Part shown: one piece after another, positions 1-64,000 of the stretch
Numbering within the stretch: position 1 is the stretch's first letter
How the letters are laid out: every line of letters starts with the position of its first letter
Assembly: GCF_000758625.1 (NCBI RefSeq)
Contig: NZ_CP009283.1
Span: 6,652,501-6,716,500, forward strand
DNA from: Paenibacillus sp. FSL R7-0273
GTDB taxonomy: Bacteria; Bacillota; Bacilli; Paenibacillales; Paenibacillaceae
DNA length: 64,000 nt
Reading direction: 5' to 3'
Notes under the pieces: model-generated
What the model was told of the DNA's origin: nothing
The model's input: only the letters and a program-made list of their open reading frames with translations
Databases searched by the model: none
Translations under genes and position numbers: made by a program

Positions 1-1300
<1,300 letters not shown>

Positions 1301-1432
1301 GTTTTTCCGAGCGATTACTTCACCCGAATTACTCCGAGGAAATAACCATCCGAAAACTATCGAAAAGAGCGATTGCTCATTTTGAAACTGACGATTCATT
1401 AAATGAATCTTGTAAAAATTTAACGCGTTCCA

Positions 1433-1460
1433 TTTGTTCAGTTTTCAAAGAACTTGCTCC
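1433..1460 (-). promoter_or_regulatory. rRNA leader boxA-like element
   Basis: On the minus strand the leader reads GTTCTTTGAAAACTGAACAA, the block seen just upstream of 16S in Bacillales rRNA operons and thought to act in antitermination and processing. It lies between the promoters and the mature 16S 5' end. Confidence 0.7.
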
Positions 1461-1495
1461 ATCGTTTCAACATTTCGTTTCACGACCGGAATTAG

Positions 1496-1525
1496 ATTGT
1501 ATCATTTTTCAATGTTTCTTGTCAA
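1496..1525 (-). promoter_or_regulatory. rRNA promoter, proximal (P2-like)
   Basis: Minus strand: -35 TTGACA (1520-1525), 18 nt spacer, -10 TACAAT (1496-1501). It points at the 16S gene and sits about 195 bp upstream of it. Confidence 0.8.
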
Positions 1526-1581
1526 CTTATTTTTTTCTCAGCCCGTTTACTCGGCGTTGATGTCTCATAAGCACAAGAGAT

Positions 1582-1610
1582 AATATATCATGCCGATCGT
1601 ATCATTGCAA
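1582..1610 (-). promoter_or_regulatory. rRNA promoter, distal (P1-like)
   Basis: Minus strand: -35 TTGCAA (1605-1610), 17 nt spacer, -10 TATATT (1582-1587). Tandem promoters are the usual arrangement for Bacillales rRNA operons. An A/T tract lies just upstream of the -35, as in UP-like elements. Confidence 0.65.
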
Positions 1611-1757
1611 GCTTTTTTTGAAAATCAATTTTCTGCTTAACTCAGACAACTCCCGGACAATAAATTATTCCCTGGATGCTCATCAGTAGCTACAATAGAA
1701 GCTGTTGAGGTTTTTTAACATATGGACTGTATTTATTTAGATTGGAAAGGAGTATCA

Positions 1758-3014
1758 ATGAACACTAATGTCTCGCAGGATAGTCCTGCACCTGCTCTCA
1801 AGACCCCTGTACAACGCGATCAGCAGCAGGCTACGATCTACAGGATTCTACTCGCGGTCAGCTTTGTCCATCTATTCAATGATTCTATTCAGGCACTGAT
1901 TCCGGCGATGTTCCCTACACTCAGGGATAACCTGCTGCTGTCCTTTACCCAGATCGGCTGGCTTGCGTTCGCCCTGAATATGACCTCGTCACTGATTCAG
2001 CCGGTAATCGGGTTCGCCGCTGACCGCAAGCCCCGGCCTATTCTTCTCCCGCTTGGCATGTGCTGCACCTTTGCCGGAGTGCTTCTGTTAGCCTTTGCTG
2101 ACAGCTATGCGCTGGTTATCTTCTCGGTTATACTCGTCGGATTCGGGTCAGCCGCCTTTCATCCCGAAGGAATGCGTGTCGCTCACATGGCGGCAGGGCA
2201 GCGCAAGGGCTTGTCCCAGTCTATTTTTCAAGTCGGCGGCAATGCCGGCCAGTCCTTAGGCCCTTTGCTGATCAACTGGGTATTCATTCCCTTCGGACAG
2301 ATTGGGGCACTTGGATTCACTGTTTTCGCCGCAGCTGGTATCGCCGTCCAGACGTATGTAGCCAAGTGGTACAGCGGCATGCTAAATGCCGGTTATACAT
2401 TCCGCAAAAAGTCTTCAGGCGGCGTAATTGATCCAGCACAGCGCAAAGCGATTGTTACAGCTGCTGTTATTCTGGTCTTTATCGTATTTGTCCGCTCCTG
2501 GTACGGAGCCTCTATCGGCGGATATTATGCCTTCTATTTAATGGACCATTATGGCATGAAGCTTGAGAACGCGCAGATCTACATTTTTATGTATCTGGCG
2601 GCCGGAGCTGTAGGCACCTTCTTTGGCGGACCGCTTGCCGACCGCTTCGGACGGCGGAATCTTATTCTGGTTTCTATGCTAGGTACAGTACCGCTTGCCC
2701 TGGCCCTTCCGTTTGTGAGCCAATTTTGGGCTGCCGTCCTGCTTATTATCTCCGGGTTTGTGCTGCTCTCCAGCTTCTCGGTGACCGTTGTGTATGCACA
2801 GATGCTGTTCCCGGGTAATATCGGCACAGTGTCCGGCCTGATTACCGGTCTTGCTTTTGGCCTGGGCGGAATCGGTTCCTTAATCATCGGCAGACTGATT
2901 GACCATTTTGACATCACCTCGGTATTTGTAGCCTGCGGCTTTCTTCCGCTGCTCGGACTGCTCGCTCTCCTGCTTCCAGGTGACAGGCAGCTGGAGAAGT
3001 GGTCGGCTGAATAG
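1758..3014 (+). CDS. MFS exporter, fosmidomycin-resistance (Fsr) type
   Basis: A 418-residue, 12-helix major facilitator protein. The N-terminal half (SFVHLFNDSIQALIPAMFP, then FAADRKPRP in the loop 2-3 position, then GFGSAAFHPEGMR) matches the Fsr/YfnC family, which exports fosmidomycin and perhaps related small molecules. The second half has the mirrored loop PLADRFGRRN. The ATG at 1758 is chosen because AAAGGAG stands 7 nt before it; an in-frame ATG at 1722 has no ribosome site. It is a single gene with a hairpin terminator just downstream. The natural substrate is unknown; the family assignment is firm, the resistance role is inferred. Confidence 0.85.
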   Translation: MNTNVSQDSPAPALKTPVQRDQQQATIYRILLAVSFVHLFNDSIQALIPAMFPTLRDNLLLSFTQIGWLAFALNMTSSLIQPVIGFAADRKPRPILLPLGMCCTFAGVLLLAFADSYALVIFSVILVGFGSAAFHPEGMRVAHMAAGQRKGLSQSIFQVGGNAGQSLGPLLINWVFIPFGQIGALGFTVFAAAGIAVQTYVAKWYSGMLNAGYTFRKKSSGGVIDPAQRKAIVTAAVILVFIVFVRSWYGASIGGYYAFYLMDHYGMKLENAQIYIFMYLAAGAVGTFFGGPLADRFGRRNLILVSMLGTVPLALALPFVSQFWAAVLLIISGFVLLSSFSVTVVYAQMLFPGNIGTVSGLITGLAFGLGGIGSLIIGRLIDHFDITSVFVACGFLPLLGLLALLLPGDRQLEKWSAE

Positions 3015-3049
3015 TTATTCTCTTTCAATAGCTGCGTTAGTTTATCAGG

Positions 3050-3086
3050 TCCATCCATCTCCAGCCTGGAGCAGGATGGGCTTTTT
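3050..3086 (+). terminator. Rho-independent terminator after the MFS gene
   Basis: Nested stems CCATCC/GGATGG and CTCCAG/CTGGAG are followed by CTTTTT. Confidence 0.75.
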
Positions 3087-3210
3087 CAGTATGTAAAAAC
3101 TGATATTTCTGTAACCGTACGGTAAATTATTCAACGTCACTTTTTTGCGGTACAATTAATTCAAACTTGAAATAACCGGTAATGGCCGGAGGCTGAGGGA
3201 GGGATAGCAA

Positions 3211-4485
3211 TTGAAAAAGATTTTGGCAGGCATCCGGCAAGGCTATGGTAAGAAGCTCGTCTCCATTCACCGCTGGAATGCCTGGCTTGTACTGTTTCTG
3301 GCTGTGAGCGGGTTGTTGCTGGTTGGCGGCTTTTGGCGCGAAATACTGGGCGAGGGAAGGGTATGGCTCAAATGGGCGCATATTGCCTTCGGGCTGCTCC
3401 TGCTAATCCCGGTTATTTATTATCTGTTGCTTGCTGCCAGGCACTGGAAGAGGCTGAACGGGAAGCCCGCCCAGAAGGCAAATGTCATCTTCGTGCTGGT
3501 TCTGCTTATCGGCTGGCTTTTATCAGGAGTTGTACTCTGGCAGTTCCGGCTTGCCGGACCAAGAGCAGCCAATGCGGCACTCTTCATTCATGACCTGCTC
3601 ACCTGGATCGGACTTCCTGTCATTATCTATCACTCCGTTACCCGCGTGAAGTGGCTTAAGGAGCCAAAAAAACGTTCAGTCATTGCCGGTACAGGGGCTA
3701 CTGAAGGTACAGGTGCTTCCGCAGACTTAGAGCGCCCCGCAGCCGGCAGTTCTCCTCAGCCTGTATACACGCGGCGCGGCTTCATTAAGCTGGCTGTCGG
3801 AGCCGGGCTTGCAGTAACCGTTGGCCCGACCTTTATACGGTGGGTTGGCAAGTCTCTTCAGATACCCGGCACTGCAAATTATGCCGCCAATAACGCTAAC
3901 GCCCTTATTCCCGATCCCGTACCGCTGGCAGATTCTTCTCCGCCAATCGGCGGGGGTGCGGAGGGCAGCTTCCGGGTATATACGGTAACGGATATTCCGG
4001 CATTCGATAACTCGAACTGGTCGTTTACGATCGACGGGCTGGTAGATAAGCCGTTCACCTGGACTTGGGAAGAGTTCGTTAAGCTTCAGCGCGAGGTGCA
4101 GGTCAGTGATTTTCACTGCGTAACCGGCTGGTCCGTTTATAAAAACACATGGGAAGGCCTCCCGCTTTACAAGCTGCTGGATATGGCAGGTGTGAAGCAG
4201 GAGGCGGTAATGGTTAAGCTGTATTCCGGCGACGGTGTCTACACCGACTCCCTGACTCTCCCCCAGGCCCGCATGGAAGATGTCATGGTCGCTGTAATGC
4301 ATGACGGCATACCGATTCCGAATCAGCTTGGAGGCCCTGTACGTCTGGTCACTCCCCAGATGTATGCCTACAAAGCAGTAAAATGGCTTAACCGGATCGA
4401 GTTGATTGCCGAAGATCACGTCGGATACTGGGAGCAGCGCGGATACGATAAAGACGCCTGGCTGCCGGGTGCCAAGCGGGTATGA
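3211..4485 (+). CDS. Membrane cytochrome-like / sulfite-oxidase-family molybdopterin oxidoreductase fusion
   Basis: A 424-residue protein in two parts. Residues 1-150 form about four membrane helices with His at 20, 57, 78, 127 and 141, resembling a cytochrome b561-type haem-binding bundle. After a low-complexity linker, TRRGFIKLAVGAGL (187-200) is a twin-arginine-like motif in front of a second hydrophobic stretch. Residues 250-424 are an oxidoreductase molybdopterin-binding (SUOX/MsrP) domain with the conserved Cys303 in SDFHCVTGW, the expected molybdenum ligand, and GGPVRLVTP further on. I infer a membrane-tethered molybdoenzyme acting outside the membrane, with its own quinol-linked electron donor, in the way MsrP is served by MsrQ. 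The start is TTG at 3211, preceded by GAGGGAGGG. The substrate is unknown, and no molybdenum-cofactor genes lie in the window. Confidence 0.82.
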   Translation: MKKILAGIRQGYGKKLVSIHRWNAWLVLFLAVSGLLLVGGFWREILGEGRVWLKWAHIAFGLLLLIPVIYYLLLAARHWKRLNGKPAQKANVIFVLVLLIGWLLSGVVLWQFRLAGPRAANAALFIHDLLTWIGLPVIIYHSVTRVKWLKEPKKRSVIAGTGATEGTGASADLERPAAGSSPQPVYTRRGFIKLAVGAGLAVTVGPTFIRWVGKSLQIPGTANYAANNANALIPDPVPLADSSPPIGGGAEGSFRVYTVTDIPAFDNSNWSFTIDGLVDKPFTWTWEEFVKLQREVQVSDFHCVTGWSVYKNTWEGLPLYKLLDMAGVKQEAVMVKLYSGDGVYTDSLTLPQARMEDVMVAVMHDGIPIPNQLGGPVRLVTPQMYAYKAVKWLNRIELIAEDHVGYWEQRGYDKDAWLPGAKRV

Positions 4486-4510
4486 TGCAGGGTTCATAGG
4501 CTGGACATCA

Positions 4511-4550
4511 AATGCCTCTGCTCCCCTTATGGAAAGCAGAGGCATTTTTA
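4511..4550. terminator. Bidirectional terminator between convergent genes
   Basis: AATGCCTCTGC and GCAGAGGCATT form a perfect 11-bp stem flanked by A and T runs. It serves the molybdoenzyme gene on plus and the lipoprotein operon on minus. Confidence 0.85.
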
Positions 4551-4555
4551 TCGTC

Positions 4556-5506
4556 TCAAAGACTCTTAAAGGAAGCATCATACAGCCGGAACATTGTTTT
4601 GTAGCCTGACTCGTCAATCTTGATGCCTACATCCAGGCGCCCTGTGATCTCCAGGGGGCCGGAAGTATAACGAAGCTTATCGCCTCCCGGAACAAAAACA
4701 ATCATGATCTTGTTCCAGTAGGTTTCATCCCCGTTATCAAAAGGGCACTCCGCCCCCGGCTCGGGAATAAGCAGAAACCAGTTCTTCTCAAAGGAGAGAA
4801 CCTCGCCCATGAAGCCTTTTATTTTCACTGTGCTGCCGCTAAGGTCCCAGAAATGCTCTGAGGGCCGGGTCTGGTCGCTGCCATCGAAAAAGCCGTTCCA
4901 GTCAATGGAGGTAAACCCGTCGTGAGCGGGTATAACAGCTGCCGCTGACTGGGCAGGGCTTGCTGCCGGAAGTGCAGCGGGACTAACAGCCTGCTGACCA
5001 GGGCCTGGCGTCGGCGATATAGCAGCCTTGCCTGCAACAGAAGTTCCTGTCTGTCCGGCTGGCCTTTGCGTAACAGCTGCAGCCGAAGAAGGCGTAGCTG
5101 CCGGCTTCGGTGTTCCGGGGGCAGTGGCATCCGTCGCTATCGCTCCAGGCTTGCCGCTCTGCCGGTCTGCTGCGGGACCGGTTGATTCTGCGGCCGGGTT
5201 TACCGCCCCCTGCGGCCGGACGTCCCCTCCGGCGGACTTACCGCCGGCCGGGGTACTGCTAACAGCCGGCAGGGCCGTAGCCAAGGCCGGCTGTGCAGTT
5301 GAAGCTTGCGTCGTTTCAGCCGGCGCCTGCGCAACCGGAGTCGCTTGTGCGTCTCCCAGCAAGCCCGTTTCAACCTGAGCTTCCGCCACCGCAGCAAAGG
5401 CTTCCCCCCGACCTTCAGCCGCCGAATTTTGGCCGCAGGCCTGCAGCAGCAGCATACCCAGCAGTGCTGCAAGCGCTGAAAGCCGCTTTTTGGATAATCG
5501 TCTCAA
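4556..5506 (-). CDS. Lipoprotein with DUF3299-like C-terminal domain
   Basis: A 316-residue protein. The N-terminus has a lipoprotein signal ending LLLQAC, so Cys24 should be lipidated and the protein anchored outside the membrane. Residues from about 30 to 190 are a low-complexity Ala/Pro/Thr/Gly/Gln linker, likely a spacer through the wall. The last 120 residues (from HDGFTSIDWNGFF; core TVKIKGFMGEVLSFEKNWF and LEITGRLDVG) look like the DUF3299 family. It lies 12 bp behind the FtsX-type permease gene and is the last gene of the phosphatase/ABC unit. DUF3299 proteins recur beside such transporters, including, from memory, the zinc-regulated Zrg cluster of Vibrio. The domain call comes from reading the sequence and was not searched. 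Confidence 0.72.
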   Translation of the reverse strand: MRRLSKKRLSALAALLGMLLLQACGQNSAAEGRGEAFAAVAEAQVETGLLGDAQATPVAQAPAETTQASTAQPALATALPAVSSTPAGGKSAGGDVRPQGAVNPAAESTGPAADRQSGKPGAIATDATAPGTPKPAATPSSAAAVTQRPAGQTGTSVAGKAAISPTPGPGQQAVSPAALPAASPAQSAAAVIPAHDGFTSIDWNGFFDGSDQTRPSEHFWDLSGSTVKIKGFMGEVLSFEKNWFLLIPEPGAECPFDNGDETYWNKIMIVFVPGGDKLRYTSGPLEITGRLDVGIKIDESGYKTMFRLYDASFKSL

Positions 5507-5518
5507 GTGGTGTACCTC

Positions 5519-6742
5519 CTAGGATTTGAACAGAGCGAGCGGATGCATCCGGTACATCCGGAATGCCGGGCCGAGCGAGGACAGCAGACCAATAGTAATT
5601 GCGCCTATAGCAATCAGCCAGTGCTCCTGTGTCCAGTGATACGGCTGAATCTGAATTCCTGCCTGAGCGAACAGCGCATCCTTCAGCAGAAACGCACCCA
5701 GATGACCGAGCAGCAGACCGGCGATCAGCCCGGTTGCCGTAACCAGCAGGCCTTCACAGGTCAGCGTCAGCCACACATATGCCCTGGACTTACCCAGAAG
5801 ACGCAATAGTCCGACATCCTTGGTACGTTCACCGGCCGCGGCAATCAGCGATAGCAAAATCGATATCCCGGCCAGCAGCACACATATTGCCGTCAGCATA
5901 CTGAGCAGCCTGGAGCCCTGATCTACTGCGTTCAATACATCGGATACAGCCTTGCTTGTGTAAGCCGCCTGAACTCCATTAGAGCCATCCAGCTCCTGCC
6001 TCAAATCGTGGGCTCCGAGCAGACTTGCCGGCTTGACCAATACTGCGGTAATCTCCCTGTCCTCAGGCGCAAGCCCGTGCACGGCCCAGGCATAGTCCAC
6101 GGTTGTAAATACGGCACGGTCATCCGGGGTATGAAGCTCAGGAAGGATACCGGTTACGGTGTACCGGAAGCTTCCGTGGGCGTGATCTTCCCCATCCTCA
6201 TCATCCTGCTCTTCAACATGTTCTTCCCCGTGTGCTTCCTCCTGTACAAGCCCGTGCGCACCTGAAAAGGTATCCCCTATCTTCAGTCCCAGTGATTTAG
6301 CCACATACGACCCAACAATGGTCTCACCCGTATGGGCATACATGGAGCCTTCCTGCAGCCTGGTGTCCCCATACCTTGTATAGAAGTAACCTGACTCCAG
6401 CCCGACTATCGGAAACCCCTTATAGTTATCCCCTGTAGTCATCGCATAGGCTTCAGCAACAGACTGGTCCTGCCTGGCCTGATCCAGTACAGCGAGCGGA
6501 ATGTTCCCGGTCGGGGCACCAATATGATAAAAAGTATTTAGCACCAGCTGGGTCTCACTGCCCGCTGCTCCGAGGACGAGGTCAAAGGGGCCGTAGCCTT
6601 TTTTGGCGCCCTGCTCTACACTCTCCCGCGAAAGGGTAAGCAGTACAATAAAAGCAACGGTAACCGCAACCGCGCAGACCGTAAGCAGAGACAAAAAACG
6701 CCGGTGCAGCACATTACGCAATGTTAGCCGGAACAGGCTCAT
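5519..6742 (-). CDS. ABC transporter permease, FtsX/MacB type, with His-rich outer loop
   Basis: A 407-residue protein: one helix near residues 16-37, a large extracellular domain, and three C-terminal helices ending near SLGPAFRMYRMHPLALF, the standard FtsX-domain layout. Residues about 163-189 of the outer domain are unusually rich in His, Asp and Glu (EEAHGEEHVEEQDDEDGEDH), suggesting metal binding. The ATG at 6742 is chosen because GGGAGGGGG precedes it and because it overlaps the ATPase stop as ATGA; a start 30 codons upstream lies in that gene's reading space. It pairs with the ATPase encoded at 6739-7458. Transporters of this fold often do mechanical work on outer-surface proteins rather than import, so substrate and direction are open. 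Confidence 0.82.
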   Translation of the reverse strand: MSLFRLTLRNVLHRRFLSLLTVCAVAVTVAFIVLLTLSRESVEQGAKKGYGPFDLVLGAAGSETQLVLNTFYHIGAPTGNIPLAVLDQARQDQSVAEAYAMTTGDNYKGFPIVGLESGYFYTRYGDTRLQEGSMYAHTGETIVGSYVAKSLGLKIGDTFSGAHGLVQEEAHGEEHVEEQDDEDGEDHAHGSFRYTVTGILPELHTPDDRAVFTTVDYAWAVHGLAPEDREITAVLVKPASLLGAHDLRQELDGSNGVQAAYTSKAVSDVLNAVDQGSRLLSMLTAICVLLAGISILLSLIAAAGERTKDVGLLRLLGKSRAYVWLTLTCEGLLVTATGLIAGLLLGHLGAFLLKDALFAQAGIQIQPYHWTQEHWLIAIGAITIGLLSSLGPAFRMYRMHPLALFKS

Positions 6743-7458
6743 ACTGTTGCCCCCTCCCTGATCCCGCGGCTGTGACGCTGCAACGGCATAACTTCCCGGC
6801 GGACTGTATTTACATCCTGAATATTCAGACAATGCGGAAAACGTCCTGCCATATTCAGGTCATGAGTAACAACGATGAGCGTGTGACCATGAGTAATACT
6901 AAGATCAAGCAAAAGAGCAGAGATTTCATCCGCGGTCTCCCAGTCCAGGCTGCCTGTAGGCTCATCCGCGAGCAGAAGCGGAGGCTGATTCACCAGCGCC
7001 CGGACAATCGCTATCCGCTGCTGCTGGCCGCGCGACAGCTGGGAAGGCCGGTGCTGGCTGCGGCCGGCGAGTCCCACCTGCTCCAGCCAGCCGTCCACAA
7101 CCCGTTTACGTTCCCTGGCTGTAAGCCTTGCTGTCATCGCAATCTCGATATTCTGCCGGGCCGTCAGGGACGGAATCAGATGAAAGTCCTGCAGCACATA
7201 ACCGATGCGGGAAGCGCGAAAGGCATCACGTTTGGCCTCTGCCAGCTCGTGAAGCGGCTGGCCGTCCACTACAATGCTGCCGCTGTCCGCCCGGAGGATT
7301 CCGCTGACCAGATGTAAAAGCGTGCTTTTACCGGACCCGCTGGGCCCGGTAATCGCTACACGCTCTCCTTTTTCAACCTTCCACTCAGGAATATCCAGAA
7401 TCGGTACTTGTCTTCCGTCAACCTTGAACTGTTTTTTTACATCCCGGATCTGAAGCAC
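6739..7458 (-). CDS. ABC transporter ATPase, LolD/MacB type
   Basis: A 239-residue ATPase with Walker A GPSGSGKST, the signature LSRGQQQR (Arg in place of the usual second Gly of LSGGQ), Walker B LLADEPTGSLD, and the H-loop His in VVTHD. A short C-terminal tail beyond the ATPase core is arginine-rich. It starts 12 bp after the alkaline phosphatase gene and overlaps the permease gene by 4 bp, so the four genes are probably one transcript. It should power the FtsX-type permease at the inner face of the membrane. Confidence 0.88.
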   Translation of the reverse strand: MLQIRDVKKQFKVDGRQVPILDIPEWKVEKGERVAITGPSGSGKSTLLHLVSGILRADSGSIVVDGQPLHELAEAKRDAFRASRIGYVLQDFHLIPSLTARQNIEIAMTARLTARERKRVVDGWLEQVGLAGRSQHRPSQLSRGQQQRIAIVRALVNQPPLLLADEPTGSLDWETADEISALLLDLSITHGHTLIVVTHDLNMAGRFPHCLNIQDVNTVRREVMPLQRHSRGIREGATV

Positions 7459-7470
7459 CTAACCTCACTC

Positions 7471-9192
7471 CTATCTCAGGATAAGCCGTTCGGACAGGGC
7501 ATCCCACTTCAGGGTTGTGCCTGTAAGCTGATTGAATGCAGTGAGCGGGAGGTATAGCACGCCATTATCCACATCTACTGTGTAAGCAGCCGCCTTATTG
7601 TTCAGCTTGGCTGTTTTACCTGTCAGGCTGACATCAATGGTATTGTTCTTCAGCGTCAGCTTCGCGGCAGAAGCATCCCCTTTGTACGTACCGCCAAGCG
7701 CCTTCGCCAATGCTTCGGCCGGGTAGAGCACCTCGTTGTCGCGGCTGATTTTAAACTTCGGATAAAGATATTTGGACTGCAGCTCAGCAGAACGCTTGTT
7801 GAGATCCAGCCCCAGAATACCCGCCCCTGCCGTAGCAATCTGCGTGTTATCCACCTGTCCCTTTACCTTGTCCGCAATCGGCCCGTATGCCCAGACTCCG
7901 ACATCAACCGCCGAGTGCCCGTGACCGGACCAGCCGACGAGCAGCCGTTTGGATATAACCGCATTATACGCACCTTCACGTTTATATGAGGACCCGTCCC
8001 CGTTCATAATCTGGGTAACCTCTTCATCGCTAAGATCTGTGATCCAGGTGTTGGCCGTTACGATGCTGCGGATCTCTTCCGGTGTCTGTGCCGCTTCAAG
8101 GTCTGCCGCCAGGCTTTCGGAGGAATGCTTCTGCTTGTTCCACAGATCAATATTGATCTCATAAATGTTATCGCGCGAGAGGGACAGGCCGCCTGTTTCA
8201 TGGTCCGCTGTGACTACGACGGAGGTGTTGCCGTTTTTCTTCGCAAAATCAATGGCTGTCTTAAATGCAGCGTCGAAATCAAGCGCCTCCTGAACAAGCG
8301 TCGGCAGATCGTTAGCATGACCAGCATGGTCTATGCGTCCGCCCTCAATCATCATAACAAAGCCGTCCTTATCAGCGGATAGGATATTCAGCGCCTTGGA
8401 GGTCATGGCGGCAAGACTCGGCGTCTCTGCCGTCCGGTCCGGAACATAGGCAACATGGGAGCTGCCGAACAGGCCGAGCACCTTGGTATTTTTGGAGGTG
8501 AGCGCATTTAGGGCAGACGCATTTTCAACCACAGTATAGCCCTTGGCCTTGAAGTCAGGGAGGAGGCTCTTATCCGTCCGTTTGCCCTTCTCTTCCTTCG
8601 TTACAAAAAACTGCTTCCCGCCGCCCATCAGCACATCTACACCGCTCTCCAGATACTGCGAGGCAATGGCTGCTTCATTATCACGGCTGCGCACATGGGA
8701 TGCGTAAACAGCTGGTGTGGCATGGGTGATACGGGCCGTGGTCACGAGTCCTGTTGCTTTGCCGGTACTCTCGGCAGCCTCAATAATAGAAGCGAATGGC
8801 TTGGATACGTCCTCGTTAGACACGCTAATGCCTGCATTGTAGGTTTTGTGTCCTGTAGCAAAGGCAGTACCTGCTGAAGCAGAGTCCGTAACGATACCGG
8901 ATACAATCTTCCCGCCGTCTTCACCGCGGTCTGCATATGTAGTAGCCTGTCCTACGTAATAAGGATCGATATTCAGATGATTGACACCCTTGGTGTATTG
9001 CTGAAAATATCTTGCCGCCGAAATCTGGGCCGGGCCCATACCGTCGCCAATCAGCACAATCAGGTTTTTGGACTGGGCTTTTGCCGTCCCCCCTGCATTT
9101 GTTGTACCCTGCGCCGCTCCGGCGAGTGTTGCCCCTGAAACCACAGCTGCTGCCAGTCCCCCAAAGATAATGCCCTTCATCAGCTTGTTCAT
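7471..9192 (-). CDS. Secreted alkaline phosphatase with C-terminal copper-amine-oxidase-N-like domain
   Basis: A 573-residue exported phosphomonoesterase. A signal peptide ends near residue 28 (ATLAGAAQ). The catalytic core shows the metal-site LIGDGMG (Asp50), the nucleophile region VTDSASAGTA (Asp103, Ser104), MIEGGRIDHAGHAND and VVVTADHETGG, which bind the two zinc and one magnesium ions of the PhoA/PhoB family. The last about 100 residues (EVLYPAEALAKALGG to the end) resemble the copper amine oxidase N-terminal-like module common on Paenibacillus surface proteins, perhaps a wall-binding tail. An AAGGAGG ribosome site precedes the ATG. A possible Pho box lies upstream, which would fit phosphate control. 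It leads the operon with the ABC genes. Confidence 0.93.
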   Translation of the reverse strand: MNKLMKGIIFGGLAAAVVSGATLAGAAQGTTNAGGTAKAQSKNLIVLIGDGMGPAQISAARYFQQYTKGVNHLNIDPYYVGQATTYADRGEDGGKIVSGIVTDSASAGTAFATGHKTYNAGISVSNEDVSKPFASIIEAAESTGKATGLVTTARITHATPAVYASHVRSRDNEAAIASQYLESGVDVLMGGGKQFFVTKEEKGKRTDKSLLPDFKAKGYTVVENASALNALTSKNTKVLGLFGSSHVAYVPDRTAETPSLAAMTSKALNILSADKDGFVMMIEGGRIDHAGHANDLPTLVQEALDFDAAFKTAIDFAKKNGNTSVVVTADHETGGLSLSRDNIYEINIDLWNKQKHSSESLAADLEAAQTPEEIRSIVTANTWITDLSDEEVTQIMNGDGSSYKREGAYNAVISKRLLVGWSGHGHSAVDVGVWAYGPIADKVKGQVDNTQIATAGAGILGLDLNKRSAELQSKYLYPKFKISRDNEVLYPAEALAKALGGTYKGDASAAKLTLKNNTIDVSLTGKTAKLNNKAAAYTVDVDNGVLYLPLTAFNQLTGTTLKWDALSERLILR

Positions 9193-9243
9193 TGTTTACC
9201 TCTTCCTCCTTATGGTGATTCTTCCTCTAGATTAGCTTGGAAA

Positions 9244-9260
9244 AGTTAACCATATGTCAA
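9244..9260 (-). promoter_or_regulatory. Possible Pho box (two TTNACA-like repeats)
   Basis: Minus strand: TTGACA (9255-9260) and TTAACT (9244-9249), start points 11 bp apart, match the spacing of PhoP-binding repeats in Bacillales. They lie about 50-70 bp before the phosphatase start. Only two repeats are clear, so this is tentative. Confidence 0.35.
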
Positions 9261-9335
9261 AATAAGTAATTGGTTGTATTAAATTATCAGTTGTTCATAT
9301 ATTTCTTAATGCAATAAGCAGCCAGTTGAATGGAT

Positions 9336-9386
9336 ATGAAAAAGAGCCCTGCATCTTCGCTGCTGCGCAGTGAGATTACAGGACTC
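9336..9386 (-). terminator. Rho-independent terminator after ligA
   Basis: Minus strand: GAGTCCTG pairs with CAGGGCTC around an inner CACTGCGCAG / CTGCTGCGAAG-like stem and is followed by CTTTTT. Confidence 0.8.
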
Positions 9387-9422
9387 TACAGTTCCGCTGT
9401 TATGCAATTGGTTTAGAGCCGC

Positions 9423-11510
<2,088 letters not shown>

Positions 11511-11533
11511 TCACCTGCGGTAACCCCTGCCGT

Positions 11534-13897
11534 TTACTCGACTTTGGTAATCGGTGCAAACCCGGCCAGCAGCCGCTTCACGCCAACCGGCGCCGGAAAA
11601 GCAATCTGCAGCTCCGTATCGTTGCCGGTGCCCTTCACGGACACAATGGTGCCGGTGCCCCATTTGCCGTGGGCCACCTTGTCGCCGGCCTTGAACTCGC
11701 CGGCCGGCGCCGCAGCCCCTCCCGTAGCGCGCTGCGCGCCGCTGCCGGTCGTCACGCTCACGCGTCCTGCCCCCGGGACAGCGGACGCGGTACTGCCGCC
11801 CAGGCTGGCGCTTTGCCCGCCAGCCGGCGAGGTGCCGGCGCCGCCTGTGGCACGGCCGCCGAAGTTCCCCCGGCTGCCGCCGCCGAAGCCGCGGCCGCCA
11901 TAGGCACCGCCTACCTCCGCGCCGCCGCGCCGGAAGCGGTCCGATTCACGGACGGTGTCTTCCTTCAGCTCCTCCGGAATCTCCTCCAGGAAGCGGGACG
12001 GCGGGTTGGCCGTCGTCCGCCCGAACAGCGTGCGCATTCTTGCACAGCTGAGGAACAGCTGCTTCTCTGCGCGCGTAATGCCTACATACGCCAGCCGGCG
12101 CTCCTCTTCCAGCTCATCATTGTCCTGGAACGCACGGCTGTGCGGGAACACGCCCTCCTCCATGCCGATGATGAATACCGTCGGGAATTCCAGACCCTTG
12201 GCACTGTGCATCGTCATCAGCACAACCGCATCGCTGCGGTCCTCTTCGTCGTTGTTCATGCTGTCAATATCCGCGATCAGCGCCAGATCGGTCAGGAAGG
12301 AGACCAGCGACTTGTCTTCATTATTCTTTTCAAACTCCATCGTTACGGACAGGAACTCGTCAATGTTCTCCAGCCGGGCACGGGACTCCAGCGTATTCTC
12401 ATTTTGCAGCTCCAGCCGGTACTGGGACAGCTCCAATATCTTCTCGGTAAGCTCGGTTACGGACAGGAATTCCACCATGCGGTGCAGCGCTTCGATCATG
12501 TCATAGAATTCAACCAGCGCATTGCGCGTCCGGCCGGCAAAGCCAAGATCATCCACCGTCTGCAGCACCCGGAAAATCGAGATTCCCCGCTCAGCCGCTG
12601 CTACAGCCAGCTTGCCGATCGTAGTATCCCCCAGGCCGCGCTTAGGCACATTAATGATCCGCGCCAGACTGATGTCATCATCCGGATTGGACAAGAGACG
12701 CAGGTAAGCAAGAATATCTTTAATTTCTTTACGGTCATAGAACTTAATCCCGCCGACAATCTGGTACGGAATATCCGATTTAATCAAAATTTCTTCTATT
12801 ACACGGGACTGCGCATTGGTACGGTACAGGATGGCATGATTCTGATAAGCCTGCCCCTGCTTAACGTTCTTGCTGATCTCTCCGGTGACGAAGTACCCCT
12901 CATCATGCTCGGAATCACCGCGGAACACCTTGATCTTGGCGCCCTCATCCGAATCCGTCCACAGCTTCTTCGGTTTACGGCCTGTATTCAGGGCGATAAC
13001 GCCGTTGGCCGCATTCAGAATGTTCGAGGTCGAGCGGTAGTTCTGCTCCAGCAGAATGGTTGTCGCTTCCGGATAGTCCTCTTCAAAATTCAGAATGTTC
13101 GAAATATCCGCTCCGCGCCAGCGGTAAATGGACTGGTCACTGTCGCCGACTACGCAAATCCGGTGATGGCCCTCAGCCAGCATCCGGCAGAGCATGTACT
13201 GTGCCCGGTTCGTATCCTGATACTCATCGACATGAATGTACTTGAATTTCTTCTGATAGAAATCCAGCACCTCAGGAACATCCTGGAACAGCTGAATCGT
13301 CTTCATAATGAGGTCATCGAAATCCAGCGAGTTGTTGCTTCTGAGCCGCTGCTGGTACTTGGCATATACTTTTGCCACAAGGCCTTCAAAATAATCGCCG
13401 ATCTTCTGCTCATACTGCGCCGGTGTTACCAGTTCATTCTTCGCCGTACTGATTACCGCCTGCACCGCTTTTGGCTCAAACTTCTTGGTATCAATGTTCA
13501 AATCCTTCATGCAGTTGCGGATAACAGACAGCTGGTCGGAAGAATCAAGAATGGAGAAATTCGAGGTGAAGCCGATCCGTTCAATATCCTTGCGCAGAAT
13601 CCGCACGCACATGGAGTGGAAGGTGGATACCCAGATATCCCGTCCTTCATCCCCGACCAGCTTGGAGACACGCTCCTGCATCTCACGGGCTGCCTTATTC
13701 GTAAAGGTAATCGCCAGAATCGCCCAAGGCGGTGCCATACGGTTCGCAATCAGCCAGGCAATCCGGTGGGTAAGCACACGGGTCTTGCCGCTGCCCGCTC
13801 CGGCCATTATCAAAAGAGGCCCTTCCGTCGTTTCTACAGCCTTACGCTGCGGAGGATTCAGCCGGCTTACGGCATCCTGTATGTTAATAAGTTGCAT
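11534..13897 (-). CDS. pcrA: ATP-dependent DNA helicase PcrA
   Basis: A 787-residue UvrD/Rep-family superfamily 1A 3'-5' helicase, essential in Bacillales for repair and for clearing replication-transcription conflicts. Motifs in order: Q motif LNPPQRKAV, Walker [11 protein letters not shown], motif [10 protein letters not shown], motif [16 protein letters not shown], motif IV EQNYRS, motif [11 protein letters not shown] and motif [12 protein letters not shown]. The C-terminus has a Gly/Ala/Ser/Arg-rich linker and a Tudor-like module ([17 protein letters not shown]), the part that contacts RNA polymerase in related enzymes. ATG at 13897 has AAAGGAG 10 nt upstream; 13906 is an alternative. A long open frame on the opposite strand is a shadow of its GC-rich codons. 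Confidence 0.97.
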
Positions 13898-13939
13898 GTG
13901 TGACATGCTCCTTTCCAATATAAGCTTAAGTAATCAGTG

Positions 13940-14659
13940 CTACTCCAGTACAAGCTTCGGAGTTCTCTTAACCGCCTGTATAGTAAGCAGCGCCTGCTGC
14001 ACATCACGGTATATAATATTTCCCACAACGACAGTATCACATAGCGCTGCAGCCTGTTCCGCCTCCGCCTCGCCGGTAATGCCGCCGCCATAAAACAGCT
14101 GGCTGTGCTCTACCGACTCTCTCACTTCCCGGACAACCTCCATGCTGCCAAACGTCCCGCTGTATTCAAGATAAACGACCGGCAGACGCATCAGCTTGTC
14201 CGCAATCTCCGCATACGCAGCGGCTGCACGGCCGCTTAATCCGGTATCGGCGCCGGTAAGACGGGCTACTGAGGAGTTCTCATTTAAAACAATGTACCCT
14301 TCTGTCAGCAGCGCTTCCCATGGAATCAGACTGCCAAACCGCTCTATCGCCTTACGGTGATGGCCGAGAATCCAGTCCGTATGCGACGTGTTCAGCACCA
14401 TAGGAATCATGTACAAGTCAAAGCCCGGAACAGCAGCCTCAAGCTCAGAAACCTCAAGCGCACAGGGGAGCTCATAGCGGCGCAGCCTGGAAAGCAGTCC
14501 TGTAGTGTTCTCGTAAGTGACACCGGTGGAGCCTCCTACCAGAATAGCATCCGTTCCGGAACGGCAGATTTCATCCAGCTCGTTATCCCCGAGTTCACGG
14601 TCCGGGTCCAGCTTAAATACATGCCGCCACGGCTGTATTAATTGCCGCAATTCATTCAT
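13940..14659 (-). CDS. pcrB: Heptaprenylglyceryl phosphate synthase PcrB
   Basis: A 239-residue TIM-barrel prenyltransferase that joins a heptaprenyl chain to sn-glycerol-1-phosphate, giving archaeal-type ether lipids in Bacillales. Visible family motifs are FKLDPDREL, ILVGGSTGVT, YLEYSGTFG, LFYGGGI and DTVVVGNIIY. The ATG at 14659 follows AAGGAT; a TTG at 14683 is less likely. It is first in the pcrB-pcrA-ligA operon, as in Bacillus subtilis, with a good promoter upstream. Confidence 0.95.
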   Translation of the reverse strand: MNELRQLIQPWRHVFKLDPDRELGDNELDEICRSGTDAILVGGSTGVTYENTTGLLSRLRRYELPCALEVSELEAAVPGFDLYMIPMVLNTSHTDWILGHHRKAIERFGSLIPWEALLTEGYIVLNENSSVARLTGADTGLSGRAAAAYAEIADKLMRLPVVYLEYSGTFGSMEVVREVRESVEHSQLFYGGGITGEAEAEQAAALCDTVVVGNIIYRDVQQALLTIQAVKRTPKLVLE

Positions 14660-14709
14660 CCGTCGTCCATCCTTACCCTTCAAAAATACGAACGTTTTTT
14701 CGCTTTTTT

Positions 14710-14738
14710 ATTATAGTATATAACCGCCTGTTCACCAA
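14710..14738 (-). promoter_or_regulatory. Promoter of pcrB-pcrA-ligA
   Basis: Minus strand: -35 TTGGTG (14733-14738), 17 nt spacer, -10 TATAAT (14710-14715), about 50 bp before pcrB. Confidence 0.7.
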
Positions 14739-14792
14739 GCTGAATTAGAAAAAATCCGGACAGAACGGCCACCTTTTTACAGCAGCGGTTTA

Positions 14793-15659
14793 TTAGCGCA
14801 CGCCCCGCATCCGTCCCAGGTCCTCCTCAGAGACAAAATCCGTATAAAAGCCATCTACGCCCATCCGGGACAGCTTCGTAATTTCTTCCTCGTCGTTAAC
14901 GGTGTGCACATAGACGCGGGCTCCGGCCTGCTTTAGCTTTTGAACAAAGCCCTTGGTTGCTCTGGTTACCGGCATTGTGATCTCCACACCGGTCTCCCGG
15001 GCAAACGCTATGACCTGCTCGTCGCTGTCGTGTGACTGATATAACGTGAAAATGACTTCCGGGAAGGCATACACCCTATTGACAACCTCCAGCATGTCAC
15101 GGCTGTAAATCTGCGGAACAATCCGCGATAGGAGTGCAGGGTCCTTGCGTTTAGCCGCCTCCACGATGTGTTCAAACTGTCTGGTTACGAGCTCCGGCTC
15201 GAGCTCTTTGGTATCTGTCACAATATAGGCATCGGGGTAGGCCGTCATCAGCTCCATAATTCTATCAATATCAAGCGGGGAATACAGCGTTAGAATCGGG
15301 CTGTCCATCACTTCCCCGTAGCTGAGTACAGCACCCTGCCTTGCAGCAGGCAGCACGTCCAGCTGACCAAGCAGCCGGCTCATATTCCCGGTCCATTCAT
15401 GGCGGGCGACCAGCTTATCGTCTGTAGTAAGCAGCAAATCAGTCTCAAACACGCGTGTACCCTGCTCATAGTTGGCAACAAAAGCATCGAGCGTATTCGT
15501 ATACGTATGATTGTTAATCCCGCCCATCGCATGGGCTATAACCTTATGTGCGGTAAAACCGGCAGCAGGCTCTTTTGTCTGCGGCCATAGGGTGATTACA
15601 AGTAACAGGGTAAGTGCGGCAGCCATGATGATCGTTGCATTTAGCTTTCTTTTATCCAT
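14793..15659 (-). CDS. Membrane-anchored glycerophosphodiester phosphodiesterase-family protein
   Basis: A 288-residue protein with one N-terminal membrane segment (residues 8-24) and a GDPD TIM-barrel outside. Family landmarks are VIAHAMGG (where HRGG is usual, so Ala and Met replace the Arg position), NTLDAFVANYEQG, the metal pair FETDLLLTTDDKLVARHE, and VYVHTVND. It probably hydrolyses glycerophosphodiesters or similar lipid or teichoic acid products at the cell surface. The HAMGG variant belongs to a subgroup often annotated as phosphatidylinositol-specific phospholipase C/GDPD-like. It seems to be a single gene, with AAGGAA 10 nt before its ATG. Confidence 0.82.
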   Translation of the reverse strand: MDKRKLNATIIMAAALTLLLVITLWPQTKEPAAGFTAHKVIAHAMGGINNHTYTNTLDAFVANYEQGTRVFETDLLLTTDDKLVARHEWTGNMSRLLGQLDVLPAARQGAVLSYGEVMDSPILTLYSPLDIDRIMELMTAYPDAYIVTDTKELEPELVTRQFEHIVEAAKRKDPALLSRIVPQIYSRDMLEVVNRVYAFPEVIFTLYQSHDSDEQVIAFARETGVEITMPVTRATKGFVQKLKQAGARVYVHTVNDEEEITKLSRMGVDGFYTDFVSEEDLGRMRGVR

Positions 15660-15693
15660 AATAGAGGAATTCCTTTACAAAGGTTGGAGTAGA

Positions 15694-15742
15694 AAAAACA
15701 AAAACGGCTGGAGCCTTATAACAAGGAAGTCAACCGTTTTTA
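15694..15742 (-). terminator. Terminator after the sugar-phosphate transferase gene
   Basis: Minus strand: AAAACGGTTGA pairs with CCAGCCGTTTT (one G-U pair) and is followed by TTTTTGTTTTTT. Confidence 0.7.
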
Positions 15743-15758
15743 AAGGATTGGTATAAAA

Positions 15759-17159
15759 TTAATAGGCATTTTTGAAGCCGTTACGGATAGTTCTGAAAAT
15801 AATGCGGATATCGAACAGCAGCGACCAGTTCTCGATGTAAAAAATGTCATGCTTGATCCGGTCCTCAATTGAGGTGTCGCCGCGCAGCCCGTTGCTCTGT
15901 GCCCAGCCTGTTATCCCGGGACGCACATGATGCTTAACCATATATTTCGGCACCTCGCCGCGGAACTGCTCCACATAATACGGGCGCTCCGGCCGGGGTC
16001 CCACGACACTCATCTGGCCAAACAGCACATTAAAAAACTGCGGCAGCTCATCCAGACTCGTTCTGCGGATAAAGGTGCCAAACCGTGTACGCCGGGGATC
16101 ATCCTTTGTACTCCAGCCTGTATCTACCCCGGTATCCGTCTGCATTTTCATAGACCGGAACTTATACATCATAAAATTGCGGCGGTTCAGCCCTACACGC
16201 TCCTGCTTAAAGATGACCGGCCCCCTTGAAGTGAGCCGCACACCCAGTGCCACAATAAGCATGACCGGCGACAGCATAAGGATGGCGAACAGGGAAAACA
16301 CAATATCAAACAACCGCTTCGCCAGCTTATTGCCGGCCATATCCAGCGGAATATCGCGAACGTTAATCATCGGCATTCCGGCAAAATTATCGAAGTACGG
16401 TCGCGCAGGCAGGTAATCAAAGAAGTCGGGGATGATCAGCGTCCGCATACCGGCTTTTTCGCAGGCCGCAATAATGGCAGGATATTTGGAGTGGGCATCC
16501 AGCGGCAGCGCCAGAATGACTTCATCCACCGGCAGCATTTCCAGGATCCCGGACAGCTCATCGACTGTTCCCAGAATGGGCTTGTAACGCTGCTCCTCAA
16601 TTCCGTCCCACTTATGGAAGTCATCCAGAAATCCGATCGTTTCATAGCCCAGCTCAGGGTACTGGACCAGGTTATTGTAGAATCTCTTACCCAGAGAACC
16701 TGCCCCGATAATTAGTACGAACTGGCGGTTGTAGCCTTTTTCACGCAGGGATTTCAGCATCGTCTTCAATACATAGCGGTACAGCATAATGGACAAAATA
16801 TTAAAGCCCATGTAAATAGCCAGATACTGGCGGGAAACGTCTATTTCCTTCAGGAAGAACATTACGCCGAGCAGGATAAAGATGGCCATAATGTGCACCT
16901 GGAAAATCTTCAGAAATTCATCTACAAAACGCTTCTTGCGCTTCGGCAGATAGAGTGAGAGCACAATCCCAATCAGCACTGCTATTGCCCCGTACATAAT
17001 GCTCCAATATGCGTAAGACTCGACCGGGAGCGTATTATAGGACTCCAGCCAGCCGCTGCGGAACTTCAGCCACCAGGCAGCCAGAAAGGACAGCTGGATC
17101 ACAAGAAAGTCAGCAACCATATAGAGCTGGGTCAAAAACTTCTGATTACGGCGGATCAT
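15759..17159 (-). CDS. Polyprenyl-phosphate hexose-1-phosphate transferase (WbaP/WcaJ/WsfP type)
   Basis: A 466-residue initiating glycosyltransferase. It has four N-terminal membrane helices, a Rossmann-like CoA-binding-3 domain (VLIIGAGSLGKRFYNNL), a fifth helix near KRLFDIVFSLFAILMLSP, and the C-terminal catalytic domain with KFRSM, SLDELPQFFNVLFG, MSVVGPRPE and PGITGWAQ. It should transfer glucose- or galactose-1-phosphate from a UDP-sugar to undecaprenyl phosphate, the first step for exopolysaccharide or S-layer glycan. It overlaps the upstream glycosyltransferase by ATGA. Which sugar it uses cannot be read from the sequence. Confidence 0.92.
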   Translation of the reverse strand: MIRRNQKFLTQLYMVADFLVIQLSFLAAWWLKFRSGWLESYNTLPVESYAYWSIMYGAIAVLIGIVLSLYLPKRKKRFVDEFLKIFQVHIMAIFILLGVMFFLKEIDVSRQYLAIYMGFNILSIMLYRYVLKTMLKSLREKGYNRQFVLIIGAGSLGKRFYNNLVQYPELGYETIGFLDDFHKWDGIEEQRYKPILGTVDELSGILEMLPVDEVILALPLDAHSKYPAIIAACEKAGMRTLIIPDFFDYLPARPYFDNFAGMPMINVRDIPLDMAGNKLAKRLFDIVFSLFAILMLSPVMLIVALGVRLTSRGPVIFKQERVGLNRRNFMMYKFRSMKMQTDTGVDTGWSTKDDPRRTRFGTFIRRTSLDELPQFFNVLFGQMSVVGPRPERPYYVEQFRGEVPKYMVKHHVRPGITGWAQSNGLRGDTSIEDRIKHDIFYIENWSLLFDIRIIFRTIRNGFKNAY

Positions 17160-18109
17160 AATCTCACCTCGGCCTTCGATTCAATCTGTGGTCCCGCTTC
17201 AGCGGAAGCTGTAAGACTCTGTGCCGGAGTTGACACCGGACGGGGTGCTCTCAGGGCATTGACTGCAAGGGACAGCATAAACTTAACGGCAACACCGGCA
17301 TATACCGTTCCATTAATTATACTGTTGTACTGCCTGCTATAATGCTTGCGGTGAAATAAGATCATCGCTCTATGAAACTCATATACAATCTTGAACGGCC
17401 TGCGCCGCGCGCTGCCGCCCTTCAGATGAATGATGCTCGTCTGCGGATGATAATAAATGCCCCAGCCGGCTTCCTTAATCCGGTAGCACCAGTCCAGATC
17501 CTCACCATACATAAAGAATTCCTCATCCAGTCCGCCTACTCTATCAATCGTTTCACGCCGGACCAGCATAAAAGCCCCGACAAGGCAGTCCACAGGATAC
17601 GCCTTATCCGGGTCCAGGTATCCCAGCTGGTATCCGTTAAATCTCGGGTTGTCCGGGAACAGCCTGCTAAAGCCAAACGCATAGTAAAAAGACGCCGCAG
17701 GTGTCGGGAACCCTCTCTTGCAGGCCTTATCCAGCGAGCCATCCGGCAGAATCACCTTGCAGCCCGAAGCCCCAAGATCCGGGCGGGTATCCATAAAAGC
17801 AATCATTGTCTCCAGCGTGTCCCGGCGGATCACCGTATCGGAATTCAGCAGCAGCACGTAACGTCCGGAGGCGACCTCCATCCCCTGGTTATTACCGCGG
17901 GCAAAGCCGACATTCTCTCTATTTGCAATCAGCGTTACATCCGGAAATTCTGCGCTGATCTTCGCAACGGAATCATCATGCGAGTTGTTATCTATCAAAA
18001 TAATCTCATAGGAAAAGTTCGTATCCGACTCATACACCGACCTGATACAGTCCATCGTCAGGCGGCAGGTGTTGTAATTGAGAATTAAAATACTTACATC
18101 TACATTCAC
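17156..18109 (-). CDS. GT2 glycosyltransferase, rhamnosyltransferase (WbbL) like
   Basis: A GT-A-fold transferase of 317 residues with SILILNYNTC, LIDNNSHDDSV, the nucleotide-binding NSDTVIRRD (the DXD position), CLVGAFMLVRRE and GEDLDWCYRIKEAGW. This pattern is typical of rhamnosyltransferases using dTDP-L-rhamnose, which fits rmlB/rmlD next door. The GTG at 18109 is chosen because AGGAG lies 9 nt before it; an ATG at 18148 has no ribosome site. The stop overlaps the start of the sugar-phosphate transferase gene. A C-terminal hydrophobic stretch may tether it to the membrane. Confidence 0.85.
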   Translation of the reverse strand: MNVDVSILILNYNTCRLTMDCIRSVYESDTNFSYEIILIDNNSHDDSVAKISAEFPDVTLIANRENVGFARGNNQGMEVASGRYVLLLNSDTVIRRDTLETMIAFMDTRPDLGASGCKVILPDGSLDKACKRGFPTPAASFYYAFGFSRLFPDNPRFNGYQLGYLDPDKAYPVDCLVGAFMLVRRETIDRVGGLDEEFFMYGEDLDWCYRIKEAGWGIYYHPQTSIIHLKGGSARRRPFKIVYEFHRAMILFHRKHYSRQYNSIINGTVYAGVAVKFMLSLAVNALRAPRPVSTPAQSLTASAEAGPQIESKAEVRL

Positions 18110-18160
18110 TTCACTACGCTCCTGACAAATATAGTAATCTATCGACAATTATTATAACAC

Positions 18161-18202
18161 AAAAACCTCCCTGATAGGCAGTGGCCGGTTAGGGAGGTTT
18201 TT
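18161..18202. terminator. Bidirectional terminator between rmlD and the rhamnosyltransferase gene
   Basis: AAAAACCTCCCT and AGGGAGGTTTTT form a perfect 12-bp stem. On the minus strand it ends the rmlB-rmlD transcript. Confidence 0.85.
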
Positions 18203-18269
18203 ACAGAAATTATAGAAAAGGTACATTACACTGTTTGTTACTGCAAATTTCTTAATAGGACAACTGCAG

Positions 18270-19142
18270 CTACTCTTTTAGCTCCAGTAAAAAATCCTTA
18301 AGTCCTTCGCGCCATGGCCGGATGTCCCCGAATCCGTTCGTCCGGATGGACAGGTGCTCCATCACAGAGTAACGCGGACGCGGTGCCGGACGGGGAAATT
18401 GCTCAGTTCCGCAAGGCTCAAGCTTAGCTGTGAACTTCAGACCGAGGATCTCTTCCGCCTCAGCGAAGATCGCTTGGGTAAACTCATACCATGTACAAGC
18501 TTCAGAGTTAGATGCGTGGTAAACGCCATACTTCTCCGTCTGAATCAGTTCCAGCAGGAACCGGGCCAAATCCACTGTGTAGGTCGGGGAGCCCTTTTGG
18601 TCGTCTACAACCTGCAGCAGAGGTTTCTCCTGTCCAAGCTTCAACATCGTTTTTACAAAGTTATTGCCGTATTTGCCATACACCCAGGAGGTACGGACAA
18701 TAAAAAACTTGGACGAAAGGGATTGAACCAGTATCTCCCCTGCACGCTTAGATTTACCATAGATGCTCTGCGGATCGGTATTGTCGTATTCGTGATAAGG
18801 CTTGCTGCCCATTCCGTCAAAAACATAATCCGTACTGATATACACCAGTTTCGCCCCAGTCCGTTCTGCGGCAAGTGCCACATTCCGGCTGCCGGTGACA
18901 TTGATCAGATAAGCTGCATCAATATCGGTCTCAGCCGCATCTACTGCCGTGTGGGCAGCACAGTGAATGACAGCATCCGGGCCGAACCCGCTGATTACTT
19001 CCACACACTGCTCCAGATTCGTGATATCCATCTCCTGGCGGTCGCAGCCCAGTACCTCATGGCCCTGATTTTGCAGCAGCAGTACAAGATCCTGGCCCAG
19101 CTGTCCCGCAGATCCGGTGACAAGCACCTTCAGTGTAGACAT
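18270..19142 (-). CDS. rfbD: dTDP-4-dehydrorhamnose reductase RmlD
   Basis: A 290-residue short-chain dehydrogenase that makes dTDP-L-rhamnose in the last step of the pathway. It has the Rossmann motif VTGSAGQLGQDL, DYVFDG, the catalytic YGKSKRAGE, and RTSWVYG, the standard RmlD set. The ATG at 19142 shares a base with the rmlB stop (TAATG) and has GGGGGA in front of it, so the two are translationally coupled; the longer open frame to 19244 runs inside rmlB. Partner genes rmlA and rmlC lie about 23 kb away on the other strand. Confidence 0.95.
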   Translation of the reverse strand: MSTLKVLVTGSAGQLGQDLVLLLQNQGHEVLGCDRQEMDITNLEQCVEVISGFGPDAVIHCAAHTAVDAAETDIDAAYLINVTGSRNVALAAERTGAKLVYISTDYVFDGMGSKPYHEYDNTDPQSIYGKSKRAGEILVQSLSSKFFIVRTSWVYGKYGNNFVKTMLKLGQEKPLLQVVDDQKGSPTYTVDLARFLLELIQTEKYGVYHASNSEACTWYEFTQAIFAEAEEILGLKFTAKLEPCGTEQFPRPAPRPRYSVMEHLSIRTNGFGDIRPWREGLKDFLLELKE

Positions 19143-20164
19143 TACAGGGAATCCCCCAGACGGCTGCCGTACTGAAGCGCGGCATATTTCTGGTATTCTC
19201 CCGACTGGATGCGGGTCCACCATTCCTTGTTGTCCAGGTACCACTGGATCGTTTCTTTAATACCCGTTTCAAAGGTGTGCTTCGGCTTCCAGCCCAGTTC
19301 ATTCGTAATCTTGGCCGGGTCAATACCATAACGGCGGTCATGGCCCGGACGGTCCTGCACGTAAGTAATCAAGGATTCCGGCTTGCCCAGCTCCTCAAGA
19401 ATTGTCTTCACAATGTGCATGTTCGTCCGCTCATTGTTGCCGCCGATGTTGTAAACCTCGCCGATGACACCATTATGGATAACAAGGTCAATCGCACTGC
19501 AGTGATCCTCAACATACAGCCAGTCACGGATATTAAGCCCATCTCCGTAAATCGGCAGTGCTCCATCATTCAGCGCACGGGAGATCATCAGCGGAATCAG
19601 CTTCTCCGGGAACTGGTAAGGACCATAGTTATTGGAGCAGCGGGTGATGTTAACCGGCAGCCCGAAGGTCTCATGGTAAGCACGCACCAGCAAATCTCCG
19701 CCGGCTTTACTTGCTGAATACGGGCTATTCGGGGTAAGCGGAGTTTCCTCAGTAAACAGACCCGTAGCGCCCAGTGTTCCGTACACTTCATCCGTAGACA
19801 CCTGTACGAACTTCGTTACACTGTATTTCTTCGCTGCGTCCAGCAGCACCTGCGTGCCCAGCACATTCGTCTTCACAAACACATCCGGCTCTAAAATACT
19901 CCGGTCTACATGTGATTCCGCCGCAAAGTTGACTACAACATCAACCCCCTGGCTAATCAGCGCATCCATCGCCGCAACATCCGTAATGTCTGCTTTGACA
20001 AAAGTGTAGTTCGGATTACCCTCAACAGATTTCAGGTTTTCCAGGTTTCCTGCATACGTCAACGCATCCACATTAACAATCTGATAATCCGGGTGCTGCT
20101 GCAGCATGTATATTACAAAGTTGCTGCCGATAAAGCCGGCTCCGCCGGTTACGAGGAGTTTCAT
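19142..20164 (-). CDS. rfbB: dTDP-glucose 4,6-dehydratase RmlB
   Basis: A 340-residue extended short-chain dehydrogenase converting dTDP-glucose to dTDP-4-keto-6-deoxyglucose. It shows VTGGAGFIGSNF, AAESHVDRS, STDEVYG, the catalytic YSASKAGGD and RCSNNYGP. Its product feeds both RmlC/RmlD (L-rhamnose) and FdtA (3-amino sugars), so it is the branch point of this locus. AAAGGTGG precedes the ATG. It has ordinary base composition, unlike the A+T-rich genes just upstream. Confidence 0.97.
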   Translation of the reverse strand: MKLLVTGGAGFIGSNFVIYMLQQHPDYQIVNVDALTYAGNLENLKSVEGNPNYTFVKADITDVAAMDALISQGVDVVVNFAAESHVDRSILEPDVFVKTNVLGTQVLLDAAKKYSVTKFVQVSTDEVYGTLGATGLFTEETPLTPNSPYSASKAGGDLLVRAYHETFGLPVNITRCSNNYGPYQFPEKLIPLMISRALNDGALPIYGDGLNIRDWLYVEDHCSAIDLVIHNGVIGEVYNIGGNNERTNMHIVKTILEELGKPESLITYVQDRPGHDRRYGIDPAKITNELGWKPKHTFETGIKETIQWYLDNKEWWTRIQSGEYQKYAALQYGSRLGDSL

Positions 20165-20288
20165 TGTTAGACCACCTTTTCAAGAAGTGATTATTGCTTT
20201 GATCCCATAATATATGCCTTGATTAATCTCAGGGGAATAATATTCGTCCACTTTGTTTATTATATTCAGAATACCTAACTACCATTAT

Positions 20289-20693
20289 TTATTTGCTTTT
20301 AATAATAAGCCTCGAAAGTACATAGGTTATTGGAATTGTTATTACAATAACAATTAAAGGTACAATTCCGGTAGATAAATGTAAATGTTCCACTAGAACA
20401 TACAACATCATGATATTCACTAAATACTGAACAAGATAAACAATAGGGAATTTAAGGAATTTCCCCAGTGCTACTTTTTCCTTAAATACAAACACAGTAT
20501 TTAGGTAATAGGAAAGAAATATTCCTGAAACATAAGAAAGTGTATACGACAGAGAATAATCAAAAAATGCTAGCAAAAGTAAATACATTAGATAAGTGGT
20601 AAGCGTATTGATCCCCCCGCTTATCACAAATTTCAGGAATTCTTTACTCAAAAGTTTGGTCAACAACGTAGGATGGCCGCTCTCTGCTTTCAT
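20289..20693 (-). CDS. GtrA-like four-helix membrane protein
   Basis: A 134-residue protein with four predicted membrane helices and the GtrA signature near its start (FLKFVISGGINTLTTYLMY) and LSYYLNTVFVF. GtrA-family proteins are proposed to flip polyprenyl-phosphate-linked sugars across the membrane. The start overlaps the end of the partner GtrB-like gene by 50 bp; no better start with a ribosome site was found, although a TTG about 30 bp further on is possible. The pair suggests side-chain glucosylation or another sugar added outside the cell. Confidence 0.82.
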   Translation of the reverse strand: MKAESGHPTLLTKLLSKEFLKFVISGGINTLTTYLMYLLLLAFFDYSLSYTLSYVSGIFLSYYLNTVFVFKEKVALGKFLKFPIVYLVQYLVNIMMLYVLVEHLHLSTGIVPLIVIVITIPITYVLSRLIIKSK

Positions 20694-21579
20694 CTAAAAT
20701 CCTCCACAGATATTCACCTATAATACCCAGCATAATCATAATGATTCCCAATAAAAAAGTAATTAAAGCAATAATTGTCGTCCAGCCTTGAAGTTCAATA
20801 AACCCGGATAAGGTTCCAATTATTACAAAAACACCATATAAAAAGCTTATAATTGCTGTTATGACACCTATTAATGACATAAACCGAATTGGAGAGTATG
20901 AGAAGCTTACAAAAGAATCAATAAAAAGCTTTATTTTTTTAGAAAGCGTCCACCGGGATTTGCCCAGTTTTCTTTCCTGTCGTACATATGGGATTTGCAC
21001 TTGGTCATGGCCGAGCCAATATATAAGACTCATTATGTTAGTGTTTTTCTCCTGGATATCGATAACTTCATTAACAACTTGTCTATCTATTAATAAAAAG
21101 TCAAATCCGCCCTTAGGGTAGCCCTTGAGAGCAAACCTCTCCAGCAAATAATAATAAGTATTAGAGAACATTTTTTGGGAAAGGGACTCCTCCCTGTCTT
21201 CTCGTGTAGCAAGAACAACCTTTTTACCCGATTTCCAGTGTTCAATCATTCCCTTAAACATTTCCGGAGGGTCTTGTAAATCAGCTGCAATAATACCTAC
21301 ACAATCGCCAGTAGTAAATTTCAAACCCGCTTGTATAGCAGACATTGAACCAAAATTACGGCTTAACTTAATGACTTTAATCCGCGGATCCTGCCGTTTG
21401 GCTTCAAGCAACAACGAAAATGAATTATCCTTGGAACCATCATCTACAAAAACAAACTCAAAATCACAATCAGGGATAATATTCTCTAAGTTTTGCAATC
21501 TTGGAACAGTATGCGGAATATTCAATTCGTTATAATACACAGGTACAACAATCGATAATTTAATCCGGTTTATACTCAT
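20644..21579 (-). CDS. GtrB-like polyprenyl-phosphate glycosyltransferase
   Basis: A 311-residue GT2 protein of the dolichol-phosphate-mannose-synthase class: [32 protein letters not shown] (DXD region), [18 protein letters not shown], then two C-terminal membrane helices. It should move a sugar from a nucleotide donor to undecaprenyl phosphate on the inner face, for flipping by the GtrA-like protein encoded next to it. GGAGG precedes its ATG, and it overlaps the end of the aminotransferase gene by 20 bp. Confidence 0.87.
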
Positions 21580-22657
21580 TTACTACCTCCACAATTCTTT
21601 TCACATCAACCATATCCATCACTGGACTTATTGGGAGGCTCAGAATCTCCGAATGAATTTTTTCCGAAATAGGAAAAACAAGTTCATTCCATTCTTTATA
21701 TGCTTCCTGCTTATGAGGGGGAATCGGATAATGAATCATAGTCTGTATTCCATTATCAGTCATATAATTAATGAAATGATTTCTTGACGAAGTTCTGATT
21801 ACGAAAACATGCCAAACATGTGAGAATGGCTCTTCTTCGACACTTGGTAGTACAATATGCTCATTTTTTATATTATTCAAATAATAAGTTGCTATCATTC
21901 TTCTATACTCATTATCCTGATCCAGATATTTTAATTTCAAGCTCAATATTGGAGCTTGAAATTCATCTAATCTGCTATTGTATCCTTTAAAGAGATTCTC
22001 GTATTTCTTTTGTGATCCATAGTTCCTTAAAGCATGCAGATTTCTATACAAGTTTTCATCATTTGTCGTAATAGCTCCAGCATCACCCAAGGCTCCCAGA
22101 TTTTTTCCGGGATAAAAACTAAAAGCTGCAGCATTTCCTAAATTCCCGACTCTCCGTTCAGCATAAACAGCACCGTGAGCTTGGGCACAATCTTCAATTA
22201 TCTTCAAATCATATTTTTCTGCAATGTTTTTAATAGGCTCCATATTACATGCTTGTCCATAAAGATGAACCACCAGAATAGCCTTAGTGTTAGGAGTGAT
22301 ACTCACTTCTATTTTATCCGGATCCAAATTATAGGTCAGTAAGTTAGGCTCCACTAACACCGGTTTTGCCCCATTGGCAGATATAGATAATATTGATGCA
22401 ATATAAGTATTAGATGGCACAATTACTTCATCACCAGGACCAATATTGTAGGCTCTCATAATTAACTCCAAGGCATCTAGTCCGTTCGCTACTCCCAGAG
22501 CAAATCTGGTCCCGCAATAATGGGCAAATTCTTCCTCAAACGCCTTGACTTCCTCGCCCAGAATATACCACCCGGAGTGCATAACTTTATGAACACAATC
22601 TAATATCTCTTTTTCATGACGTAAGTTAATTTTTTTTAGATCAAGGAAAGGAATCAT
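21560..22657 (-). CDS. DegT/DnrJ-type sugar aminotransferase, FdtB/QdtB-like
   Basis: A 365-residue PLP enzyme with [40 protein letters not shown] and the Schiff-base Lys185 in [15 protein letters not shown]. With the fdtA-like isomerase and fdtC-like acetyltransferase nearby, it should aminate C-3 of a dTDP-3-keto-6-deoxyhexose. That gives dTDP-Fuc3N or dTDP-Qui3N. The two sugars differ only at C-4, which the isomerase sets, so I cannot tell which is made. TAGGTGG precedes the ATG. Confidence 0.87.
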
Positions 22658-22667
22658 ATTAGTCCAC

Positions 22668-23243
22668 CTATTCTAATTCAAGTAGTGTATCGCTCTCAAT
22701 AATATTCCCGTCCTTCAAAGAATAATTCTTACCGCATGCCGGGCAAGATAATTGAGTATTTAACTTTTCGCCGCAGTTACAAATATAGCTCTTAAACTTT
22801 GCCGGATTACCATACCAAAGTGTGTTATTGGGAATATTTTTAGTTACTAGGGAGCCTGCCCCTACCATAGCATATTTACCTATAGTGTTGCCTGCGATTA
22901 TTGTTGCATTAGCTCCTATAGACACCCACTCTTCAAGAACGGTTTTCAGAAATTCACTTGGATACTGCTTGGAACGAGGTCTTAGATCATTAGTAAAAGT
23001 AACATTTGGACCAATAAAGACATTATCATGTATTGTTACACCGTCCCAAATATAGACGCCAGATTTAACTGTAACTTTATTCCCTATTACTACATCATTT
23101 TCAATAAATGTATGATCATTCACGTTACAATCCTCACCTAGAACAGCACCCGGAAGAATATGTGCAAATGCCCAGACACGAGTATTGGCTCCAATATTCT
23201 CGGACTCAACAATGGCTTGAGGATGACTATAATATTGTTTCAT
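22668..23243 (-). CDS. Left-handed beta-helix N-acetyltransferase, FdtC/QdtC-like, with zinc-ribbon-like tail
   Basis: A 191-residue hexapeptide-repeat acyltransferase ([68 protein letters not shown]). The N-terminal two thirds match the dTDP-3-amino-sugar N-acetyltransferases. The C-terminus carries CNCGEKL and CPACGK, four cysteines in a zinc-ribbon arrangement, which recurs in some WbbJ/FdtC-type enzymes. It lies 10 bp upstream of the aminotransferase gene with GGAGGTG before it. Confidence 0.85.
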
Positions 23244-23278
23244 TCACATTACACCTCCAAATGTTAGACGCACGCACT

Positions 23279-24286
23279 TTATAAGTTCAAACCACGAAAT
23301 TTTATTAACGCCTTACTTTTAGTAGTAATTATGCCAATCAACACACTAAACACCAGACAAAATATTGGAAATAATATCTTTCCTGAATTAATCGTCAGTA
23401 GTCCGATTCTTTGCCCAATGTATATAAATAAAGAGTGATATAAGAACACATAAAGAGAATTACTTCCAATTAATTCTATGGGTGTGAAAATTAAAGCAAG
23501 CTGTTTTATTCTTTTTTCAGCGATTTGAAAAGCAAAAAATAAAATTGACGCTATTATAATTGTATAGAATAACGTATTTTTATTAGGAGGGTTCGCCCAA
23601 CTCTTGTCTAAAAGATGAGCATTTATGTAAATAAACATTGCAATCAATGCTGTCACTAGTCCAACTACAAGTATCTTTATATCAGATTGAAACACTTTTT
23701 TTAAAAAAATAGGCGGATTGCTTGAGAGTAACTGCAGAAAAATCCCAAGAGAAAAACAAAATAAATACGATCCCCCTAAAACCCTGCTAGCTCCTCCGTA
23801 GTAATTTGCCACACTTGTAAAATGAGTCAAATAAAAACTCATTAGATATATAAAAAACAATCCTAATAATTGTTGATAAAATACACGCCCATGAAACACC
23901 CTATACAGTAGTGGGGAGACAACTATTAGTTGAAGAAAAAATAGAACAAAATAAAATGGAGCAGAAGCATTAAACATTATTACCTGGTTTTTAAAAACAT
24001 TAAAATCAAAACGAAGGTTATTCCAATACAGATGGTAAACCAAAGTTGCCACCAAATATGGAACAACAATTGGAGTTATTCTTTTAACTATATAGGCTCT
24101 AATTGGCATCTTTGTTCTTCCTATAGATATGGATGATGTAAATCCAGCCAAAATGATAAACAGAGTGACTGAATATATCGTTAAACTATGAATAAACGCA
24201 TTCACATAAACCAATCCATATAAATGATCAAAAACAACTGCAAGCATAGCTGCGCCCTTTAAAAAGTTGATCCATCTCAACTTCAT
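23279..24286 (-). CDS. Acyltransferase-3 family membrane protein
   Basis: A 335-residue protein with about ten membrane helices. It begins RWINFLKGAAMLAVVFDHLYG, which carries the family's conserved His, followed by FIILAGFTSSISIGR and VKRITPIVVPYLVATL. Proteins of this family O-acetylate surface sugars (OatA, WecH and relatives). Its place between the fdtA- and fdtC-like genes suggests O-acetylation of the same glycan. Confidence 0.85.
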   Translation of the reverse strand: MKLRWINFLKGAAMLAVVFDHLYGLVYVNAFIHSLTIYSVTLFIILAGFTSSISIGRTKMPIRAYIVKRITPIVVPYLVATLVYHLYWNNLRFDFNVFKNQVIMFNASAPFYFVLFFLQLIVVSPLLYRVFHGRVFYQQLLGLFFIYLMSFYLTHFTSVANYYGGASRVLGGSYLFCFSLGIFLQLLSSNPPIFLKKVFQSDIKILVVGLVTALIAMFIYINAHLLDKSWANPPNKNTLFYTIIIASILFFAFQIAEKRIKQLALIFTPIELIGSNSLYVFLYHSLFIYIGQRIGLLTINSGKILFPIFCLVFSVLIGIITTKSKALIKFRGLNL

Positions 24287-24325
24287 GCTTGACCTCTCCC
24301 TCTTACAAAACTATTTAATAACATA

Positions 24326-24736
24326 CTATTTATTTGAGTAAACCTCTATAAATTTATTATAATCACGAATATAATCTTCCGGATCATATAGGTGTGAAGC
24401 AAGCACCAACAATACACAATCCGCCGAAAAGTCATACATCTCATGCCAATCATTTGGCTCTAGGATGAGAACTGTATTAGGGGAATCTAATTGTACTTCT
24501 TCTGTTCTTTTAGTATTGTCCAAATGTACTTTGCAGTTCCCCGTAACACAGATTAAGGCCTGTCTGGTTTTATAATGGGCATGGAATCCTCTGCGAATAC
24601 CTGCTATAGTACCGTAAATATAAAATACTCGCTTAAACTCAAACGGAATGAATTTGTTCTCTTCCAGTACCGTTAGTTGACCTCGTTCGTCACCTAAAGA
24701 TTCTATTTGTACTATTTTACTTGATGGTGTCTGCAC
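24326..24736 (-). CDS. dTDP-4-keto-6-deoxyglucose 3,4-ketoisomerase, FdtA/QdtA-like
   Basis: A 136-residue cupin. The patterns GDERGQLTVLEE, RVFYIYG, RRGFHAHYKTRQALICV (paired His in HAH) and LEPNDWHEMYDF are those of the FdtA/QdtA family. It moves the keto group from C-4 to C-3 of RmlB's product, opening the route to 3-acetamido-3,6-dideoxyhexose. From family knowledge, fdtABC were described from an S-layer-glycosylated Aneurinibacillus, a related Bacillales. The stereochemistry at C-4 is not readable here. Confidence 0.88.
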   Translation of the reverse strand: MQTPSSKIVQIESLGDERGQLTVLEENKFIPFEFKRVFYIYGTIAGIRRGFHAHYKTRQALICVTGNCKVHLDNTKRTEEVQLDSPNTVLILEPNDWHEMYDFSADCVLLVLASHLYDPEDYIRDYNKFIEVYSNK

Positions 24737-24776
24737 TTTAATCCTCCTTGTAATTCGCTCAATATCTTAACCAGTC

Positions 24777-25694
24777 CTACACGTAGTCAATTATAATGAG
24801 AAATTTAAATAATTGATTTTCTAAAAAAGAATGCCGGTATAGCTTCGAGCTTCTCAGAAACAGGAGTTTATGTTTCACAGATTTTCGATCCTGGATAAAA
24901 AGTTTTAGCTGATTGAGCTTTTCAGTATCTAATGAATCCGCATAAAGTTTATTAAATTCTATTGCTTGTTTTTTCAAAAGCTTATGACCTGAATGCTTTC
25001 GAAAGCTTCTCCACTTATTCCACAGCTCATGAAAAATAGTTCTGTGGCCGCCTACAACGTTATTATTATGCTGCCTATAATATATTGTTGGCTGCTCATC
25101 ATAATATACTCTCCCGAAAGCAGATACACACAGATACGCCCACCAGTCATGCATTTGAAGATTTTCGTGATTAACCGTTTTAGAGATCAATAGGTCTCTT
25201 GCTGCTTTATTGATAACTACGGTTGCACCTACAGCAACATTTTGAATTAGAGCATTGTAGAAGTGTGGAGCCTTTTGAGACGGAGCCGGCCAAACTTTAA
25301 TCGGGCGGAGATCTTGATCTGCCAACATTGTTGATGAGAAATACATCCCAGCCCTATCACATAACTGCAAAACATTTACTGCCCGTTCAACCTTATCGTT
25401 CATCCAAACATCATCTTGATCACAGAAGCAATAATACGACGCGTTTAAGTCAACGGCACCTAGCAATTTAAAAAAACTTGGTATAATTCCTGCATTACTC
25501 CCTTTAATAAAACGAATCTTATCAGAATACATATCCGCATATTTCCGAATAATGTTTACTGTATTATCATTTGAACCATCGTCACGAATAAGAATCTCTA
25601 TATTATGATAGCTTTGTTGCAATATGCTTTGCAGTTGTTCTTCAATATATTTTTCACCATTGTATGTTGACATTAGAACTTGAACTTTATCCAT
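24777..25694 (-). CDS. GT2 glycosyltransferase, RgpB-like rhamnosyltransferase class
   Basis: A 305-residue transferase starting VQVLMSTYNGEKYIEEQL, with IRDDGSNDNT, FCDQDDVWM (the DXD site in the form DQDD) and MHDWWAYL. This variant is typical of alpha-1,3-rhamnosyltransferases such as RgpB and capsule enzymes. AGAGGTGA precedes the ATG. It lies between the fdtA-like gene and the giant acyltransferase gene. Confidence 0.85.
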   Translation of the reverse strand: MDKVQVLMSTYNGEKYIEEQLQSILQQSYHNIEILIRDDGSNDNTVNIIRKYADMYSDKIRFIKGSNAGIIPSFFKLLGAVDLNASYYCFCDQDDVWMNDKVERAVNVLQLCDRAGMYFSSTMLADQDLRPIKVWPAPSQKAPHFYNALIQNVAVGATVVINKAARDLLISKTVNHENLQMHDWWAYLCVSAFGRVYYDEQPTIYYRQHNNNVVGGHRTIFHELWNKWRSFRKHSGHKLLKKQAIEFNKLYADSLDTEKLNQLKLFIQDRKSVKHKLLFLRSSKLYRHSFLENQLFKFLIIIDYV

Positions 25695-25719
25695 TTGTCA
25701 CCTCTAGCAAATACTCTGG

Positions 25720-28700
25720 TTACTTCGATTCAATCGAGTTAATTAGAACAGAAAGCTCCCTGGTATCATTGTTAATATTTAAATCAGCTGGAATCATAGT
25801 TCTTGCTGCCCTTAAGGTAACTTGAATCACTTTATCGGTAGGAGTTTTGACATTAAAAATGAAATTCCCTTCTCTTACTATCTGCCGGCCCACTTCTTCT
25901 CCATCTATTAAAACCTCAATTTCATTTGATTCTATATAATTTGTCATATAGCCGTTAATAATTAATGTGCCGGAATGTCCGGATGATACTTTGACGCTTG
26001 CCTCTTTCCCCATCCATCTTCCACTTCCATTACTCTCTGGAGCATACCAGCCTGTCTGATTGGTTCCTGTGGCTAATGTATTTCCAGCCTTGCTTTTATA
26101 CAACTCATAACTTTCAAATTGACCAGTAACTAATCCGATACTATTTAAATTCAATGTTTCTCCTTTAAGGTCAAAAATCAGCGACCCGGGAAGTCTACCA
26201 TTTGTATAAGCATCTTGACCTTGAACATTAATTTGGAATATACCATTTACAGAAACAGCACTTTGATTGTTAAGCGTGATACTGTTCTCGCCGTTAGCAT
26301 TTAATTTGCCTTCAATAATGTGTTGTTTTTGTTTGCCACTGTATATCACTAAGGCTTCATTACTCGTGAAATCAGCAAGCTCTACACTTTCATTAAATTT
26401 CCCAAATACAATGTATCGTTCTTCTCTTGAGTCAAGTTCGGTCTCTTTCAGATAATATACCGGTGAATTAACACTTGAATTGGGTAACTCTTTTGTAAAG
26501 TGGACAGTTTTGCCCAGTTGAATTTTTGTATACTCATCCCAGAACGAATCATGTATGGCAAGACTCATTTCCGATTTAAATATAGAAGGAGAATATACCG
26601 TTGCACCGTCTTCAATATTGCTAAATGCATCACTATTAATAAATGAGTTTATAAATGATAACCGATGCTTTAAATATTCTTGATGTTTAGTAATGGTATT
26701 ACTCTGAAAATTGCTAAAAATACATGCCAAGGCAATCATACTAGAAGCTAAACAAAGTAAGATTTTCCGATTTTTTTGAGAGGTTATTTTAGGCAATAAC
26801 CAGGTTATTAACAAACAAAAAAACAATATAAAGGCAAACAATGAGATATACGAAGCAGTAACAGTCAAAAACGAACTTGTTTTTACTGCATTTTGATACA
26901 GTGGAGTCACTGACAGTAAGGTACTTGGCAAAAAACCATAAGCTGCCGTCACGCACAATAAGATGAGCATTTTCTTCAGGGGTAACGTTTCTTTAGATTC
27001 TTTCAATAATTGATAAAATACGTAGAAAGATAATATCCCTAACAGGATATTTTCCACCGTAAACACTTGGGTTGCCATATTTAAATATCGGTTATCAAAC
27101 TGTTGATCCCCATATAAACTAAATAATATATACCGGTACTTGTCACTGAAGAATAATAAGCCAGGTATAGCACTAAGACTTAACACTACGATAGCATAAA
27201 TGCAATCACGAATAGAAAAGCTTGCAATATCAACAGTTGCTCCTTGATACCCTGCACCGAAAAGGCTGCGCCAAATCAGATAGAATACCAGATATCCTGC
27301 AGTAGCAATTATTATTGGAAGTACTTTCAGGAAAGACTTTTTTAATTCCTTCTCTCTGCTAAGTACTATTAATAAATACAGAGGGGCGAATAAAATGAAC
27401 AACTCGTAAGTAAAGAGACAGATAATATACCCTATAGTACTAAAAATGATATGTCTTGTTTGTTTTCTTTCAAGGTACAGATAAAAGCTTCTCAACGATA
27501 AAAATAAAATAGTAATACTTAGCCCGTAAAACGTTGTATACGCATTAGGGATTGTTGGTTCCCAGGAGAACGTTAAACATACGAAATAAGCAAAGCATAC
27601 CATCCAGCAAAGTACACTGGATTTCCTGATTTCTTTACACAATAAGACAAAGGAATATATGTTGGAGAGCAGTATTATTAAACTCAGCGCACGAAAAACA
27701 AGCGTACTTTTAATTGCGAACATTAGCATAGCAATTACGTTCCCAAAAAAATAAGCCCTGCCTTGACCTAATGTAATATTGGCGATAGATTCATAAATGG
27801 ATCCGATACCTTTCTGTGAACTTATCAGCGTTATTAACTCATCATTTACATTTATCCACGGTCGCATAAAATATGTTATTTTGTACCCAATTATAACCAG
27901 CATAAAAAAAGACAATATTGGCCTTTCTTTAATATGGGGAATAACGCCTTTTATTTTAGCATAAATCAAGGATTTCATTTTCTCACCTAATTTGATAATT
28001 GGTTTAAAGCAATAATCTAATATTAATGATAATCTTTTTTGAAATTCCGTTTTTTCACCAAGGATTAGCGTGGCTGAAATACTATTTTTACGCAAAACTA
28101 TATTCACAATTAAACAAAAACCGATAGTAAACACAAGAAGTACAACCTCATAATTCGGATTCTTACCAGGTATAAGTTGCTGTACTTGGGAACGGTCAAC
28201 GATATGAAGCATATAAAGAAAACCAAAGCAAATTCTAAAAGCCAAAAAATGAAACAGTGCTATAGTTAGTGTATTTCCGCCTATTTTAGTAGAGATTTTC
28301 TTTAATGTATTGATATTCCTAATTAGACAACTAATTATAAAGGTAATAGCTATACCAATAAAAGCGGAAATTACATTGATTACGGGATTACCAAAACCTC
28401 TGCTGGGATAATCCGTACCTCCCCATTTAATATTAGCAAAGTAGTATAAGGGATAAAGAAGCAGTACCAGCGCACATATGAGAATATCGCTATTAATTTT
28501 TATTTGCGCTGTCTTGAATTTACTCTTGGATAAAAGAAAACCGCACATAAAATAAAATTGAGCTATCAAAACCAGATCAAATAGCGTTCTATGAAAAACA
28601 ATATTATGTCTTACATACCAGTATCCGATAATGAATAACACTACTGAAGCAATTAGTAATGCAATCTTTCTTTTTTGAAAAACATCATATAAAATCTTAT

Positions 28701-29112
28701 GAATTACGGAACTTAAAAATAAAACAGTAAAAAACCAAGATACCCCTGCTAAATCTGAACCTATGTTAAACGCAAATAAATTATATACACTTTCGATAAA
28801 GCCCTGTGCATTCATCGGTTCGTTATAAAACAACAAACCCATTCCCAACAAATTCATTATCCATCTAAATAAGAAAAAAAGAATATTAATGCAATATACA
28901 GGTATTATTAGTCTCAAGAACCTATCTCGGGTAAACGAATAAAACCCTTGTTTGTCTAAATTCGCAGTAAATCCGGATATAAAAAAGAAGGCAGGCATGT
29001 GGAATAAATAAACATATTTAACCAGAAATCCATTCTCATGCCCGATAACTACAAATAGTATGATTAACCCTTTGAAAATATCAATCCAATCAATTCTTTT
29101 ATTTGTTTCCAA
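25720..29112 (-). CDS. Giant fusion: acyltransferase-3 + polytopic membrane region + C-terminal beta-rich extracellular domain
   Basis: About 1130 residues. Residues 1-350 are an acyltransferase-3 domain (RIDWIDIFKGLIILFVVIGHE, with the conserved His; MPAFFFISGFTANL). Residues 390-800 are a second block of roughly eleven membrane helices containing FMRPWINVNDELITL, FSWEPTIPNAYTTFYG and FTYELFILFAPL, resembling GtrII/PMT-like glycosyltransferases. Residues 810-1130 are soluble and beta-rich, possibly sugar-binding. I suggest an enzyme that both glycosylates and acylates surface glycan. TTG at 29112 is preferred because AGGTGGG lies 8 nt before it; the GTG at 29124 sits inside that ribosome site. 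No exact family match is recognised for the middle and tail. Confidence 0.75.
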   Translation of the reverse strand: METNKRIDWIDIFKGLIILFVVIGHENGFLVKYVYLFHMPAFFFISGFTANLDKQGFYSFTRDRFLRLIIPVYCINILFFLFRWIMNLLGMGLLFYNEPMNAQGFIESVYNLFAFNIGSDLAGVSWFFTVLFLSSVIHKILYDVFQKRKIALLIASVVLFIIGYWYVRHNIVFHRTLFDLVLIAQFYFMCGFLLSKSKFKTAQIKINSDILICALVLLLYPLYYFANIKWGGTDYPSRGFGNPVINVISAFIGIAITFIISCLIRNINTLKKISTKIGGNTLTIALFHFLAFRICFGFLYMLHIVDRSQVQQLIPGKNPNYEVVLLVFTIGFCLIVNIVLRKNSISATLILGEKTEFQKRLSLILDYCFKPIIKLGEKMKSLIYAKIKGVIPHIKERPILSFFMLVIIGYKITYFMRPWINVNDELITLISSQKGIGSIYESIANITLGQGRAYFFGNVIAMLMFAIKSTLVFRALSLIILLSNIYSFVLLCKEIRKSSVLCWMVCFAYFVCLTFSWEPTIPNAYTTFYGLSITILFLSLRSFYLYLERKQTRHIIFSTIGYIICLFTYELFILFAPLYLLIVLSREKELKKSFLKVLPIIIATAGYLVFYLIWRSLFGAGYQGATVDIASFSIRDCIYAIVVLSLSAIPGLLFFSDKYRYILFSLYGDQQFDNRYLNMATQVFTVENILLGILSFYVFYQLLKESKETLPLKKMLILLCVTAAYGFLPSTLLSVTPLYQNAVKTSSFLTVTASYISLFAFILFFCLLITWLLPKITSQKNRKILLCLASSMIALACIFSNFQSNTITKHQEYLKHRLSFINSFINSDAFSNIEDGATVYSPSIFKSEMSLAIHDSFWDEYTKIQLGKTVHFTKELPNSSVNSPVYYLKETELDSREERYIVFGKFNESVELADFTSNEALVIYSGKQKQHIIEGKLNANGENSITLNNQSAVSVNGIFQINVQGQDAYTNGRLPGSLIFDLKGETLNLNSIGLVTGQFESYELYKSKAGNTLATGTNQTGWYAPESNGSGRWMGKEASVKVSSGHSGTLIINGYMTNYIESNEIEVLIDGEEVGRQIVREGNFIFNVKTPTDKVIQVTLRAARTMIPADLNINNDTRELSVLINSIESK

Positions 29113-29124
29113 TGGAATACCCAC

Positions 29125-30171
29125 CTACTTATGTCCCTTCTTAACCATTTGTGCGTTTATTTTTTCCGCTACATTTATAAACTCAAAAAAAATGGAAGTT
29201 GCTAAATATAACTTTCTTTTTAGCAATATTACACTTAGTCTCTTAAATATCCTGTGTTTGCGATTATCCATTAAACCGTTGTCCAAGACATATCTATTTT
29301 GAAAAAAGTCATCAAAACAACTATTAACTTTCCTCATGTATTCCTTAATCATAGAATATCTTTTGAAGAATTGTTGATTTCTGATTGGATAAAGCGCTAC
29401 CCCAAGAATTTGATGAATATATAATGAGCCTTTAATTTGTCTTTGAATATGAATTGGCAGTTCAGCAGCACGTTCAATCGCAATATTTGTTGTTTCAATA
29501 ATAACAAATCTCTTATTGCTAAATTTTGAATTTTGTATAGATCCAGGGCGCTGCACGTATTTATACATAGGTTTTTTAACAATTACACAATGATTAGCAC
29601 GAGCCAAAATTATAGGTGTAACCGCTACATCTTCGTTGTTAAGCCCTGTAGGGTAATCCAACCCATTAAACAAGCTTCTATGAATAATTTTATTCCAAGA
29701 GGCAGCCACCAAAGGAGTGTCTATAATCTGAAAAAAAACGCTTCCCCTATTAGGGTTATAACAATGGCTAATTACACTTGATCCGTCCGTCTCGTACTCA
29801 CAATCAATATCACAAATCCCCAGTTGTGCACCGCTCTGCTTCATTTCATTCAAAATTTCGTTATACATATCTGGGTCTATGTAATCGTCTGAATCTAAAA
29901 ATATTATATACTCACCTTCAGCATGATTAAGGCCATAATTTTTAGCATCAGACAATCCACCATTAGTCTTGTAGAAATAGCGAATGATTTCCGGAAATTC
30001 CTCAAAATACTCCATAGCAATTTTTTCAGATTGATCCGGAGAGCCATCATTAACTATAAGTATTTCCGAATTATCAGGGAGTGCAGCCAGTGCTGAATCT
30101 AAACAACGTTTAAGATACCTTTCAGTATTATATACAGGTATAATTACTGAAAGTGTTTTATTATAGTCCAA
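29125..30171 (-). CDS. GT2 glycosyltransferase
   Basis: A GT-A protein of 348 residues from the TTG at 30171, which AAGGGAG precedes by 10 nt; the ATG at 30219 lies within the upstream gene and lacks a ribosome site. Motifs are LSVIIPVYNTERYLKRCLDS, IVNDGSPDQS, TNGGLSDAKNYGLNHA and LDSDDYIDP (DXD). The C-terminal 90 residues are basic. Linkage and donor are not predictable. Its stop codon lies 12 bp before the TTG start of the giant acyltransferase gene, so the genes are in one operon. Confidence 0.83.
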   Translation of the reverse strand: MDYNKTLSVIIPVYNTERYLKRCLDSALAALPDNSEILIVNDGSPDQSEKIAMEYFEEFPEIIRYFYKTNGGLSDAKNYGLNHAEGEYIIFLDSDDYIDPDMYNEILNEMKQSGAQLGICDIDCEYETDGSSVISHCYNPNRGSVFFQIIDTPLVAASWNKIIHRSLFNGLDYPTGLNNEDVAVTPIILARANHCVIVKKPMYKYVQRPGSIQNSKFSNKRFVIIETTNIAIERAAELPIHIQRQIKGSLYIHQILGVALYPIRNQQFFKRYSMIKEYMRKVNSCFDDFFQNRYVLDNGLMDNRKHRIFKRLSVILLKRKLYLATSIFFEFINVAEKINAQMVKKGHK

Positions 30172-31180
30172 ATCTGAGTCGCTCCCTTTCTCTTCTTTCC
30201 AGCACTCTTTGCTTAACATCTTCTTTTAAAGCATAATTATTTAATGCATAATCTTGCATTCTGCATATTTCATCAAACTCCATTTTTTTATCAATACTTA
30301 GAGTTACGCTCTTTTCTTGCATTCTATGGTAATTCAATGATTCATCCAGATATGCTACTTTTCCAAGTTCAAGAATTTTCATATAAGCGTACCAATCCCC
30401 GGCTAATCTATATCCCTTAGAAACTTCCAGTATCTCATGGTAATCTCCATTTTTAAAGACAACGCTAGAGGCATTTGCTATGGTATTGTTAATGCACATT
30501 GTTGAAGTAATTTCCTCGACTCCATCAATAATATAGCTTTTATCCCATTTTCCGGTTTTGTAGATATCAATCCAAGGCCGTAAATCTTTCATTAAAACTT
30601 GGTTATGTTCATTCATTGTGAGAGACTCACAATACGAAATTACAACCCTGTCGTCGTCAAACCCTTCCATAATACTTTCAAGAAACCTCGGGTGGCAGCT
30701 GTCATCAGCCTCTGCAATCCACACATAATCTCCTGAAGCATGTTTAAATCCGTACTGCCATTGAGCAAATACGTTTCCGCTGTTTTTTTCGTTAATAATA
30801 AACTTTATATTCTGAGGCGATCCTAATTTTTTTAAATGTTTTTCTATCACTTCTACACTATTGTCCCGGGAACAATCATCAATTATAATCAGCTCATGAA
30901 TAGGATAAGTCTGTAACAACACCGAATCAATTCGTTCGACTATATATTCTGCATAATTATAATTTGGAATCACCACTGAAACTTTTTTTATACTTTTATT
31001 TGAAAAGTCTGCATTATAGGAATTACTGTAAATATTAATAATCCCAGCCCCGGTATACTCACGGAAGAAATTACGTTTAACAAAATAGCTCATTTTTTTC
31101 TTAGTCTTGTGTCGTATAGGCAACAAATGATACATCCGTTTTGCTATTTTCCTAACCCCTTGTTTAATATTCAAAATCAT
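30161..31180 (-). CDS. GT2 glycosyltransferase with basic N-terminal extension
   Basis: A 339-residue protein. Residues 1-60 are basic and may sit on the membrane; the GT-A domain begins VSVVIPNYNYAEYIVERIDS and continues IIDDCSRDNSVEV, NSGNVFAQWQYGF, WIAEADDS (DXD) and RLAGDWYAY. Similar domains are found in teichoic acid and S-layer glycan enzymes. GAGGGGG is only 2 nt before the ATG and 7 nt before an in-frame TTG at 31174, so the true start may be that TTG. It follows the WbdD-like gene by 12 bp. Confidence 0.82.
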   Translation of the reverse strand: MILNIKQGVRKIAKRMYHLLPIRHKTKKKMSYFVKRNFFREYTGAGIINIYSNSYNADFSNKSIKKVSVVIPNYNYAEYIVERIDSVLLQTYPIHELIIIDDCSRDNSVEVIEKHLKKLGSPQNIKFIINEKNSGNVFAQWQYGFKHASGDYVWIAEADDSCHPRFLESIMEGFDDDRVVISYCESLTMNEHNQVLMKDLRPWIDIYKTGKWDKSYIIDGVEEITSTMCINNTIANASSVVFKNGDYHEILEVSKGYRLAGDWYAYMKILELGKVAYLDESLNYHRMQEKSVTLSIDKKMEFDEICRMQDYALNNYALKEDVKQRVLERRERERLRFGL

Positions 31181-31192
31181 TCCCCCTCACAA

Positions 31193-33178
31193 TCAATTCT
31201 TTTTGAAATAATCCTTCAAATTTTTCCGGACCAATATATAGTTTTGTTGTATGTCATCCTTATATAACTCAAGTTCCTTATTACTTTCTTTTATCGCAGA
31301 CAATTCAATACTATGTTCTTTAATTATTGCATTAAGCCGGGCCACTTCGATCTCATAATCATTGCATATCTCATTTATACGAGTATCATTGGCTCTTTGA
31401 AGTCTTGCTATTTCTCTTTCATAATCTTCAACAACTGTTTTTATTTGCTTATTCTTATCTTCAAGCTCATTTGATTGTTCATTATGAATTCGTTCTATTT
31501 CTCTTTCGTAGTCATTACAAATTTTATTTATTTGATCAGCGTAGGATTCTGCAATGCTTGTATCATCGTTATAACGACTACGCATTTCCAGATATTCTAC
31601 AATATGCTTATCCAATATTTCATTCATTAATTGTTCTTCTACATCATTAAAATAATCAGTTTTGGATTCATCTATGCCGTATCTTAAAAAAAGCTCATTT
31701 TGGGAGATTATTGTTTCAATAAAACTATTAAAACGATATAAATTAGTTATGGCTCTAAACATAACAAATTCCGTTGGCAGAACTCCAAACTTCCACTCTT
31801 GATCAAAAAAACAAAATTCCCTTTCTTTTATGAAGCAATTAGAAAAGATTAAATCAATGTAACCATCCATAAAAAAAGAAAATGAGCTTTGGTCTTCAGA
31901 TTTATTAGTGGAACAGGTTAGAAGCATATTCCAAAATTGATCAATTACATCGATAGCTCCCTCTTTATTTCTGTGCTTAAAGAAATCAAGAATTCTATCT
32001 TCAACTGTTTCATGAGGCATATACTCACTTACAAGCCGGTTATTAATTAAAACCTCTCTGTTCATTGGTATACCTATTTCAGAGAGCAGATGATTATTAT
32101 CTTCAATCTTCTCTAAATGCTTTAATGCCTTCTCATTACAGAATTTCTCTACCTTCTTATTATCTATTATTCTTGTATGCACTCTTAAATGTTCATACCT
32201 ATCGTTGTTAAAAGTAACAAAAGAAACCTTTGAATCTTCACTATAATTAATGGCCGCTTCAACAAAAAAAGAATTGGCCATCATAGGGAACGAGTTATCA
32301 TCGATAAGCGCATCAATTGCGGTATGTTCACTCATATTAAGATTTTCGGTTTCAGAATAGAACGGTCTATACCTTTTCGAGTTTTTAATTGTGGGTAAAT
32401 AATCGTCAGAGAATATAACCTGAGGAAGTTTATAATCTGGAAGCGGATAATAAAATTGATTGTTTTCAAACCCCGCAGAGGCCAATAACGCTTCAAGTTC
32501 ATTTCGTCCAAATGTTCTGACACCCTTTGAAAGAGGGTATCCAGCAATTCCATCATATTGCACATTAGTGTGATCTTCTTTAGCGCCACACCAATATTTG
32601 AGTCCCATCCTATTTTCAATAGCGATTAAAACTTTCCCGTCAGGAGCAAGAAATTTACTGACTTTCTCCAAAAATTTGTTATATGGTTGTTCTTCATGAG
32701 TAAATGACTCGGCATATTCCAGAACACCAATTAATGTAATATAATCGTATTTATCGGGCAATTCAATATCATTTAAATTCCCTACTACAATTTCAAGATT
32801 TTCTCTATCGGAGTTTCTAATCGCAATAGCCTCTGCTCTTCGTTTAGATAATTCTATCGCTGTCACTTGACTTGCATGATCACAAAGTGTACCAGTAATA
32901 GCCCCCATCCCTGCACCAATCTCTAAAATCCTAGCCCCTTCTTTAAATGGATACCAATTGATAATATTTTTTCTAATATGAGATAAATGATACACAATAG
33001 GCCAGCGTGTATCCTTTTCGTAAATGCTCTCTATTATAGTAGGATCATCTTGTGAATTTTTTAGATAATTAATAATTTCATCTTCGATTTCGCCATCACT
33101 ATAATTGTCATTTCCATTGTAATAATTTAAATTTAATAATTTAGAATGTGCTTGATATTCGTCTCCACTGACCGTCAT
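31193..33178 (-). CDS. WbdD-like protein: methyltransferase + kinase-like domain + coiled coil
   Basis: A 661-residue protein. Residues 50-250 are a class I SAM methyltransferase: ARILEIGAGMGAITG (motif I), AIELSKRRAE, YDYITLIGVLEYAES, PDGKVLIAIENRMG. Residues about 310-540 look kinase-like: KKVEKFCNEKALKHLEKI could be the Lys/alpha-C region, FMDGYIDLIFSNCF the catalytic-loop region and FFDQEWKFG the metal-binding Asp. Residues 550-661 are coiled coil with three related DYEREI-type segments. This order matches WbdD, which caps and measures O-antigen chains in E. coli O8/O9a, and the gene sits directly after wzt/wzm. The kinase assignment is weak; the methyltransferase and coil are clear. Proposed role: chain terminator and length ruler for the exported glycan. 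Confidence 0.78.
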   Translation of the reverse strand: MTVSGDEYQAHSKLLNLNYYNGNDNYSDGEIEDEIINYLKNSQDDPTIIESIYEKDTRWPIVYHLSHIRKNIINWYPFKEGARILEIGAGMGAITGTLCDHASQVTAIELSKRRAEAIAIRNSDRENLEIVVGNLNDIELPDKYDYITLIGVLEYAESFTHEEQPYNKFLEKVSKFLAPDGKVLIAIENRMGLKYWCGAKEDHTNVQYDGIAGYPLSKGVRTFGRNELEALLASAGFENNQFYYPLPDYKLPQVIFSDDYLPTIKNSKRYRPFYSETENLNMSEHTAIDALIDDNSFPMMANSFFVEAAINYSEDSKVSFVTFNNDRYEHLRVHTRIIDNKKVEKFCNEKALKHLEKIEDNNHLLSEIGIPMNREVLINNRLVSEYMPHETVEDRILDFFKHRNKEGAIDVIDQFWNMLLTCSTNKSEDQSSFSFFMDGYIDLIFSNCFIKEREFCFFDQEWKFGVLPTEFVMFRAITNLYRFNSFIETIISQNELFLRYGIDESKTDYFNDVEEQLMNEILDKHIVEYLEMRSRYNDDTSIAESYADQINKICNDYEREIERIHNEQSNELEDKNKQIKTVVEDYEREIARLQRANDTRINEICNDYEIEVARLNAIIKEHSIELSAIKESNKELELYKDDIQQNYILVRKNLKDYFKKN

Positions 33179-33221
33179 ACTCTCACCTCATTACAAATTA
33201 AACTCAGAAACTTAACTCCAA

Positions 33222-34565
33222 TTAAATCAATTGTTCTATTTTCATCCCGAGATCTACAATACCAAAACCTAAAGTTTCGTGATGGAACTTCAGATGTATA
33301 AGATCGTACCTTCTATCTAGCGGCGGAGCCTCTAATCCTGGGACATCTTCGGCTATACCCAACGAAATAAAATAATCCCCTTCAACAAGCTGAGGAATGA
33401 AAGCAAATTTAACGCAGGAAATATTAGCCTCAGTTTGTGAAGAGACCTCAATTGAATCATCTCTAGAATTATTCCCATATACAGTAACGCCATCCACCGT
33501 TTTAATAGTTAAGCCGTAGATAGGCGAAGTCACATTATCATTAAACTTAACTTTCATAATAATTTGAAGCAATTCGGTTGAACTACAATCGATCGGATCT
33601 ACCATATCATTTGACAACACCAGATAATCTATAATTTCGGCTCTTTTATCTCCCCATCTAAATTCATTTTGATTATAACTCCTTCTATTTTCGCAATTGG
33701 CCTCAAAATTTTGACTCGTTATAAATTCAATTGTTTCTTGAGAATATTTCTGTTGCATTTCCGCATCTAATTCTCTGTCTTGAGCTTTCGTTTCCGGGAT
33801 TTGCGCCGTATCACTAAGTTTTTTCTGTTTACCATAAATCAGATCCAAATAAGTATTAACAACCTCTTTAGGAAGCCCCTCTTGGATTAATTCACCTTTA
33901 TTAATCAGATATGCATAATCACAATGCCTTATAAGTAACTCAGTCGCATGCGTAACAAACAAAATCGTTTTACCACGTTCCTGAAACTCTTTAAATTTTC
34001 GAAAACACTTACTTTGAAAGCGTACATCCCCCACAGCTAGTGCTTCATCAACAATAAGAATATCGGGATCGGTATGAACTGCTGTAGCGAACGCCAATCT
34101 AAGGAACATTCCGCTTGAGTATGTTTTAACCGGTTGATCAATAAAGTGACCAATCTCTGCAAATTGTTCAATATCACTAAATCTTTCATTAATCTCTTCT
34201 CTGGTTAAGCCTAATATTGTTGCATTCATATATACATTTTCTCTTCCGGTAAACTCCGGATTAAAACCCGATCCCAGCTCTAGTAGTGCAGCAATTCTGC
34301 CGTTGACTTCAATCTCACCGCTTGTAGATTTTAGAATACCTGTAATGATCTGCAGCAGAGTACTTTTTCCCGAACCGTTTTGCCCTATTAAACCAATTGT
34401 TTTCCCTTTAGGAATATTTATTGTGATATTATTCAAAGCATTGACTTCATTAAACTTCTTCCAGTTTTTAAACAGTGAGGAAACCATTCTGTCAGCAGGG
34501 CTGTTGTACAAATAATACTTTTTACTTATATTTTTTATTTCAATTGCATTATCCTCAGATAACAT
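33222..34565 (-). CDS. Polysaccharide ABC exporter ATPase Wzt with carbohydrate-binding tail
   Basis: A 447-residue protein. Residues 1-245 are the ATPase: Walker A GLIGQNGSGKST, signature YSSGMFLRLAF, Walker B ILIVDEALAVGD, H-loop THA. After a charged linker, residues about 285-447 are a beta-sandwich of the Wzt C-terminal type (VKFNDNVTSPIYGLTIKT, VKFAFIPQLVEGDYFISLGI). In E. coli O9a that domain recognises the capped chain end. Its presence, with the WbdD-like gene next, points to export of a terminated chain. ATG at 34565 has AAGGGAG 9 nt upstream and overlaps the wzm stop by 11 bp. Confidence 0.92.
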   Translation of the reverse strand: MLSEDNAIEIKNISKKYYLYNSPADRMVSSLFKNWKKFNEVNALNNITINIPKGKTIGLIGQNGSGKSTLLQIITGILKSTSGEIEVNGRIAALLELGSGFNPEFTGRENVYMNATILGLTREEINERFSDIEQFAEIGHFIDQPVKTYSSGMFLRLAFATAVHTDPDILIVDEALAVGDVRFQSKCFRKFKEFQERGKTILFVTHATELLIRHCDYAYLINKGELIQEGLPKEVVNTYLDLIYGKQKKLSDTAQIPETKAQDRELDAEMQQKYSQETIEFITSQNFEANCENRRSYNQNEFRWGDKRAEIIDYLVLSNDMVDPIDCSSTELLQIIMKVKFNDNVTSPIYGLTIKTVDGVTVYGNNSRDDSIEVSSQTEANISCVKFAFIPQLVEGDYFISLGIAEDVPGLEAPPLDRRYDLIHLKFHHETLGFGIVDLGMKIEQLI

Positions 34566-35352
34566 CTGCAAAGGCTCCCTTCAACTTTATAAAGAAATAA
34601 TAACCAGCCACAAAAATTAAAATGGATATCGAGGTAATATTGGCCCATTGTATCCAGTCCGGAATTTCACCCCATAATACAATTTCCCTCATCTGCTGTA
34701 TTACAATTCCAAGAGGATTAAAATTATAAATACCCTTCAAATAGTCAGGAACATTTTCTATTGAATAAAAAACCGGGGAAAGAAAAAGTACAATTTGAAG
34801 AATCAATGTCACAATATAATTTGTGTCTTTAAAGAAGACTCCCAATGCAGCCAAAAACCAGGCTAAGCCCATAGATAATAAAATAATTGGAAATAAAACC
34901 ACGGGAATGAGGAAAATCGTCCAAGATAAGGCTTGTCCTAAAAAAACATTCATTATAATCAGTACAATCAGGCTAATAAGTCCATTAAATAAAGCGGTTA
35001 GCATTAAAACAACAACTAATATTTCAAGAGGGAATATTATTTTTTTCACATAATTAACATTAGATTGAATGATTGTGGCTGACCGGCTTAACACCTCTGA
35101 AAACAAGTTATATACAATCATCCCCGTAAAAAGAGTCAGGCCAAAAATAAATGTACTCTCATTTTCGGTATTTCCCCATTTGGACTTAAATATCTCACCG
35201 AAGACAATAGTATAGATGATCAGCATAATCAAAGGATTCAGAATCGCCCAAATTTTCCCCAAAATAGAACCTCGGTATTTAACTAATATATCCCTTTTTG
35301 CCAGTTGCATAATTAAATTTTTATTTCTGCAAATCGATGAAAAAACAGACAT
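34555..35352 (-). CDS. Polysaccharide ABC exporter permease Wzm
   Basis: A 265-residue ABC-2 family permease with six membrane helices. It begins with the interface helix segment NLIMQLAKRDILVKYRGSIL and has WAILNPLIMLIIYTIVFGEIF and VLFLSPVFYSIENVP. With Wzt it should carry undecaprenyl-linked glycan to the outer face. It is the first gene of the A+T-rich minus-strand block, facing the polymerase/ligase-like gene. CAAGGAGAGAG lies before its ATG. Confidence 0.92.
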   Translation of the reverse strand: MSVFSSICRNKNLIMQLAKRDILVKYRGSILGKIWAILNPLIMLIIYTIVFGEIFKSKWGNTENESTFIFGLTLFTGMIVYNLFSEVLSRSATIIQSNVNYVKKIIFPLEILVVVLMLTALFNGLISLIVLIIMNVFLGQALSWTIFLIPVVLFPIILLSMGLAWFLAALGVFFKDTNYIVTLILQIVLFLSPVFYSIENVPDYLKGIYNFNPLGIVIQQMREIVLWGEIPDWIQWANITSISILIFVAGYYFFIKLKGAFADVI

Positions 35353-35500
35353 TATTTTCTCTCTCCTTGATTCATAAATAAAATAAACTTAAAATAAAAT
35401 CTATGTATTAATAGATTTTTACAGATTTGTTATCATCAAGCACATCAGTCTCCCATACCTTTGATTCTCTCCCAACTCATATTTATGCATGTTTATAAAA

Positions 35501-35528
35501 TCGAAATATTACTGACTCTAAGTATAAT
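35501..35528 (+). promoter_or_regulatory. Possible promoter of the polymerase/ligase-like gene
   Basis: -35-like TCGAAA (35501-35506), 16 nt spacer, -10 TATAAT (35523-35528), 46 bp before the GTG start. The -35 is poor. The 222-bp divergent region otherwise holds only A/T tracts and no clear minus-strand promoter. Confidence 0.4.
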
Positions 35529-35574
35529 GATATGCTAAAATATTGTCGTACCTACAGGAAAAGGAGATTAAAAC

Positions 35575-38031
35575 GTGTCGAAACCAGTATACGGTAAAAA
35601 TGCAGCCCAGTCGAGAAATGTAGAAAAGATATCCAGCCAGGTGTGGGCATTGGCGGTTGCTTTTATTTTGTTTCTGATCTGGACCCCGTTCCAGGTTGGC
35701 TTGTTCAACGGGCAGTCGTTAGATTTTGAGAAGCCGATCTACATAGCCTCAGTACTTAGCAGTTTCCTGCTGCTGGTCTGGATAGGCTTGTACTTTACAA
35801 AGTTCAAGATTGAGGAGCAGCGTGACTTGGTCGTAGTTGCTGCATTGCTGCTTCCTATAACATATGCGTTGTCGCTTTTTGGTGCAGCTTCGCATTATAT
35901 GGCGATGAATATGCTGCTTATTCAGAGCATGTACATTGCAATATTCATTATAGCGTTATATCTGCTCAAGCAAAAGCGACTAAATGTTGTCATACAGAAT
36001 GCGATTCTTGCTATCTCCTATTTTATCGTAATGTTTGGCCTGATTAACTGGCTTGGCGGCGCGAAATTTGCCGGAGGTCTGATTGGATGGTTTTCGAATA
36101 CAGTAATTAATGGTATTTATCTGGATGCGGTCATGACCGACTCTAACGGTCTGCGTTTAACCTCCGTTTTCCAATATGCGAATACTTATGCCGCCTTTTT
36201 GATGGCGTTTCTGTTTGTAGCGGTATTTGCCCTGATCCGCTCTAAAAAGTGGTATGGGACGCTGACACACGGTTTTATGCTGGTGCCCATTATCGTTTCA
36301 TTGCTGCTTACCTTATCCCGCGGCGGACTTGTTATGTTGCCTGTCGTGTTTATCCTGCTGCTAGTGCTGCTAAAACCAGCCCAGCAGATCCTCTGGATTA
36401 TTCATCTGGCGATTGCAGGTATTGCTGCACTGGCGGTAACGAACCCGCTGACCTCTCTCGGAACCGAGCTGAATGCAGCATTCACTTCCGGGGCTGCATT
36501 AAAGGGTTGGGCTTACCTGATCATTGCTTCTCTGGTAGTAGCCGGGCTAGGATGGGTTATACAACATTATGTAGCACCTTGGCTGGAGAGTAAGCTTGGT
36601 GCCTGGGGATCACGCAAAGGAACCGGCCTCTGGCTTCCGCTCGGCTCACTTGTTCTTGTAGGAATTGTCGCCTTTCTGCTGATCGGAACAAGCGTACGCA
36701 GCATCCTGCCTGCGAACATCGAAACCCGTCTGGAGAATATTAACTTTAAGCAGCACAGTGTATTGGAACGGTTCACTTTTTATAAAGATGCTATGAAGGT
36801 TGTTAAGGATCATCCCATTATCGGAGCCGGCGGCGGCGGCTGGGCATCTCTTTATGAGCAATATCAGAACAACCCTTATACCAGCCGTCAGGCACACAAC
36901 TTCTTCCTGCAGTATCTGATTGAGGTTGGGATTGTCGGATTTATCGTGTTTATTGGATTTATCGGGTATGTTTTCTACAAATATATCCGTGGCTATCTCA
37001 AGCGTGACCAGGATGACTTTGCTAATGGCTACTTCTTCTATATCATTGCACTATCCATACTCGTGCACAGCTTACTGGATTTCAACTTAAGTTATGCTTT
37101 TATGGGCCTCCTGGTCTTCCTCAGTCTTGCCGGCATGGGCATTTCAATGGATAATAAGGTGCTGCGCGGTAACTGGAACAAGGCTGGCCTGCGGATAGGT
37201 TACCTGTCAGCAGTTGCTGTCGGAACCGTCTTTCTTCTGTTCCTGTCCATTAATTACTTGAGCTCCAGCAATTCAGCGATGAACGCCAAGAATCTTGTTG
37301 GTGTCAGCCAGTCCTATGAAGAGATCAAGGCACCTCTGGTGAAGGCACTGGACAAGCGTCCCTTCCATCCTGAATCGGTCATATATCTTTCATCCGTAGA
37401 TCAGCAGGTCTTTACCCAGACCCAGGATTCTCAGTACATTGATGAAGCCTATAACACTGTAACCCGGGCGCTGGAAGATGAGCCTAATAATAAGGAATTG
37501 CTGAAGCAGCTTGCCGGTATTTACGATCTGAAAGGACAAGCCGATCTTGCCTTTACTGTATACCAGGATAATGCTTATAAATTCTACTGGGATATTGAAT
37601 GGTACGATGCCATTATTAGCCGCTCGTTCTCTTTGAGCTACACGGCTCATGAGCTGCAGGATACTGCCAAGAAACAGGAATATATTACTACCGGTCTTAA
37701 TGCTTATAAGCATGTGGTTGATGGAGTGGAGCATTTAAAGACACTGCCGCCTGAACAGCTGCAGGGACGTCCATTCTCCGTTACGCCTAACATCGCATTG
37801 AATGCCGGTAAGCTGCAGCTGATGTCCGGGGATAATGAGCTTGCGGCTGCAACCCTTAAATCAGGTCTTAGCGAAGATTACGCAGATGCTACTAACCGTG
37901 ACATCGCCCGCTGGTACCTGGCTGCGTTGAAGCGCAGCGGCGGACAGGATCAGGCTGTCTATGACCTGCTGATTGCTGCTGATGCAGCGGAAGCGGCGCA
38001 GATTGATGCGATTGCCGGACAGCAGTTCTAA
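35575..38031 (+). CDS. O-antigen polymerase/ligase-like membrane protein with TPR-like tail
   Basis: An 818-residue protein. Residues 20-540 hold about 12-14 membrane helices and a Wzy_C/PglL/WaaL-like core: SVFQYANTYAAFLMAF, LLTLSRGGLVMLP, the outer loop ERFTFYKDAMKVVKDHPIIGAGGGGW and QAHNFFLQYLIEVGI, where the His in QAHN is the residue usually conserved in ligases. Residues 570-818 are helical TPR-like repeats. It may polymerise the glycan or ligate it to a surface protein such as an S-layer subunit. A GTG start follows AAAAGGAG. Its base composition is ordinary, unlike the block it faces. Confidence 0.85.
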   Translation: MSKPVYGKNAAQSRNVEKISSQVWALAVAFILFLIWTPFQVGLFNGQSLDFEKPIYIASVLSSFLLLVWIGLYFTKFKIEEQRDLVVVAALLLPITYALSLFGAASHYMAMNMLLIQSMYIAIFIIALYLLKQKRLNVVIQNAILAISYFIVMFGLINWLGGAKFAGGLIGWFSNTVINGIYLDAVMTDSNGLRLTSVFQYANTYAAFLMAFLFVAVFALIRSKKWYGTLTHGFMLVPIIVSLLLTLSRGGLVMLPVVFILLLVLLKPAQQILWIIHLAIAGIAALAVTNPLTSLGTELNAAFTSGAALKGWAYLIIASLVVAGLGWVIQHYVAPWLESKLGAWGSRKGTGLWLPLGSLVLVGIVAFLLIGTSVRSILPANIETRLENINFKQHSVLERFTFYKDAMKVVKDHPIIGAGGGGWASLYEQYQNNPYTSRQAHNFFLQYLIEVGIVGFIVFIGFIGYVFYKYIRGYLKRDQDDFANGYFFYIIALSILVHSLLDFNLSYAFMGLLVFLSLAGMGISMDNKVLRGNWNKAGLRIGYLSAVAVGTVFLLFLSINYLSSSNSAMNAKNLVGVSQSYEEIKAPLVKALDKRPFHPESVIYLSSVDQQVFTQTQDSQYIDEAYNTVTRALEDEPNNKELLKQLAGIYDLKGQADLAFTVYQDNAYKFYWDIEWYDAIISRSFSLSYTAHELQDTAKKQEYITTGLNAYKHVVDGVEHLKTLPPEQLQGRPFSVTPNIALNAGKLQLMSGDNELAAATLKSGLSEDYADATNRDIARWYLAALKRSGGQDQAVYDLLIAADAAEAAQIDAIAGQQF

Positions 38032-38040
38032 TTGAACACA

Positions 38041-38083
38041 AAAAAAGGGACAGGGCTGTTAAATACAGCTCGTCCCTTTTTTA
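38041..38083. terminator. Bidirectional terminator between polymerase/ligase-like gene and galU
   Basis: AAAAAAGGGACAGGGCTGT pairs with ACAGCTCGTCCCTTTTTT around TAAAT, giving A and T runs on both sides for these convergent genes. Confidence 0.9.
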
Positions 38084-38119
38084 TTAAAAACGTATGCTTT
38101 TGTATCATACAGAATTCAT

Positions 38120-39010
38120 TTACAGCTTACCTGTCTTCGCAGCCTCACTGTCAATAACCTCTTTAAGGTACTCCAGCAGCCCTTCCTTAAGCTCCTCATG
38201 CTGCAGCGCATAATGAATCGTCGTCTGGATAAAACCCATCTTCTCGCCGACGTCATGCCGTCTGCCTTCGAAATCATAGGCAATGATCCGTTCCACATCA
38301 CTCAGACGTGCGATCGCATCTGTAAGCTGGATTTCTCCGCCTACCCCCACCTGCTGTTCGCCCAGCATATCAAAGATGCGCGGAGTCAGGATATAACGCC
38401 CCAGAATAGCCAGGTTAGATGGCGCATCTTCACGCTTTGGCTTTTCCACCAGCCGGTTAGCTTTGTAGACACGATCTGCCAGTTGGGTGCCGTCTACAAG
38501 ACCGTAGCGGGATACCTCTTCCCATGGTACAGGCTGTACCCCGACAATGGAGGATTTATATTCTTCGTAGACCTCGATCATCTGCTTGAGACAAGGTTTA
38601 TCTGCTTCGACGATATCGTCGCCTAGCAATACTGCAAACGGCTCATTACCGATAAATTTGCGGGCACACCAGATGGCATGTCCCAGGCCGCGCGGCTCCT
38701 TTTGCCGGATATAATGGATGTCGGCCATCTCAGAGGATTTGCGCACAGACTCAAGAAGTTCCCACTTCTGCTTCTCGGCGAGATTAAACTCCAGCTCAAA
38801 TGAATTGTCAAAATGGTCCTCAATCGCCCGTTTGCCCTTACCCGTGACGATGATAATGTCTTCAATACCAGAGGCAACAGCTTCTTCGACAATATATTGA
38901 ATCGTTGGCTTGTCTACAATCGGCAGCATTTCTTTGGGCATCGCTTTGGTAGCAGGCAGGAAGCGTGTACCCAGACCAGCCGCGGGAATAATCGCTTTAC
39001 GGATTTTCAT
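38120..39010 (-). CDS. galU: UTP-glucose-1-phosphate uridylyltransferase GalU
   Basis: A 296-residue nucleotidyltransferase making UDP-glucose. It has [22 protein letters not shown] at the start (split here as family motif [11 protein letters not shown]), [27 protein letters not shown] and [19 protein letters not shown]-glucose can feed the initiating transferase of this locus, lipoteichoic glycolipid anchors and the GtrB-like enzyme. It has its own promoter and shares a terminator with the convergent gene. Confidence 0.96.
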
Positions 39011-39082
39011 GAATTAGCTCCTTCTGATTTTGGTTCTTATGAAATGGCCCGAATTTCGGCGAAACTGGGCATATTAGATTTA

Positions 39083-39112
39083 ATTATAGCAGTTTAGGAG
39101 GCTTTTTGGCAG
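39083..39112 (-). promoter_or_regulatory. Promoter of galU
   Basis: Minus strand: -10 TATAAT (39083-39088), 18 nt spacer, -35-like CTGCCA (39107-39112), about 75 bp before the start. Confidence 0.45.
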
Positions 39113-39150
39113 TTAAATTGTTATATGTTAGGAACAAAGGCTGTTTATGC

Positions 39151-39206
39151 AAAAATAGCCAAGGCACACTCAAGTTCGGCACAATATGCTCTTGAGTGGC
39201 CCTGGC
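39151..39206 (-). terminator. Terminator after the U32-family gene
   Basis: Minus strand: GCCAGGGCCACTCAAG pairs with CTTGAGTGTGCCTTGGC, followed by TATTTTTGC. Confidence 0.75.
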
Positions 39207-39225
39207 TCTATATAATAATCCGGAC

Positions 39226-41745
39226 TTACTTAGCGTTAACCAGCTGTCCCCGCGTTACACCAAGCTGATTGGTTGCCTTAAGGCTCTTCCAGACTTGGGT
39301 ACCGGAGATTTCACCACGCAGAGCGCGCGTATAGAGGCTGATAACTTCTTCAACCTGCTCCGGTGTTTCCTCCAGGAATTCTACCCGGAAGGAAGAGACG
39401 CCCAGATCGCGGAAATTGTTCAGGTATTCTGCACCGGACTGCTCTACTGCATTATATACAGTATTGCGGCAGCCTTCGTCAACACGGACCGGATGTGACA
39501 TACCGATACGGTCCTGCAGTGAAGCGCGCTGCTCTTCACATGGACGGCCGCAGTTGGTGTAGTTGGTGCCTTCACTCATGAAGGTACAGTACACACAGTG
39601 CTCTGTATGAAACATCGGCAGATGCTGATGAATCACTACCTCCATACGCGAGGTATCACTACGTCCCAGTAGATCGACCATCTGCTGAATATTCAGGTCA
39701 TAGGATGGCGTTACTGCATCCAGACCGGATTCCAGGAACAGGTCAACTGCTTTGTGGTTAGCGATGTTCAGTGAGAAGTCACCGATCAGGCGCGGATGCT
39801 GTGCATCCGGATGCTCCATCCGGTGCTTGAGATAGTAATACAGCGCACCGGTGTTGCGCACCAGCACAGCATCCGGCTGCAGGCGCAGAATATTGGCGTG
39901 GTAGCCGTTTTCGCCCGGCATATGGATGCGCGGCGTAGCCAGCGCAATACTGGCTCCCGCAGCCCGTACAGCGTCTACCGCTGCCGGGAACTGCTTGATG
40001 AACTCGAAATCGGCGTATATGTTCGTTACGCCGGCTTCGAGTGCAGCCTGCACCTGCGGCAGGCTGCGGCACAGCGCGGTGAGCTCCGCTTCACCGCGCA
40101 GCCCGGCGCCGCCCCTGCGGGCAGCGTCGCCATAGACCTCTACCGCCCGTTTCACGTAGACGGGCGGCTTCGGGCGCTCGCCGGCAAGCAGCTCCACCGC
40201 CTGACGGCGGATGCTGTTCAGCTCGCGCATAGGCACGATCACGTCGCCTTCCAGCTGCGACTCAAGCGCCTCAAGCTGGAACACGGTCCCGCCAAGGCGG
40301 CCGAATTGCTCTTCCAGCAGGGCGGTGTCCATCGGGCGCTTCTGCGCGGCTTCCAGCAGCAGCTCCGAGTTCACTTGAACCGTAACGTTCTTCTGAACGT
40401 CGGTCCACCAGGTGGCAAGCGGCTCGCCAACGCGGCCCTCGACCTTCACTTGTACCGGGAAGACACGGTACGGCTTCTCGGTTTCGTAGGACTGACGCAG
40501 CGACTTATCGAGCGCCGGGTCATTAGTCTTCCAGATGCGGTCGCCGACGTGCAGTCTGCGCAGGTCTACATCGTTACGGCCGGGCACGATGTCAACGATC
40601 CAGCCCTCGCCGGCCTCGCCCTCAAGCTTCACGCCTTTACGGCGCAGGTCATAGACGCGTCCGCCCTCTTCCTTCTTCGTAGGATCACCGGCGTCAAAAA
40701 CAATCCCGTCCCCGCGCTTAAGCGGAGCATGGATGCGGCAGACTACGCCATCGCGCAGGATCTGCTCCACGGTGCCCATGTAAACACCGCGGCTTTTTGG
40801 AAATGTTCCATCTACCAGCTTCTTGTTATTCGTCCCTTCGAGGAAACCATGCGTAAAGCCGCGCGAAAAGCTCTGCTGCAGCTCACGCATATCCTCCTTG
40901 GAGGTCGGCGACCAGTTCCCGTCAAAGTAACGGTCAATCGCTTTACGGTATTTGCTGACCACGTTCGCCACGTATTCCGGGGTCTTGAGCCGGCCTTCGA
41001 TTTTGAAGGAGGTCACGCCCGCCTCAATCAGCTCAGGCATCAGGTCAATCGCCGCCAGATCCTTCGGAGACAACAGATACGTCACATCACCCATCGGTTG
41101 AATAACACCATCTACCATCAGATCATACGGAAGACGGCAGGCCTGGGCGCATTCACCACGGTTCGCAGACCGTCCGCCCCACATTTCCGAGGTCAGACAC
41201 TGACCCGAATAGGAAACACACAGCGCACCGTGCACAAACACCTCCATTGGCAGGCGGGCCTGATCACCAATCGTCTTGATCTGCTTTAGGTTATTTTCAC
41301 GTCCAAGTACGACACGTTCCATACCCCAGGGCTTGGTAAATTCCACCGCTTCCGGTGAAGTAATCGTCATTTGCGTCGAGCCGTGAATCGGGAAGTCGGG
41401 GGAGATTTCGCGGATCATACGCACCAGCCCCAAATCCTGGACAATTACCGCATCCACACCTGCATCAATACAAGCATCGATCAGTTCCTTGGCATCTGCC
41501 AGCTCATTCTCAAACACCAGTATATTAAACGTCAAAAAGCCCTTCACTCCATAGCTATGAAGAAACGCCATAATCTCCGGCAGCTCGTCCATGCGGAAGT
41601 TGTTGGCTCTCGCCCGCGCATTAAACTTTTCTACGCCAAAAAAGACCGCATCCGCACCGTTCGCCACTGCTGCACGCATACACTCCCAGTCACCGGCCGG
41701 AGCCAGCAGCTCTACGTCTTCTCTGCGTATTCCTTGCTCGTTCAT
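39226..41745 (-). CDS. U32-family (peptidase-like) protein, RlhA/TrhP-related
   Basis: An 839-residue protein. The N-terminal U32 domain shows ELLAPAGDWECMRAAVANGA, FGVEKFNARARANNF, the family signature FVHGALCVSYSGQCL, and cysteines in NRGECAQACRLPYDL that may bind an iron-sulfur cluster. A DUF3656-like middle and a further C-terminal U32-like part (HCVYCTFMSEGTNYTNCGRPC, cysteine-rich) follow. Bacterial U32 proteins RlhA and TrhP hydroxylate 23S rRNA and tRNA bases, so an RNA-modification role is more likely than proteolysis. It appears unrelated to the glycan genes on both sides. A long opposite-strand open frame is a shadow. Confidence 0.88.
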   Translation of the reverse strand: MNEQGIRREDVELLAPAGDWECMRAAVANGADAVFFGVEKFNARARANNFRMDELPEIMAFLHSYGVKGFLTFNILVFENELADAKELIDACIDAGVDAVIVQDLGLVRMIREISPDFPIHGSTQMTITSPEAVEFTKPWGMERVVLGRENNLKQIKTIGDQARLPMEVFVHGALCVSYSGQCLTSEMWGGRSANRGECAQACRLPYDLMVDGVIQPMGDVTYLLSPKDLAAIDLMPELIEAGVTSFKIEGRLKTPEYVANVVSKYRKAIDRYFDGNWSPTSKEDMRELQQSFSRGFTHGFLEGTNNKKLVDGTFPKSRGVYMGTVEQILRDGVVCRIHAPLKRGDGIVFDAGDPTKKEEGGRVYDLRRKGVKLEGEAGEGWIVDIVPGRNDVDLRRLHVGDRIWKTNDPALDKSLRQSYETEKPYRVFPVQVKVEGRVGEPLATWWTDVQKNVTVQVNSELLLEAAQKRPMDTALLEEQFGRLGGTVFQLEALESQLEGDVIVPMRELNSIRRQAVELLAGERPKPPVYVKRAVEVYGDAARRGGAGLRGEAELTALCRSLPQVQAALEAGVTNIYADFEFIKQFPAAVDAVRAAGASIALATPRIHMPGENGYHANILRLQPDAVLVRNTGALYYYLKHRMEHPDAQHPRLIGDFSLNIANHKAVDLFLESGLDAVTPSYDLNIQQMVDLLGRSDTSRMEVVIHQHLPMFHTEHCVYCTFMSEGTNYTNCGRPCEEQRASLQDRIGMSHPVRVDEGCRNTVYNAVEQSGAEYLNNFRDLGVSSFRVEFLEETPEQVEEVISLYTRALRGEISGTQVWKSLKATNQLGVTRGQLVNAK

Positions 41746-41891
41746 TTATATCCTCCCAAACCGCCGTCTGGCGGGTCATTTCCAAACCTTTAACTTATTA
41801 ATTGTATCAAATATCACAGCTATCCGCCACAAAAATAGAAACACTTGGATTTATTTTTCATCTCAGGTAGAACCTAATATACACATGTATT

Positions 41892-41909
41892 TTTGTCTAG
41901 ATAGACAAA
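41892..41909. promoter_or_regulatory. Inverted repeat upstream of rmlA (possible operator)
   Basis: TTTGTCTA-GA-TAGACAAA, a perfect 8-bp inverted repeat with a 2-nt centre, about 100 bp before rmlA and 150 bp before the divergent U32 gene. No T-run follows it, so it is not a terminator. The regulator is unknown. Confidence 0.45.
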
Positions 41910-42009
41910 CCAAGAACATAGAGCGTAAAATATATATTGAAGTGATAATTACACAAAAGTTGATACTGTTTCCAAAATTAATATACTGCAAGGAGAGCTG
42001 ACAACAGTT

Positions 42010-42888
42010 ATGAAAGGTATAATTCTTGCGGGAGGAAGCGGCACTCGCCTTTACCCTCTCACAATGGTGACCAGCAAACAGTTATTGCCAGTCTATGATA
42101 AACCAATGATTTATTACCCTCTATCTACCCTGATGCTGGCAGGCATCAAAGATATTTTAATTATCTCCACTACTGAGGACACACCCCGTTTCGAAAATCT
42201 GCTCGGCGATGGGTCCCAGTTTGGCATTTCGCTTCAATACATTGTTCAGCCCAGTCCAGACGGACTTGCGCAGGCTTTTATTCTCGGTGAATCATTCATC
42301 GGGGAAGATTCCGTTGCGATGATACTCGGAGACAATATCTATTACGGAAATGGTATGACCAAGATTTTAAAGCAGGCTGCTAGTAAAGAAAGCGGCGCCA
42401 CCGTATTCGGATATCATGTGCCCGATCCCGAACGCTTTGGCGTGGTCGAATTTGATAAAGATGGCAAAGTTCTCAGTGTGGAAGAGAAACCAGTAAGCCC
42501 CAAGTCTAATTATGCGGTAACAGGTCTTTATTTCTATGACAATCGTGTTGTTTCTTTGGCTAAAGAGGTGAAGCCATCACACCGGGGCGAATTGGAGATC
42601 ACGTCCATTAATGAAGCCTATTTAAAAATGGGCGAGCTGGATGTCGCTCTGCTGGGACGAGGCTTCACATGGTTGGATACGGGAACACACCAAAGTCTGG
42701 TCGATGCTACTAACTTTGTCAGAACGATTGAAGATCATCAAGGCATTAAAATTTCTGCTCCTGAAGAGATCGCTTATATAAACGGCTGGATTACAAAGGA
42801 ACATCTGCTGGAGTGTGGGCATAAGCTGAGTAAAACCGGATACGGTCAATACCTGATTAAGGTGGCTAACGGAAAAATCCAATTTTAA
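42010..42888 (+). CDS. rfbA: Glucose-1-phosphate thymidylyltransferase RmlA
   Basis: A 292-residue nucleotidyltransferase that makes dTDP-glucose, the entry step for rhamnose and the Fuc3NAc/Qui3NAc branch. It opens [17 protein letters not shown], then [40 protein letters not shown] and [28 protein letters not shown] precedes the ATG at a slightly long distance (about 14 nt). It is followed by rmlC 20 bp on, and together they form a separate transcript from rmlB-rmlD. Confidence 0.96.
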
Positions 42889-42908
42889 TATCTGAGAGAG
42901 TGAAAAAA

Positions 42909-43463
42909 ATGAATTTTACCAAGACTAATTTGGAAGGCGTTCTCGTTGTCGAACCCGAAGTTTTTGGAGACCACCGCGGCTGGTTTATGGAGACATATAG
43001 TGAAGCAAAATTCCAGGAACAAAATCTTAATTACAAGTTCGTTCAGGACAATCAGTCTTACTCAGCCGAAAAAGGAACATTGCGCGGTCTTCATTATCAA
43101 TTAAATCCAAAAGCTCAAACCAAGCTTGTCCGCTGTACACGAGGGTCCATCTATGATGTAGCAGTAGATATCCGTCAAGGGAGCCCTTCTTACGGTAAAT
43201 GGTTCGGTATTGAGCTAACGGCTGAGAATAAGAAGCAATTGTTAATCCCTAAGGGTTTTGCCCACGGATTCATGACGCTGACAGAGGATGTGGAAGTCCA
43301 GTATAAGTGCGATGAATTGTATGCACCTGAATGTGACGGTGGTATTTTGTGGAATGATCCAGACATTGGTATTGAGTGGCCGATTAATGTTTCTCCGGTA
43401 CTGTCTGCCAAAGATGAGAATGCCCCGTTGCTTAAGGAAATCTCGGTTAACTTCGTCTATTAA
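42909..43463 (+). CDS. rfbC: dTDP-4-dehydrorhamnose 3,5-epimerase RmlC
   Basis: A 184-residue cupin epimerase, third enzyme of dTDP-L-rhamnose synthesis. It has the family pattern DHRGWFMETYSEAKF, FVQDNQSYS, GTLRGLHYQ with the catalytic His, KLVRCTRGSIYDVAVDIR, and IPKGFAHGFMTL. ATG at 42909 is preferred over the GTG at 42900 because the GAGAGAG ribosome site is 8-9 nt before it. A strong terminator follows. Confidence 0.96.
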   Translation: MNFTKTNLEGVLVVEPEVFGDHRGWFMETYSEAKFQEQNLNYKFVQDNQSYSAEKGTLRGLHYQLNPKAQTKLVRCTRGSIYDVAVDIRQGSPSYGKWFGIELTAENKKQLLIPKGFAHGFMTLTEDVEVQYKCDELYAPECDGGILWNDPDIGIEWPINVSPVLSAKDENAPLLKEISVNFVY

Positions 43464-43525
43464 AGGGACAGTAGTATTAATGATTTCCAGCTGATTTCAA
43501 CCTATTTAATAAAAGTCAATTTTAA

Positions 43526-43566
43526 TAAATAACGTCCCAGGCCACTTCAGGCTTGGGACGTTATTT
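43526..43566. terminator. Bidirectional terminator after rmlC
   Basis: AATAACGTCCCAGG...CTTGGGACGTTATT is a long near-perfect stem with flanking A and T runs, between rmlC and the convergent small membrane protein gene. Confidence 0.85.
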
Positions 43567-43641
43567 ATTGACTAAAGTTCAGAATAATCCGTGTCTATTT
43601 ACAGTTATTACAAATACATTTTGTCTTCGGCTAGGTTACCC

Positions 43642-43899
43642 TCAGCTTAACCAATTCATAACCATCGCATAATCCGAAACAAGAAAGACAAGCAGACTGA
43701 CTACACCAAAAGCAATGGCAAACTTGTTCTTCTGCGGAGCACGGAGCAGCCGGATGACGCCGATAAAAATCAGCACGGTGAAAGCAATCATAAAGAGGTC
43801 GAAGGTATGAAAGGTAGACGTTTCTTGCACAGCAGCCTCTGCCAGCAGCATGGCATTACCTCCCCGAAAAGGTTGGACAAGCAGGTTCATCTCATTCAT
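43642..43899 (-). CDS. Small two-helix membrane protein, unknown function
   Basis: An 85-residue protein with two membrane segments (LFMIAFTVLIFIGVIRLL and FGVVSLLVFLVSDYAMVM) separated by the basic loop RAPQKNKFAIA. ATG at 43899 has AAGGGT before it; an upstream ATG at 43938 lacks a ribosome site. The layout is like the small DUF2759-type membrane proteins of Bacillales, but I am not certain of the family. Single gene, convergent with rmlC. Confidence 0.65.
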   Translation of the reverse strand: MNEMNLLVQPFRGGNAMLLAEAAVQETSTFHTFDLFMIAFTVLIFIGVIRLLRAPQKNKFAIAFGVVSLLVFLVSDYAMVMNWLS

Positions 43900-44090
43900 A
43901 TCTACCCTTATGTTATCGCTACCATTTAAGCAGTGCAATAGCTATTGGTTAAAAAAGCTGTAATTGTTGTAAAAAATTATTATTACAGAGTGTTATCCAA
44001 TGATAAATATGATTTTTCACATTGACACGCACATGCGAATAGCCGATTTATCAGTGCACTTTTAAGCCGCTATTTCCGCATTCAGATACG

Positions 44091-44129
44091 AAAAAGAACG
44101 CTGCAAACGGATACCCGCCTGCAGCGCTC
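44091..44129 (-). terminator. Rho-independent terminator after uvrA
   Basis: Minus strand: GAGCGCTGCA pairs with TGCAGCGTTC, followed by TTTTTCG. Confidence 0.85.
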
Positions 44130-44181
44130 GAAATCACAGCCTGTCTTAACTATCCGGCAAAAGAAACCCGCCGCTCTGCTA

Positions 44182-47055
44182 TTATACCGTCTCCGATGTC
44201 TGCAGCTCCAGTGCCTTTGTCCGCTCAGTATCACGGATCAGGATTGGCTTCAGGTATCTGCCGGTGTACGATTCCTCAACGGTAATCAGCTTCTCCGGTG
44301 TTCCGGTAGCCAGAACTGTTCCGCCGCCGCTGCCGCCCTCAGGTCCCATATCTATGAGGTAATCCGCAGTCTTGATCACATCGAGATTATGCTCAATGAC
44401 CAGAACCGATTCACCGGAGTCTACCAGACGGTGCAGTACCTCCAGCAGACGGCCGATGTCGTCCACATGCAGGCCTGTAGTCGGCTCATCCAGAATGTAG
44501 AGCGTCTTGCCGGTGCTGCGGCGGTACAACTCGGAAGCCAGCTTCACACGCTGGGCTTCACCGCCGGATAATGTTGTTCCCGGCTGTCCGATGTTGATGT
44601 AACCGAGGCCGACATCCAGCAGCGTCTGCATCTTGCGGTGGATTTTGGGAATGTTTTTGAAGAACTCGGTTGCGTCCTCCACAGTCATTTCCAGCACATC
44701 GGCAATACTCTTGCCTTTGTATTTGACCTCTAGTGTCTCCCGGTTGTACCGCTTGCCCTTACATACTTCACAAGGCACGTATACATCCGGTAGGAAGTGC
44801 ATCTCAATCTTGATAATCCCGTCCCCGCGGCAAGCCTCACAGCGTCCGCCCTTCACATTGAAGCTGAACCGCCCCTTCTGGAAGCCGCGCACCTTAGCCT
44901 CATTGGTCTTGGAGAACAGATCACGGATATCATCGAATACGCCGGTATAGGTTGCCGGATTGGAACGCGGAGTGCGGCCGATCGGCGACTGGTCGATCTC
45001 GATAACCTTGTCCAGGTTCTCAAGGCCCCGGATTTCCTTATGCAGACCCGGACGAACCTTCACAGCTCTATTCAGCTGGCGGGCCAGACTCTTATACAGA
45101 ATCTCATTAACCAGCGAGGACTTACCAGAGCCGGAGACGCCGGTTACTGCTGTAAAGACACCCAGCGGAATCTTCACGTTAACGTTCTTAAGGTTGTTCT
45201 CTTTGGCTCCGCGGATTTCGATCCAGCGGTCATCGGTTGCCCGGCGCTTGGAGGTTACCGGAATAAACTTGCGTCCGCTAAGGTACTCTCCGGTCAGCGA
45301 CTTCGGATCATCCATAATCTCCTGCGGCGTACCCTGGGCAATTACGCTTCCCCCATGGATACCCGCACCCGGGCCGATGTCGATGATATAATCAGCAGCC
45401 ATCATTGTATCCTCATCATGCTCAACCACAATCAGTGTATTACCGAGATCACGCATATGGGCCAATGTTGAGATCAGCCGGTCATTATCCCGCTGATGCA
45501 GCCCGATACTCGGCTCATCCAGAATGTAGAGGACGCCCATTAGACTAGAGCCGATCTGCGTTGCCAGTCTGATACGCTGCGCTTCACCTCCGGAGAGTGA
45601 TCCCGCCGCACGGCTAAGCGTCAGATAGTTCAGTCCGACGTTAACCAGGAAGCCGAGCCGGCTGCTGATTTCCTTGAGGATCAGGTTGGCGATGGCTGTT
45701 TCTTTTTCATTCAGCACAAGGCTTCCGAAGAATTCCTGGCAGTCCCCGATGGACAGGTCTGTAACATCCGCCACATTCCGGTCGTTGATGGTAACCGCAA
45801 GAATTTCCTTTTTCAGACGTTTGCCTTTACATACATGACAAGGCTTGGCACTCATAAAGCCTTCAATAAATTCACGGATTCCTTCCGAGGCTGTATCCCG
45901 GTATCTCCGCTCCAGATTAGGAATAATTCCCTCGAAAGCGACAAGCGCATCCTTCTTCTGGCCAAAGTCATTCTCATAGCGGAAGCGGATCTTCTCGCTG
46001 CCTGTTCCGTACAGCAGCTTGTTCATCTGATCCGGTGACAGCGTGCTTACCGGCACATTCTGCGGAATTTTGAAATGCTCACAGACCGACTTCAGGAACT
46101 GCGGGTAGTAGTTGGAGGTACTGCCTGTCCAGGCCAGAAAAGCTCCGTCCTCCACCGATTTCTCCGGGTCAGGAATCAGCAGCTCCGGATCGACAACCAT
46201 GTTCACCCCAAGGCCGTCACATTCCGTGCACGCCCCGAACGGACTGTTGAAGGAGAACATCCGCGGAGCCAGCTCCTCAATACTGAAGCCGCACACCGGG
46301 CAGGCAAAGTTCGAGCTGAACAGTAGCTCCTCCTGGCCGATAATATCCACCAGAATCTGCCCGCCGGACAGCTTAAGCGCCGTTTCCAGCGAGTCCGTCA
46401 GCCGGGTCTGCACATCATCCTTGATAACAATCCGGTCCACTACAACTTCTATGGTGTGCTTCTTGTTTTTTTCAAGTTCAATCTCTTCTGTAACCTCACG
46501 CAGCTCTCCATCTACACGCACGCGGACGAAGCCCTGCTTGGAGATGTCGCTGAACAGGCCCTTGTGCTCGCCCTTTCGGCCGGAAATAACCGGTGCGAGA
46601 ATCTGCAGCCGGGTCTTCTCCGGATACTGCATAATCCGGTCCACCATCTGCTCAACGGTCTGGGAGGTAATCTCGATTCCGTGATCCGGGCAATGCGGAT
46701 GGCCGATCCGGGCAAACAACAGACGCAGGTAGTCATAGATCTCCGTTACCGTACCTACCGTCGAGCGCGGATTGCGGCTCGTAGTCTTCTGGTCGATAGA
46801 AATCGCCGGAGACAAGCCGTCGATGGAATCGACATCGGGTTTCTCCATCTGGCCGAGGAACTGGCGGGCGTAGGCGGAAAGGGACTCCACATAACGGCGC
46901 TGCCCTTCAGCATAAATCGTATCGAACGCCAGCGAGGATTTGCCGGAGCCGCTAAGTCCCGTCAGCACCACGAAGCGGTCCCGCGGGATCGTTACGTCGA
47001 TGTTCTTGAGATTATGCGCTCGCGCGCCTTTGATTACTATACTTTCGTTCGCCAA
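44182..47055 (-). CDS. uvrA: Excinuclease ABC subunit UvrA
   Basis: A 957-residue damage-recognition ATPase of nucleotide excision repair, the same length as in Bacillus subtilis. It has two ABC modules: Walker [15 protein letters not shown] and [14 protein letters not shown], signatures [14 protein letters not shown] and [14 protein letters not shown], and zinc-finger cysteines ([34 protein letters not shown]). TTG at 47055 is the likely start: GGAGG lies 8 nt before it and it gives [10 protein letters not shown], the usual family start; the longer frame to 47166 encodes an unrelated extension. It follows uvrB, but a terminator and a 353-bp gap separate them. Confidence 0.97.
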
Positions 47056-47267
47056 CGGTAAAACCTCCAATTTCAAATACGGAAATATTTTGGGAAAACA
47101 TTTTCGATCCCTCCCAAACCCTCCCTTAGCCAAGGGAGGGCCCCAAGGGTTGCACCCTCTGGACACCCGTAAGGGTTGGCGTGGGAGTAGGGTTGGAGGG
47201 ACTTAGTTACTTGGGTGCCGGGATCGCTTGTCCCTGCGGGACCGCTTGAACTTTTGGCGCTCCGGGG

Positions 47268-47325
47268 GCTGTTCCTGCGGAATGCGCCAAGAGCTTCAAC
47301 TGCGAGCTGTTCCTGCGGAATGCGC
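47268..47325. repeat. 20-bp direct repeat in the uvrB-uvrA gap
   Basis: GCTGTTCCTGCGGAATGCGC occurs at 47268-47287 and again, identically, at 47306-47325, 38 bp apart. Related G+C-rich pieces (GTCCCTGCGGGACC near 47230, and paired CCCTCC/GGAGGG motifs from 47107 to 47205) fill the rest of the 353-bp gap. It looks like a non-coding repeat element rather than a gene. Confidence 0.7.
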
Positions 47326-47358
47326 AAATACCTTAAGCCTTTATATTATCTGCTTATC

Positions 47359-47388
47359 TAAAAAGAACGGCCGGGAAAGAGCCGTTCT
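47359..47388 (-). terminator. Terminator after uvrB
   Basis: Minus strand: AGAACGGC pairs with GCCGTTCT around CTTTCCCG, followed by TTTTAG. It should limit read-through from uvrB into uvrA. Confidence 0.65.
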
Positions 47389-47408
47389 GTTCATTACGTG
47401 GTGCGGCT

Positions 47409-49400
47409 CTACTCGGCCCGCAGCTCCAGCAAAGCGTCGCGCAGCTCGGCGGCGCGCTCGAATTGCAGGTTCTTGGCGGCGTCCTTCATCTCGGCCTCCA
47501 GACGCTGCATCAGGCTCTGCTTGTCTTTCTTGCTCAGCTTGCCGCCCGCGCCGGTGAGATACTCGGCTTTGGACTCGGCCACCTTAGTGGCTTCGATGAT
47601 TTCGCGGATCTTCTTGTTGATTGTCGTCGGTGTAATCCCATGCTGCTCGTTGTAAGCAATCTGAATCGCCCGGCGGCGTTCAGTTTCGCTGATCGCCTTC
47701 TCCATGGAATCCGTTATACGGTCGCCATACATGATGACCCGCCCCTCCGAGTTACGGGCGGCACGCCCGATTGTCTGGATCAGCGAGCGCTCTGAACGCA
47801 GGAAGCCCTCTTTATCAGCGTCCAGAATAGTAACCAGGGATACTTCCGGAAGGTCAAGACCCTCTCTTAACAGGTTAATACCCACAAGGACATGGAATGT
47901 ACCCAAACGGAGATCACGGAGGATCGCCATACGCTCCAGTGTCTTGATGTCGGAGTGCATATAGCGGACCTTGATGCCGATTTCCTTAAAGTAGTCGGTC
48001 AAATCCTCAGACATTTTCTTTGTCAGTGTGGTCACTAATACCCGTTCATCCCGTGCCACACGTTCACGGATTTCATTAATCAGATCATCAATCTGGCCTT
48101 CTGTCGGCCGCACCTCAATAATAGGGTCGAGCAGGCCGGTAGGCCGGATGATCTGCTGCACCATTGTTTCACAGTGCTCCATCTCGTACGGTCCCGGTGT
48201 AGCTGAGACATAGACAATCTGGTTCACCTTGTCTTCGAACTCCTCGAACTGCAGCGGCCGGTTATCCAGTGCAGACGGAAGGCGGAAGCCGTGGTCAACC
48301 AGCACGGTCTTGCGCGCCCGGTCACCGTTATACATTGCACGGATCTGCGGCAGCGTTACATGGGACTCATCTATTACAATCAGCATATCGTCCGGGAAGT
48401 AATCCAGTAGCGTGTACGGAGTAGCTCCCGGTTCACGGAAGGTCAGCGGTCCGGAGTAGTTCTCGATTCCGGAGCAGAAGCCGACCTCCTTCATCATCTC
48501 AATATCATAGCGTGTCCGCTGCTCCAGACGCTGTGCTTCGAGCAGCTTGCCTTCATCACGCAGAACAGCCAGCCGTTCCTCAAGTTCACGCTCAATATTC
48601 ACAATAGCGACTCGCATCGTCTCTTCCTGGGTAACAAAGTGAGAGGCCGGAAAAATCGCAATATGATCGCGCTCGCCGATCAGCTCTCCGGTCAGCACAT
48701 CAATTTCGGTAATTCGCTCAATCTCATCACCGAACAGCTCAACCCGGATTGCATGCTCTCCCTGGGAGGCCGGGAAGATTTCGACCACATCACCGCGTAC
48801 GCGGAAGGTACCGCGCACAAAGTTCATATCATTGCGCTGATACTGGATATCCACCAGCCGGCTCAAAATCTGGTTGCGCGGCTTCTCCATACCGACACGT
48901 AAAGAGAGCAGAAGGCTGCCGTATTCCTGCGGCGATCCGAGGCCGTAAATACACGATACGCTCGCCACAATAATAACATCACGCCGTTCAAACAGTGAGC
49001 TCGTTGCCGAGTGGCGCAGCTTATCTATCTCTTCATTAATGCTGGAATCTTTCTCGATGTAGGTGTCGGAGGAGGGAATGTAGGCTTCAGGCTGATAATA
49101 ATCGTAGTAGCTGACGAAGTAATCGACGGAATTGCTTGGAAAGAACTCTTTAAATTCACTGGCCAGCTGTGCAGCAAGCGTCTTGTTATGGGCAATAACC
49201 AGTGTAGGACGGTTAAGCTTGGAAATCATTTGTGCAATGGTAAAGGTCTTGCCTGTACCTGTTGCTCCCAGCAGCGTCTGGTGTCTCTTGCCCTGCCGGA
49301 TGCCGTTCACTAATTCTTCTATGGCATGAGGCTGATCGCCCTGGGGTGTATACTCGGACTCCAGTTTAAAAGTCTTCGTACTGACGACAATATCACTCAT
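47409..49400 (-). CDS. uvrB: Excinuclease ABC subunit UvrB
   Basis: A 663-residue helicase-like repair protein that takes over damage from UvrA and recruits UvrC. It shows Walker [15 protein letters not shown], the beta-hairpin [20 protein letters not shown] region, [25 protein letters not shown], and the C-terminal UVR motif ([20 protein letters not shown]) that binds UvrC. GGGGAGA precedes the ATG. A promoter with a LexA-type box on the start site lies about 100 bp upstream, so SOS induction is expected. Confidence 0.97.
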
Positions 49401-49497
49401 TTGCCCGTCTCCCCTCTATCGTCTAAAATATATTAATATACCACTAATTGTGGTCTGAATGCTCTAATCCCATACGGTAATAAAAATATGGAAGATA

Positions 49498-49511
49498 AGA
49501 ATGCGTGTTCC
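49498..49511. promoter_or_regulatory. LexA (DinR) box at the uvrB start site
   Basis: Plus strand AGAATGCGTGTTCC matches the Gram-positive SOS consensus CGAACRNRYGTTYC at 12 of 14 positions, with the GTTC half intact. It covers the expected transcription start of the minus-strand uvrB promoter just beside it, a position where LexA would block transcription. Confidence 0.65.
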
Positions 49512-49516
49512 CGTTT

Positions 49517-49545
49517 ATTATACAGCGTTGCCTACATGGATGCAA
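49517..49545 (-). promoter_or_regulatory. Promoter of uvrB
   Basis: Minus strand: -35 TTGCAT (49540-49545), 17 nt spacer, extended -10 TGTATAAT (TATAAT at 49517-49522). The predicted start near 49510 falls in the LexA box. Confidence 0.7.
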
Positions 49546-49555
49546 ACCATAATAT
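49528..49555 (+). promoter_or_regulatory. Possible motA promoter overlapping the uvrB promoter
   Basis: TTGCCT (49528-49533), 16 nt, TAATAT (49550-49555), giving a leader of about 20 nt before motA. It overlaps the divergent uvrB promoter, so the two may compete. Confidence 0.35.
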
Positions 49556-49580
49556 ATAGAAATCTAAGGAGACTGATCCT

Positions 49581-50360
49581 ATGGATATTACCTCAATTAT
49601 CGGCCTCCTGGCCGGTCTGGCCGCGCTTATCGGCGGTTTTTTCTGGGAAGGCGGCAACCTTTCCGGACTGCTTCAGCCAAACGCCGCCCTTATTGTATTC
49701 GGAGGCACGCTCGCTGCGGTGCTGATTAGCTTTCCCGCCTCCAGACTGCGCTCTGTTCCCGCTGCGCTGCGCCTGGCTTTTGGAAGACAGCCTGATACAG
49801 ACTTGGATAAAGTCCAGGAGCTGATCTCGATGGCAGCTATTACACGGAGGGGCGGTGTACTTGCACTGGAAAAGCAGGCGGAGGAGCATCCTGACCCGTT
49901 CACGCGTGAAGGGCTGCTGCTCATCGTCGACGGTACTGATCCGGACCAGGTCCGCCAGATACTTGAGCTGGATATGGATGCCAAAGAGCTGAAGTATGAA
50001 GGCTATGCCAAAATTTTTGAAGCTGCCGGGGGATACGCCCCGACCATGGGAATTATCGGTACTGTCATGGGACTTATTCATGTCCTCAGCAATCTTTCTG
50101 ACCCGTCGGGTCTCGGTTCCTCCATTGCCGTCGCCTTTACAGCGACATTATATGGTGTAGCCAGCGCCAATCTAATCTTTTTACCCATCGCCTCCAAAAT
50201 CAAATCCCGTGCCCAGGCAGAGCTAAGCAGCATGGAGATGCTGCTGGTCGGCATACTGTCCCTGCAGAACGGGGATCCCCCGCATCTGGTCCGCAAGAAG
50301 CTGGGCTCCTTTATCGCCGATTCATCGGATATTGAGAGATCCTTCAGAGGCCTGTCATGA
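49581..50360 (+). CDS. motA: Motor stator protein MotA
   Basis: A 259-residue, four-helix stator subunit of the flagellar motor. It has DITSIIGLLAGLAALIGGFF, GGTLAAVLISFPASR, the charged cytoplasmic loop, and the conserved MGIIGTVMGLIHVL and GVASANLIFLPIASKIK in helices 3 and 4. AAGGAG precedes the ATG. It overlaps motB by 4 bp. No flagellar genes are near; the ion used (proton or sodium) is not decided by eye. Confidence 0.93.
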   Translation: MDITSIIGLLAGLAALIGGFFWEGGNLSGLLQPNAALIVFGGTLAAVLISFPASRLRSVPAALRLAFGRQPDTDLDKVQELISMAAITRRGGVLALEKQAEEHPDPFTREGLLLIVDGTDPDQVRQILELDMDAKELKYEGYAKIFEAAGGYAPTMGIIGTVMGLIHVLSNLSDPSGLGSSIAVAFTATLYGVASANLIFLPIASKIKSRAQAELSSMEMLLVGILSLQNGDPPHLVRKKLGSFIADSSDIERSFRGLS

Positions 50361-51232
50361 AGCAGAGGAACCGGCGCAGCCGCAAGGCGGACGGGCAGCA
50401 CGAGCCCCGGGACCGCTGGATGATTACCTATGCGGATCTGATTACGCTGCTGCTGATTTTTTTCGTCGTCATGTATGCGATGAGCAGTCTGGATAGCGAG
50501 AAGTACAGGATTGTAACAGGCTCCCTGTCAGAAACATTCCGGAGCGGCAACCCTGTTCTTGAAGGCGGAAGCGGTGTGCTGGATGGGGATGACGGGATTC
50601 AGGACCCGCCTGCTGCCGGAGGAAGCAACACAGACGGAACCGGTAATTCAGGGAACGGCGGGACAGAAAATTCAGGCAGCGGCTCCGGAAATACACCGGC
50701 CTCAGAAGAACAGGACGAAAGTGAGCCGCCGTCTGCGCGCGAGCTCGCTTTCCGCGAACAGGAAGCCAAGCTTAACGCCCTGATGGACGTCATAACAACG
50801 TATGTTGAGGACAATAATCTCGGCGACCAGATCTTTGTGGCGGACAAGCCGCAGGGTATTGCCATTACGCTCAGCGACCGCTTTTTGTTCGATGTCGGCC
50901 GGGCTGAGCTGAAGCCGCCCGCCTTTCCGGCACTCCGCCAGCTCTCAGGGTTATTCAGCGGCATAGGCGCATCGGTCAGCATCGAAGGCCATACAGATAA
51001 CACCCCTGTATCTGCCGGCTCACAGTACAATGATAACTGGGATCTGTCAGGGGCACGCGCGCTCTCGGTTCTGCGCTTCTTTCTGGACAGCGAGGGGCTA
51101 GATCCCGGCACCTTTCAGTATGCGGGATATGCCGACACCCGGCCCGCCTACGATAATGCTACTGCCGAGGGACGCCAGAGGAACCGCCGGGTGGAGCTGA
51201 TTGTGCTCCGGCAGCTGCAGGAAGAGGAATAA
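50357..51232 (+). CDS. motB: Motor stator protein MotB
   Basis: A 291-residue protein with one N-terminal membrane helix (WMITYADLITLLLIFFVVMY) that carries the ion-binding Asp27. An extended Gly/Ser/Asn/Thr-rich linker (about residues 70-120) follows, then a C-terminal OmpA-like peptidoglycan-binding domain (SIEGHTDNTPVS, NWDLSGARALSVLRFF, GRQRNRRVEL region). It anchors the stator to the wall. The linker is longer and more low-complexity than usual for MotB. Translationally coupled to motA (ATGA). Confidence 0.93.
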   Translation: MKQRNRRSRKADGQHEPRDRWMITYADLITLLLIFFVVMYAMSSLDSEKYRIVTGSLSETFRSGNPVLEGGSGVLDGDDGIQDPPAAGGSNTDGTGNSGNGGTENSGSGSGNTPASEEQDESEPPSARELAFREQEAKLNALMDVITTYVEDNNLGDQIFVADKPQGIAITLSDRFLFDVGRAELKPPAFPALRQLSGLFSGIGASVSIEGHTDNTPVSAGSQYNDNWDLSGARALSVLRFFLDSEGLDPGTFQYAGYADTRPAYDNATAEGRQRNRRVELIVLRQLQEEE

Positions 51233-51295
51233 CAGCACAAAAAGACAGACCCCGCACATTAGTATCGACCATGTGTGAAGACTGCCCTTTATACG

Positions 51296-51340
51296 GCGGC
51301 TGCCCGGCATCCTTAAGAAAAGGTGCCGGCAGCCGCTTTT
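51296..51340 (+). terminator. Terminator after motB
   Basis: GCGGCTGCCCGGCATCC pairs with GGTGCCGGCAGCCGC, followed by TTTTA. Strong G+C stem. Confidence 0.75.
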
Positions 51341-51356
51341 ATGTGAATATATTATA

Positions 51357-51749
51357 TTATTCCCCGACCAGTTCGCGGTAGGCAGCCGCATCCAGCAGTC
51401 CTGCTACAGCTTCGCTATATTCAGCGTCAAGCTCAAGCTCAAAAATCCAGCCGCCGCTGTATGGCTCGTCGTTAAGCAGCTCCGGGCTGGCCTCCAGTGC
51501 ATCATTGATCCGGGTCACCTTTCCCGAGACGGGTGAATATAATTCGGAAACTGTCTTTACCGACTCGATGCTGCCCACGCTGTCGCCGGCGGAAATAGCA
51601 GCTCCCACTTCAGGAAACTCCACAAATACGATATCTCCGAGCAGATGCTGGGCATGATCCGTAATTCCGACCCGTACTACGCGTCCTTCACCCTGCTGAG
51701 CCCATTCGTGCTCTTCACTGTACCGCAGGTTGTCTAACACTTCACTCAT
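51357..51749 (-). CDS. gcvH: Glycine cleavage system H protein GcvH
   Basis: A 130-residue lipoyl carrier that shuttles the aminomethyl group between GcvP, GcvT and dihydrolipoamide dehydrogenase. It has RYSEEHEWA, GITDHAQHLLGDIVFVE and the lipoylated Lys65 in IESVKTVSELYSP. ATG at 51749 is preferred because GAGGCGG precedes it; an ATG at 51764 lies in that ribosome site. It is divergent from gcvT-gcvPA-gcvPB and so not under their riboswitch. Confidence 0.97.
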   Translation of the reverse strand: MSEVLDNLRYSEEHEWAQQGEGRVVRVGITDHAQHLLGDIVFVEFPEVGAAISAGDSVGSIESVKTVSELYSPVSGKVTRINDALEASPELLNDEPYSGGWIFELELDAEYSEAVAGLLDAAAYRELVGE

Positions 51750-51873
51750 TTCAAGCCGCCTCATTTCCGAATTTGGTGTTGTAAATGTAGTTATAGACTA
51801 AAATACCAGCTTACGCAATGTCAATATAACTGACAGGAAAATTAATTTTGTCATCTTTTTGACGTTTTTTATG

Positions 51874-51902
51874 TTGACGGACGGCTGAATACCCGGTTTA
51901 AT
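51874..51902 (+). promoter_or_regulatory. Promoter of the glycine riboswitch-gcv operon
   Basis: -35 TTGACG (51874-51879), 17 nt spacer, -10 TTTAAT (51897-51902), about 85 bp before the first aptamer. Confidence 0.55.
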
Positions 51903-51985
51903 GGAGACAGCAGATTTCATGGCGCTGATAAGCGCCGCTCAGATCATGTTTGTTCAGGACAATCACATATGCTTTGCGAATGATG

Positions 51986-52195
51986 GCATAGGGAGAGACT
52001 GCCTCCCGAAGACAGCGCCGAAGGAGTAAGCCCCGGGCGGGTGAATCTCTCAGGCAAAAGGACCTTTGCCGGACGCATCTCTGGAGAGCATCAGTACCTG
52101 CTGCTACAGCACACTGATCACCAACGGGGAAACCTGCCGGATGGGTCCGTGCGGGGTAACTCTCAGGTACAAAGGACAGAGCGGAACGCTTTTTA
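51986..52195 (+). ncRNA. Tandem glycine riboswitch
   Basis: Two glycine aptamers in series. The first holds GGGAGAGACTG, CGCCGAAGGAGTAAGCCCC, GGTGAATCTCTCAGGCAAAAG and GGACCTTTGCCGGACGCATC. After a short linker the second holds the reduced core GGGGTAACTCTCAGGTACAA and AGGACAGAGCGG. The arrangement is the standard cooperative glycine sensor in front of gcv genes. The 3' end of aptamer 2 (AAAGGACAGAGCGG) also pairs into the terminator that follows, so glycine binding should favour read-through, turning the operon on. A minus-strand open frame here is not a gene. Confidence 0.95.
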
Positions 52196-52238
52196 TGCAC
52201 GTTAAGTGTGTATTTTAGCGACCGTTCTGTCCTTTTTT
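52190..52238 (+). terminator. Riboswitch-controlled terminator of the gcv operon
   Basis: GGACAGAGCGG (end of aptamer 2, about 52184-52194) can pair with CCGTTCTGTCC (about 52222-52232), followed by TTTTTTTG. The shared strand makes terminator and aptamer mutually exclusive. Confidence 0.8.
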
Positions 52239-52323
52239 TGTTGTCTATCACGGGCAGACACCGCCCGGAGAGGCACGGAACAGCCGCCTTAGGCTTGTGT
52301 AATCAGATCAGGGGAGTGAGCAC

Positions 52324-53448
52324 ATGGAAGCTTTGAAGAGAACGCCTTTTTACAGCCTTTATTCCGCTTATGCGGAGGCCAGATGCATTGATTTCGGCGG
52401 CTGGGAGCTGCCGGTTCAGTTTACAGGAATCGTCAAGGAGCATGAAGCGGTCCGCCATCAGGCCGGGCTATTCGATGTCTCGCATATGGGGGAATTCATG
52501 GTCAGCGGAAGCGGCTCGGAAGCTTTTCTGCAAAAAATGACCACCAACGATGTCAGCCGGCTGGCTGACGGTGCCGCACAATACACCCTGATGCTGTATC
52601 CGGACGGCGGAGTGGTGGATGACCTGCTCGTCTACCGCCTCGGTGAAGAACGTTATATGCTTGTTGTCAATGCCTCCAACATCGATAAGGACTTCCAGTG
52701 GCTGCAGGAGCATCTCACTGCCGAATTCTGCGGAGTCAGTCTGGTAAATGTCTCGGATAATACCCTGCTCCTGGCGCTGCAGGGTCCGCTGGCGGAAACC
52801 ATTCTCCGCAAAGTTACCTCCACTCCTGTCGCCGAGCTGAAGCCCTTCCACTTCATCGAACGTGCCGAGGTCTGCGGCGCAGAGGTGCTGCTCTCCCGCA
52901 CCGGCTACACCGGCGAAGACGGCTTCGAGCTCTATGCTCCGGCGGACACAGCCGCCGCCTTATGGAACGGCCTGCTTGCGGCCGGTGCTCCTCACGGTCT
53001 GACGCCGGCCGGTCTTGGCGCACGCGATACGCTCCGCTTCGAGGCCAAGCTACCGCTGTACGGCCAGGAGCTGTCGGCAGATATCACTCCTCTGGAAGCC
53101 GGCGTGCAATTCTTCGTCAAGCTGGATAAGGCAGACTTCATCGGCAAGGATGCGCTGGTGAAGCAGAAGGAAGCCGGGCTGCCCCGCCGTCTGGTCGGGC
53201 TTGAGATGATTGACCGCGGCATTCCGCGTTCCCATTACCCCGTCTACGCAGACGGCGTCAAAATCGGCGAGGTAACAACCGGAACCCAGTCCCCGACGCT
53301 GAAGCGCAATCTGGGGCTTGCGCTGATCGATGCAGCCTACAGTGAAATCGGCACAGAGATTTATGTGGAGATCCGCGGCAAGCAGCTTAAGGCCGCTGTG
53401 GTCAAAGCACCGTTTTATAAAAAGAGCCAAGGAGTGAAGCCGCAATGA
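52324..53448 (+). CDS. gcvT: Glycine cleavage system T protein GcvT
   Basis: A 374-residue aminomethyltransferase that moves the one-carbon unit from the H protein to tetrahydrofolate and releases ammonia. It has [63 protein letters not shown] and [11 protein letters not shown], the full family set. GGGGAG precedes the ATG. It is first in the gcvT-gcvPA-gcvPB operon under the glycine riboswitch; its stop overlaps the gcvPA start (ATGA). Confidence 0.97.
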
Positions 53449-54797
53449 AGCACCGCTATCTGCCTATGACTGAGCAGGACCGCCAGGAGATGATGGAGAC
53501 TGTCGGGATTCAGTCCATGGAGGAGCTGTTTATCGATATTCCGCAGTCTGTACGCTATCAGGGCACCATGCCGATGTCAGAGGCTTTGGATGAATATGCT
53601 TTGCTCCGCCATATGAAGGAACTGGCCGACCGGAATGCCAATTTTGATACTCACGCCAGCTTCCTCGGCGCCGGGATCTATGATCATCATATCCCGGTAG
53701 TCATCAACCATGTGATCTCCCGTTCAGAGTTCTATACAGCTTACACCCCGTATCAGCCGGAGATCAGCCAGGGCGAGCTGCAGGCGATTTTTGAATTTCA
53801 ATCCTATATCTGCGAGCTTACCGGGATGAAGGTGGCTAATGCCAGCATGTACGACGGCGCTACTGCCTTCGCAGAAGCGGCTGTTCTGGCAGCAGGCGCA
53901 ACCAAACGCAAAAAGCTGATTGTTTCCCGTACCGTCCATCCCGAAGCCCGCCAAGTACTGGCTACATCGGCCGGAGCCTGGGGACTGGAGGTTGTGGAAA
54001 TTGATTATAAAGACGGCGTAACCGATCAAGCCAAGCTGGCTAAAGCAATTGACGCGGATACTGCAGCTGTACTGGTTCAGTCACCGAACTTCTTCGGAGC
54101 GATCGAGGATCTCGGGGCAATCGAACCGCTGATCCATGCGGTCAAAGGATTGCTTGTAGTCAGCGCCAACCCGCTGGCACTGGGCGTTCTGGAAACGCCC
54201 GGCAAGCTCGGAGCCGACATTGTAGTTGGTGACGCACAGCCGCTGGGCATTCCGGCTTCGCTTGGTGGTCCTACCTGCGGATTCTTCGCTGTAGCCGAGC
54301 CGCTGATGCGCCGTATGCCGGGCCGTATTGTCGGCCAGACCGTTGACCGTAACGGCAAACGCGGATTCGTGCTCACACTGCAGGCCCGCGAGCAGCATAT
54401 CCGCCGTGAAAAAGCGACCTCCAACATCTGCTCCAATCAGGCGCTGCTGGCGCTGTGCGCTTCTGTCTATCTGTCCGTTATGGGTAAAGAGGGCATGCGC
54501 GAGGTCGGCGAGCTGAATATCCGCAAGAGCCATTATGCTGCAGGCAAGCTCGGAGAGCTTACAGGCGCAGCTCCTGCATTTACCGCACCGTTCTTTAATG
54601 AGTTCGTGCTGAAGCTCCCGGAGGGAAGCAGCGTCAGTGAAATTAATTCCAGGCTAGTCAAGGAAGGCTTCCTTGGCGGCTACGATCTAGGCCGTGATTA
54701 TCCGGAGCTGGCCGGACATATGCTGGTTGCCGTTACGGAGAAAAGAAGCAAGTCGGAAATCGACCAATTCGCCAAGCTATTGGAGGGCTGTTTATGA
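53445..54797 (+). CDS. gcvPA: Glycine dehydrogenase (decarboxylating) subunit 1
   Basis: A 450-residue fold-type I half of glycine decarboxylase, lacking the PLP lysine, as expected for subunit 1. It has [36 protein letters not shown] and [14 protein letters not shown]. With GcvPB it forms the two-gene decarboxylase of Bacillales and archaea in place of one long GcvP. Coupled by 4-bp overlaps on both sides. Confidence 0.97.
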
Positions 54798-56254
54798 AAC
54801 CGGAACAAAGTCTGATTTTTGAGCTTAGCCGTCCCGGCCGCTCAGCCTATTCCCTGCCGGTGTGCGATGTTCCTGAGGAGGAGGCCATCGATTCGCTGAT
54901 TCCGGCCGGACTGCTGCGCAGTGAGCCTGTGCTTTTGCCGGAAGTGTCTGAAGTGGATGTGATCCGCCACTATACTGCCCTTTCCCGCCGTAACTTCGGT
55001 GTCGATAACGGCTTCTACCCGCTCGGCTCCTGTACGATGAAATACAATCCAAAGATTAATGAGGATGTTGCCCGCTTCCCGGGTCTGGCCAAGATTCACC
55101 CGTACCAGCCGGAGGAGAGCATTCAGGGCGCGCTTGAATTAATGCATACTCTGCAAAAAGATCTCGCCGCCCTGACCGGCATGGATGCCGTCTCCCTTCA
55201 GCCTGCCGCCGGCGCCCACGGGGAATGGACCGGCCTGATGATGATCCGCGCCTACCACGAGAGCCGCGGTGAGAAGCGTACGAAGGTCATCGTGCCGGAC
55301 TCCTCGCACGGCACTAACCCGGCCAGCGCCGCAGCTGCGGGCCTTGATACCGTAACGATCCCGTCCAACGCCAAAGGCATGGTCGATCTTGAAGCACTGA
55401 GAGCAGCAGTCGGCAGCGATACCGCTGCGCTGATGCTGACCAATCCGAGCACACTCGGCCTGTTCGAGACGCAGATTGTCGAGATTGCTGAAATCGTTCA
55501 TGAAGCCGGCGGCCTGCTCTATTACGACGGAGCGAATTCCAATGCCATCATGGGCATTACCCGTCCGGGCGACATGGGCTTCGACGTGGTACACTTAAAT
55601 CTGCACAAAACCATGAGCACCCCGCACGGCGGCGGCGGCCCGGGGGCCGGACCTGTCGGCGTGAAGTCGATCCTGATTCCTTTCCTGCCGCAGCCTTCCG
55701 TGGTACAGAATGAAGACAGCAGCTACTCGCTGAACTATGGCGGACCGGAATCCATCGGCCGGGTCAAGGCCTTTTACGGCAACTTCGGCATTCTTGTCCG
55801 TGCCTATGCCTACATCCGCACCTATGGGCCGGACGGCCTGCGCGAGGTGTCCGAAAATGCCGTGCTGAACGCCAACTATATGATGCACCGGCTGGCGCCG
55901 CATTTCGAAATTCCGTACCCGGGCGTCTGTAAGCATGAATTCGTAATGTCCGGCCGTAATCTCAAGCAATACGGGGTGCGTACGCTCGACGTAGCCAAGC
56001 GGCTGCTTGACTTCGGCTACCACCCGCCAACTGTCTACTTCCCGCTAACCGTCGAGGAGTGCATGATGATTGAGCCGACCGAGACCGAAAGCAAGGAAAC
56101 GCTCGACGGCTTCATTGATACAATGATCCAGATTGTCAAGGAAGCCCAGGAGACGCCGGAGATTGTCATCAACGCTCCGCACACGACCGAAATCAGCCGT
56201 CTGGATGAAACCCAGGCTGCGCGCAAGCCGGTCCTGAACTGCTCTTGCGGTTAA
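54794..56254 (+). CDS. gcvPB: Glycine dehydrogenase (decarboxylating) subunit 2
   Basis: A 486-residue PLP subunit carrying the catalytic Lys272 in [19 protein letters not shown]. Other landmarks are [29 protein letters not shown] and [12 protein letters not shown]. It decarboxylates glycine and loads the aminomethyl group on GcvH. Last gene of the riboswitch operon, with a strong terminator downstream. Confidence 0.97.
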
Positions 56255-56277
56255 TTTATAAACAATGATTCACTAAT

Positions 56278-56327
56278 AAAGGCGGCTAATCCCAAAGAAC
56301 CTATGTCTTTGGCGGTTAGCCGCTTTT
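56278..56327 (+). terminator. Terminator after gcvPB
   Basis: GCGGCTAA pairs with TTAGCCGC around an inner CCAAAGA/TCTTTGG stem, followed by TTTTTC. Confidence 0.85.
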
Positions 56328-56473
56328 TCTTATATGTCTCCTTCTCGCACAAGTCAAAATAAAGGAAGATGGAACCGAAGTTATACAGCCCGATAAATCT
56401 GTATCAATTTGTTCGTGCAAATTGGCGTTTATTCAGAAACTCGTTTGAGTCAACGATCGTTCCATTAAAAAAA

Positions 56474-56539
56474 CAAACATATAATATATCATATTTGGGA
56501 TTTTTATCAAATATCTAGAATGGGATATTTGTATATAAT
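56474..56539 (+). promoter_or_regulatory. Phased half-site array and -10 box before the bacteriocin-like operon
   Basis: Four heptamers start exactly 17 bp apart with alternating orientation: CAAACAT (56474), ATATTTG (56491), CAAATAT (56508), ATATTTG (56525). The last two belong to a perfect 8-bp inverted repeat, CAAATATC/GATATTTG. A -10 TATAAT (56534-56539) starts 3 nt after the array, and no good -35 is visible, as expected for a regulated promoter. The first gene starts about 90 bp on. The region from 56330 to 56470 holds nothing else clear except the palindrome AACGATCGTT (56452-56461). Confidence 0.5.
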
Positions 56540-56629
56540 TATTGCACTGTTATGCTTACCAAGTCGGGTTAGATAAATATTAATTATATAAATATCTGAT
56601 ACCGCAACAGAACCTGAAAGGAGAATCCA

Positions 56630-57106
56630 ATGGTAAAAATAGCAGTTGGCCAAGAATTGAAGCTGGATAACGTACTTTCATTGAGAGCAAAAATCAAACA
56701 GGAAGATATACAACTGACATTAAAACAGATTGGACAATATCTAGAGAGAGTCAATATTCAAAAACAAGGTCCAATTGTTACAGCAACTTTTGGAGTAGAG
56801 CAAATATCTACGGGAAATATAGTTGATATAGAGATCTTGATTCCTACAGACAAACGTTTCCAACCTGAAGGGCCGTATACCTTCAAAGAAAAATTCCATC
56901 TTGTAAATGCTGTCTATGCAAGACATACAGGTAACCCCGCATCATTAGAAAATACATATCGGGATGCAATGTCTTTTATAACTTCCAATGACTTACAACC
57001 CATCACTGCAGGCTATAGTGTGAATGTAAATGAACTGAGTCCTTCTCAATCCCCGGAAGATTTAATTATAGATATATTTATAGGAATTAACCCTTCAATT
57101 CTCTAG
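56630..57106 (+). CDS. GyrI-like / DUF5085-like protein, first gene of the bacteriocin-like operon
   Basis: A 158-residue soluble protein. After an N-terminal helix-rich part (EDIQLTLKQIGQYLERVNIQ), the segment GPIVTATFGVEQISTG, VDIEILIPTDKRFQPEG and LQPITAGYSVNVNE has the strand-helix order of the GyrI-like small-molecule-binding fold and resembles the DUF5085 proteins found near LXG toxin loci. There is no signal peptide or membrane helix, so it should stay in the cytosol. GAAAGGAG precedes the ATG. It lies 37 bp before the first precursor gene and could sense a ligand, aid maturation or protect the producer. The family call is tentative. Confidence 0.6.
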   Translation: MVKIAVGQELKLDNVLSLRAKIKQEDIQLTLKQIGQYLERVNIQKQGPIVTATFGVEQISTGNIVDIEILIPTDKRFQPEGPYTFKEKFHLVNAVYARHTGNPASLENTYRDAMSFITSNDLQPITAGYSVNVNELSPSQSPEDLIIDIFIGINPSIL

Positions 57107-57143
57107 TCAGGGTTAACATTTCATCATGAAGGGAGGTGAAGAA

Positions 57144-57362
57144 ATGGAACTCGGAATGAACAGATTTGAACTTTTATCTTATGATGAGATGCTTGATGTT
57201 GTAGGAGGGAAAAATTGGAATGATGTTTGTTATGGAATTCTAGGTATGGTAACTGTTGTGGCGGCAGTAACTACGGCCCCCGTAACACTGCCTTTAGCAG
57301 CAATGGCAGTAGGTGGATCGATAGTATCAGGATACTTAGTAGGTACAGGATTACGGCCATAA
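57144..57362 (+). CDS. Double-glycine bacteriocin-like precursor A
   Basis: A 72-residue peptide. The leader of 22 residues (MELGMNRFELLSYDEMLDVV, then GG) is the double-glycine type cut by C39 peptidases. The mature part of 50 residues is hydrophobic: GILGMVTVVAAV, APVTLPLAAMAVGG and SGYLVGTG near the end, with one Cys (Cys28). GYLVG is a GXXXG helix-pairing motif as in two-peptide bacteriocins. ATG at 57144 is chosen because GGGAGGTG precedes it; the upstream ATG at 57126 overlaps that ribosome site. It lies 26 bp before its paralogue. Confidence 0.82.
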   Translation: MELGMNRFELLSYDEMLDVVGGKNWNDVCYGILGMVTVVAAVTTAPVTLPLAAMAVGGSIVSGYLVGTGLRP

Positions 57363-57388
57363 TTACAACTTAAAGGAGAGAATTATTA

Positions 57389-57607
57389 ATGCTTGTATAT
57401 TCTGCTGGCTTTACTGAACTGACTCATGAAAACAGTCTGGACATTAATGGCGGATCCAAAGTCAATTGGGGTAACATTGGTGCTGGAATCTTCGGGATGG
57501 TTACTATTATGTCTGCAGTAGCTGCCGCACCTGTTGCTGTGCCGGCTGCAATTGTTTATATTGCTGGTACTGTAGCTTCCGGATATCTTGTAGGCTCCTC
57601 ATTCTAA
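57389..57607 (+). CDS. Double-glycine bacteriocin-like precursor B
   Basis: A 72-residue peptide with a 22-residue leader ending SLDINGG and a 50-residue mature part, the same lengths as precursor A. It shares GIFGMVTIMSAV, AAPVAVP and the end SGYLVGSS with precursor A, so the two are paralogues, but it has no Cys and more Gly near the N-terminus (WGNIGAGIFG). Both carry GYLVG. They may act as a two-peptide pair or as two separate one-peptide bacteriocins. AAAGGAGAG precedes the ATG. Confidence 0.82.
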   Translation: MLVYSAGFTELTHENSLDINGGSKVNWGNIGAGIFGMVTIMSAVAAAPVAVPAAIVYIAGTVASGYLVGSSF

Positions 57608-57611
57608 ACCG

Positions 57612-57654
57612 TAAGAGACATTCTTCCATTATGTACGCTGAAGAATGTCTCTTA
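57612..57654 (+). promoter_or_regulatory. Perfect 15-bp hairpin between precursors and transport genes
   Basis: TAAGAGACATTCTTC pairs fully with GAAGAATGTCTCTTA across a 13-nt loop. Only a weak T-rich tail follows, so it probably lets some transcription through or protects the 3' end of the precursor mRNA, giving more precursor than exporter. Confidence 0.7.
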
Positions 57655-57694
57655 TATTCATATTTCATATAAAGAAAGGCGGCAGAGAATTACG

Positions 57695-58060
57695 TTGAAG
57701 CAAAAATTCGAGAGACTAATTCCTTTCATAATTAAAACGGATATTTTTTTAGGCATCCTCATTTTGATTCTCACCTTTATGGGGAAGTCCGAAATTCTAA
57801 ATCCTCAATGGTTTGCAGTTAATTTTTTCATTTTTATAGGCGGTCTTTATATTTATTCAAAGACCAAAAACAAAATTTTCTATTGTGTATTTATTTACGC
57901 TCTAATTTTTTCTTTAACAATTTTAATTGATATGATTTTCCCTGGAGGGATTATCTCTGATAACAATACTGCAGGAGATCATACCATGAGTGTTGTGTTT
58001 ATTGTACTTGGGATTGGAGGCTTTTTTGCTACTTATTATTACCAAAATAAGAAAAAATAA
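57695..58060 (+). CDS. Small four-helix membrane protein, candidate immunity protein
   Basis: A 121-residue protein with four membrane helices (IFLGILILILTFMG; FAVNFFIFIGGLYIY; FYCVFIYALIFSLTILIDMIF; SVVFIVLGIGGFFATYYY) and a basic C-terminus. Its position right after the precursors and its size are typical of bacteriocin immunity proteins, but it could also be a transport accessory. The start is TTG with AAAGGCGG further upstream than usual (about 12 nt). No family recognised. Confidence 0.62.
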   Translation: MKQKFERLIPFIIKTDIFLGILILILTFMGKSEILNPQWFAVNFFIFIGGLYIYSKTKNKIFYCVFIYALIFSLTILIDMIFPGGIISDNNTAGDHTMSVVFIVLGIGGFFATYYYQNKKK

Positions 58061-58117
58061 CTTGAGTTAATTTCATTCAAAAAGTCAATCAATAAAGCAA
58101 ATTAGGTGGGATTCATC

Positions 58118-60340
58118 CTGTTTAAAAAATTCTATTGTTATAAGCAACTTGACGCTACAGATTGCGGTGCAGCATGTCTTGCCACTATTTCCAAACAATA
58201 TGGGCTAAAATACCCGAATACAAAAATACGTGAAATCGCTGGGACCGATAAGATGGGTACCAATGCTTTTGGAATTGTAAAAGCTGCCGAAAAATTAGGT
58301 TTTACAGCCAAAGCTGTAAAAGGGAATCAAGAAGCTTTCTTTGATAACTTCCCCCTCCCTGCCGTTGCACATGTCATAATAGATCAATCATTATTGCATT
58401 ATGTAGTCATTCATAAGATATCAAAACAAGAAGTTATCATCGCCGATCCTGGGAAAGGCATCGTAAAGTATACCCCGGATAATTTTTTCAAAATCTGGAC
58501 AGGTATTCTTATCCTGATGGTTCCCACTCCAGAATTTAAGAAAGGTGACTTGACCCAAGGATTATTCGCACGCTTTTTCAAGCTTCTGATTCCTCAGAAA
58601 CGAATGCTAATGGGGATTTTTTTAGCGTCCATTTTATATACCGTTTTGGGTATTTTTTCGGCATTCTATTTTCAATTTTTATTAGATGAAATCCTCCCGT
58701 TTGGACTAAAGAAGACTCTTAATATTATCTCTGCAGGGGTTATTGTACTTTACATCTTTAAGATCCTCTTGAATGCCTTTCGCAGCCATCTCCTACTTAC
58801 CTTGAGCCAGAAGCTAGATATCTCACTCATCCTTGGCTATTACCATCATGTTTTAAGGCTACCACTGAATTTCTTCGGAACCCGTAAAAATGGTGAGATC
58901 ATTTCAAGACTTATGGATGCCTCAAAAGTACGTGATGCAATTTCCAGTGCCACCTTAACCTTAATGATTGATATTATCATGGTTATCGCCGGAGGATTCA
59001 TTCTATACTCGCAAAGCGCCATGCTATTTGGGGTTACTCTACTGATGGTACCTTTATATTTGGCCTTGGTCTGGGGGTTTCATAAGCCCTTTGACCGGCT
59101 GAACCGGGAACAGATGGAGAAGAACGCTCAACTCACTTCCTATCTTGTAGAATCGATTGATGGGATAGAAACCGTCAAAGCTTACAATTCTGAAATTAGT
59201 GTAGGCTTCGAAACAGAAAAAAAGTTCATTTCTTTTCTAAGATCGGTATTCAGCTTCGGATTGTTCAACAATGTCCAGAGTTCTCTAAAAAGCGTTGTCC
59301 AATTAATTGGAGGTGTCGTCATTCTCTGGGTTGGTGCAAGCCAGGTCATAGCAGGTAACATGTCGATTGGACAACTTATTACCTATAACTCATTGTTAGC
59401 ATACTTCTTAGACCCTATACAAAACCTCATTAATTTACAGCCAACTCTGCAAACAGCCGTTGTAGCGTCCGACCGACTGGGAGAGATTCTAGATTTAGAA
59501 GCAGAAAAACACAAAGATGAAGATCAGAAGCTTCAGCCTACTTCCTTAAAAGGCGATATTAAATTTAGTAATGTCAGCTTTAGATACGGAACTCGTTCCC
59601 TTGTACTTAAAGATATCAATTTCCACCTCCATGAAGGAGAAAAAATAGCGTTTGTCGGCGAAAGTGGTTCTGGTAAAACGACTCTGATCAAGCTAATTAT
59701 GCAATTTTATCAGCATGAGTCTGGCGAAATCCTAATCAACAACATTAATATTAAGGACATCCATCTCGATAGCTTGAGACAGAGAATTTCTTATATATCT
59801 CAGGACACTTTTTTCTTCAGCGGAACGATTCGTGATAATCTCTGCCTTGGCTTGGGGCTTGATGTTGGCCTTGATAGAATTGCCCAGGCTTGCCAGACTG
59901 CACAGGCTCACGAATTTATCAATCAACTGCCATTACGTTATAACACAATGCTAGAAGAGAATGCGGCAAATATCTCCGGGGGTCAAAAACAACGTTTGGC
60001 AATCGCCAGAGCGATTCTCAAACAGCCAGATATTCTAATTATGGATGAAGCAACCAGTAATTTAGATTCTACAACTGAGAAGGCTGTATCTGAAACGATT
60101 AATACTTTTGAAGGCATAACCACAGTTATTATCGCTCATCGATTAAGTACCATTATGCGCTGTGACCGGATTTATGTAATGGATCAAGGGCAGATCATAG
60201 AACATGGAACACATCAGGAACTCCTAGATTACCGCGGAAAGTACTTTGGCCTATGGAAAGATCAGCTCCCCGGAATTGACCAAAGTCAGGAGCACTGCAT
60301 ACTAAGTTCTACGAGAACAAGCGAGGTATCTCTTGTATGA
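58118..60340 (+). CDS. C39 peptidase-containing ABC exporter (bacteriocin processing and export)
   Basis: A 741-residue protein. Residues 1-130 are a C39 peptidase with Cys16 in DATDCGAACLATI, His94 in LLHYVVIH and Asp110 in IIADPGKG, which cuts double-glycine leaders. Residues 150-450 hold six membrane helices. The C-terminal ATPase has GESGSGKTTL, ISGGQKQRLAIARAIL and ILIMDEATSNLD. The likely start is a CTG at 58118, giving FKKFYCYKQL as in relatives, because TTAGGTGGG lies 7 nt before it; the GTG at 58106 is within that ribosome site. It overlaps the adaptor gene by ATGA. Confidence 0.93.
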   Translation: MFKKFYCYKQLDATDCGAACLATISKQYGLKYPNTKIREIAGTDKMGTNAFGIVKAAEKLGFTAKAVKGNQEAFFDNFPLPAVAHVIIDQSLLHYVVIHKISKQEVIIADPGKGIVKYTPDNFFKIWTGILILMVPTPEFKKGDLTQGLFARFFKLLIPQKRMLMGIFLASILYTVLGIFSAFYFQFLLDEILPFGLKKTLNIISAGVIVLYIFKILLNAFRSHLLLTLSQKLDISLILGYYHHVLRLPLNFFGTRKNGEIISRLMDASKVRDAISSATLTLMIDIIMVIAGGFILYSQSAMLFGVTLLMVPLYLALVWGFHKPFDRLNREQMEKNAQLTSYLVESIDGIETVKAYNSEISVGFETEKKFISFLRSVFSFGLFNNVQSSLKSVVQLIGGVVILWVGASQVIAGNMSIGQLITYNSLLAYFLDPIQNLINLQPTLQTAVVASDRLGEILDLEAEKHKDEDQKLQPTSLKGDIKFSNVSFRYGTRSLVLKDINFHLHEGEKIAFVGESGSGKTTLIKLIMQFYQHESGEILINNINIKDIHLDSLRQRISYISQDTFFFSGTIRDNLCLGLGLDVGLDRIAQACQTAQAHEFINQLPLRYNTMLEENAANISGGQKQRLAIARAILKQPDILIMDEATSNLDSTTEKAVSETINTFEGITTVIIAHRLSTIMRCDRIYVMDQGQIIEHGTHQELLDYRGKYFGLWKDQLPGIDQSQEHCILSSTRTSEVSLV

Positions 60341-61995
60341 GTATACAAATTCATAATCTGTCGGAAATGTCTGACAGTAGAGAAATTATGGAGTCTAGAA
60401 CTAGCCCTATAATTTCTACCTTCATATTTATTATTTTCATTATTTTAGTATCGCTACTTGTCTGGTCTTATAATGGCCAAATTGATGAAGTTGCCAAGGC
60501 TACTGCTGTGGTCAGACCGAACGAGAAAGTCAGTACCATTCAAACTTCATTTAACGGGACAGTAGAACATGTATATATCAAGGAAGGAATACCGATTAAA
60601 CAGGGAGAACCCCTAATTAGATTTGAGCATACAGATCTCGATATAGAACTATCTAATCGTAATTCTGAAATTAGCAAGCTCACAAAAAAACTTCAATATT
60701 TGCAGCTCTATAAACAAAGCATTAGCAGCATGACTAACCTACTCTCTTCTAAAAAAACAGACGAGCTTTACTATTACGATATGGTAGAGCAATTTCTTCT
60801 TGAGTATAGCCAGCTGCAGCAGAGCTACCGAGGGACTTATGAGCAGCTTACATCTGCCATTCACGAGAATGTAGGTTTGCAAGAATCTGCATCCATGAAT
60901 GCTGAGACCAGCTTAAATAAATCTTTTCAAAATAAAATTGAATTAGAGCGTAAAGAGAAGTTGCTTAATGTTGAAATTACAAACGAAAAGTTGCTTGTAC
61001 AATCTATCAAAGATAATCAAAACTTGCTTCCGTCTGAAGATACCAAACGGACCGAACAATATAATTCATATCAAAGTAAATATATTCAGTTATCTAACCA
61101 ATTTACTGAGAAAAAGGAAAACTATAACCGCTCACTCAGTTTGGGGGAACGCCTTATACCCAAAGCTCAGATAATAGAAGAGCAACATCAATATGAAACC
61201 TCTTATTTACAAATCAGCCAATTTCAGAATGAATTCTTACTTAGTGCAGAAAGCAATATCACGAATTACAACCAGCAATTAGCGGAGATACAAAACAGTT
61301 TAGAATTACTGCACAATGGGCACGACCCTTCTGTTACAGAACATGAAACCTTAGAAATGCAGAAAAAACGGCTTGCTGAGCAACAAAGTGACTTGCTTAA
61401 TCAACAGAAACTTAACCAAGTAAGGGAAGAAACAGAATTAAAAAAAATCAAACTTGACCGTATTGTACAAATTCATTCAGCAATCGAGACGGATACAAAA
61501 ACTTTAACCACACTCCAAGAAAATATTAAGGTGCTTGAACTTGAACGAGACAAAAAGATACTTAGAGCACCAATTTCAGGTACTATCAACGTTCTGAAAG
61601 ATACTAATATTGGAGACATAGTACAAGCTGGAGAGTCACTGCTAGCAATTATCCCTTCAAATGAATCAAAATATAAAATGAGTCTTGCCGTCCCCAATGC
61701 AGAAGCCGGAAAAATAACAGTAGGTGATCAGGTAGATTTAAGTTTTACCGCCTTTCCCAGACAAAGTTTTGGCTCACTTCGAGGAACAATTACTTCAATT
61801 AGCACAGACTCTATTGTTCAACAAGATGGCCTGAGCTATTACTTAGTCGAAGCCACTATTCCTAATACCCCACTCATCAACCGCCATGGTGAACATGGAG
61901 AGCTTCGCATTGGGATGACAGCTAATGCTTCTGTAATTACCGATTCTAGAAAAATTATTGATTTCGTTCTGGAGAAGATTAATCTTAGAGATTAA
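60337..61995 (+). CDS. HlyD-family adaptor with long coiled coil
   Basis: A 552-residue membrane-fusion protein. One helix at residues 25-44; a split biotinyl/lipoyl domain (NGTVEHVYIKEGIPIKQGE and RAPISGTINVLKDTNIGDIV); between them about 300 residues of coiled coil; then a beta-barrel part (VPNAEAGKITVGDQVDLSFT). Gram-positive bacteriocin adaptors such as LcnD/MesE are shorter, with a shorter coil, so this one is unusually long and closer in plan to adaptors that meet a TolC. Coupled to the exporter gene by a 4-bp overlap and followed 13 bp later by the TolC-like gene. Confidence 0.88.
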   Translation: MSIQIHNLSEMSDSREIMESRTSPIISTFIFIIFIILVSLLVWSYNGQIDEVAKATAVVRPNEKVSTIQTSFNGTVEHVYIKEGIPIKQGEPLIRFEHTDLDIELSNRNSEISKLTKKLQYLQLYKQSISSMTNLLSSKKTDELYYYDMVEQFLLEYSQLQQSYRGTYEQLTSAIHENVGLQESASMNAETSLNKSFQNKIELERKEKLLNVEITNEKLLVQSIKDNQNLLPSEDTKRTEQYNSYQSKYIQLSNQFTEKKENYNRSLSLGERLIPKAQIIEEQHQYETSYLQISQFQNEFLLSAESNITNYNQQLAEIQNSLELLHNGHDPSVTEHETLEMQKKRLAEQQSDLLNQQKLNQVREETELKKIKLDRIVQIHSAIETDTKTLTTLQENIKVLELERDKKILRAPISGTINVLKDTNIGDIVQAGESLLAIIPSNESKYKMSLAVPNAEAGKITVGDQVDLSFTAFPRQSFGSLRGTITSISTDSIVQQDGLSYYLVEATIPNTPLINRHGEHGELRIGMTANASVITDSRKIIDFVLEKINLRD

Positions 61996-62008
61996 AGGAG
62001 AATGGCCC

Positions 62009-63292
62009 ATGCTTAAAGTGAGGCTTCTTTTTTTAATGATTTGCTTTATTCTGTTTACTACTTATTCAGAGACTGCTTTTGCCGATGCCACCGCTACTGT
62101 AAAAACCAAAAACCTTTCCTTGGATGAAGCCGTGAAACTTGCTCTAAGTCACTACTCCAGTGTCAAGCTTGCTAATTGGAGAGCAGTTGAAAGTAACGCC
62201 CAGTTTTCTTATATTAATGCCGTTAAAAAAAAGCTAGAGGATAAGAATGTCACATCATCAAATGGTCAATTACCTGTCTCCTTCAACGATTTCTTGAAAA
62301 ACATTTCAAACTATGACCAGCTGAGTGACGAAGAAAAAGCAGCTATCCAACAGTCAATCGTACTGCAAATCATGATAAATACTTCAATAAATCAATGGAT
62401 ACAAGCACAGAATGTTAGCCAGAACAGCTATAATCTAGAACTTAAAAATAGCCAGCTTAAAGAGTACAGTAACCAACTGCGCTCGCTCGAGAGTAATCAG
62501 TCACTCAACCGGTTAGAGGTTGAGGAATCAGAGGCATTGGTACGCTACGATGTCATTCAAAAGTATTACCTGCTCTCCTCCGCAATAATGAATATCGAAT
62601 ATTTGAAACAGGACTTGCAGTATTTAGCCTCCCAGGCAGATGATGCTCATTCACTCTATAAAAGTGGACTCATTTCAAAGAAGGAACTGGAAGAGACCCA
62701 GGCTAGAGCTGAACAGCAGGAAATTGCACTTAATCGTGAGGAAAGCAGTCTACAGGCACAAATGGAGCTTTTTAAACACGAATTAGGTTTGACTGATTTT
62801 AGCAAGGTTATAATCAATCCACCCGCTCTACCTGTAATCCCAACAACCAAAAACTTTAATACAGTTTTCGATCCCGTTAATAATCTAGAACTGAAACAGC
62901 AGGATGTCAAAGTGAAGCTGGCTAAAGACAATTATGATGCCATCCTGATCTCCGAGCCCGAACTTAAAAGCTACTATTACATTCTCTGGTCCAGTCAGCT
63001 TGAGCAGAGAAATGCCCTCCAGCAGCAGCTCGAAGAAAAATTCACGGGATATAAAGCTGAAGCTAATAAACTTTCTCAAAGAAATGTCCAATTAAAAGCA
63101 GAGTATATCAGGCTTATGCAAGCATTAGATGATATTAAAACCTTGCAAGGTAAAGGCTTAGCTACCTTATCTGAGGTGGATACGGCCATTCGGCAGGTTA
63201 ATCAATCTAACCAGCAAATGAACAGCTTACAATACGAATATCTGATATTTCTGGAGAAGGTGAATTTAATAGCATACGGGGTTCTTATTTGA
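62009..63292 (+). CDS. Secreted TolC-family (outer membrane efflux protein-like) coiled-coil protein
   Basis: A 427-residue protein with a signal peptide (cut near ETAFA-DA). It has the twofold TolC layout: repeat 1 opens LSLDEAVKLALSHYSSVKLA and has a long helical pair with LYKSGLISKKELEETQARAE; repeat 2 has NLELKQQDVKVKLAKDNYDA and GKGLATLSEVDTAIRQVN. These match the OEP family consensus. The beta-barrel strands that span an outer membrane in true TolC are not apparent. ATG at 62009 follows AAAGGAG by 8 nt; an in-frame ATG at 61958 lies inside the adaptor gene. I infer an extension of the export channel beyond the membrane. It is last in the operon, before a terminator. Confidence 0.82.
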   Translation: MLKVRLLFLMICFILFTTYSETAFADATATVKTKNLSLDEAVKLALSHYSSVKLANWRAVESNAQFSYINAVKKKLEDKNVTSSNGQLPVSFNDFLKNISNYDQLSDEEKAAIQQSIVLQIMINTSINQWIQAQNVSQNSYNLELKNSQLKEYSNQLRSLESNQSLNRLEVEESEALVRYDVIQKYYLLSSAIMNIEYLKQDLQYLASQADDAHSLYKSGLISKKELEETQARAEQQEIALNREESSLQAQMELFKHELGLTDFSKVIINPPALPVIPTTKNFNTVFDPVNNLELKQQDVKVKLAKDNYDAILISEPELKSYYYILWSSQLEQRNALQQQLEEKFTGYKAEANKLSQRNVQLKAEYIRLMQALDDIKTLQGKGLATLSEVDTAIRQVNQSNQQMNSLQYEYLIFLEKVNLIAYGVLI

Positions 63293-63311
63293 AGCATTTA
63301 CAGGTTTAATA

Positions 63312-63350
63312 ATAAATAAAGGAGCCCTAAAACACTGGGCTCCTTTATTT
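63312..63350. terminator. Bidirectional terminator between the TolC-like gene and the regulator
   Basis: AAATAAAGGAGCCC pairs with GGGCTCCTTTATTT, a perfect 14-bp stem with A and T runs on either side. Confidence 0.9.
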
Positions 63351-63996
63351 ATAATATAAATTCCTGCTCATTAGCCGGAGAAGGTGACAGTTTCTTGATA
63401 AACTGCCAACGGTCATTTACATTCATCTTAGTATAGATGCTCTTAATGACATTCCTTACCGTACCTTCGCTAATTCCTAACTCGTTAGAAATGTACAAAG
63501 CACTTTTTTCTACCAACCACATTTGTGCTACATCCTTCTCCCTCGCTGTCAAGCTATACTCTGTGAAAATCAAATCCAACCTGCACCGCTGCAGTTCAGG
63601 ATCATTGCGCATCCATCTAACGCTTACATTATCTGCAATCTGCCGCATTAAAGGAATGGCTAACTCAATGGGCTGCCCTTTATAGAAAGAAATATCCACA
63701 TACCCATGTATTACACCTTCTGAATAGAGGGGAGAGCATACACAATTCCATTCGGAAAATATAGGATTTGTATGCTCCTTCCCTTTAACGACTCCAATTG
63801 AATTCATTACCATCGCAAGCGAAACTGCGTTCAGGCCTAATTCTGGTTTGGCAAAACTTATGCCCACACTTAATCCGGACCTATTCAGTTCTGCTTGTAT
63901 CTCTGGTGATGAAGGATAAATATCCAGAATTTTTCCCGTATCATCACTCAGAAAAACTGCAAAGTCTACAGATATATACTTACTAATTTTGAGCAT
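63349..63996 (-). CDS. GAF-LuxR family transcriptional regulator (possibly partial)
   Basis: At least 215 residues. Residues 1-130 look like a GAF-type sensor of the AcoR class (LGLNAVSLAMVMNSIGVVKG, KEHTNPIFSEWNCVCSP, GVIHGYVDIS). Residues 148-205 are a LuxR helix-turn-helix (LTAREKDVAQMWL, ISNELGISEGTVRNVIKSIY). There is no receiver domain, so it may respond to a small ligand or to another protein rather than a histidine kinase. The ATG at 63996 is 4 nt from the window edge and its ribosome site is outside, so a longer N-terminus is possible. It converges on the bacteriocin-like operon and is a candidate regulator of it. Confidence 0.8.
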   Translation of the reverse strand: MLKISKYISVDFAVFLSDDTGKILDIYPSSPEIQAELNRSGLSVGISFAKPELGLNAVSLAMVMNSIGVVKGKEHTNPIFSEWNCVCSPLYSEGVIHGYVDISFYKGQPIELAIPLMRQIADNVSVRWMRNDPELQRCRLDLIFTEYSLTAREKDVAQMWLVEKSALYISNELGISEGTVRNVIKSIYTKMNVNDRWQFIKKLSPSPANEQEFIL

Positions 63997-64000
63997 TTCA

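Follow-up and report, generated by a model that had tools for sequence, protein, structure and literature searches.

What does a TolC-like gene do at the end of a bacteriocin-type operon in a Gram-positive host? The question is raised by seven genes, all in the same orientation (+ strand), that lie within a 64-kb stretch of Paenibacillus DNA (the whole of which we call the window; Table 1). The original prediction described double-glycine (GG) precursors, a C39-ABC exporter, an HlyD adaptor and a TolC-like protein in one tightly spaced run, which the family profiles and the spacing confirm (the ABC and HlyD genes overlap by 4 bases, and 13 bases separate the HlyD and TolC-like genes). We consider it probable, with some reserve, that the operon gives a monoderm a type-1-like secretion line devoted to a two-peptide bacteriocin.

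Table 1. Features of the operon and its downstream neighbour (positions in the window)
Feature	Position	Strand	Evidence
DUF5085-like protein, 158 aa, operon gene 1	56630..57106	+	PF16895 4.7e-6, 27.5 bits (cut-off 30)
Double-glycine precursor peptide 1, 72 aa (22 leader + 50 mature)	57144..57362	+	PF10439 E 0.003, under cut-off
Double-glycine precursor peptide 2, 72 aa (22 leader + 50 mature)	57389..57607	+	no meaningful family match
Strong hairpin separating peptide genes from exporter genes	57611..57655	+	RNAfold -21.0 kcal/mol on 57605-57665
Small hydrophobic protein, 121 aa	57695..58060	+	membrane nature by eye
C39 peptidase-ABC exporter (PCAT), 744 aa	58106..60340	+	TIGR01193 730.8 bits (cut-off 523.85); PF03412 1.4e-38, 132 bits
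Long HlyD-type adaptor, 552 aa	60337..61995	+	PF13437 4.3e-17, 63.2 bits, over cut-off; TIGR01843 2e-53, 181.9 bits, under cut-off 208.65
TolC-like secreted protein, 427 aa	62009..63292	+	signal peptide by eye; weak PF02321, intermediates
Hairpin between convergent TolC-like and LuxR genes	63314..63350	.	RNAfold -21.3 kcal/mol on 63296-63350
LuxR-type regulator, frame open at window end	63349..63996	-	PF00196 3.1e-12

The peptides and their putative immunity genes

We corrected two gene starts: that of peptide 1 was placed at 57144, and the TolC-like start, formerly read at a TTG (61958), was replaced by the ATG at 62009, which lies behind a Shine-Dalgarno sequence (AAAGGAG) and opens a signal peptide recognised by eye. 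The hairpin behind the peptide genes is a possible attenuator, and the one behind the TolC-like gene is a probable two-way terminator; a promoter scan was uninformative (19 found, 21.1 expected). The LuxR-type neighbour, whose full frame in the genome encodes 280 aa (locus L022), possibly regulates the operon, and similar-looking frames lie beside L013-L018 (split into two frames in L014, by eye). The operon is an AT-rich island.

Both precursors have a 22-residue leader with a GG end and, as originally predicted and confirmed in the sequence, a 50-residue mature part; two co-encoded GG-leader peptides with their own C39 exporter are a class IIb trait. The published PCAT leader rule is L-12, E-8, L-7; the leader of peptide 1 has L-12, E-8 and M-7, and that of peptide 2 shows L-12 alone. 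Bacteriocin_IIc is the Pfam family that peptide 1 matches best. The glycine zippers in the two peptides (1 and 0) are no more than expected by chance, since 26% and 100% of the shuffled sequences, respectively, contain at least that number; the peptides of L019 and L115 have 6-8 zippers (p 0.001-0.003 against shuffles). We rejected zippers as a general mark of these peptides: p is below 0.01 in 4 of 19, none of them from the window. The L013 and L014 loci encode different peptides, and we found no GG peptide in L021.

The first gene of the operon belongs near PF16895: of ten proteins compared, including that of the window, two pass the cut-off (the orthologues in L014, 32.7 bits, and L019, 39.1 bits), seven match below it, and the L020 protein does not match. 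The gene is missing from 4 of the 11 loci that carry a TolC-like gene, L013 among them. The DUF5085 proteins TipE (PMC10434224) and ExiAB (PMC12744356) are reported to neutralise glycine-zipper toxins, guarding against LXG toxins of the T7SS, and the toxic end of TelE is said to bear a weak resemblance to bacteriocin IIc. As DUF5085 is thus a known immunity against glycine-zipper toxins, the first gene probably serves self-protection, as a cytoplasmic immunity protein or chaperone. Here, as with TipE and ExiAB, a PF16895-like gene neighbours a toxin or candidate toxin that is membrane-active and rich in small residues; TipE and ExiAB serve T7SS toxins, whereas this gene heads a peptide-exporter operon. 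The small hydrophobic protein, a candidate membrane immunity protein, has matches only in L014, L018 and L115 (phmmer, ORFs of 19 loci), and in L014 and L018 it occurs with the same peptide type as in the window. The DUF5085-like gene and the adaptor-length pattern described below are both additional to the original prediction.

Conservation of the exporter set and adaptor length

The structure nearest to the C39-ABC exporter is 4ry2 (821 bits), which we take to be PCAT1, and the Cys, His and Asp of the C39 domain are intact by eye. The adaptor is related to the HlyD-type structure chain 8dck_C (2.5e-21). The TolC-like gene occurs in 10 of 150 genomes, own included, and the original claim that it is conserved with the exporter held: it lies directly behind the C39-ABC and long HlyD genes in 10/10. 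We rejected chance juxtaposition, since the order is kept in 9/9 relatives. Strong matches to the long HlyD protein were found in the same 10 genomes, and C39 domains in 50 of the 150. Related C39 exporters with no TolC-like gene nearby exist, so that export as such needs none.

About 310 residues separate the lipoyl halves of the window adaptor. This inter-lipoyl length is 302-316 residues in all 11 loci with a TolC-like gene and 208-268 residues in all nine loci where none was seen (one of them at a contig end). Adaptor length tracks the presence of the TolC-like gene. Pairwise identities show joint divergence of HlyD and TolC-like proteins, and less so of C39: across 36 pairs from 9 loci, r is 0.88 for HlyD-TolC (a value not independent of phylogeny) and 0.42 for C39-TolC. 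For example, L017 and L018 share 100% (HlyD), 99% (TolC) and 81% (C39) identity, and L013 and L014 share 94, 93 and 80%, respectively. In the ABC tree, the loci with a TolC-like gene do not form one clade, and three changes are needed.

A TolC HMM run over 24 loci (ORFs of at least 150 aa) matched only in the nine relatives and in G435, a distant genome of another family, whose C39-HlyD-TolC set has one gene between HlyD and TolC. In the class-level search there were 14 matches outside the genus, and we viewed the surroundings of ten of them (all except G201, G230, G237 and G244), plus a second place in G288: by eye, the set was seen in G435 only, G231 and G242 look like RND operons, the matches in G331 and G288 have S-layer-type genes as neighbours, and some bear no resemblance to TolC. 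With a widened alignment, 31 of 398 genomes matched phylum-wide at E 1e-6; three belong to the genus, the other matches listed are partial and distant (best 1.3e-16), and of the 28 non-genus genomes the gene surroundings were viewed for G203. A contig scan gave no match with the single TolC-like sequence as query, and three loci, all Paenibacillus, with the TolC-like alignment; one of these species, P. auburnensis (matching locus L013), has the TolC-like, adaptor and peptide genes. A plasmid origin was considered and rejected (no match of the TolC-like protein in PLSDB by tblastn at 1e-5).

The TolC-like protein and the host envelope

Taken by itself, the window protein gives a weak TolC assignment: PF02321 narrowly misses its cut-off of 22 with 20.6 bits, TIGR01844 is far under its cut-off (1.9e-4), PF02321 is reached at E 0.1 by 5 of 15 family members, and hhalign against the single E. 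coli TolC is not significant (probability 1.8%). The assignment is carried by two TolC-like intermediates that match PF02321 above cut-off, one encoded in an RND-type operon (L118; hhalign probability 97.4%) and the other beside S-layer-type genes (L116; 93.9%). A direct link to solved TolC structures was discarded, the matches being coiled-coil or unrelated chains, e.g., lamin. By eye, the protein is built of two repeats that, as in TolC, open with a helix motif and later make a glycine turn, and the spacing within repeat 2 is fixed. Measured on the sequence between anchors set by eye, this spacing is 91 in the window protein, 89-98 in 9/9 Bacilli proteins and 145 in E. coli TolC. A strand-length segment is absent from repeat 2, and the protein probably lacks the membrane beta-barrel strands, judging from this spacing; its best conserved stretch is where the barrel would sit. 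A hydrophobic-moment test of helix against strand in this region was uninformative, because it failed to separate the helices and strands of E. coli TolC itself. Of the originally proposed mimicry of the Gram-negative type 1 channel, the TolC likeness thus stands through the intermediates, and the barrel strands are probably missing, judging by repeat-2 spacing.

The original prediction took the host for a Firmicute. We saw no sign of an outer membrane, no Omp85 match was found in the genome, and we reject a diderm host. The TolC-like gene occurs once in this genome; a PF02321 search of it gave no matches and says little, because it also misses the operon copy. There are 136 SLH domain matches, although SLH proteins by themselves are no proof of an S-layer.

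A possible route past the wall and alternative readings

The crossing of the thick Gram-positive wall by secreted molecules has mostly been treated as diffusion. A term search of the main text of a 2025 review on wall traffic (PMC12445088) found neither TolC nor type I secretion. TolC-like proteins of monoderm Firmicutes have been reported in tripartite efflux operons, and the S-layer has already been suggested there as their seat (PLoS Biol 2022, PMC8809574); the main text of that paper mentions neither Paenibacillus nor bacteriocin nor type I secretion. Those systems share with ours a secreted TolC-like protein, an operon with adaptor and transporter, an omission in the beta-barrel and the lack of BAM; they are described as efflux pumps, whereas our operon has a C39 peptidase exporter as transporter, a peptide as cargo and a specially long adaptor. 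Among the matches listed from the open PMC literature (titles and abstract openings), none described a monoderm in which a C39 exporter is accompanied by a TolC-like protein. The ABC, HlyD and TolC plan is that of Gram-negative type 1 secretion (HlyB-HlyD-TolC, colicin V type), unlike which there is no Omp85, the spacing suggests no barrel strands, and the TolC-like gene lies inside the operon and occurs once in the genome. With class IIb operons (TIGR01193/TIGR01000; PCAT1) the operon shares a GG peptide pair, a C39-ABC exporter, an HlyD-like accessory protein and a membrane immunity candidate; what sets it apart is the TolC-like protein, a first gene of DUF5085-like type, and an inter-lipoyl part that exceeds those of the nine TolC-less loci measured by about 34-108 residues.

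The bacteriocin-type cargo and three-part exporter are supported computationally. In the cytosol, by analogy with TipE/ExiB, the DUF5085-like protein may bind the hydrophobic, glycine-rich precursors; the C39 domain would then cleave the leaders after GG and the ABC part export the peptide, as established for PCATs. Long HlyD adaptors would lead the peptide away from the membrane to a TolC-like protein that has presumably lost its outer-membrane barrel and docks on the adaptor tips. In Gram-negative systems the stoichiometry is six adaptors and a trimer. The TolC-like protein would extend the tube through the periplasm-like zone and the wall, perhaps to the S-layer, so that the line may carry the product past the wall or S-layer, and the small membrane protein would shield the outer face of the producer membrane. 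More tentatively, and with somewhat less than even confidence, we propose that the barrel-less tube and long adaptor form a pipe through the periplasm-like zone and wall that keeps toxic peptides off the producer's own membrane and wall, with a conserved helical cap, in place of the barrel, as its wall or S-layer seat. Because related exporters occur both with this additional part and without it, and adaptor length serves as a natural ruler, such a wall-crossing conduit becomes testable. The operon also joins two separate fields, monoderm TolC-like proteins (PMC8809574) and DUF5085 immunity to glycine-zipper toxins (PMC10434224, PMC12744356).

A rather unlikely alternative likens the line to the Cdz system of Caulobacter, as its Gram-positive counterpart: the peptides would stay on the outer face of the cell, with the TolC-like protein perhaps retaining them, and would kill by contact. 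Cdz (PMC5380434) pairs an ABC protein with one of HlyD type and has two small glycine-zipper proteins with GG leaders that remain on the cell surface, and its peptides are defined by 60-151 residues, a leader ending G[G/A/S] and one or two glycine zippers; the window peptides fit in size and leader (72 and 72 residues, both GG). The zipper-rich peptides of L019 and L115, the DUF5085 immunity to glycine-zipper toxins, the bacteriocin IIc likeness shared by the TelE toxic end and peptide 1, and the conservation peak where the barrel would be all agree with it. However, the zippers of the window peptides are weak, at chance level, cdz does not encode TolC, and retention at the surface is unreadable from sequence. 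That the peptides are signals, with the LuxR-type neighbour as receiver, seems to us distinctly improbable: quorum-sensing peptides are also reported to be carried by C39 exporters, and LuxR-like frames recur beside several relatives, but the hydrophobic 50-residue pair, the small membrane protein (also in L014 and L018) and the DUF5085-like gene fit toxin and immunity better.

Two further readings compete with the secretion line over its last gene. It would be a coiled-coil wall protein with a TolC resemblance and no channel function if the weak direct scores, in a class of proteins that also score against unrelated helices such as lamin, were taken at face value; the two TolC-like repeats with their fixed repeat-2 spacing, the link through L118 and L116 to PF02321, the fixed place behind the adaptor and the lengthened adaptor make this quite unlikely. 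Least of all do we expect a functionless, decaying leftover of a diderm ancestor or transfer, a reading to which the AT-rich island and a 34-residue TolC-like remnant in G024 (E 3.9e-4), suggesting that the gene can be lost, would lend themselves: the other 10 of the 11 genus matches are full-length, contain no internal stops and adjoin the exporter.

Conservation of the TolC-like gene with the exporter

The TolC-like gene is conserved with the exporter, and the original prediction of a peptide secretion line with a TolC-like third part thereby withstands the gene-conservation check set for it: in all nine relatives the gene lies directly after the C39-ABC and HlyD genes. We found it in 10 of 150 genomes (the host's own included), all from the same genus. 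HlyD searches matched 37 of the 150 genomes, with a gap between strong and weak groups: the strong matches (E <= 5.7e-129) come from the same ten genomes as the TolC-like gene, and the others are at 3e-39 or worse. C39 domains are present in 50 of the 150 genomes, so the majority of genomes with this domain lack a TolC-like gene. A genus-wide profile search returned 11 of 100 genomes, the eleventh by a 34-residue match (E 3.9e-4) in genome G024. That match (L124:3409-3510) is to the C-terminus of the TolC-like protein. Its two neighbours, an RND gene and a gene with a stalk domain, resemble those flanking the operon in one relative (L017); the operon may have been lost in G024. Class-wide searches (299 and 398 genomes; surroundings inspected for 10 of the 14 out-of-genus matches of the 299-genome search) revealed one further full set, in G435 of another family (locus L115), which encodes a C39 protein of 731 aa, an HlyD of 552 aa, a 240-aa protein and then the TolC-like protein. 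A relative from Anoxybacillus ayderensis, met in a later profile search of named proteins, resembles the latter.

The closest solved structure to the window's exporter is 4ry2 (PCAT1; 821 bits). Peptides 1 and 2 (see table) each have a leader of 22 residues and a mature part of 50 residues with a net charge of +1. Compared with the leader rule stated in a review (L-12, E-8, L-7), peptide 1 carries L-12, E-8 and M-7, and peptide 2 L-12 only. Peptides of double-glycine type precede the exporter in 10 of the 11 loci carrying the TolC-like gene (one to three per locus, 19 in total, one of the scanned leaders ending in GE); the same scan found none upstream of the exporter in relative L021.

Features of the operon (forward strand of the window; membrane segments and signal peptide assigned by eye) and CPBP-like genes of other C39 loci
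Feature	Position	Remark
DUF5085-like gene	56630-57106	
Peptide 1	57144-57362	
Peptide 2	57389-57607	
Strong hairpin	between peptide 2 and small membrane protein gene	-21.0 kcal/mol
Small membrane protein	57695-58060	
C39-ABC	58106-60340	
HlyD	60337-61995	
TolC-like	62009-63292	
Hairpin	common to TolC-like gene and convergent LuxR-type gene	-21.3 kcal/mol
CPBP-like genes	L115:10485-11207; L146:270-857; L053:10810-12351	by eye

TolC-like proteins of monoderm Firmicutes, many encoded in operons with the remaining pump parts, are described in an earlier study (PMC8809574, 2022), so the concept is already known; among the matches listed in the open literature, we saw no peptide-processing exporter with a monoderm TolC-like protein.

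Proposed conduit, cargo and adaptor length

Over 36 pairs from nine loci (omitting L115, and relative L020, whose ABC frame is shortened in the gene list), percent identity of the TolC-like protein correlates at 0.88 with that of HlyD and at 0.42 with that of the C39 domain; the transmembrane-ATPase part correlates at 0.78 with TolC and 0.82 with HlyD. Relatives L017 and L018 share HlyD at 100% and TolC at 99%, with C39 at 81% and different peptides; L013 and L014 likewise (94%, 93% and 80%, peptides different). The window and L014 have the same peptide types and C39 domains 92% identical, with HlyD and TolC at only 64%. Together these correlations and locus pairs suggest that the putative conduit of HlyD and TolC was inherited as a unit, while the cargo and its protease domain were exchanged. 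Adaptors of the loci with a TolC-like gene can form a single clade (support of 59/81, recovered in 64% of bootstraps), and their ABC parts need three changes on the tree (L020 row shortened, L018 row extended by an upstream frame). The trees fit, and do not prove, a conduit module that exists side by side with a common exporter core, the two having undergone exchange with each other.

The residues between the lipoyl halves number 302-316 in all 11 loci with a TolC-like gene and 208-268 in all nine related C39 loci where none was seen (a different exporter type, L055-L059, was kept out of the count); here as in the identity statistics the loci are related and the events not independent, ten loci being from one genus and one from another family. 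In one of the nine (L146), which can be counted there only provisionally, a CPBP-like gene follows the adaptor and the contig then stops, at the position corresponding to G435's TolC-like gene. About 95 extra residues over the shortest class would amount to about 7 nm, if split over both helical-hairpin arms (0.15 nm per residue). The periplasm-like zone of Gram-positives is put at 22 nm for B. subtilis and at 16 nm for S. aureus in one article, which also cites a study that saw no such zone (PMC8141598).

Identity of the TolC-like protein

Direct evidence that the window protein is a TolC is weak: it scores 20.6 bits against PF02321 (cut-off 22) and E 1.9e-4 against TIGR01844, PF02321 at E 0.1 matches only 5 of the 15 members of the family, and hhalign against E. 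coli TolC alone gave 1.8%. The assignment appears better through intermediates, TolC-like proteins of other Bacilli: hhalign gave 97.4% against L118 (from an RND-type operon) and 93.9% against L116, and the proteins of L116, L117, L118, L119, L120 and L122 score above the cut-off of PF02321. The L115 protein is below it (16.7 bits).

A two-repeat plan is visible, each repeat having an opening helix motif and then a glycine turn. With anchors picked by eye, repeat 2 of E. coli TolC has a motif-to-turn distance of 145, versus 89-98 in all nine other proteins measured. The shortfall of about 50 residues matches the size of the two strands plus loops of this repeat in TolC. In repeat 1 the distance is 184-186 in the operon family (n=4), 121 in L116, L119 and L120, 168 in L122, 224 in L118 and 144 in E. 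coli TolC. Conservation in the family peaks within this long repeat (mean 0.69 at residues 106-130, versus 0.42-0.60 in the other ten stretches), and Q115, Q120, I123, N124, S126 and N128 are invariant across 20 sequences; the stretch may form a helical cap at the barrel's place. PMC8809574 reports a barrel omission in the C. difficile TolC-like protein and proposes a seat in the S-layer for such proteins. In another Bacilli family, the TolC-like genes L116:7077-8405 and L119:9320-10699 (PF02321 about 1e-30) adjoin genes that look by eye like those of S-layer-type surface proteins, in keeping with the S-layer proposal. The host genome (7.29 Mb, one contig) has 136 SLH-domain matches and no Omp85 match; in a control the search matched 7 of 14 genomes, all of outer-membrane bacteria.

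Candidate immunity genes, surroundings and a second exporter type

DUF5085 proteins, in two reports on T7SS toxins, neutralise membrane-damaging glycine-zipper toxins: TipE counters TelE (PMC10434224), and ExiAB counters EsxX, with the zipper bound in a groove (PMC12744356). By phmmer, 7 of the 11 loci with a TolC-like gene have an upstream counterpart of the window's DUF5085-like gene (on the other strand in L021; not found in L013, L015, L016 and L115), as do 4 of 9 loci outside this group. Glycine zippers are strong in both L019 peptides and two of the three L115 peptides; for the two peptides of the window the counts of 1 and 0 are at chance level. The small membrane protein accompanies window-type peptides in L014 and in L018 (there inside a frame continuing into the ABC gene), as expected of cognate immunity, and has a more distant match in G435. 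In several C39 loci the gene after the adaptor resembles, by eye, a CPBP-type membrane protease, possibly with a role in immunity or processing.

The operon is AT-rich (37-39% G+C) and sits after glycine-cleavage genes, whose flank has 52-58%. A glycine riboswitch aptamer (RF00504, window 51980-52075, 70.1 bits) precedes these genes. Window 20000-36000 is an AT-rich island (32-36% G+C, the rest mostly 48-58%) with, by eye, surface polysaccharide genes (glycosyltransferases, an ABC-2 exporter, acyltransferases).

A second Paenibacillus exporter type (L058:7106-14160, likewise L056, L057 and L059) combines an ABC protein with a weaker C39 match, an HlyD (445 residues in L056-L058; L059 has a frame of 522 residues) and a secreted-looking protein of about 950 aa (no Pfam match in the two scanned). 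No TolC match was found among the ORFs of L055-L059. L058 also encodes an RTX-repeat protein (PF00353, 4.4e-13), and the type is, judged from gene content, a Gram-positive case of RTX-type type 1 secretion whose locus has no TolC-like match.
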